Source of the DNA: a virus
IMG/VR virus record: IMGVR_UViG_3300025647_000283
Location: 1 to 23,423 of that record
DNA: 23,423 nucleotides
Strand: one strand, 5' to 3'
In this document: one piece after another, positions 1 through 23,423 of the stretch
Numbering within the stretch: position 1 is the stretch's first letter
Layout: each line of letters opens with the position of its first letter
Translations under genes and position numbers: made by a program
The notes under the pieces: generated by a model
Database searches by the model: none
Told to the model about the DNA's origin: nothing
Seen by the model: the letters and a program-made list of their open reading frames with translations, nothing else

Positions 1-8
1 TGACCGCA

Positions 9-425
9 ATGGTCGAAGACATCAACAGCGAGATCGTCAGCTCCATAAACGAGGAAGGGCTAACCAACATCCTAAGAAACATGGGCAAGGACATCCGCAA
101 GAACAATCGCACCCGATCATGGCCAACAATCTACAACATGGTCAAAGCAGCACAGAAATGCTCAGACGCATACAAGCCACCAATTCTAGGACCGGCAAAG
201 TCAATCGCCTGGGACAGTGACGCCATCGAAGCCAGACGAATGAACCGGGGAGATCCAGTCGCAGAGACATACATCACCGGATCAGGAGCAGACAGACTGC
301 TAGAAAAAAACCTCGTGACGATGAACGTCATTCAAATGTACCGGCAAAGCCTGGAAGAAAACCGCATAGAAGCATATGCCAGAAGAGAGCAGCCAGCCGA
401 CCCAATAGAGGACTATCCATTCTAA
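9..425 (+). CDS. Hypothetical protein with SSB-like acidic C-terminal tip (possibly 5'-truncated)
   Basis: Unrecognised 138-aa protein. It is mostly charged and probably helical, with no signal peptide or membrane segment. Its last residues are DPIEDYPF. Acidic residues followed by a terminal Pro-Phe are the hallmark of the tip by which bacterial SSB recruits replication and repair proteins, so a DNA-metabolism role is possible but inferred. The frame stays open to the left edge (no stop in the eight bases before the ATG) and no ribosome-binding site is visible there, so the real start may lie outside the window. The stop overlaps the next start in a TAATG (423-427), so translation of the winged-helix gene is probably coupled to it. 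Coding-strand composition is C-rich and G-poor, unlike the virion genes downstream. Confidence 0.7.
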   Translation: MVEDINSEIVSSINEEGLTNILRNMGKDIRKNNRTRSWPTIYNMVKAAQKCSDAYKPPILGPAKSIAWDSDAIEARRMNRGDPVAETYITGSGADRLLEKNLVTMNVIQMYRQSLEENRIEAYARREQPADPIEDYPF

Positions 426-1033
426 TGCGCCCCAAACAACTCAGAGCCAAAGATCTAAGAGCCTTTGCAATCGTTCCCATCAGAGCGATCAAAGACCCAC
501 GGATCACGCCCAAAACCCTCCGGGTTCTCATTGCCTTCTGTAGCTACTGCGACAGCATCGGACGCACCTTCGTCAGCAATGAACGCATAGGCCAAGACAT
601 CGGCAGCAAGCGAACAGCAGTAGGATACCATGTCAGGAAGCTTAGAGACTACGGCTACATGGTTTATTGTAGACCATTCTACAAAGGCCAGAGATCCACA
701 AGCAACCGCATCGTCTTCGATCCTCACGTCAAATACGAGGACACACTGCGCTCCAGGCTAACAGCCAAACAGCAAATGGAACTAAGTGAAGCAGAAACAA
801 ACGCACAGCTTCAAGAGCAAATAGATAAATCTGGCACTAACTGCGAGGTTGAACTGGACTTATCTAGGTTAAGGGCTGAATTTCAGTATCTCACGACAGA
901 CTATTTCACGAGGGCAATCGGTGCTGGATGGAGGATCAAGCCGGATGTCGTGCAGTCAGCGGCCATAATGCTGGCCAATCAGGCCGTAGAGCTCCTCACA
1001 GAGCCGCACAGCAACGAAACAGAGGCGGCATAG
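425..1033 (+). CDS. Winged-helix DNA-binding protein, replication-initiator/regulator-like
   Basis: This 202-aa protein has an N-terminal winged-helix region at about residues 25-100. It contains a helix (TPKTLRVLIAFCSYCD), a helix-turn-helix stretch (FVSNERIGQDIG, then a second helix around AVGYHVRKLRDYGYM), and a beta-wing running through YCRPFYKGQRSTSNRIVF. This layout is typical of phage and plasmid replication-initiator or HTH_36-type proteins, in which the second helix reads DNA. The C-terminal half is acidic and helical with no motif I recognise. Its start overlaps the stop of the upstream gene, so the two form a transcription/translation unit. Likely roles are origin recognition or transcription control of the early region; I cannot separate these from sequence alone. 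Composition matches the upstream gene and differs from everything after 1280. Confidence 0.72.
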   Translation: MRPKQLRAKDLRAFAIVPIRAIKDPRITPKTLRVLIAFCSYCDSIGRTFVSNERIGQDIGSKRTAVGYHVRKLRDYGYMVYCRPFYKGQRSTSNRIVFDPHVKYEDTLRSRLTAKQQMELSEAETNAQLQEQIDKSGTNCEVELDLSRLRAEFQYLTTDYFTRAIGAGWRIKPDVVQSAAIMLANQAVELLTEPHSNETEAA

Positions 1034-1279
1034 GTATGGGTAGCCAAACGAGACAACCGGCAATGGTTCGGGCGCACAGCGAGTCAGGCTGTATTAAGAG
1101 TCATAATCCACATTATGTTAAATTGCAGACACAAGATGTTGTGGTTGACGGGCATCGAGGCACAAGAGCGCCACAATCATGCCACATTTGGAACAGCACC
1201 CCTTGCCCCCCGCCCCCTCGCGCCTGTTGTACAGTCCCCCACGAAACTATTTTCCAAAAAACCATGAAAGGCCGTTTCC
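1034..1279. other. Non-coding junction with C-tracts and GC-skew reversal
   Basis: About 246 bases without a convincing gene, separating the two early-type genes from the virion operon. It holds four C-runs (1199-1202, 1206-1211, 1213-1217, 1236-1240), which are G-runs on the minus strand and could form a quadruplex, followed by an A/T-rich stretch (1241-1266). The coding strand is C-rich to the left and G-rich to the right, so composition flips here. I found no good sigma-70 promoter pair, no tRNA and no clear terminator. The frame open across 928-1302 looks spurious. An origin, a phage-specific promoter or a recombination joint are the plausible contents. Confidence 0.5.
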
Positions 1280-1678
1280 ATGCCCGATCTAACTTCTTCT
1301 GAGCGCAATGTTCTTTTATCTTTATCTCGCAATAATCCTCCTGGTTGGTTTTTGAGGGCTGTTGATCCCAGCTCTCCGATTGATCCGAATGAGGGTGCTG
1401 CCCATACTGAGAGCTATGAGCTTGAGGATGGTCGCCAGATTCTTGTTCCCCGTGTTCGTTTGCAAGATGGGAAGCCTGTTGTTTTATCTGGCAAGGGTGA
1501 GGCATTTGATGAGGCTATGAAGCGCGGTGATTTTATTGTTGTCCCTGATGGACAAGACCCTGATGACTATTCTAAGACTTTAAGCAGTCTTATTGGGAAG
1601 ATGCGTTCTTCTGGTGGGAAGGGTAGTATTCGTCCGAAGGCGAGACCTAAGAAGTTACTTAACGTGAAGGGAGGTTGA
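1280..1678 (+). CDS. Hypothetical phage protein, first gene of the virion operon
   Basis: A 132-aa protein I cannot name. The N-terminus is amphipathic (SSERNVLLSLSRNNPPGW). The middle (ELEDGRQILVPRVRLQDGKP, about residues 47-66) followed by a helix (EAFDEAMKRGDFIVVPDG) recalls a short module seen in phage structural and ejection proteins, where a 'dGk...iPtv' strand pair precedes 'eA...a...g'. This resemblance is weak. The C-terminus is basic (about 110-132, rich in K, R, G, S), which would suit nucleic-acid or virion binding. An AAAGG (1266-1270) lies nine bases before the ATG. The stop is followed at once by the start at 1680, so it is probably co-translated with the next two small genes. 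Confidence 0.65.
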   Translation: MPDLTSSERNVLLSLSRNNPPGWFLRAVDPSSPIDPNEGAAHTESYELEDGRQILVPRVRLQDGKPVVLSGKGEAFDEAMKRGDFIVVPDGQDPDDYSKTLSSLIGKMRSSGGKGSIRPKARPKKLLNVKGG

Positions 1679-1679
1679 G

Positions 1680-1844
1680 ATGCCTAACAAGAAACCAGGA
1701 TTATATGCGAACATCCACGCTAAGAAGAAGCGGATTGCTGAGGGCTCTGGCGAGAAGATGCGGAAGCCTGGTAGCAAGGGCGCTCCTAGTGACGCTGCTT
1801 TTCGCAAGGCTGCCAAGACGCGGATGAAGAAGTCTTATGGATGA
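1680..1844 (+). CDS. Small basic conserved phage protein (54 aa)
   Basis: A 54-aa reading frame starting with MPNKKPGLYANIHAKKKRIA and continuing through GSGEKMRKPGSKGAP. This 'YANIHAK(K/R)KRIAxGSGEKMRKPG' pattern recurs in small uncharacterised proteins of many podoviruses, usually close to the terminase genes, which is why I accept such a short gene. About one third of residues are Lys or Arg. GGGAGG (1670-1675) before the ATG is a good ribosome-binding site. The frame overlaps the next gene by eight bases. Function is unknown. The charge suggests nucleic-acid binding, or a role in packaging or head interior, by inference only. Confidence 0.7.
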   Translation: MPNKKPGLYANIHAKKKRIAEGSGEKMRKPGSKGAPSDAAFRKAAKTRMKKSYG

Positions 1845-1971
1845 TGGTGTAACTGTGTGGGTTGTTTATCCTGATGGCCTGCGCATTTACCATGATGGTA
1901 AGCAGGTTGGTTTGATACCTACTGATAAGTTTCCCAATGTGATTAGGGATCTTGCGAAGGGGCTATTGTAA
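1837..1971 (+). CDS. Very small hypothetical protein (44 aa)
   Basis: A 44-aa frame starting MDDGVTVWVVYPDGLRIYHD and ending in a short helix (PNVIRDLAKGLL). It looks like a small beta-hairpin fold (VWVVYPDG, LRIYHDGKQVGLIP) plus a C-terminal helix. It overlaps the stop of the preceding small gene by eight bases, the kind of overlap used for coupled translation throughout this window, and it fills what would otherwise be a gap up to the hairpin at 1971. Codon choice and G-rich coding strand match its neighbours. I do not recognise the family, and support rests on context and protein-like composition. Confidence 0.5.
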   Translation: MDDGVTVWVVYPDGLRIYHDGKQVGLIPTDKFPNVIRDLAKGLL

Positions 1972-1994
1972 TATCGTTTTCTATGCGATATCGT
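1971..1994. repeat. Short direct and inverted repeat, operator- or hairpin-like
   Basis: ATATCGT occurs twice (1971-1977 and 1988-1994). ATATCG (1971-1976) also pairs with CGATAT (1986-1991) around a nine-base loop, and 1986-1993 is the palindrome CGATATCG. It lies in the 55-base gap between a small gene and the SSB-tip protein. It could be a protein-binding site or an RNA hairpin upstream of the next ribosome-binding site (AGGAG, 2016-2020). It is too AT-rich and lacks a T-tract, so it is not a convincing terminator. Confidence 0.3.
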
Positions 1995-2026
1995 AATCCC
2001 ACTGTAACGTTGTATAGGAGATACAC

Positions 2027-2263
2027 ATGAACAAGCGATTTAGTGTTGTGCAAGCGAAGGAAGTGCCTGGTCGGGATAAGCCTGTTTGGCTGCGTCATGG
2101 CATTGCCTTTCAGAATGACAAGGGGATCAGCATCAAGCTTGAGGGATTGCCTTTACCCAACAAGGAGGGTGAGGTTTGGTTGAAGTTGTTTGAGGATGAT
2201 GGCAATCGTTCTCAGCAAGCGGCTCCTGCTGTTGGCAAGCTGGACGATGAAATTCCGTTCTAA
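2027..2263 (+). CDS. Small protein with SSB-type C-terminal tip (DDEIPF)
   Basis: A 78-aa protein. Residues 1-60 read as a compact all-beta domain (RFSVVQAKEV, PVWLRHGIAFQND, GISIKLEGLPLP, GEVWLKLFED), followed by a short Gln/Ala linker and the end KLDDEIPF. DDEIPF is essentially the acidic tip of bacterial single-stranded-DNA-binding protein (DDDIPF), which docks onto replication and repair proteins. The whole protein is less than half the length of a typical SSB (about 175 aa), so it may be a reduced OB-fold SSB, a decoy, or an unrelated protein that borrowed the tip. Related short proteins occur in phages and mobile elements as hypotheticals. An AGGAG (2016-2020) precedes the ATG. The stop overlaps the terminase small subunit start (TAATG, 2261-2265). 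Confidence 0.72.
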   Translation: MNKRFSVVQAKEVPGRDKPVWLRHGIAFQNDKGISIKLEGLPLPNKEGEVWLKLFEDDGNRSQQAAPAVGKLDDEIPF

Positions 2264-2682
2264 TGGCTAGAAAGAAAGAGGATAAGATAAAACCTATCCC
2301 GCCGGTTGGTCGGTTTGGTGGTGCGCGTGTGTTGCAGCGCCGGATTGGCCGGTCGGAGACTTTGGCTCAGAATAAAGAGGCTGTTGCGACTGAGCTGATT
2401 GCGATGGGTACGGCTCGTATGACTGACATTATTGATCTTCACACTGGTCAGGTTAAGCCGCTAGATGAGATCCCTTCTGAAGCATTGGCTGCGATCAAGA
2501 AGGTGACTGTTGGCCAGTACGGCACAACGATTGAGATGTTTGACAAGGTGAGCGTTCTGCGCATTCTGGCTAAGGCCAGTGGCTTGCTCGATGTAGAGAA
2601 GAACGTGGACAAGCCTTCGATCATTGGGATCAACATGAAGGGTCCAGAGATCACCACAACATATGAGGCTGATGATGACTGA
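2263..2682 (+). CDS. terS: Terminase small subunit
   Basis: A 139-aa protein directly upstream of and overlapping the terminase large subunit. The C-terminal half (KKVTVGQYGTTIEMFDKVSV, then LRILAKASGLLDVEKN, about residues 76-118) is the pattern found in small terminases of podoviruses and related phages, where a 'VGKYG...E..DK..AL..L.k..Gl' segment forms the oligomerisation core. The N-terminus is basic (MARKKEDKIK), fitting recognition of packaging-site DNA. The family assembles into a ring that selects viral DNA and stimulates the large subunit. It is longer than T7 gp18 (89 aa). The start overlaps the preceding stop, so it is probably co-translated with the SSB-tip protein. Confidence 0.85.
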   Translation: MARKKEDKIKPIPPVGRFGGARVLQRRIGRSETLAQNKEAVATELIAMGTARMTDIIDLHTGQVKPLDEIPSEALAAIKKVTVGQYGTTIEMFDKVSVLRILAKASGLLDVEKNVDKPSIIGINMKGPEITTTYEADDD

Positions 2683-4198
2683 TCTCCCCAGCATGAACTT
2701 GGATTTCTCTAAGTCTGCTACGGTCTGGAAGTTTTTACACGATAAGTCTTTTGTTCGCGGCCTGATGGGTCCGGTGGGATCGGGCAAGTCATACGGCTGT
2801 GCTGCTGAGATTATGTTAAAAGCTGTTCAACAAAAGCCTTCTCCGCGTGACGGCATTCGGTATTCCCGGTTTGTAATCGTGCGCAACACCTATCCAGAGC
2901 TTAGGACAACTACAATTAAGACCTGGCAGGAGCTATTCCCGGAAGATGTATGGGGTCAGATGCGCTGGCAACCGCCTATTACCCACCATCTTAAACTCCC
3001 CAGCAGAGATAATGCCCCTGGTATTGACTGTGAGGTTATATTCATGGCCCTTTCTACGCCCCAAGATGTGCGTAAGCTGCTGTCATTGGAGCTAACTGGT
3101 GCGTGGGTGAATGAGGCTAGAGAGCTACCAAAGGCTGTGATCGATGGTTTGACCCACCGCGTTGGCCGTTATCCTACCAAATCCGATGGTGGTGCGTCCT
3201 GGTACGGGATTATCATGGATACTAACCCGCCCGATGCGGATCACTGGTGGCATGAGCTGTCAGAGAAGAATCCTATCGGTGGCCGGTTCCCGTGGAAGTT
3301 CTTTCGTCAGCCAGGTGGTGTCTTGGAGGTGTCTGCCAAGGATCTACCAGAGAACCCGGAAGCAAATGGTTTTGTATTTTCCGGTGGCAAGTGGTGGATG
3401 GTTAATCCTTCTGCGGAGAATAAGGTGCATTTGCCTGATGGTTACTATGAGCAACTTCTCGGCGGAAAGAATGCTGACTGGATCAGGTGCTATGCAGAGG
3501 GCAAGTTTACCTTCGTGCAGGAAGGCAGGCCGGTTTGGCCGGAGTATGACGATGAAATGATGTCTGCGGATGTGCAGTATGATCCGCAATACCCGCTACA
3601 GATCGGCGTTGACTTTGGTTTAACACCGGCGGCTATCTTTGGGCAGCGAACATCTGGCGGCGCGTGGAAGATCCTCGATGAGCTTGTGACGTTTGACATG
3701 GGGCTTGAACGCTTTGGGCAGGAGTTGATAGGCAAGATCGCTGCAAGCTTCAACAAAGCAGAGGTGCAGATCTGGGGAGACCCTGCTGGGAACAAGCGTG
3801 ACGAGATCTATGAGGTTACAGCCTTCGATCACTTGCAGTCTATTGGGTTTCGCGCGCAGCCGACAGATAGCAATGCTTTCAATGTAAGGCGTGAGGCTGC
3901 TGCGGCTCCTATGAACCGGCTGGTTGGTGGCAAACCTGGTCTTCTCGTTAGCAAAAAGTGCTTGAGGCTGCGGAAATCTCTGAGTGGCGGCTATTTCTTT
4001 AAGCGTGTTTCTATGGGCGCTGGGCAGGATCGGTTTAAAGATGCGCCGGTGAAGAATGAACACTCTCACTGCGGGGATGCGTTTGGATATCTTATGCTCG
4101 GTGGCGGTGAGCAGCGCAGATTGCGGCGCGGAACCTATGGCGGAAGCTTTGCGGGTGGGCAAACATTCAGCGCAAGCACAGATTTCGAGATCTTCTAA
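2675..4198 (+). CDS. terL: Terminase large subunit (packaging ATPase and nuclease)
   Basis: About 507 aa; the motor that pumps DNA into the prohead and cuts it. Counting from the ATG at 2675: Walker A GPVGSGKS at 32-39; Walker B-like strand GAWVNEAR with the catalytic Glu at 147 (an Asn sits where Asp is usual); RVGRYP and MDTNPPDADHWW are motifs of this podovirus TerL subfamily; RNase H-like nuclease Asp residues lie in GVDFG (313), WGDPAG (369) and HCGDAF (468). An in-frame ATG at 2663 would give 511 aa, but a GAGG at 2665-2668 is well placed for 2675. The start overlaps terS by eight bases. T7 gp19, 586 aa, is the functional counterpart. The stop overlaps the next start (TAATG). Confidence 0.95.
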   Translation: MTDLPSMNLDFSKSATVWKFLHDKSFVRGLMGPVGSGKSYGCAAEIMLKAVQQKPSPRDGIRYSRFVIVRNTYPELRTTTIKTWQELFPEDVWGQMRWQPPITHHLKLPSRDNAPGIDCEVIFMALSTPQDVRKLLSLELTGAWVNEARELPKAVIDGLTHRVGRYPTKSDGGASWYGIIMDTNPPDADHWWHELSEKNPIGGRFPWKFFRQPGGVLEVSAKDLPENPEANGFVFSGGKWWMVNPSAENKVHLPDGYYEQLLGGKNADWIRCYAEGKFTFVQEGRPVWPEYDDEMMSADVQYDPQYPLQIGVDFGLTPAAIFGQRTSGGAWKILDELVTFDMGLERFGQELIGKIAASFNKAEVQIWGDPAGNKRDEIYEVTAFDHLQSIGFRAQPTDSNAFNVRREAAAAPMNRLVGGKPGLLVSKKCLRLRKSLSGGYFFKRVSMGAGQDRFKDAPVKNEHSHCGDAFGYLMLGGGEQRRLRRGTYGGSFAGGQTFSASTDFEIF

Positions 4199-4677
4199 TG
4201 GCTTTAGTGCAGCTCCCCCAGGTAAGAATGGGCCACGACGAGCACATTGTGCCTCTAAGCTATGAGCATCTTACCAGGATACGGCTCAAGAAAGAAAACC
4301 GTGACTTCGTAAACGTGATACCAAACTATCTGGATTACGTCTGGGATCACGCAGTAGATGGTATGAGCTGGGCAGGTATAGGCAGGGGCAAGGTTATCTC
4401 TGCATTTGGTATTAGGCCATTCTGGGACGGTGTTGCAGAAATGTGGCTTATACCTGGAGAGGAGATAGACCGCCATGCGATATCGGTTATACGAGCTTCT
4501 AAACAACTAACCGATATCGCAATAGCTAATAATGGCATAAAAAGACTACAGATCTGCGTAAATAGCGATAACGATACCGCATTTAGGTTTGCCAAGGCAC
4601 TACGTTTCGAGGTAGAAAGTATTATGAGAAAGTACGGACCGGATGGGTCTGACTATTACATGATGGTGAGGTTTTAA
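4198..4677 (+). CDS. T7 gp13-like internal virion protein A (DUF2833, GNAT-like fold)
   Basis: A 159-aa protein matching the DUF2833 group that includes T7 gp13 (138 aa), a protein needed for virion assembly. Visible family features are SAFGIRPFWDGVAEMWLIPG (about residues 64-83), IKRLQICVN, then AFRFAKALRFEVESIMRKYG and the C-terminal DYYMMVRF. The strand-helix order is that of GNAT acetyltransferases, but I see no clear acetyl-CoA loop (Q/RxxGxG/A), so catalysis is doubtful. In T7 the gene sits after the tail tube genes; here it directly follows terL, overlapping its stop. A role in assembly of the ejection machinery is inferred from the family. Confidence 0.82.
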   Translation: MALVQLPQVRMGHDEHIVPLSYEHLTRIRLKKENRDFVNVIPNYLDYVWDHAVDGMSWAGIGRGKVISAFGIRPFWDGVAEMWLIPGEEIDRHAISVIRASKQLTDIAIANNGIKRLQICVNSDNDTAFRFAKALRFEVESIMRKYGPDGSDYYMMVRF

Positions 4678-4678
4678 T

Positions 4679-4912
4679 ATGTCTGGAATATTTGGCGGTG
4701 GTCGGCCCGCTCCCACCCAAGCGCAAAAAGATGCAGAGGCCGCTCAGGCTCGTGCAAGTGAACGTGCGACTGCACAAGAGCGTACGGAAATGCAGGGTGT
4801 TCAATCTAGGCGGCGTCTTCGTCGCACTGGGGGCATGAGGTTGTTGTTTTCACCGGCGCGCCGAGAGGGTCCAGACTCGCAGAATTTAAAGACTACGCTC
4901 GGGGGTGACTAA
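4679..4912 (+). CDS. Small hypothetical virion-region protein
   Basis: A 77-aa protein with a glycine-rich N-terminus (MSGIFGGGRPAPTQ), an Ala/Glu/Arg helix (about 15-45) that could be a coiled coil, and a basic turn (RRRLRRTGGMRLLFSPARR) before a short end. Similar small 'GIFG...' proteins with a GRxSLL/RLLFS-like stretch commonly sit just before the portal gene of podoviruses; their role is unknown. GAGG at 4668-4671 precedes the start. The stop overlaps the next start (TAATG, 4910-4914). Confidence 0.68.
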   Translation: MSGIFGGGRPAPTQAQKDAEAAQARASERATAQERTEMQGVQSRRRLRRTGGMRLLFSPARREGPDSQNLKTTLGGD

Positions 4913-5238
4913 TGGCCAGTTTCGCACAGCAGGTTAAGATGGACTTTAATAATGCTGTTAGGTCTGTTGGCAGAGCTTTCTCTGGAGCGTCAAAGCCAAG
5001 GGGCGCTCCAGTATCCATGAAGAAAAGCACTCTAAGAAGCAGGAAGTCTGCTGCAATGTTGAAGAATATGATGGCTAACAGCAACAAAAGCGATGATGGC
5101 CCCACTCCAGAGCAACAGGTTGCTTCTGCCAGGGCTGCTGAAAGAGAGGCTAAGATAAAGAAGGGCAAGGCTCGGCGCAAGAAGTATGAGGCCGCTCAGA
5201 CTATGGCTAAAAAGATGAAGCTAATTTTTGTAGATTAG
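4912..5238 (+). CDS. Small basic hypothetical protein
   Basis: A 108-aa protein, strongly basic, with Lys/Arg clusters near residues 36-50 (MKKSTLRSRKSAAMLKNMM) and 77-104 (AEREAKIKKGKARRKKYEA). It is predicted helical, with no hydrophobic segment long enough to span a membrane. I do not recognise the family. It is translationally coupled to the upstream gene and belongs to a run of small basic proteins between the gp13-like gene and the portal. DNA binding inside the head, or a role in assembly, is possible but inferred from charge and location only. Confidence 0.6.
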   Translation: MASFAQQVKMDFNNAVRSVGRAFSGASKPRGAPVSMKKSTLRSRKSAAMLKNMMANSNKSDDGPTPEQQVASARAAEREAKIKKGKARRKKYEAAQTMAKKMKLIFVD

Positions 5239-5249
5239 GAAGGCTCGAC

Positions 5250-5435
5250 ATGACTCAAATCAAATCAGATCCCCGCATTCACCACAGAAATCGCCTAGCC
5301 GTTGAGCTGGTTCGTGCAAGAGATTCTAAGGGCGGGTTCGTTGCTGACGATCCTAACACTCCTGAGAATGAAGCCTGGGTAGAAAAGCCAAAGGCTAAAG
5401 AAAAAGCCAAGCCCAAAGCTAAAGCCAAGAAGTAA
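5250..5435 (+). CDS. Small protein with histone-H1-like Lys/Ala tail
   Basis: A 61-aa protein in two parts: a mixed N-terminal part (MTQIKSDPRIHHRNRLAVEL through PENEAWVEK) and a low-complexity tail of Lys, Ala and Pro (about residues 47-61, built from KAK and KPK units). Such tails resemble histone H1 and bacterial HU-like extensions and usually bind nucleic acid without sequence preference. A clear AGGAAGG lies before the ATG. Function unknown. Confidence 0.6.
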   Translation: MTQIKSDPRIHHRNRLAVELVRARDSKGGFVADDPNTPENEAWVEKPKAKEKAKPKAKAKK

Positions 5436-5438
5436 GAT

Positions 5439-5711
5439 ATGGTTAAGAAGGCGCACCAAAATCCGAAGGGCGGTCTTAACGAGGCTGGCCGTAAGCACTT
5501 TGAGCGTAAGGATGGGGGTAATCTAAAGGCTCCCGTCAAGACAGGGACCAATCCCCGGCGTGTTAGCTTTGCTGCTAGGTTCGCTGGGATGAAAGGCCCG
5601 ATGAAAAATGAGAAGGGTGAACCCACCCGCAAGGCTCTTGCCCTAAAGGCATGGGGTTTTGGATCGGTAGAGGCAGCGCGTAACTTCGCTAACCGTAATA
5701 AAAAAGGATAA
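5439..5711 (+). CDS. Basic conserved phage protein, DUF6321-like
   Basis: A 90-aa protein with about a quarter Lys plus Arg. Blocks in order are KGGLNEAGRKHFER, NLKAPV, PRRVSFAARFAGMKGPM, and GEPTRKALALKAWGFG. The pattern 'GGLtekGRk.f.r..G..LK.PV...RR.SF.ARm.GmkGpm....G.pTRkalaLkaW' is that of a family of small viral proteins I associate with DUF6321; the assignment is from memory and moderate. It directly precedes the portal gene, and an AAGGAT near its end supplies the portal ribosome-binding site. Its job is not established; charge and position suggest a DNA- or head-associated protein. Confidence 0.7.
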   Translation: MVKKAHQNPKGGLNEAGRKHFERKDGGNLKAPVKTGTNPRRVSFAARFAGMKGPMKNEKGEPTRKALALKAWGFGSVEAARNFANRNKKG

Positions 5712-5715
5712 TGAG

Positions 5716-7278
5716 ATGGCTCGGCTAGACGTAAGAGAGATCATGGAGCGTGAGGCCAAGGCCCAATCCCGCAAGGATCAATGGCGTACTATCTATGAGG
5801 ATTGCTACGAGTTTGCTCTGCCGCAGCGCAATATGTATGATGGAAACTATGAGGGTAACACCGCCGGTCAAAAGAAGATGGGCCGTGTGTTCGACTCCAC
5901 AGCTATTTCAGCGACTCAGCGTTTCGCTAACCGCATACAGGCTGGCTTGTTTCCACCTCAGAAGCAATGGTGTCGCCTAGAGGCTGGCACTGGCATCCCA
6001 AGAGAACAACAGCCACAGGCTCAAGCTGCGCTTGATGCGTACACTGAACGGATGTTTGAGGTAATGCGCCAGACTAACTTTGATCTGGCTATGGGCGAGT
6101 TCCTTCTGGATCTCTGTGTGGGTACTGCCGTAATGATGGTGACACCTGGTGATGAGGCAACTCCGATCCGTTTTACACCGATCCCTCAGTATCTCGTTTC
6201 GATTGAAGAAGGCACATTCGGCAATGTCGATAATGTTTATCGCAAGCTAAGAATGAAGGCTGAAGCGATACCGCAAGAGTTCCCTGATGCTGAAATGACG
6301 CCGGAATTGGTAGATGCGATATCACGATCACCATCTAAAGAGATCGATCTTATGGATGCTGTGATCTATGATTACGAAAGAGCGATATATTGCTATCATG
6401 TTATCTGGCCTGGTAAGCGGCAAGATCTGGTCTACCGCACCATGAAGTCTTCGCCATTTATCGTTGCGCGTTACATGAAGGTTGCCGGTGAGATCTATGG
6501 CCGTGGCCCACTGGTGACTGCGATTGCTGACATCAAGACGCTAAACAAGACCGTTGAGTTAGTTTTGAAGAATGCTTCCTTGTCGATCTCTGGCGTATAT
6601 ACTGCTGCTGACGATGGCGTTCTTAACCCTCAGAACGTAAAGATCCAGCCTGGTGCAATCATTGGTGTGGCTCGTAACGGTGGCGCACAGGGTCCGTCCC
6701 TGTCTCCTCTGCCCCGTGCCGGTGACTTTAACACAAGCCAGATCGTTATGAATGATCTGCGCATGAGCATTAAGAAGATCTTGATGGATGATACGTTGCC
6801 GCCTGACAATATGTCAGCCCGGTCTGCGACTGAGATTGCTGAAAGATCCCGTGAGCTTGCTTCTAATCTTGGTTCTGCGTTTGGTCGATTGATTGATGAA
6901 ACTATGATCCCGCTGGTATCGCGCATTCTCTATGTAATGGACCAGGCTGGCTACATCGATCTGCCGCTAAAGGTCAACGGTGTAGAGGTAAAGGTCACGC
7001 CGGTGGCTCCTTTGGCTCAGGCTCAGAAGTTACAAGAGGTGAACGATATCGTGCAGTTTATGCAGATTGCCAACTCTCTAGGCCCACAGGGTCAGATGGC
7101 ATTGTCGATCCCACGGATTACAGCATTCATTGCCGATAAGATGAACATCAAACAGGACTTGCTTACCACAGCGGAAGAGCAAGAAATGATGATGCAACAG
7201 ATGCAGGCGCAAGCAATGGCCGAACAAGGGCCGCCGACTGCTAATGATGGTGGAGCAACAATGGAGGCTATGCAATGA
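5716..7278 (+). CDS. Portal protein (head-tail connector, T7 gp8-like)
   Basis: A 520-aa protein very close in length to T7 gp8 (536 aa). The N-terminus reads as the podovirus connector family: DQWRTIYEDCYEFALPQRN, then VFDSTAISATQRFANRIQAG and LFPPQKQWCRLE (about residues 20-92). Later blocks include YGRGPLVTAIADIKTLNKT (about 254-272), the crown-side NMSARSATEIAERSRELASN helix and a Gln/Met-rich C-terminus (MMMQQMQAQAMAEQ). The dodecameric ring is the DNA entry pore, docks the terminase during packaging, and then receives the tail tubular protein. The order portal, Bbp19-like, scaffold, capsid is standard. The stop overlaps the next start (ATGA). Confidence 0.95.
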   Translation: MARLDVREIMEREAKAQSRKDQWRTIYEDCYEFALPQRNMYDGNYEGNTAGQKKMGRVFDSTAISATQRFANRIQAGLFPPQKQWCRLEAGTGIPREQQPQAQAALDAYTERMFEVMRQTNFDLAMGEFLLDLCVGTAVMMVTPGDEATPIRFTPIPQYLVSIEEGTFGNVDNVYRKLRMKAEAIPQEFPDAEMTPELVDAISRSPSKEIDLMDAVIYDYERAIYCYHVIWPGKRQDLVYRTMKSSPFIVARYMKVAGEIYGRGPLVTAIADIKTLNKTVELVLKNASLSISGVYTAADDGVLNPQNVKIQPGAIIGVARNGGAQGPSLSPLPRAGDFNTSQIVMNDLRMSIKKILMDDTLPPDNMSARSATEIAERSRELASNLGSAFGRLIDETMIPLVSRILYVMDQAGYIDLPLKVNGVEVKVTPVAPLAQAQKLQEVNDIVQFMQIANSLGPQGQMALSIPRITAFIADKMNIKQDLLTTAEEQEMMMQQMQAQAMAEQGPPTANDGGATMEAMQ

Positions 7279-7532
7279 GTTCACCCGATGGGTGGGAAGG
7301 TTTAACCCAAGCAATAAGCGAAAGCCCAAAGGCTGCTGATATAGATGTTCTATACGGCAAGGTTTTTAAAAGCACAGAGGGGCAACGTGTTCTAAGTCAT
7401 TTGCGCAGCATAACGATTGAGCAACCGACTTGGTTTCCTGGAGAGGATGCGAGTTTCGGCTATGTAAGGACAGGCATGGCAGAGATGGTACGCATGATTG
7501 AGAAAAGAATAGAAAGGTCAAACAATGGCTGA
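7275..7532 (+). CDS. Bbp19-like small structural protein
   Basis: An 85-aa protein between portal and scaffold. The core LYGKVFKSTEGQRVLSHLRS followed by PTWFPG and VRTGMAEMVRMIEKRI matches the short 'y.rvF.t.eG..vL..L........f..g......G...vv..I...l' pattern of the Bbp19-type phage proteins, named after a protein of Bordetella phage BPP-1. The role is not established, but it sits with head-assembly genes across podoviruses. Start and stop overlap both neighbours, so it is translated as part of the portal-scaffold unit. Confidence 0.72.
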   Translation: MSSPDGWEGLTQAISESPKAADIDVLYGKVFKSTEGQRVLSHLRSITIEQPTWFPGEDASFGYVRTGMAEMVRMIEKRIERSNNG

Positions 7533-8286
7533 AGCAATGGCAGAACAAGTGGAGGCTGACGCCCCAATGATTAACGTGGCAGAGCCGGGCACTCCTCAAG
7601 AGGATGCGCCGGTTGCTGTGCATGAAGAGCCGCAGGGTGAGCCTGCTGCTGCAAGTGATGATGAGCCGTTAGAGCGGCCAGATTATTATCCAGAAAAGTT
7701 TTGGGATGAGGATGGCCCAGATGTTGAAAAGCTGGCAAAGAGTTATGCAGAGCTTGAGAAAAAGTTTAAAGCCGGAAAGCATAAAGCACCGGAAGAGTAT
7801 GATATATCTGCACTTGCGGATCAGGGTTTGGACTCTGACGATCCGACTGTCGCCGTATATCAGGATTGGGCTAAAGAAAACGGGATTAGCCAGGGTGCAT
7901 TCGAGGATCTTGCAGGCCGTGTACTTGCCTTGTCTAAGGATGAGCAGGAGAGCGTACAGTACGATCAGCGCGTGGAGATGGAAAAATTAGGGGCTAATGC
8001 CTCTGAAAAGATCCAAATGACTGAGCGTGTTCTGATGAAGGCTCCTTTGAGTAACTCTGAGCGTGAAGCAATAGCATATTCACTTAATAATGCTGACGCA
8101 ATTAATGCTTTCTTGAAGTATCACCAGGCCATTACGAATGAGAACATTCCTATTAAGCCTACGATCCAGCAAGAGACCATGACAAAACAGGATCTACAGG
8201 TGGCTATCTCTGATCCGCGCTGGCAAAGCGATGCTGCTTGGCGCACTCAGATGGAGCAAAAGTGGTTCCAATCTCAGCAGAAGTGA
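7525..8286 (+). CDS. Scaffolding (head assembly) protein, T7 gp9-like
   Basis: A 253-aa acidic protein immediately before the capsid gene, the position of T7 gp9 (307 aa). The first 55 residues are disordered-looking and rich in Ala, Pro, Glu and Asp. A conserved segment follows (RPDYYPEKFWDEDGPDVEKL, then SYAELEKKFKAGKHKAPEEY, about 51-91), typical of scaffold proteins of this group. The remainder is helical, and the end (LQVAISDPRWQSDAAWRTQM) gives a short basic/aromatic helical tail of the kind that touches the capsid lattice. The protein would build the prohead core and leave during packaging. AAAGG (7513-7517) precedes the ATG. Confidence 0.88.
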   Translation: MAEAMAEQVEADAPMINVAEPGTPQEDAPVAVHEEPQGEPAAASDDEPLERPDYYPEKFWDEDGPDVEKLAKSYAELEKKFKAGKHKAPEEYDISALADQGLDSDDPTVAVYQDWAKENGISQGAFEDLAGRVLALSKDEQESVQYDQRVEMEKLGANASEKIQMTERVLMKAPLSNSEREAIAYSLNNADAINAFLKYHQAITNENIPIKPTIQQETMTKQDLQVAISDPRWQSDAAWRTQMEQKWFQSQQK

Positions 8287-8293
8287 TAGAGAC

Positions 8294-8322
8294 TTGCAAT
8301 AAATATCGCTTGCGTGTATTTT
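8294..8322 (+). promoter_or_regulatory. Possible sigma-70-type promoter before the capsid gene
   Basis: TTGCAA (8294-8299) and TATTTT (8317-8322) are separated by 17 bases, each matching four of six consensus positions. A start near 8329 would lie inside the structured leader and remove the 5' strand of its basal stem. Promoter and full-length RNA structure are therefore alternative readings unless transcripts arrive from upstream. A promoter before the capsid gene would fit T7 practice, but the match is only moderate. Confidence 0.28.
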
Positions 8323-8398
8323 AGCCTTAACGGCTAACCGTGCTCGGCCCGTTGGATGTAGTAATCTACTGGTTGGCGCGGCCATAACGCGCAAGCGA
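8306..8398 (+). ncRNA. Structured RNA element in the capsid-gene leader (multibranch)
   Basis: The basal stem pairs 8306-8317 (TCGCTTGCGTGT) with 8387-8398 (ACGCGCAAGCGA): twelve pairs, one of them G-U. Inside are a perfect six-pair hairpin, TTAGCC (8321-8326) with GGCTAA (8332-8337) and a five-base loop, and a longer imperfect hairpin, GGCC (8346-8349) with GGCC (8380-8383), topped by GTAG (8358-8361) with CTAC (8366-8369). This makes a three-way junction. An alternative helix, 8333-8340 with 8370-8377 (eight pairs with two wobbles), would exclude the first hairpin. The element lies wholly between scaffold and capsid genes. I do not recognise an Rfam family and found no hammerhead, twister or tRNA signatures. 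Function is inferred: a cis-regulatory leader, processing site or ligand-binding RNA. Confidence 0.5.
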
Positions 8399-8406
8399 CC
8401 GCCCGG

Positions 8407-8451
8407 AACCTCGGATAACGGAAGCGTTTAATTGAAACGCAAAAGGAGGTT
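8407..8451 (+). promoter_or_regulatory. Ribosome-binding site of the capsid gene with candidate anti-Shine-Dalgarno pairing
   Basis: AAGGAGG (8443-8449) is the strongest ribosome-binding site in the window and ends nine bases before the ATG at 8459. AACCTC (8407-8412) is perfectly complementary to GAGGTT (8446-8451) and could sequester it. Between the two lies a perfect hairpin, GCGTTT (8424-8429) with AAACGC (8435-8440) and loop AATTG. The AACCT stretch could instead sit in the loop of CCG (8403-8405) with CGG (8412-8414), which would free the site. This gives a plausible on/off pair; it is inference from pairing only. Confidence 0.42.
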
Positions 8452-8458
8452 TTTGCAA

Positions 8459-9292
8459 ATGGCGATTAACGTCTCAACCGCGTTTGTTGATCTTTTCGAT
8501 TCTGAGGTCAAACAAGCGTATCAAGCCGAATCTGTGCTTCGTGGCACAATGAGGACCCGCACCGGCGTTGCCGGTAATACTGTTAAGTTCCCAACAATCG
8601 GTAAAGGTGTAGCTACGCTCCGCGTACCACAAACCGATGTTACTCCACTTAACGTCACATACGGCCAAGTAACTGCGACAATGGAAGACTACATTGCAGC
8701 AGAATACTCAGACATCTTCCAACAGTCCCACATCAACTTTGATGAGCGTTCTGAATTGGTACAGGTTGTATCTAAGTCTATTGCTCGTCGCATGGACCAG
8801 ATCATGATCGATGCTCTGAACGCGGCCACTGGCACATCTACTGTTGCAACAACAATCGGTGGTGCTGGCACAAACATGAACATCGAAAAGCTCCGCGCTA
8901 CTGCGAAAGCTATGAATGAGAAGAACGTACCTTCTGAAGGCCGTAACTTGCTCATGCACGCTTCTCAGCTAGATGCTTTGCTCGGTGAAACTGAAATCAC
9001 AAGCCAAGACTTTGCTTCTGTCAAAGCTCTTGTCCAAGGTGAGATCAACACATTCATGGGCTTCAACATCTTGACAATGGGCGACCGTGACGAAGGCGGT
9101 ATTCCTAAGCCTTCTACTCGTACCTGCTTTGCCTGGCACAAAGATTCGATGGGCTATGCTGAGTCGATGGCTCAGAAAACCGAAGTCAACTATGTCCCAG
9201 AAAAGACATCGTTCTTGGTTAGCTCCATGTTCTCTGCTGGTTCCGTCGCAATCGACGGCGAAGGCATTGTCAAAATTTCTTGCACTGAATAA
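8459..9292 (+). CDS. Major capsid protein
   Basis: A 278-aa protein following the scaffold gene. It begins MAINVSTAFVDLFDSEVKQ and has the HK97-fold order of podovirus capsids: an N-terminal arm, VRLE-like beta strands (NTVKFPTIGKGVATLRVPQ), a long spine-like helix (ERSELVQVVSKSIARRMDQI, about 97-116, just before DALNAATG), and a C-terminal domain (GRNLLMHASQLDALLG through GINTFMGFNI-type strands and a final SVAIDGEG). It is shorter than T7 gp10A (345 aa), as in many marine podoviruses. A TTG at 8432 is in frame but would add a basic stretch and place the strong ribosome-binding site inside the gene, so the ATG at 8459 is chosen. Codon use favours C-ending codons, consistent with high expression. 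Confidence 0.93.
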   Translation: MAINVSTAFVDLFDSEVKQAYQAESVLRGTMRTRTGVAGNTVKFPTIGKGVATLRVPQTDVTPLNVTYGQVTATMEDYIAAEYSDIFQQSHINFDERSELVQVVSKSIARRMDQIMIDALNAATGTSTVATTIGGAGTNMNIEKLRATAKAMNEKNVPSEGRNLLMHASQLDALLGETEITSQDFASVKALVQGEINTFMGFNILTMGDRDEGGIPKPSTRTCFAWHKDSMGYAESMAQKTEVNYVPEKTSFLVSSMFSAGSVAIDGEGIVKISCTE

Positions 9293-9304
9293 GGAGAATA
9301 AGAC

Positions 9305-9544
9305 ATGGCATTCGCAACAGCAAATTGGGCAACAGTTGGCGCTTCTAAAAGCGGCAATGCTCCAGCTATCTACAGCTATAAGTCTGCTACAGACAACAAA
9401 GCTGCTATCGCTGGCTCTGGCTATTTCAACACAGTTGAAGCTCTTATCACTACTGGTGATTGGATCTACACATACGGCAGCGATGGCGGTCAAACGCTTG
9501 TCGCTACCAACACAGCAGGCGTCATTACAACGGCTGTAATCTAA
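9305..9544 (+). CDS. Small capsid-accessory (decoration/head-fibre-like) protein
   Basis: A 79-aa protein directly after the capsid gene with a clear AAGGAG before its ATG. It is predicted all-beta, with the pattern 'iysYkSaTDnkaaIagsGYF...ealittGDwIytygSDGgqtl...' that recurs in small proteins placed beside capsid genes of many phages. Small size, soluble beta character, shared transcription with the capsid gene and the terminator right behind it suggest a protein made in high copy and bound to the shell. That assignment is by context; no experiment-backed homologue is known to me. Confidence 0.65.
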   Translation: MAFATANWATVGASKSGNAPAIYSYKSATDNKAAIAGSGYFNTVEALITTGDWIYTYGSDGGQTLVATNTAGVITTAVI

Positions 9545-9550
9545 AGAAAG

Positions 9551-9575
9551 AAGGGGCTGGATACTCTGGCCCCTT
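9551..9575 (+). terminator. Hairpin terminator or attenuator after the capsid genes
   Basis: AAGGGGC (9551-9557) pairs perfectly with GCCCCTT (9569-9575) around an 11-base loop, preceded by an A-rich run and followed by CCACCCTTT rather than a clean U-tract. It lies ten bases after the end of the accessory capsid gene, the position of the T7 terminator behind gene 10, and probably lowers read-through into the tail genes. The poor U-tract suggests partial termination, or an RNA-processing or stability hairpin. Confidence 0.5.
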
Positions 9576-9596
9576 CCACCCTTTACGGAGAACGAT

Positions 9597-10214
9597 ATGG
9601 CTGCTGGTGATACCTCACTCTCGATCTGCTCGGATGCTCTGATATTGTTGGGCGCTTCGCCCATTTCTTCTTTTACAGAAGGATCTGACTCAGCCCAGGC
9701 TTGTGATCGACTTTATCCAGATCTCCGTGACTCGCTGCTTTCAAACTATCAATGGAGTTGGAGCGTTAAAAAGGTGCAGCTAAATCGGCTGTCTACTGCT
9801 CCTATCGATGAGTGGAAGTATGCCTATCAAATGCCAGGAGATATGCTCTCCGGCGTCTTAGCCTTATTTACAAGCGCTGGTATTGGCGAGAACCCTGTCC
9901 GGTACGGGTGGGAAGTTTACGGCGATCAGCTATACACAAATTTCGAGAAGGTTTTCATCGACTACCAAGGTACAATCGATGAAAGCAAAATGCCAAATTA
10001 CTTTGTGCGCCTTCTCCGCACCTCACTGGCTGCTGAGTTAGCCTTTACAATTACCGATCAGATTAGCAAGTCAGACTATTTTCGGGCCTTGGCATATGGC
10101 TCACCCGGTGAGTCAAACCGTGGTGGCTTGATGCGTGAGGCAATGAACATAGATAGTCGCGGTAAGCCGCCGCAGATCATTGAGGATTATTCTCTTATTG
10201 ATGTGAGATACTAA
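9597..10214 (+). CDS. Tail tubular protein A (T7 gp11-like)
   Basis: A 205-aa protein, against 196 aa for T7 gp11. The N-terminus (SLSICSDALILLGASPI, then ACDRLYPDLRDSLLSNYQW, about residues 7-54) is the family signature, followed by the YAYQMPGDML strand and a C-terminal helical region (LRTSLAAELAFTITDQ). The family forms the dodecameric adaptor between portal and nozzle. A GGAG lies in the right place before the ATG, and the gene follows the capsid terminator hairpin. The next gene starts two bases after its stop. Confidence 0.92.
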   Translation: MAAGDTSLSICSDALILLGASPISSFTEGSDSAQACDRLYPDLRDSLLSNYQWSWSVKKVQLNRLSTAPIDEWKYAYQMPGDMLSGVLALFTSAGIGENPVRYGWEVYGDQLYTNFEKVFIDYQGTIDESKMPNYFVRLLRTSLAAELAFTITDQISKSDYFRALAYGSPGESNRGGLMREAMNIDSRGKPPQIIEDYSLIDVRY

Positions 10215-10215
10215 A

Positions 10216-12414
10216 ATGCGGATTATGCAGTTCCAAACGAACTTCTCGGTTGGTGAGCTTGATCCGCTTATCCGCGCTCGTACCGACTTGCAGCAATATC
10301 AGAATGCTCTTGAGGAAGCTACAAATGTAATCATTCAGCCGCAGGGTGGGTTCAAGCGCCGGGATGGTACGAAGTTTATCTATGACTTTGGCTCAAGTTT
10401 TACTGACTTCAAAGTAATCCCCTTTGAGTTTAGCGTTGATGATAGTTACCTCTTGGTGTTTGTCACTCAGAGGATCTATGTGTTTAAGGCTGGTGTCTTG
10501 CAGACGAATATCAACGGATCTGGCAATGACTATATTACAGCAACCGATATCACTACCGCTATGCTGGATGATATCAACTATACCCAGGCGGTTGATACGC
10601 TCATTCTCTGCCATGAGGATCTTCAGACTAAGAGACTTGTGCGAAACGGTGACACAAGCTGGACGTTGGAGAATCTGCCTCTGACAAACCTTCCTCAGTA
10701 TGCTTATGCCTTTGACACGCATCAGCCAGACTTTACGATCACGCCCAGCGCCACAACTGGAAACATTACGATCACAGCTTCGTCAATGACTACTGACAAC
10801 GGTACGGCGCAAGCGGGTGGAGCGAATACAATTACCTTGAAGGCGGCGTCTAGTTACAGCACTGACGATCAGCCAAATGGTATGTTCATTACTTTAACTT
10901 CCGGCACAGGCTCCGGTCAGACTCGGCACGTTGAGGACTATGTAGCTTCCACCAAGGTTCTGACTGTCTATCCCGCATGGGATACGGCTCCCGATAACAC
11001 CACTGGCTATAAGGTTTCTGCATTTGCAGAGGCCGCTGTCGGTGAATACGCTCAAGTCACAAGCACTTTTGGTCGCGCTCGGTATGTAGAGTATGTTTCT
11101 GACACGGTAATGAAGGCCGTTACGGAGGTTGATTTCTTTGACACCGATGCTGTTACTGCTGGTTTCTGGGAAAGCGAACATGGTTACGAAGATGTTTGGT
11201 CCAGCACTCGCGGCTGGCCTCGGTCTGCTGCATTCCATGAGGGCCGGTTGTATTTTGGTGGATCTAAGTCTCGGCCAAATACTATCTGGGGTTCTGGTGT
11301 AATCAATTACTTTGATTTCAACGTCGGTACTGGACTTGACGATGAGAGCGTTGAGGCAACAATCAACACTAATCAGCTCAATACTATCGTCAACTTGTTC
11401 TCTGGCAACGACTTTCGGATCTTCACAACCGGTGGTGAGTTTGTAATCCTGCAAGGAACCAATGATCCAATCACACCGTCTAGCTTCTTTGTCAGGCCAC
11501 AGACACGGCTAGGAGCAAAGTCTGGTATTCCGATTGAAGAGCTAAACGGCGCGTCAATCTTTATTCAGCGCCAAGGTAAATCTATCAACGTCTTCCAGTT
11601 TGGCGATACTACAGCATCCTATCAGGTACAGAACATATCGGCACTAAGCTCTCACTTGCTAAAGAACCCTGTGGATATGGCCGCGCGTAGGGCTGCATCT
11701 ACAGATGAATCGGATCGCCTGTTTGTGGTCAACGGCACTGACGGATCGATGGCGGTTTACTCTATCTTGGTTGGTCAGAATGTTATTGCTCCAAGCCGGT
11801 TCACAACAGACGGTGAGTTTATAGCTGTGGGCGTTGAGGTTGCAGACGTTTATGTAATCGTTAAGAGGACGATTGATGGCGCTGACAACTATATGCTGGA
11901 AAAGTTTGACCCAGATCTTACGCTAGATAGCGCTAAGGAGGGCGGAGCGGCGTCCTCAGTGACGTTACAGCATCTTGAGGGGGAGACAGTCCAGATCATT
12001 AGAGATGGCATCATAGAGCCAGAGCAGACGGTCCCTGGCTCTCCCTACACGGTTACGTTTGCTTCGGCAGCTACGTCTAGCTACCAGGTTGGTTTGAATT
12101 ACACAATCACGGCTAGAACGATGCCTGCGGAGCCGGTGCTATCTTCTGGATCTGTGCAGGGCTTTAAGAAGCGTATTATTCAAGTTGATGCTATTGTGAA
12201 TAGCACCAAGGACATGACGATTAACGGAAAGCAGGTCTCGTTTAGGAACTTTGGCGAAAATGTACTTGATTCACCGGTTGAGCCTTTCACTGGCATAAAA
12301 ACTATGCACGGTTTGCTGGGATATAGCGGAACGGGGCAGATTACGATCAGCCAGAATGTTCCATTGGAAATGATTGTTCTCGGTCTTGAGTACCGTTTAA
12401 GCGTGGGGAATTGA
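10216..12414 (+). CDS. Tail tubular protein B (nozzle, T7 gp12-like)
   Basis: A 732-aa protein, near T7 gp12 (794 aa). The N-terminus (FQTNFSVGELDPLIRARTDL, then NVIIQPQGGFKRRDGTKFIY, about residues 6-56) is the most conserved mark of the nozzle family. Later blocks include WGSGVINYFDFNVG and FTTGGEFVILQG, and a beta-rich C-terminal half. Six copies form the tail nozzle, which carries the fibres and closes the tail channel. The start at 10216 is preferred, since it follows the upstream stop by two bases with GTGAG nearby; an in-frame ATG at 10225 is possible. The stop is followed at once by the gp14-like gene. Confidence 0.93.
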   Translation: MRIMQFQTNFSVGELDPLIRARTDLQQYQNALEEATNVIIQPQGGFKRRDGTKFIYDFGSSFTDFKVIPFEFSVDDSYLLVFVTQRIYVFKAGVLQTNINGSGNDYITATDITTAMLDDINYTQAVDTLILCHEDLQTKRLVRNGDTSWTLENLPLTNLPQYAYAFDTHQPDFTITPSATTGNITITASSMTTDNGTAQAGGANTITLKAASSYSTDDQPNGMFITLTSGTGSGQTRHVEDYVASTKVLTVYPAWDTAPDNTTGYKVSAFAEAAVGEYAQVTSTFGRARYVEYVSDTVMKAVTEVDFFDTDAVTAGFWESEHGYEDVWSSTRGWPRSAAFHEGRLYFGGSKSRPNTIWGSGVINYFDFNVGTGLDDESVEATINTNQLNTIVNLFSGNDFRIFTTGGEFVILQGTNDPITPSSFFVRPQTRLGAKSGIPIEELNGASIFIQRQGKSINVFQFGDTTASYQVQNISALSSHLLKNPVDMAARRAASTDESDRLFVVNGTDGSMAVYSILVGQNVIAPSRFTTDGEFIAVGVEVADVYVIVKRTIDGADNYMLEKFDPDLTLDSAKEGGAASSVTLQHLEGETVQIIRDGIIEPEQTVPGSPYTVTFASAATSSYQVGLNYTITARTMPAEPVLSSGSVQGFKKRIIQVDAIVNSTKDMTINGKQVSFRNFGENVLDSPVEPFTGIKTMHGLLGYSGTGQITISQNVPLEMIVLGLEYRLSVGN

Positions 12415-12415
12415 T

Positions 12416-12874
12416 ATGGCTGGTTTAATGGCAACGGGTGGTTTCCAGTTATTTTCAGCAGGAGTTTCAGCTCTTGGTCAAATTTCTGCGGGGGCTGCTC
12501 AAAAGCGTCAATACCAAATGCAAGCAGAGCAAGCAGAGCTTCGTGGCCGTTCTGAGGCCATTGCCTATAAGCAAAAGGGTGCAGATGCTTTGCGCAATTT
12601 AAATGAAACGCTTGCTGCAATTATATCTCGATCTGCTGCCGGTGGTGTTGATCCTACCTCTGGATCTGCTGCAACGCTTCAGCAATATGCTTTATCTGAG
12701 GGCGCTAGAGAGAAACAAATTGCTCAAGACAACGCTATTATGGCTCTCGGCCAGGCAAGCACTCAGGCTGGAATTTATCAATCCGCTGGACGCGCAGCGC
12801 AATTATCGTCTTATGCATCCGCCGCCGGTACTCTCGGCCAAGGTGCATATCGGTACGGACAATTAGCACCATAG
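12416..12874 (+). CDS. Internal virion protein, T7 gp14-like ejection protein
   Basis: A 152-aa protein with a hydrophobic Gly/Ala-rich N-terminus (FQLFSAGVSALGQISAGAAQ, about residues 10-29) and a helical body (QAELRGRSEAIAYKQKGADA, then LAAIISRSAAGGVDPTSGSA). This body pattern is common to small ejection proteins placed between the nozzle and the large internal proteins, the place of T7 gp14 (196 aa), which inserts into the outer membrane during ejection. The C-terminus is again Ala/Gly/Ser-rich. GGGGAA sits just before the start. Function is by position plus pattern. Confidence 0.8.
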   Translation: MAGLMATGGFQLFSAGVSALGQISAGAAQKRQYQMQAEQAELRGRSEAIAYKQKGADALRNLNETLAAIISRSAAGGVDPTSGSAATLQQYALSEGAREKQIAQDNAIMALGQASTQAGIYQSAGRAAQLSSYASAAGTLGQGAYRYGQLAP

Positions 12875-12882
12875 GTTAGAAC

Positions 12883-15426
12883 ATGGCAATCCTTCCAAGA
12901 TATCAGCGCACCGGTCTACAGACCCGTCAACCACAGCAGATGGATTTTGCCGCTACGCGCGAACAGGCAAGGTTGGTCCAGACTATTTCTCAGCAAGTTG
13001 ATCGTATGTCCGACTTTGCTTTCAGGCAGGCTTCTCAGGCAGCGGAAATCCGTGGGCAGGAGCGTGTGCGCGAAGAAGGTGCTTTGCCTACTCTGGCCGC
13101 ATTAGATGAAGCCGGTGGACCTACTACAATAGCGGAACGTGCAGCATATGCTCTCGGCAGTCGCGTGGCTGTTGCTGAGATACAGAACGAAGCTGAAGTC
13201 GAGATCATGCGGATCTTGAACGATGCTGAAAGAAATGAAACTCCATTCACCGCTGTTCAGGCGCAACTTGCAGATGTGACGGATGGATATTCTGCTTCAC
13301 TTAGCACATTAGACCCAGAATCGGCATTGGTCTTAAAGGAACGGCTTTCCGGTTCATCTATCAAAGCTTCCGAAAGATATTCTAATTGGTATGTTAATCT
13401 GCAAGCCGCAAAGGCCAAGGCAAAAGTAAACGATGCTGCGGATCGTCAGCTTGAAGTTATTTTGCAAGGGGCAATTATTCCTGGAGCAAACAAGATAACT
13501 ATACAGCAGTCATTGGCTTCTTCTATTGAGTTGCTTTCAGGATTGGGCGCTTCCGAAAAACAACTAAAAGCTTTTGAGGAAAGGGCTTATAGCGCTGCCT
13601 TTAAGGAAAATGCGCTTTACAAATTCAATGTAGGTTCTCTTGATGAGAAGGCCCGTTTTCTTGAGCAAATGAAGACAAAGCCTATGCCGGGAATGTCTCT
13701 TGAGCAAACACAATCTTTTAGGAAATCACTTACAGCAGATTACAATGCTCAGGTTAGAGTGACGCAGGGCGAGGCTGCTGCAATTGTTTCTGATGCAAAT
13801 GAGCAAGCTCGGATCTTAGCCTTGGGTGGTATGCCATCTCAAAAGCAAGTATTAACATTAATGGAACGAGCTGAAGCCGCTGGAGAATACGGCGTTGGCG
13901 CTAGGGATGCTGTCGGCGTCCTTCAGTTCAACATGGAAAAAGCTGAAGCATTTAGGAAAATGACTCCAGAAGATCTGGCCGCAGAGGTGCAAGCTTTACG
14001 TCAGGGTCTTGAGGGCATTGGCGAAGCTGGCGTTGATACTCTTCTAGAAGCTAACACATTAAAAGTAGCCGAGGCATATTTAAGTTCAGCTCAACAGGCT
14101 ATGGCAAAGGCCGAAACAGCTCGTAAAAAAGAGTATGAACCTATTGTTAATCAATTAACAGAACAGGTTAATAATTTTCAAGCTTTGGTGGATTCCGGTC
14201 GAGATGTAGAAGCCAGTGATATTGCCGATCTAATGGAGGCGATAGCTACTGTACCAGTAGATTTATGGGGCGATCTTCCAGATAAAGTAATAGCCTTAAA
14301 CATTACAAGTAATACTGTTGAAGCCATAAGGGGAATGACACCGCCAGAGGCCGCTGGATATCTGAGATCTCTTGAAGGTGGCATTGATAGGTTTGGCGGA
14401 GAGGGTATTGATACCCCTGTAGAAATTCAAACATATGACTTGGCAAAAAAGATGCTGTCAGGAATGGAAGCTGAACTAAAGAAAGATCCATTGTCATATG
14501 CTATGCGTGTTGGTCTTACTGATTCCAACGGTAATGAAATTGAAATCACGCCGATTAACTTTACAGATCCAGATGCAACTTTGGAAACAATGAGAAAGCG
14601 CATTGATGATGCAACAATTGTTTCTGCTAAGTATTCAACGCCGGTTACATACTTTACGCCACAAGAAAGATCTATGCTGGCAGAAGTAATCGATGGATCT
14701 GATCGATCACAGAAAATGTTTTTCTTGGGTGCTATTGTAGATGGTGGCGGTCAAGCTGCCCCAGATATGCTTGCAGAAATATCTAAGACTGCTCCAGAGT
14801 TTGCCGGTGTTGGCGCTTTGGTTGTAAGTGAAAGAATGGATGCGGCTAACATGGCATTGCGCGGCATGGACTCAATAAAGGCCGGGTTTAAGCCTATAGA
14901 CTTCACGCCTTCTAATACTGATATACCGTTCAATGCTAAAACAAGTGAGGCTCTTCGCTATCAGCCAAATGCAATTGGCATTACTCGTGATGTTGCTACA
15001 TCTATCTATGCAGACATGGCCAGAAACAAAGACCAGTTTGATGAAGATCTTTGGAATAATGCAATTGACATGGCTCTTGGAGCTGATGGTTTTGGCCGTG
15101 GTGGCATTCAAGAAGTTCGCGGTGTTAATACATACTTGCCGCCAGAATTAAATGTGGATGATATCGAGGTGGCCCTAAAGGCAATTACACCGGAAAATAT
15201 TTTTGTTGCCTCTGGTGGCCAAGTTCTTACAGATGAGTATGCAACAGACATTTCTGGTCGTGGAATGTTTAGTAGGGACAATAACTATAAGCCAGTATCA
15301 TATGGTGGTAATAATTTCATTTTAGCATATGGTGATCCTAGCATTGGTCAGCCAATATATGTTTTTGATGAAGCCGGTGAGTTGCTTGTCTTTGATATGT
15401 TAAAGCTAGTTGAGGCTACTAAATGA
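12883..15426 (+). CDS. Large internal virion (ejection) protein, T7 gp15 position
   Basis: An 847-aa, overwhelmingly helical protein in the place of T7 gp15 (747 aa). The N-terminal 110 residues are Gln/Arg/Ala-rich (QTISQQVDRMSDFAFRQASQ). The segment FTAVQAQLADVTDGYSASLS and repeated acidic/Ala helices recall ejection proteins of other podoviruses. A small mixed segment lies around residue 590 (TYFTPQERSMLAEVIDG). I see no lytic transglycosylase or amidase motif. It would be stored around the portal inside the head and leave with the DNA to line the periplasmic channel; this is inferred from gene order. The stop overlaps the next start (ATGA, 15423-15426). Confidence 0.8.
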   Translation: MAILPRYQRTGLQTRQPQQMDFAATREQARLVQTISQQVDRMSDFAFRQASQAAEIRGQERVREEGALPTLAALDEAGGPTTIAERAAYALGSRVAVAEIQNEAEVEIMRILNDAERNETPFTAVQAQLADVTDGYSASLSTLDPESALVLKERLSGSSIKASERYSNWYVNLQAAKAKAKVNDAADRQLEVILQGAIIPGANKITIQQSLASSIELLSGLGASEKQLKAFEERAYSAAFKENALYKFNVGSLDEKARFLEQMKTKPMPGMSLEQTQSFRKSLTADYNAQVRVTQGEAAAIVSDANEQARILALGGMPSQKQVLTLMERAEAAGEYGVGARDAVGVLQFNMEKAEAFRKMTPEDLAAEVQALRQGLEGIGEAGVDTLLEANTLKVAEAYLSSAQQAMAKAETARKKEYEPIVNQLTEQVNNFQALVDSGRDVEASDIADLMEAIATVPVDLWGDLPDKVIALNITSNTVEAIRGMTPPEAAGYLRSLEGGIDRFGGEGIDTPVEIQTYDLAKKMLSGMEAELKKDPLSYAMRVGLTDSNGNEIEITPINFTDPDATLETMRKRIDDATIVSAKYSTPVTYFTPQERSMLAEVIDGSDRSQKMFFLGAIVDGGGQAAPDMLAEISKTAPEFAGVGALVVSERMDAANMALRGMDSIKAGFKPIDFTPSNTDIPFNAKTSEALRYQPNAIGITRDVATSIYADMARNKDQFDEDLWNNAIDMALGADGFGRGGIQEVRGVNTYLPPELNVDDIEVALKAITPENIFVASGGQVLTDEYATDISGRGMFSRDNNYKPVSYGGNNFILAYGDPSIGQPIYVFDEAGELLVFDMLKLVEATK

Positions 15427-18400
15427 ACTTTGACAAGCCAGATAGATTAGACGTTCTTCCTCAGCAGGGTCTTACCGCCCCGCCTGGTACGTTAGCAGAA
15501 AATCTGACGACTGCATTTGATGTTGCTCGGTTCAATGGCGGGTCTGGCAGCAACAGTAAAGCGTTTACAATGCTTGAGATATGGGGTCCGATTGTAGATC
15601 TTGCCAACGAAAATGGCGGAGATTTTGAAAACCCTGGTATGTATCTCGCTGGAAGTCTGTTTGATGCAAGTTCTCCTCGCCTTTATGAAAAGGTATCTCA
15701 GGATATTTATTCTTGGATGGCGCAAAACAAAGATACTCTTCCGCCAGAGTTGCAAGATATAACTCCTGATGTAATAAATCAGCGCACAAAGGATTTCGTT
15801 CAATCCAAAGAAAATGAATTAGCAGAGCTGGCAAGAACAAATCCCGACTTAGCTAGTGCTGCTGCTCGTTTTATCGGCTCTATGGGCACTGCTTTTGGCG
15901 ATCCAGTAACTCAAGCGACTATGCCGTTTGGTGGATGGTCTAAATCTCTTTGGAAGAATGTAATGCAGAACGCCGCAATAAATGCCGGTGCTGGTGCAAT
16001 TACTGAGGTTGATGTTAAAAAATGGTATGATGAGCTTGGCTTGGAATATGGCTATGATGACTTTTTAAAGAATGTAGCCATTCAAGGCGCATTCGGTGCA
16101 GCATTGCCTGTGGCTGGTCGCGGCATACAGATGACCGCAGCTCAAGCCAAGAAGGGCTGGGAAGTATTGTCGGGAAAAGGCCGCAAGCCTATTAGCCCAG
16201 AGGATCAAGCCCTGGTTGATGTCCTTGAAGCACAAGAAGAAGTAGTTGCTAGTAATCCGCTAGAAACGCCTCAAGATCCTAATGTGGCAGAGTTTGAGCA
16301 TCAGAGCCGCTTAACTAAGGCTCAGGCTGCAATAGAAAATAATATGGCTCCTAATATAACTCCAGAGCCTAACGCCCCTATAAAGCCTGCTGTAGCCGCA
16401 GAAGCGGCAGATAATCTTGACGGTGTTATATTCAAATACAATCCTGATGAAATTGGAATTGATGCCAAGACTTTTCAGTTTAAATCCGGCGGTGATGAGT
16501 TCGGCGTGACTGAACGCTTGCAAGATGCAGTATGGGACAAGAACCTTGCTGGCACTATTACTGTTTATGAATATGCAGATGGTCGTGTTGTCGTTTCTGA
16601 CGGGCATCAAAGATTGGGTTTGGCTAAACGTATTAAAGCTCAAGATCCTTCCCAGGAAATAACTCTGTACGCATACAAGGACCGTGAAGTTGATGGCATT
16701 TCACCAGCGGAATCACGAGTTTCTTCAGCAATAAAAAATATCGCTAATGCCCCCAAAGATAGCTATGATCCTCAACTTGTTATTGATGCTGCTAAGGTTT
16801 TAAGAGAAGCAACAAACAATCCTAATATAAGTGTTGATATAATTAGCAGTCTGCCTCCTAGATCGCAGGTTGTTAAGCAAGCACAGGGCATGATGCTTTT
16901 AGGAGATGATGCTTTTATGGCAATAATAAACGGCGTTATTCCTCCAAATTACGCTGCTATTGTTGGAAATCTTATTGATAATCCTGAGTTGCAATCAGCC
17001 GCTATATCAGTTTTAGCAAAAGCAAGCCCAGGCAATGCCTTTGAAGCAGAGGCTATCATTCGACAAGTTAGAGAATCAGATTTTGAGCAAGTGAAGCAAA
17101 TAGATTTATTTGGCGAACAGATAGTAACTGAGAGCTATTTTGTAGAACGTGCAAAGATCTTAGATAAAGCGTACAAAGAGCTGCGTAAAGATAAAGCGGC
17201 ATTTGAAACATTGGTTCGCAACTCAGATCGCCTGGAAGCAGAAGGCAACGTCTTAGTTAAGGAAGCAAACAAACGAAAGGCAGATACAGATGGCCAAACA
17301 ATCGCGCTCCTCCAAACGCTTGCAAACCGCAAAGGGCCGCTCTCAGATGCCCTCAACCAAGCAGCAAGAACAGCCAGAGACACAAACAGCTATGTCGAAG
17401 CAACCAGAGGCTTCCTCGATTCTGTCAGAGGAGCAATTGAATCGGGCGATTTCGAAAGGCTATCTTCTGGCGACATTGGACGCGCTGTCGATGGTACGCC
17501 GCAGATCAGCAGATCTGAGATTGAAAGAGAGCCAGCCCTTGAGGGATTCGACGAGCCAACTGGGATAGCATCAGAACGTCAGGCCGATCAACTTATTAAT
17601 GATATGTTTGGTGCTGACGAATCGGTTGTTACACAGCGACTTGACGTTTCTCCAATAGAAGAAGACATAGTAGCGGTTGAAGACATTAAGATGCCAATTA
17701 ATGATAATCTTCCACCGGATCAAATTCGCGCACAAGTTCAAGCTTTGACTAAAGAAAATACGCCAATAATTAAAGATTTAATTAAACGTATCGATGAAAA
17801 ATTTGGTACTAAATCAGGCGATAACATTAAAGATCTGGCTAAGGTTATACAAAAGGCAAACAGGCCATCAATTTTAGCTAAAAAGCCTTGGCATAAAGTA
17901 TCTCACATTAGAGATAGTTATAGATTCAAAACCGTTATTAAAGACTTTAGAGATGTGCCTGCTATATTTGATGAGCTTTTAGCTAGTGGCATTAGCCTTG
18001 TTAAAGTTGATACTGCTAAACTATTTGATCCAAAGGAATGGGGATGGCGGATCATTGCGTTTGATTTAAGGATGCCAAACGGTCAATTAGTTGAATGGTA
18101 TTTGCCGATCAAAGAGCTTGAAGCTCAAAAGAAAGCTGAAGGGCATTTACTGTTTGAGGAATGGCGAAATAAAAGCCCCGAAGAAATTTCGGCACAGCAT
18201 AACGATTATATGGATACAATCCGCAGGAGCTTTGAAGGCTACGACAACGCTTTTCAATCTGCCTTGGATAGAATCGGAATATCCAGAGATGAGGCTGCGG
18301 CTTCTTGGGCAAGGGCTGAAAGCTCCATGCTAGATGCGGCTCGGAAGTCGCCTAGTTCGTCTGGCATTACTACGTCATCAGGTGTACGCGGAGCCGAAAC

Positions 18401-18716
18401 CCAGGTTCCGTCTAGGGTACGCATAACAGAAGAACCGGATTCGGTCCAAAGCATGACACGGGATGTGCCTTCTTCTACTAGGGCAAACTTAGGTGAAGTC
18501 ATAGATTCTACCTCCGATGTTAATTTAGATATCACTTTGGGCGAAGTCAAGACAAGTAATTTATTTGACGATATGGATCTTGAGGTTCCTTTAGGTGAGC
18601 GGATAGATCCCGAAACTGGTGATGTTCTCCCGGCGACTATGACGCTGCGAGATTTGAAGGCACAAATGGATCAAGAAGATGCCATGATTAACCGCTTGGA
18701 GTTCTGCACGATATGA
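15423..18716 (+). CDS. Polyvalent ejection protein with ParB-like and RelA/SpoT-like domains
   Basis: A 1097-aa protein. Residues about 130-235 are Ala/Gly-rich (SAAARFIGSMGTAFGDPV, AINAGAGAITEV, FGAALPVAGRG), like channel-forming ejection proteins. Residues about 336-455 form a ParB/Srx-type domain: FQFKSGG, ITVYEYADGRVVVSDGHQR with DGHQR at 393-397, then SRVSSAIKNIA. A charged helical region follows (about 560-680). Residues about 806-912 carry a RelA/SpoT-fold signature: KANRPSILAKK, HIRDSYRFKTVI (Asp831, Arg834), WGWRIIAFDL (Gly874, Arg876), GQLVEW (Glu891), and AEGHLLFEEWR (His908). The tail is Ser/Thr-rich and acidic. The mixture matches 'polyvalent' phage proteins that are injected with DNA and act against host defences or physiology; activity here is unproven. 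Both ends overlap neighbours by ATGA. Confidence 0.82.
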   Translation: MNFDKPDRLDVLPQQGLTAPPGTLAENLTTAFDVARFNGGSGSNSKAFTMLEIWGPIVDLANENGGDFENPGMYLAGSLFDASSPRLYEKVSQDIYSWMAQNKDTLPPELQDITPDVINQRTKDFVQSKENELAELARTNPDLASAAARFIGSMGTAFGDPVTQATMPFGGWSKSLWKNVMQNAAINAGAGAITEVDVKKWYDELGLEYGYDDFLKNVAIQGAFGAALPVAGRGIQMTAAQAKKGWEVLSGKGRKPISPEDQALVDVLEAQEEVVASNPLETPQDPNVAEFEHQSRLTKAQAAIENNMAPNITPEPNAPIKPAVAAEAADNLDGVIFKYNPDEIGIDAKTFQFKSGGDEFGVTERLQDAVWDKNLAGTITVYEYADGRVVVSDGHQRLGLAKRIKAQDPSQEITLYAYKDREVDGISPAESRVSSAIKNIANAPKDSYDPQLVIDAAKVLREATNNPNISVDIISSLPPRSQVVKQAQGMMLLGDDAFMAIINGVIPPNYAAIVGNLIDNPELQSAAISVLAKASPGNAFEAEAIIRQVRESDFEQVKQIDLFGEQIVTESYFVERAKILDKAYKELRKDKAAFETLVRNSDRLEAEGNVLVKEANKRKADTDGQTIALLQTLANRKGPLSDALNQAARTARDTNSYVEATRGFLDSVRGAIESGDFERLSSGDIGRAVDGTPQISRSEIEREPALEGFDEPTGIASERQADQLINDMFGADESVVTQRLDVSPIEEDIVAVEDIKMPINDNLPPDQIRAQVQALTKENTPIIKDLIKRIDEKFGTKSGDNIKDLAKVIQKANRPSILAKKPWHKVSHIRDSYRFKTVIKDFRDVPAIFDELLASGISLVKVDTAKLFDPKEWGWRIIAFDLRMPNGQLVEWYLPIKELEAQKKAEGHLLFEEWRNKSPEEISAQHNDYMDTIRRSFEGYDNAFQSALDRIGISRDEAAASWARAESSMLDAARKSPSSSGITTSSGVRGAETQVPSRVRITEEPDSVQSMTRDVPSSTRANLGEVIDSTSDVNLDITLGEVKTSNLFDDMDLEVPLGERIDPETGDVLPATMTLRDLKAQMDQEDAMINRLEFCTI

Positions 18717-21175
18717 CTTTTAAAAACTGTATCAATGAAGGCGTTGCAGAAGGCCAAATCACTCAGGAACAAGCTGACGAGATTACTGGCCTGTTTGATG
18801 AGCTTGAGGTTCAATACAATCGGCAAATGGGTGGAGCTGCTGCAACGGCGAAGGCTGCATCTGAAACATCTGTCGCAGCAAAGAAGATTGCTATTGAGCG
18901 AAAGCGCCGGGCTATGCTCCAGGCTACAACCTGGAAGAAGATTAACTATGATCTTCAAAATTACAAAACCGCTTTAGGTGCTCCTGACAAGAATAGAGCT
19001 GCCTTGGCTTTGTTTGAGCAAGATCAGACATCCAGGTTCCGAAGCATTGTCCAGGTGCAACAAGCTGTTCAGCGCAGCGCTACTCGAAAGATGGATGAGT
19101 TCTTGGCAACATTTCGCCGCAACATTGTCGGTGAAACAAGAAACAAGGCCCAATTGAATAATGTAGTTCGTGAAATCTTTGGCGAAGAAACCGGCGATGC
19201 TTCAGCTAGAGAAATGGCACAAGCCTGGAAATCTGCATCTGAATATCTGCGCACAAGATTTAATGCTGCCGGTGGCGCTATTGCTAAACGCTTTGATTGG
19301 GGTATGCCTCAGATCCACGATACTATGCGGGTTCGCCAATCTACATATGAGGAATGGCGGGACTTCATTAAGGCACGTTTAGATTTGACTAAGATGAAAG
19401 ACGAGCAAACAGGATTGCCGTTTTCAGATGGTAAGCTTGAGTTTGCTTTAAAGGATGCTTACGAGACGATCCGCACGGATGGTTTCAATAAGGTTAAGCC
19501 AGGAACGATGACCGGCAACAAGTCGTTTGCCATGCGCAATCAAGACCATCGTTTCTTTGTTTTTGAAACAGCAGATGGCTGGCTAGAGTATCAACAAAAA
19601 TTTGGCAATCCAAACCCCTTTGATGCAATGATGGGGCATATTGATATGATGTCACGCGATATTGCTATGATGGAAGTTCTTGGCCCTAATCCAAAGGCAA
19701 CGACTAATTTCATTAAGCAGACATTGCAGAAAGATGCTGCTGGAGATGCAAATGCCGAGCGTATAGCTAGACGTACCGGCGCTTCTGTTGATGCTCTTTA
19801 TTCAGCGGTCAGTGGGTCTATAAACGCTCCTGTTGACAGCAAGTTTGCATACACATTTGCTGGCATTCGTCAGGTGCTACAGTCGGCGCAGCTTGGCGGC
19901 GCGGCTATTGCTGCTACAACAGATATGAATTTCGGGCGCATTGCTAGATCTATGGTTGGTCTACCGCAAACCAAGATGCTGAAAAAGTATTTAGATTTTA
20001 TGACCCCTTTGAGCCTAGAGGAAAAAGGTCGCCTAGCTATTCGTTTGGGCTTAACTGCTGAAGGTTGGTCAACTCTCGCTGCTGCACAGATGCGATATGT
20101 TGGAGATCTGTCGGGTCCAGAAGTAACGCGCCGTATGGCCGACTTTGTTATGAGGGCTTCTTTGCTTTCTCCTTGGACAAATGCAGGTCGGTGGTCTTTC
20201 GGCATGGAGTTCTTAGGCAATCTAGCTGACAACTCTGGCAAGCAGTTCGATCAGCTAGATCCAATGATGCAGAAAACTCTCGATCATTATGGCATTGGGG
20301 CTGATAAGTGGGAGATTGTAAGAACAACCCCGCTCTATGAATATGAGGGCGCTTCGTTCCTAAGAGCTGAAGACATCGAGGCCCGTACCGATATACGCTC
20401 AGATTTAGCCCGTGATTTAGCAACCAATCTTTTAGCTATGGTTGAGACTGAAACCAATTTTGCCGTGCCTAGCAGCTCTCTCCGTGGCCGTACTGCGCTA
20501 ACAGGTGACACTCAACCAGGCACAATTGCCGGTGAGCTTACTCGGTCGTTTGCAATGTATAAGAATTTTGGTGTTACTCTGGTAAATACTCACATCATGC
20601 GTGGCTTGGCACAGCCAACACAAAGGGCAAAGGGTACTTACTTTGCAGATCTTTTAATCAGCACTACGTTGATGGGCGCTCTGGCAATGCAGCTAAAGGA
20701 AATGGCTAAGGGCCGTGATCCCCGTCCAATGGAAAGTCCTGAGTTCTGGGGCGCTGCTCTTCTCCAAGGTGGTGGCCTTGGCATCTATGGCGACTTCTTA
20801 TTCTCGGATGTAAACCGTTATGACCGGGGCTTGTCTGAAACCATTGCCGGTCCTGTTGTTGGGTTTGCTGATGATGTTCGCAAGCTAACGATCGGCAATG
20901 TAACTCAGGCCATCAAAGGTGAAGACACAAACATAAGCAGTGAGCTTATTAACTTTGCCGGTCGATATACTCCAGGATCTACGCTCTGGTACTCTCGTTT
21001 AGCACTGGAAAGAATGGTGCTGGATCAAGGCAAGCTATGGGCAGATCCAGACGCTAAAAGCAAAATGAAGCGCTTGGAATCCAAGTATAAACGCGAATAT
21101 GGACAAAACTACTGGTGGCGTCCTGGTAAAACCACGCCACAAAGGCCCCCAGAACTATCAAACGTGTTTGAGTAA
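18713..21175 (+). CDS. Large internal virion (ejection) protein, T7 gp16 position
   Basis: An 820-aa protein, the last of the ejection set. The N-terminal 110 residues are helical and basic (KKIAIERKRRAMLQ). Middle blocks include AKRFDWGMPQIHDTMRVRQS, FETADGWLEYQQKFGNPNPF and DAMMGHIDMMSRDIAMMEVL. A moderately hydrophobic part follows (IRQVLQSAQLGGAAIAAT). The C-terminal YFADLLISTTLMGALAMQLK, GRDPRPMESPEFW, LLQGGGLGIYGDFLFSD and AGPVVGFADD blocks form a pattern I know from large ejection proteins of many podoviruses and gene-transfer-like phages. No cell-wall hydrolase motif is seen, unlike T7 gp16 (1318 aa). It probably spans the inner membrane during DNA entry. The start overlaps the previous stop (ATGA). 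Confidence 0.82.
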   Translation: MTFKNCINEGVAEGQITQEQADEITGLFDELEVQYNRQMGGAAATAKAASETSVAAKKIAIERKRRAMLQATTWKKINYDLQNYKTALGAPDKNRAALALFEQDQTSRFRSIVQVQQAVQRSATRKMDEFLATFRRNIVGETRNKAQLNNVVREIFGEETGDASAREMAQAWKSASEYLRTRFNAAGGAIAKRFDWGMPQIHDTMRVRQSTYEEWRDFIKARLDLTKMKDEQTGLPFSDGKLEFALKDAYETIRTDGFNKVKPGTMTGNKSFAMRNQDHRFFVFETADGWLEYQQKFGNPNPFDAMMGHIDMMSRDIAMMEVLGPNPKATTNFIKQTLQKDAAGDANAERIARRTGASVDALYSAVSGSINAPVDSKFAYTFAGIRQVLQSAQLGGAAIAATTDMNFGRIARSMVGLPQTKMLKKYLDFMTPLSLEEKGRLAIRLGLTAEGWSTLAAAQMRYVGDLSGPEVTRRMADFVMRASLLSPWTNAGRWSFGMEFLGNLADNSGKQFDQLDPMMQKTLDHYGIGADKWEIVRTTPLYEYEGASFLRAEDIEARTDIRSDLARDLATNLLAMVETETNFAVPSSSLRGRTALTGDTQPGTIAGELTRSFAMYKNFGVTLVNTHIMRGLAQPTQRAKGTYFADLLISTTLMGALAMQLKEMAKGRDPRPMESPEFWGAALLQGGGLGIYGDFLFSDVNRYDRGLSETIAGPVVGFADDVRKLTIGNVTQAIKGEDTNISSELINFAGRYTPGSTLWYSRLALERMVLDQGKLWADPDAKSKMKRLESKYKREYGQNYWWRPGKTTPQRPPELSNVFE

Positions 21176-21196
21176 ATGGAACTAATCTGCTATAGA
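21168..21196 (+). promoter_or_regulatory. Candidate sigma-70 promoter for the tail fibre gene
   Basis: TTGAGT (21168-21173) and TATAGA (21191-21196) are 17 bases apart, each with four of six consensus matches, and TGC immediately before TATAGA makes an extended -10. Transcription would start near 21203, about 20 bases before the fibre ATG, with AAAGGAA as ribosome-binding site. The -35 element overlaps the end of the upstream gene. CTATAGAG also resembles the core of T7 RNA polymerase promoters, but upstream bases do not fit. Confidence 0.42.
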
Positions 21197-21221
21197 GTGA
21201 ACAAAGGAACGGGAAAACGAC

Positions 21222-23423
21222 ATGAGTGATATCGCAATTAATCCAGTAACCCGCCGGGTTCAGTTCACAGGCAATACCGGAACCGGTCCATATGCCTTTA
21301 CCTTCAACATCTTGGTCGATGGTGATATCGCAGTCTTCAAGGGGACTACGGAGCTAACGCTTACCACTGATTACACGGTCAGTATTAACGCAAATGGAAC
21401 GGGGTCTATCACTCTAACTGCTGCCCTCATAGCATCTGACGTTCTTACAATCATTGGTGGTCGTGAGCTTTCTCGGACCACAGACTTTGTTACAGCCGGG
21501 GATCTTCTGGCTTCTAGCTTGAACGAACAGCTAGACAGTAACGTGATTATGACCCAACAGCTTGATGAAAAGCTTGGGCGTGGTTTGTTTGTAAACCCTG
21601 GTGATGTGTTTACTGACCTAGAGCTTCCTCTGAAGGATGATCGCAAAGGTACAGTTCTTGGGTTCAATGCTACTACGGGTGATCCAGAGCCAGGTCCAGA
21701 GATTGCTGATGTCGATTCACTAGCAAATGTCTCTGCTGATATTAAAACCCTTGCTGAGATCCAAGATGGCACGGTTGCCACTGGTGCCATTACAAACGTA
21801 AATACGATCCGTACAGATGTAACCACAGTTTCCGGCATATCTTCCAATGTGACAACCGTTGCCGGCAATACATCAAACATTAATACGGTTGCAGGAAACA
21901 ATGCTAACATTACAACTGTTGCTGGCATAAATAGCGATGTAACTACTGTCTCAGGTATATCATCTGATGTAACTACTGTTGCCGCTGACGGTGCAGATAT
22001 TGGTGTTGTTGCTGGTTTATCATCTGACATAATTACTGTTTCCGGTGTATCGACGGAGATCGGTCGTTTGGGTACAGCAGATGCCGTATCTGATATGAAC
22101 GCACTAAGTCCTGCGGCAGTTATTGCTGACATGGATTCTCTTGCTGACAATGTTAGTGCGATTTCTATTGTATCAGATGATATTGGCAATGTTATTGCTG
22201 TTGCTATAAACGCAGCCAACATCAATACGGTTGCCGCTGATGGCGCCGACATTGGCACGGTGGCTGGTGATATATCTAACGTCAATACGGTTGCGACTAA
22301 TATTACGTCAGTAAACACAAACGCCACAAACATTACTGATATCCAGAATGCTTCTGCAAATGCTGCTACTGCAACAACACAGGCCGGAATTGCTACAACA
22401 CAGGCTGGCATAGCAACGACTAAAGCTAGTGAGGCTGCAACCAGCGAAGCCAACGCTGCTACAAGCGAAACAAACGCTGCCACCAGTGAAACCAATGCTT
22501 CCACAAGTGAAACAAATGCTGCTACTAGCGCGACTGACGCTGCATCAAGCGCAACAAGTGCTGCTGGTTCTGCTAGTGCTGCCCTTAATTTTCAAACTCA
22601 AGCAGGGATTTATTCTAGTAACGCTGCTTCTAGCGCATCTTCTGCATTGTCTTCTAAAAACTCCGCCAGTTCGTTTGCAACAAATTCGGCAAACTCTGCT
22701 ACTAGCGCCTCTAATAGCGCTAGTACCGCTACAACAAAAGCAAGTGAGGCGGCTGCTTCCGAAACTGCGGCTGAAGCTGCTAAGGTTGCGGCTGAGGCTG
22801 CGCTTGATGAGTTTACAGACATCTATCTCGGGGCTAAGGCTTCAGACCCCACAACAGATAATGATGGGAATGCCCTGACTGCTGGGGACCAGTATTTTAA
22901 TACAACCATTAATGTGCTGAAGATCTACAACGGCTCTGCTTGGCAGTCTGCTGCTATTGATAGCTCCGGTTTTGTCGAGACTACTGGTGATACCATGACT
23001 GGCCCTCTGGATGTGCAATCGACTATCACCAGCGATGGGCTGACTGTGGATAAAAACGGCATTGGCGGCGTAACAATTCAATCTGGCGGAACATCCGGCA
23101 CGGCAGGAATACGACTAAACGCTACAGACTCTGCTGGAAACTCAGGCGGCATTGTTGATCTTGACGTAACTTCTTCCGCAAATTCTTTTGGCGCTTTAAC
23201 CATTTCTACTAGGGCAGGCGCAGCGGTTACAAAACGTGCCTTGTTTGACTCCAACGGCGACATCAGCTTTTACGATTCGGCGGGGTCGAGCCAATCGTTC
23301 TTCTGGGATGCGAGTGCTGAGTCGTTGGGCATTGGGACGAGTTCGCCTAGTGGCATACTCCAACTGCGAGCCACCAATCCTGATATGTATATTACCTCTG
23401 ACGATACAGGACAGTCTGACATC
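21222..23423 (+). CDS. Tail fibre protein, T7 gp17-type N-terminus (3'-truncated by the window)
   Basis: At least 734 aa, open to the right edge. Residues 1-130 match the T7 fibre anchor domain that binds the nozzle: PYAFTFNILVDGDIAVFKG, LTTDYTVSINANGTGSITL, GRELSRTTDF. Residues 190-374 are irregular repeats of about 9-11 residues with a T/N-V core (NVTTVAGN, DVTTVSGI). Residues 376-528 are an Ala/Ser/Thr-rich region with AATSETNAATSETN-type units, as in side tail fibres such as lambda Stf. Then come YFNTTINVLKIYNGSAWQ, the fibre motif GDTMTGPL (589-596) and a LGIGTSSPSG-type strand (about 700). This last pattern often precedes a receptor-binding end and a self-cleaving chaperone, which would lie outside the window. 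T7 gp17 is 553 aa, so this fibre is considerably longer. Confidence 0.92.
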   Translation, partial: MSDIAINPVTRRVQFTGNTGTGPYAFTFNILVDGDIAVFKGTTELTLTTDYTVSINANGTGSITLTAALIASDVLTIIGGRELSRTTDFVTAGDLLASSLNEQLDSNVIMTQQLDEKLGRGLFVNPGDVFTDLELPLKDDRKGTVLGFNATTGDPEPGPEIADVDSLANVSADIKTLAEIQDGTVATGAITNVNTIRTDVTTVSGISSNVTTVAGNTSNINTVAGNNANITTVAGINSDVTTVSGISSDVTTVAADGADIGVVAGLSSDIITVSGVSTEIGRLGTADAVSDMNALSPAAVIADMDSLADNVSAISIVSDDIGNVIAVAINAANINTVAADGADIGTVAGDISNVNTVATNITSVNTNATNITDIQNASANAATATTQAGIATTQAGIATTKASEAATSEANAATSETNAATSETNASTSETNAATSATDAASSATSAAGSASAALNFQTQAGIYSSNAASSASSALSSKNSASSFATNSANSATSASNSASTATTKASEAAASETAAEAAKVAAEAALDEFTDIYLGAKASDPTTDNDGNALTAGDQYFNTTINVLKIYNGSAWQSAAIDSSGFVETTGDTMTGPLDVQSTITSDGLTVDKNGIGGVTIQSGGTSGTAGIRLNATDSAGNSGGIVDLDVTSSANSFGALTISTRAGAAVTKRALFDSNGDISFYDSAGSSQSFFWDASAESLGIGTSSPSGILQLRATNPDMYITSDDTGQSDI
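21792..22343 (+). repeat. In-gene tandem repeats coding TTVxG-type fibre shaft
   Basis: Degenerate repeat of about 9-11 codons around ACT-GTT-GCT/TCC-GGC, giving DVTTVSG, NINTVAG and similar units at fibre residues about 190-374. Copies differ at synonymous positions. They probably fold as trimeric shaft or coiled-coil steps. Because of the repetition an opposite-strand frame stays open (21371-22504). Confidence 0.65.
22347..22805 (+). repeat. Ala/Ser/Thr-rich repeat region in the fibre gene (Stf-like)
   Basis: Codes residues about 376-528 with seven-residue-type units (TSETNAA, ATTQAGI, repeated KASEAA). Best matched by the AATSETNA repeats of side tail fibres of lambda-like phages; likely trimeric coiled coil. 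Length variation is common in such tracts. Confidence 0.65.

Follow-up and report, generated by a model that had tools for sequence, protein, structure and literature searches.

A family-wide reversal of silent-site strand bias at a conserved non-coding junction in uncultured phages

Introduction

Silent sites of bacterial chromosomes carry a leading/lagging-strand skew, G+T versus A+C, which takes opposite signs on either side of a point, and symmetric bacterial promoters give rise to divergent transcription. Both phenomena bear on the phage locus described here, for which the closest described systems are phage lambda and the Methylophilales phage MEP301. The available part of PMC5043065 maps the lambda replication origin within the O gene and describes it as activated by transcription. 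For phages of the MEP301 type, the accessible text of PMC8024684 sets the group criterion at a share of at least 40% of genes in common with MEP301.

The DNA that we analysed, called the window below, is the virus record IMGVR_UViG_3300025647_000283 (G000 in our set) over its positions 1-23,423, a stretch of 23,423 nucleotides. Its terminase large subunit (TerL) is 67.5% identical to that of MEP301. A first-pass annotation had described an abrupt reversal of strand composition at the non-coding junction between early and virion genes, and had proposed that such a flip marks either a replication origin or terminus, or the joining of modules with different histories.

Results

Silent-site composition reverses at the junction

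Throughout, K denotes the G+T share and M the A+C share, counted at four-fold degenerate sites unless otherwise stated. The features of the window concerned are as follows.

3..425, plus strand: 3' part of the 176-aa gene, in the position of lambda P; strongest A/C bias (four-fold sites A30 C19 G8 T0)
425..1033, plus strand: gene of the 202-aa protein with a winged-helix-type domain (HTH_36), A/C-biased, in the position of lambda Q
1034..1279, no strand: non-coding junction, site of the K-M reversal
1102..1117, no strand: inverted repeat CATAATCCACATTATG, present in one of two intergenic alleles
1199..1217, plus strand: C-tract CCCCTTGCCCCCCGCCCCC, the most C-rich 20-mer of the window
1228..1271, plus strand: TGTACA palindrome, CCCCCACGAAACTATTTTCC stretch and Shine-Dalgarno-like TGAAAGG before the first late gene; putative late leader/promoter
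1280..1678, plus strand: 132-aa ORF, first late gene in the window phage, G/T-biased (four-fold K 0.79)
1680..1844, plus strand: 54-aa ORF, G/T-biased (z +1.8 only)
2027..2263, plus strand: 78-aa ORF, G/T-biased
2263..2682, plus strand: terminase small subunit (TerS), Terminase_2 match, G/T-biased
2663..4198, plus strand: TerL, bias already weaker

The five C and G counts of 60-base lines given in the first-pass annotation were all exact, and the reversal that it described in spite of co-directional genes is borne out, with K going from 0.25 to 0.83 across the window junction (z 9.6). The reversal is, however, a switch from A+C to G+T at silent sites and not one of C and G alone. None of 20,000 permutations of the 60-base lines reached the observed K-M step. 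Scanning of co-directional coding sequence put the largest step at 1250, and the cumulative K-M (G+T minus A+C) and cumulative G-C curves have their window minima at 1293 and 1341, respectively. When synonymous codons were shuffled within the window and the G+T share at third positions was scored, the 176-aa and 202-aa genes departed by z values of -8.3 and -6.8, and the 132-aa ORF and TerS by +4.9 and +4.0; the largest departure among the other 20 window genes was -3.4, in the capsid gene. GC skew goes from -0.07 and -0.06 in the left genes to between +0.19 and +0.26 in the 132-, 54- and 78-aa ORFs and TerS, and AT skew is +0.46 and +0.26 in the two left genes, -0.20 in the 132-aa ORF and +0.22 in the 54-aa ORF. 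In minus-strand reading the base frequencies of the left genes are A.143, C.162, G.248 and T.447; those of the right genes in plus-strand reading are A.129, C.152, G.219 and T.500. The two sides of the junction are near mirror images in silent-site composition, a pattern that looks as if the same damage had hit opposite strands to the left and to the right.

At the far end of the window, a 377-aa open frame on the minus strand (21371-22504) lies antisense to the gene in the tail-fibre position and is probably a by-product of the repetitive coding sequence of that gene.

The reversal is shared by the relatives of the window phage

Relatives were collected by scans of viral contigs, which gave 43 loci for the 202-aa gene, the best 80 of 240 for TerL and, out of 98 stretches with the 176-aa gene of which the best 80 were used, 79 loci. 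A search of bacterial genomes for a host or relative yielded nine stretches that matched a pattern, none of which was confirmed. Four relatives (G001-G004) have overlapping contig ends and behave as circles of 31.6-33.7 kb, the joins being approximate as the end overlaps are 88-99% identical. Scored directly on plus-strand genes, the junction step gave z values of 7.9, 8.8, 6.7 and 5.1 in G001-G004; the best steps of G001 and G004 in an open scan lay elsewhere (-3.8 and -5.6, at rotated positions 2000 and 2150). The reversal is real and family-wide, and the bias persists in members whose 202-aa and 176-aa proteins are as little as 53% and 39% identical, respectively.

Mean K per gene was calculated on the plus strand at four-fold sites from sequences thinned to distant relatives. 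Three minus-strand early genes, in plus-strand reading, have K of 0.60-0.61, and the plus-strand early genes encoding a ribbon-helix-helix (RHH) protein and RusA have 0.60 and 0.54. K then falls to 0.35 in the replication initiator gene O, 0.27 in the 176-aa gene and 0.32 in the 202-aa gene, and stands at 0.74, 0.67, 0.71 and 0.74 in the 132-, 54- and 78-aa ORFs and TerS. TerL has 0.65, the GNAT, portal, scaffold, capsid and tail-tube genes have 0.49-0.60, and four genes further right, each represented by one thinned sequence, have 0.45-0.53. Minus-strand genes of the four circles have K 0.59 when far from the divergence and 0.50 in the two nearest it. Gene orientation as the cause was rejected, as the genes across the junction are co-directional and the minus-strand genes share the plus-strand K. 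Around most of the circle G+T is in excess on the plus strand irrespective of gene direction, and the sign is reversed only from the O region to the junction.

At finer scale, the four circles have K of 0.54-0.60 between -3.0 and -2.0 kb and of 0.40 between -2.0 and -1.8 kb; K reaches 0.10 at -1.2 to -1.0 kb, and then climbs through 0.25-0.27 (-1.0 to -0.6 kb) and 0.39 (-0.6 to -0.4 kb) to 0.45 (-0.4 to -0.2 kb). To the right it is 0.71 at +0.2 to +0.4 kb (41 sites), 0.77 up to +0.7 kb, 0.79 up to +1.0 kb, 0.63-0.64 up to +2.5 kb and 0.50-0.63 thereafter. Close to the first late ATG, at distances of up to 0.2 kb, the bins were affected by doubtful reading frames, the removal of which left no sites at -0.2 to 0 kb and a K of 0.44 at 0 to +0.2 kb (18 sites from one genome). 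Hence the claim of abruptness holds for the step at the junction but not for the left side, which is a ramp in the four relatives, so that only part of the change is abrupt.

The bias follows position more than gene

The interval between the junction and TerS behaves as a hotspot for accessory genes (L082, L088, L098 and others). It held 16 ORF families in 45 distinct regions, and mean K exceeded 0.5 in 15 of the 16 and 0.6 in 14 of the 16. The single family below 0.5 (K 0.44) may not be a gene, and a family that we take to be methyltransferase-like has K 0.52. Silent-site bias is set by position more than by gene. The 202-aa region is a mosaic in which alleles of this gene have been exchanged relative to their neighbours.

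In 36 loci outside the family, O homologues have K of 0.37-0.55 (35 loci) and P homologues 0.32-0.68, neither set being thinned; these genes are mostly near K 0.5 and without bias, and L191, L180 and L193 lean towards A/C. The largest step was 3.1-4.1 in MEP301, lambda, VA-RY-3, BcepC6B, Hodr and Ss1, and at most 3.4 in the 36 loci of other families. Titles and abstract openings of the literature searched, which comprised open-licence PMC papers only, held no phage report of such a step.

The ratio of observed to expected identity at silent sites was 1.55 for the 176-aa gene and 1.56 for the 202-aa gene, with 1.47-1.87 elsewhere; O had the highest silent-site conservation of 16 genes (1.87). 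As silent bases turn over in the 176-aa and 202-aa genes, it is composition and not a fixed sequence that is kept there, and a fixed cis-element within the 176-aa gene was rejected given the lack of excess silent-site conservation. Rare variants numbered 18 M-to-K and 11 K-to-M in the left block, none and 9 in the right block, and 23 and 64 in the late genes. Purifying selection or a bias in polarity fits these counts better than new mutation in the direction of the bias, the singleton directions being few and biased by majority polarity and the RHH, O and GNAT sets too small.

The junction contains a conserved element

Many relatives have the right part of the junction in common, that is, the C-tract, a TGTACA- or TATAGCTA-like core, the CCCCCACGAAACTATTTTCC stretch and TGAAAGG. 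The left part (window 1034-1190) occurs in close relatives as two unrelated alleles, one of which carries the inverted repeat, and these left-half alleles are exchanged independently of the 202-aa allele. The exact pattern of the element was found once each in 73 of 203 loci, some of which share contigs and many of which do not cover the place; a laxer pattern gave 43 distinct versions, and the core is palindromic in many of them. In the window, the four circles and MEP301 alike, the C-tract is the most C-rich 20-mer and lies at the same place. The right part is probably the late leader and promoter region. Sigma-70 hexamers were not found at the junction, and the sole site in 700-2300 lies at 1675-1704, against a mean of 2.0 sites in shuffles. 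On the minus strand of the junction a G-quadruplex pattern was present in 14 of 38 distinct elements in its strict form and in 36 of 38 when one long loop was allowed.

Several observations concern contig structure around the element. The distance from TerL to the element varies from 1023 to 3123 bp (33 contigs). Of the 74 contigs that have an upstream end, seven break off 0-29 bp short of the element (window 1199-1250; L049, L057, L063, L064 and others). A defined packaging end at the C-tract was rejected, as these contigs end at different bases; an assembly break or an imprecise packaging cut fits as well. Distant TerL relatives carry a G5AG5-type tract just upstream of TerS (L223 1248-1267 in Ss1; L220 5685-5704 in VA-RY-3), on the strand opposite to the C-tract of the window family.

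An iteron-bearing O gene lies left of the switch in most relatives

The window begins inside the 176-aa gene, and its own O region lies outside the record. The gene order to the left can be read from L005, on contig G002, where a leftward operon diverges from a rightward one. The leftward operon encodes a Gp157/Gam-like protein, a 257-aa protein of an unnamed family, which we take to be a recombinase, and small proteins. The rightward operon encodes a weakly matching ribbon-helix-helix protein, RusA, a 234-aa O-like initiator, the 176-aa protein (full length at 9474-10004) and the 202-aa protein, followed by the junction and the late genes. The 234-aa protein matched replication initiation family phrog_270 (3.3e-44), O-like phrog_391 (1.4e-20) and HTH_36 (4.2e-14). 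The 176-aa protein matched no family in profile searches; its gene sits beside O, in the place where a helicase-loader gene would be expected.

The O gene of L005 contains three copies of GATRTGWAAAATTTACA, 22 and 23 bp apart (9058-9128), and that of L010 contains three copies of another motif at the same spacing. Of 41 thinned O genes from the window's and other families, 36 beat the best of 10 codon shuffles, and the spacing is exactly 22 and 23 in 28 of the 41, two of which are not above their shuffles. The motif differs between O alleles, and of the 21 O genes at least 45% identical to that of L005, 20 have iteron scores of 30-39. Repeats placed within O in this way match the build of the lambda origin. 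By eye, and in L005 only, an A+T-rich stretch adjoins the iterons on the right. Other phage families also have the pair of O-like and 176-aa-like genes (L173 4165-5360, L191 4234-5408 and others in L168-L203), mostly with iteron-like repeats at similar spacing and mostly beside a Gp157-like leftward gene.

Measured on L005, the distance from the iterons rightward to the first late gene is about 1.7 kb, and that to the first base of the window about 0.45-0.5 kb. Binned at 75 bp in 13 O alleles, K declines through 0.50, 0.44, 0.36 and 0.23 on the way to the middle iteron and stays at 0.28-0.39 in the five bins past it, the left edge of the A/C block being within about 300 bp of the iterons. In members with an identified iteron origin, the A/C block extends from near that origin to the junction element, and the G/T peak lies just to the right of the element and fades. 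Judged by these repeats, the replication origin likely lies about 1.7 kb left of the switch in most relatives, not at the switch.

G004 departs from this arrangement. At the same operon position (L030 8740-9495) it encodes a DUF1376/primosomal protein unrelated to O (DUF1376, 2.1e-14; primosomal phrog_3992, 1.6e-27), and iterons were not found near this position. The bias is nonetheless present (K 0.32 to 0.64); hence the A/C block needs no iteron origin at its left end. In L031, L032 and L033, too, no iterons were found over 1.1 kb on the left side of the 176-aa match. The initiator gene is replaceable and the bias stays.

What remains of an origin at the junction

The proposal of an origin at the junction survived in part. 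A+C on the left and G+T on the right is the polarity of a bidirectional origin, but iterons were found in O and not at the junction; no repeat family occurs inside 1034-1279 beyond one 10-nt pair. With the circles linearised 3 kb to the left of the 202-aa gene, three of the four have their K-M minimum at the junction (rotated positions 3884, 3886 and 3905) and the fourth has it at 3596. The GC-skew minimum falls there in one of the four only, those of the others being at 757-905, near the divergent early operons. In MEP301 neither the K-M nor the G-C minimum lies at the junction. The junction as sole origin is made less credible by the O iterons, although none were found in G004 and L031-L033.

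The 202-aa protein, besides its HTH_36 match, weakly matches phage replication initiation profiles. Its structural model has a mean pLDDT of 71.6, and Foldseek returned generic winged helices (best E 9e-3); a PDB sequence search gave a best E of only 0.08. In 5 of 27 genes of this protein the iteron score exceeds that of the gene's own shuffles, by 1-3 points and up to 28 at best (26 in the window's gene, against 23 in shuffles), with no shared place or spacing.

Discussion

Possible causes of the reversal

The leading explanation, which we hold tentatively and which may well be wrong, is replication-linked strand exposure that changes polarity at the junction. The bias would be mutational and stem from replication. 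Rightward forks would dominate, so that around most of the circle it is the plus strand that, as lagging-strand template, is exposed and grows rich in G+T; from the origin to the junction the minus strand would be single-stranded for longer, and the same damage on it would leave the plus strand A+C-rich. A possible cause is that helicase unwinds the DNA rightward from its loading site at the origin and continuous synthesis starts only near the junction element. The junction would then be a change in polarity of strand exposure and not an initiator binding site, with the 202-aa protein as a candidate late regulator or accessory replication factor. In favour of a replication cause are the independence of plus-strand K from gene orientation in the early genes, the mirror composition, inserts that follow their position, O and P of other families near 0.5, silent turnover, the iterons in O and the lambda-like layout. 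Against it stand the bias of G004 without iterons, MEP301 with a 202-aa homologue and C-tract and no flip, lambda with the same origin type and no step, the rare variants, the highest silent-site conservation being that of O, and a K of 0.45 at -0.3 kb, which makes the left bias weakest and not strongest beside the junction. We lowered our confidence in this cause because G004 is biased without O iterons.

A more specific version, which we think improbable, is that over the stretch of about 1.7 kb from origin to C-tract the minus strand would be single-stranded for long in every infection cycle, leading-strand or R-loop-primed synthesis would start at the C-tract, the loading and start sites would be separate, and the mirror bias would survive a swap of initiator.

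Divergent transcription from the junction could give the same composition and is a possible, if doubtful, cause. A strong late promoter would fire rightward and an antisense one leftward over the 202-aa, 176-aa and O-position genes, and the displaced non-template strands would become G+T-rich; a transcript running leftward through the C-tract would be rich in G and might be held in a stable R-loop. Such a cause fits the sign change at a conserved leader element with a palindromic core in many versions, the peak of K in the first 1-1.5 kb of the late operon with its fading downstream, and the independence of the bias from the initiator gene present. The available part of PMC3985674 describes a leftward antisense promoter near the lambda origin. 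The minus-strand early genes nevertheless break the rule, being A/C-rich on their coding strand (K 0.39-0.40); moreover, a sigma-70 promoter was not found at the junction and the left bias does not peak beside it.

Selection on codons or mRNA structure that differs between early and late genes, without strand-specific damage, appears unlikely. It would account for the left-operon, O, 176-aa and 202-aa genes all being A/C-rich on the coding strand, for the excess of rare K-to-M over M-to-K variants in late genes and for synonymous departures elsewhere (capsid, z -3.4). It does not predict the near mirror of base frequencies, however, and the early RHH and RusA genes are not A/C-rich, the presumably highly expressed capsid gene has a lower K (0.54) than TerS (0.74), and inserts follow position, though all are late genes too.

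It is likewise improbable that a second origin, served by the 202-aa HTH_36 protein, would operate at the junction besides that of the O region, its leftward forks stopping near the O region. The absence of iterons at the junction, the scores of the 202-aa genes (at most 28, against 30-39 in O), the generic winged helices from the fold search (best E 9e-3 with a pLDDT 72 model) and the missing flip in MEP301 all weigh against it. For it speak the origin-type polarity with a K-M minimum at the junction in three of the four relatives, the bias of G004 without O iterons, the weak match of the 202-aa protein to replication initiation profiles, and the retention of the 202-aa gene with the C-tract in G004 and in MEP301, in the latter of which no O-like gene appears at the cut-off used.

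Mosaic joining of modules with different histories, as the first-pass annotation had also offered, or a recent insertion is very improbable and was set aside: 202-aa alleles are exchanged and members differ in having unrelated proteins at the O position, but the exchanged alleles and 15 of 16 insert families carry the bias of their place, the profile is graded, the bias is kept in divergent homologues and unrelated inserts, and O and P of other families are mostly without it.

Meaning and comparison with known systems

If the bias is mutational, silent sites alone would reveal the exposed strand and the place of exposure during the life cycle of uncultured phages. Among the six other phages and 36 other loci compared, none showed a local step of such strength next to its own mirror image. 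The right end at a conserved non-coding element and, in most members, the left end near an iteron origin point to a possible gap between helicase loading and the start of continuous synthesis. Furthermore, the skew minimum of a phage can lie 1.7 kb from its likely origin.

Bacterial chromosome skew differs from the present case in scale: of a circle of 32-34 kb, the arm with the opposite sign here takes up only about 2 kb, and the bias is strongest locally and then fades. By analogy with symmetric bacterial promoters, the palindromic promoter-like core of the junction could fire both ways. MEP301, a cultured phage (L116), resembles the window phage in TerL (67% identity), in portal and capsid (about 63%), in having TerL, portal, capsid and tail-tube B in the same order, and in a 202-aa homologue (32% over half its length) followed by the C-tract; it differs in lacking an O-like gene at the cut-off used, in having SSB and RusA right of the junction and in showing no flip. 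The likeness to lambda is one of layout: most members have an O-like initiator with iterons in its own gene, a gene in the P position, one in the regulator position and the late operon, with a Gam/Gp157-type leftward operon on the other side. Lambda Q and the 202-aa protein are alike in position only, and lambda has four iterons (starts 39034, 39054, 39078 and 39101) whereas the window family has three, mostly 22 and 23 bp apart. In G004 O is replaced by the DUF1376 protein, and lambda, unlike the window family, has no strand-bias step.

Follow-up and report, generated by a model that had tools for sequence, protein, structure and literature searches.

RelA/SpoT domains within injected polyvalent proteins of phages have been described before, with examples from spirochaete and epsilonproteobacterial (pro)phages and from MuF fusions, and host reprogramming has been proposed as their role (Iyer et al. 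2017, PMC5512222), so the idea of an injected phage RelA/SpoT domain is not new. A second close system is Apk2, a phage virion-linked (p)ppApp toxin whose Syn2 motif is R-Y-T (R-x-T) and whose Syn3 motif is G-x-N, where RelA/SpoT enzymes use S-x-H to read guanine (PMC12226406). Further points of comparison include SAS1/RelQ (YjbM, 5ded) and SAS2/RelP (6ewz, 6fgk), which are free-standing (p)ppGpp makers, the toxin Tas1 (6ox6), and CapRel SJ46 and FaRel2, which serve in defence or toxin-antitoxin systems and have a zinc-finger antitoxin. The locus described here resembles the set of Iyer et al. in that a RelA/SpoT fold forms part of a large, presumably injected phage protein with several domains, and in that its relatives bear LPD38, LPD23, ART-PolyVal and InPase domains. 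What sets it apart, and is new, is a separate Pfam-invisible subfamily (below the PF04607 cut-off) in a T7-like virion gene order, with altered Syn motifs and consistent changes in the specificity residues. Also new is a clean cargo presence/absence pair with phage SI2.

The window, meaning the whole stretch of 23,423 bases that was analysed, is an IMG/VR virus record, and its contig is a 23.4-kb fragment. Its features are collected in Table 1. The genes run in the order terminase, portal, head, two tail proteins, internal virion protein, an 847-aa protein, the 1097-aa carrier and a further structural protein (phrog_684), and the carrier occupies the gp16 position within a T7-like gp14/gp15/gp16 order. 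These neighbours bear out the virion-protein setting given in the original prediction. In T7-like phages, the C-terminal part of gp16 is believed to extend into the host cytoplasm (PMC8954989). From the virion gene order we infer that the carrier is probably packaged and ejected with the DNA. For the 847-aa protein, no above-chance family match was found except phrog_3899 (E 0.007). Promoter and terminator scans of the window gave chance level only. Downstream, a plus-strand ORF at 21222-23423, open at the window end (734+ aa), has T/V/A/S-rich repeats and is tail-fibre-like; a minus-strand ORF at 21371-22504 was rejected as a gene, being antisense to this plus-strand ORF, which runs from 21222 to the window end.

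Table 1 Features of the window; residue numbers refer to the 1097-aa carrier.
Feature	Position	Strand	Basis
Terminase large subunit	2663..4198	+	phrog_2, E 2e-25
Portal / head-tail adaptor	5716..7278	+	phrog_332, E 2e-85
Major head protein	8432..9292	+	phrog_3437, E 2e-53
Tail protein (tubular B position)	10216..12414	+	phrog_376, E 8e-123
Internal virion protein (gp14 position)	12416..12874	+	phrog_418, E 1e-8
847-aa protein, gp15 position	12883..15426	+	gene order only
Carrier virion protein (ejection-type, polyvalent-type), 1097 aa	15423..18716	+	ORF
Conserved module, residues 315-712, ParB-like D-G-H-Q-R motif (393-397)	16365..17558	+	relatives, motif
RelA/SpoT-fold synthetase domain, residues 776-952	17748..18278	+	AlphaFold, Foldseek, VIA-align, hhalign
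Basic ATP-phosphate helix K803-x7-K811-x2-R814 (Syn1, first Arg missing)	17829..17864	+	45 sequences
Asp831 (Mg ligand position) and Arg834 (Asp+3)	17913..17924	+	invariant, 45 sequences
G-loop G874-W875-R876, aromatic expected to stack acceptor base	18042..18050	+	45 sequences; seed stretch
Asp881, family-specific invariant, acceptor-side strand	18063..18065	+	45 sequences
Glu891 (catalytic Glu position) and Tyr893 (for Gln of E-x-Q)	18093..18101	+	both invariant
H908-x3-E912-x2-R915, C-terminal helix	18144..18167	+	invariant, 45 sequences
C-terminal tail beyond cargo site	18585..18713	+	similar in SI2 (domain-less) and most relatives
Virion structural protein, directly downstream of carrier ORF	18713..21175	+	phrog_684, E 4e-184

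The sole family match of the carrier itself is phrog_10691, a family of 3925 positions, which aligns with residues 271-712 (E 3e-51). Within this region, the conserved module is common to phage SI2 (36%) and Ruegeria phage 45A6 (40%), and can also be seen, more weakly, in Prochlorococcus phages. Its ParB label is a motif reading only; Pfam ddrB-ParB does not match residues 315-712, and a PDB profile search with them gave chance matches only. The RelA/SpoT domain differs from Tas1 and Apk2 in being internal rather than C-terminal and in having neither MuF, for which a search of the carrier gave no match, nor PAAR on its carrier.

The original prediction had recognised by eye a RelA/SpoT signature over residues 806-912. 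This span does lie inside a real domain, but the true domain is wider (776-952), because the fold match covers model residues 1-177. The AlphaFold2 model of the domain, built with 36 aligned sequences, has a pLDDT of 91.2 and a pTM of 0.82 and, by Foldseek and VIA-align as well, is a mixed nucleotidyltransferase sheet with flanking helices. Searched against the PDB with Foldseek, it reached a best E of 4e-8, and 50 of the 50 among the matches listed are Rel or small alarmone synthetases. VIA-align superposed it on B. subtilis SAS1 (5ded_A) with Z 14.7 and rmsd 2.4 over 158 of 177 residues; other Rel-type structures followed (6fgk_A, Z 14.7; Tas1, Z 11.5; CapRel, Z 10.9 over 153 residues). Like SAS1 and SAS2, it has the fold over the whole domain and the phosphate-binding Lys/Lys/Arg, at a sequence identity of 12-18%. 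The best non-Rel folds were MenT1 (Z 9.3), DNA polymerase lambda (Z 8.9) and TENT (Z 8-9). These would be the closest models if the domain were some other nucleotidyltransferase of the pol-beta superfamily, for example one that nucleotidylates protein or RNA, but the gap to a Rel Z of 14.7 is wide, SAS coverage extends over the whole domain and the order of the Syn motifs is Rel-specific, and we consider this reading very improbable indeed. A viral structure library contains similar predicted folds, in phage proteins that bear the annotation RelA/SpoT, DdrB-like or ART-PolyVal-like. As modelled, the domain is almost certainly a complete RelA/SpoT-type synthetase fold, divergent in sequence yet complete in structure. 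AlphaFold, Foldseek, VIA-align and hhalign agree on the fold that had been claimed, and the RelA/SpoT match and the nucleotidyltransferase sheet, whose joint absence had been named beforehand as the refuting outcome, were both found.

Profile comparisons give the same fold from sequence. Against all PDB chains, the 36-sequence profile put RelP (two constructs) and YwaC at the top, with E ~0.009. With hhalign, a reference alignment of four SAS, CapRel and Bordetella phage PHB04 was matched at 96.5% and a score of 63.4, with D831 and E891 in register, where the maximum in 100 column permutations was 18.7. This signal comes largely through PHB04, and only sets that contain it are strong: PHB04 itself gives a probability of 96% (E 2e-9, 121 columns), the four SAS or CapRel alone give Prob 18-30 (SAS only, 30%), and a Tas1 fragment alone gives Prob 0.3. 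The Pfam model RelA_SpoT (PF04607) does not match the window domain even at E 10 and touches weakly 4 of 36 relatives (best E 0.0088); the PHB04 protein passes its cut-off (30.6 vs 27 bits). Nothing useful came from scanning the domain against PHROGs and NCBIfam, a single-sequence phmmer search of the PDB gave no match, and none of the Pfam LPD models matches the subfamily. Since the standard Pfam model misses the family, annotation pipelines overlook the domain.

The way the domain is kept and lost points to a cargo with a job of its own. In podovirus-type relatives it is 73-89% identical, compared with 25-59% for residues 1-270 (the near-identical copy L017 left aside). The dN is likewise 0.07-0.21 for the domain and 0.32-1.02 for residues 1-270 (L061, a MAG contig, left aside), in a comparison where dS is mostly saturated. 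By this computation the domain is under strong purifying selection, and no other part of the proteins compared is as well conserved. In contrast, the 792-aa homologue in phage SI2 (NC_023841.1; L062:3191-5569) shares residues 259-669 at 36%, together with a similar C-terminal tail, and has 0 of the 177 domain residues. Absent in SI2 and strongly kept elsewhere, the domain is dispensable for the virion protein. Its behaviour is that of an exchangeable cargo, placed in the C-terminal third of a virion protein of polyvalent type from a short-tailed phage.

Residue conservation was assessed in 45 sequences of 37-99% identity, 25 of which are <80% identical to one another. Across all 45, 24 domain positions are invariant, including K803, K811, R814, D831, R834, P870, G874, R876, N886, E891, H908, E912 and R915. 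Care must be taken with the stretches around PKEWGWR, LAKKPWH and MPNGQ, which served as search seeds and whose invariance is partly selected for; this bias does not touch K803, K811, D831, R834, E891, Y893, H908, E912 or R915. The residues named in the original prediction all lie where it had put them in the ORF (D831, R834, P870, G874, R876, N886-G887, E891, G907-H908, E912 and R915), and motifs that prove little when read by eye alone are here upheld by their invariance in 45 relatives. One mark needs correction: RPSILAKK is present at 814-821, but it is not the start of Syn1, which is K803.

The Syn1 motif reads N-x-K-x7-K-x2-R-P-S, with R-x-K-x7-K-x2-R-P-S as its CapRel counterpart. The Lys is retained and the first Arg is absent, position 801 being N, S, D or Y across the 45 sequences. 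The spacing of K803, K811 and R814 equals that of FaRel2 K66, K74 and R77, which bind ATP phosphates (PMC11782079). Glu891, which had been picked out as the candidate catalytic Glu, aligns with the Glu of PHB04 AELQIH and SAS AEIQIRT. Asp831 aligns with RelP D107, and Glu891 stands where RelP has E174, the Glu of E-I-Q; these two positions are known for their metal-binding and catalytic roles. Given the register and the match in fold, the catalytic residues are expected to cluster in space. In RelA/SpoT enzymes, the Tyr of the G-loop stacks the acceptor base; here the aligned position, 875 (G-Y-R in RelP and YwaC), is W in 43 of 45 sequences and F in 2. Asp881 has no counterpart in SAS, Tas1 or CapRel sequences. 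The C-terminal helix motif has counterparts in Tas1 (GHKYYEDWR) and PHB04 (GHEHYNVSR).

Changes at the R of R-x-K, the Y of the G-loop and the Q of E-x-Q could also mean that the fold is catalytically dead or repurposed, serving nucleotide binding only or as a structural spacer. Yet neither the two metal-binding acidic residues nor the K/K/R patch varies in the 45 sequences, the remaining protein is much less conserved than the domain, and the domain can be absent and is therefore structurally unneeded. We regard a dead fold as quite improbable, and predict that the domain is likely to be an active pyrophosphokinase.

The next question is what the domain would make. With fair confidence, a mononucleotide (alarmone) product is predicted. 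The original prediction had named (p)ppGpp first among its options, and a guanosine alarmone synthetase that triggers a stringent-like response would fit the best structural matches, SAS1 and SAS2, which are (p)ppGpp makers, and the profile matches, RelP and YwaC. The specificity residues do not support it. In SAS1 and SAS2, R-x-K, S-x-H, the G-loop Tyr and E-x-Q are intact, whereas in the phage domain they are changed: the guanine-reading S-x-H becomes I-x-A/G/P/S across the 45 sequences, the G-loop Tyr becomes Trp and the Gln after the Glu becomes Tyr. A guanosine product is given a low probability.

An adenosine-type product, (p)ppApp made in the manner of Apk or Tas1, is our leading guess, put forward tentatively. 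We lean this way because the first Syn1 Arg is missing and an Arg stands at Asp+3, as in Tas1 and PHB04 (both of which, read by eye, also appear to be without the first Syn1 Arg), because the R-Y-T Syn2 of Apk2 likewise has the Arg (Syn2 here is R-F-K), and because the tail motif GH-x3-E-x-W-R is as in Tas1. The lean is a slight one, because the donor-adenine Arg of FaRel2 is missing, the Gln of E-x-Q is replaced by Tyr, and Syn3, here I-x-A, is unlike that of RSH enzymes and is not the G-x-N of Apk2.

Alternatively, the domain could be a tRNA 3'-CCA pyrophosphokinase like FaRel2, PhRel2 or CapRel, blocking the charging of host tRNAs at infection and perhaps selecting tRNAs that the phage can spare. 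The basic helix K-x7-K-x2-R-P-S is close to that of CapRel SJ46, which shares the fold and was aligned as given above. However, the nearest folds are alarmone synthetases, and the Arg at Asp+3 and GH-x3-E-x-W-R are like Tas1 and unlike CapRel; CapRel SJ46 and FaRel2 have Gly at Asp+3 and Arg at Asp+5. The phage would also be harmed by a shutdown of translation on entry; neither a zinc-finger nor an antitoxin partner was seen, and no tRNA genes were found in the window. A tRNA target is thus doubtful, and we rate it as a long shot. It is also conceivable, though unlikely, that the altered pockets define a RelA/SpoT subfamily, brought in ready-made by the virion, that uses a new acceptor, so that the 3'-pyrophosphorylated nucleotide or RNA target would be a new one too. 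The residues behind this reading are the lost first Syn1 Arg, Arg834, Trp875, Asp881 and Tyr893, all but the Trp strictly fixed.

On balance we favour, as the probable overall reading, an injected, active 3'-pyrophosphokinase cargo with an alarmone-type product, adenosine somewhat ahead. In the sequence of events that we infer, the carrier protein of this marine phage would be packaged and enter the host alongside the DNA. The domain would bind Mg-ATP through K803, K811, R814, D831 and E891, the acceptor nucleotide would stack on W875, and pyrophosphate would be transferred from ATP to the acceptor 3'-OH. The product would be an alarmone-type nucleotide, (p)ppApp being somewhat likelier than the guanosine kind. 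Host nucleotides would be quickly drained or redirected, and host transcription damped before phage gene expression. Against this stands the lack of an evident immunity gene, although the toxin, if active, would also arise in the cell that produces the virions: no adjacent immunity or hydrolase gene was evident in the 23.4-kb fragment, unlike Apk2 loci, which have the HD hydrolase Aph1 downstream. An injected dose would call for no immunity gene in the target cell. If a virion brings its own nucleotide-signal enzyme, host physiology would be affected before phage genes are read, and such phages would encounter or forestall defences based on alarmones.

The family is widespread among uncultured phages, and the domain is small, well bounded and easily assayed. 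Successive IMG/VR scans found 14, then 44, then 58 distinct loci encoding it, at 37-99% identity. Among 84,980 species genomes it was found in one contig, in a MAG. This near absence from cellular genomes suggests that the carriers are mostly non-integrating phages, an indication that is only suggestive because the search used short peptide seeds. An HD_4 alarmone hydrolase was found in none of 33 viral contigs (fragments) with the domain, while 10 of 14 control genomes were positive.

Among named phages, the sole match was a weak one to Bordetella phage PHB04, whose protein ATI15652.1 is the closest named-phage sequence and adjoins the portal gene. Unlike the phage domain described here, it keeps E-x-Q and the G-loop Tyr. 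In PHB04 (MF663786.1; L016:2014-4279), this RelA_SpoT-domain protein, annotated as hypothetical, is followed by one small gene and then by a gene resembling HD_4 (p)ppNpp hydrolases; synthetase and hydrolase look like a virion-linked pair of the Apk2/Aph1 kind.

In other relatives the domain is found in proteins of ~3000 aa with LPD38, LPD23, ART-PolyVal, InPase, SNF2 and DarB-like regions, which are hallmarks of polyvalent proteins. For example, a 3293-aa protein (L057:2659-12537) has an inorganic pyrophosphatase domain (863-998) shortly before its RelA/SpoT-like module at 1115, and this pyrophosphatase might drive a pyrophosphate reaction forward or work against it.
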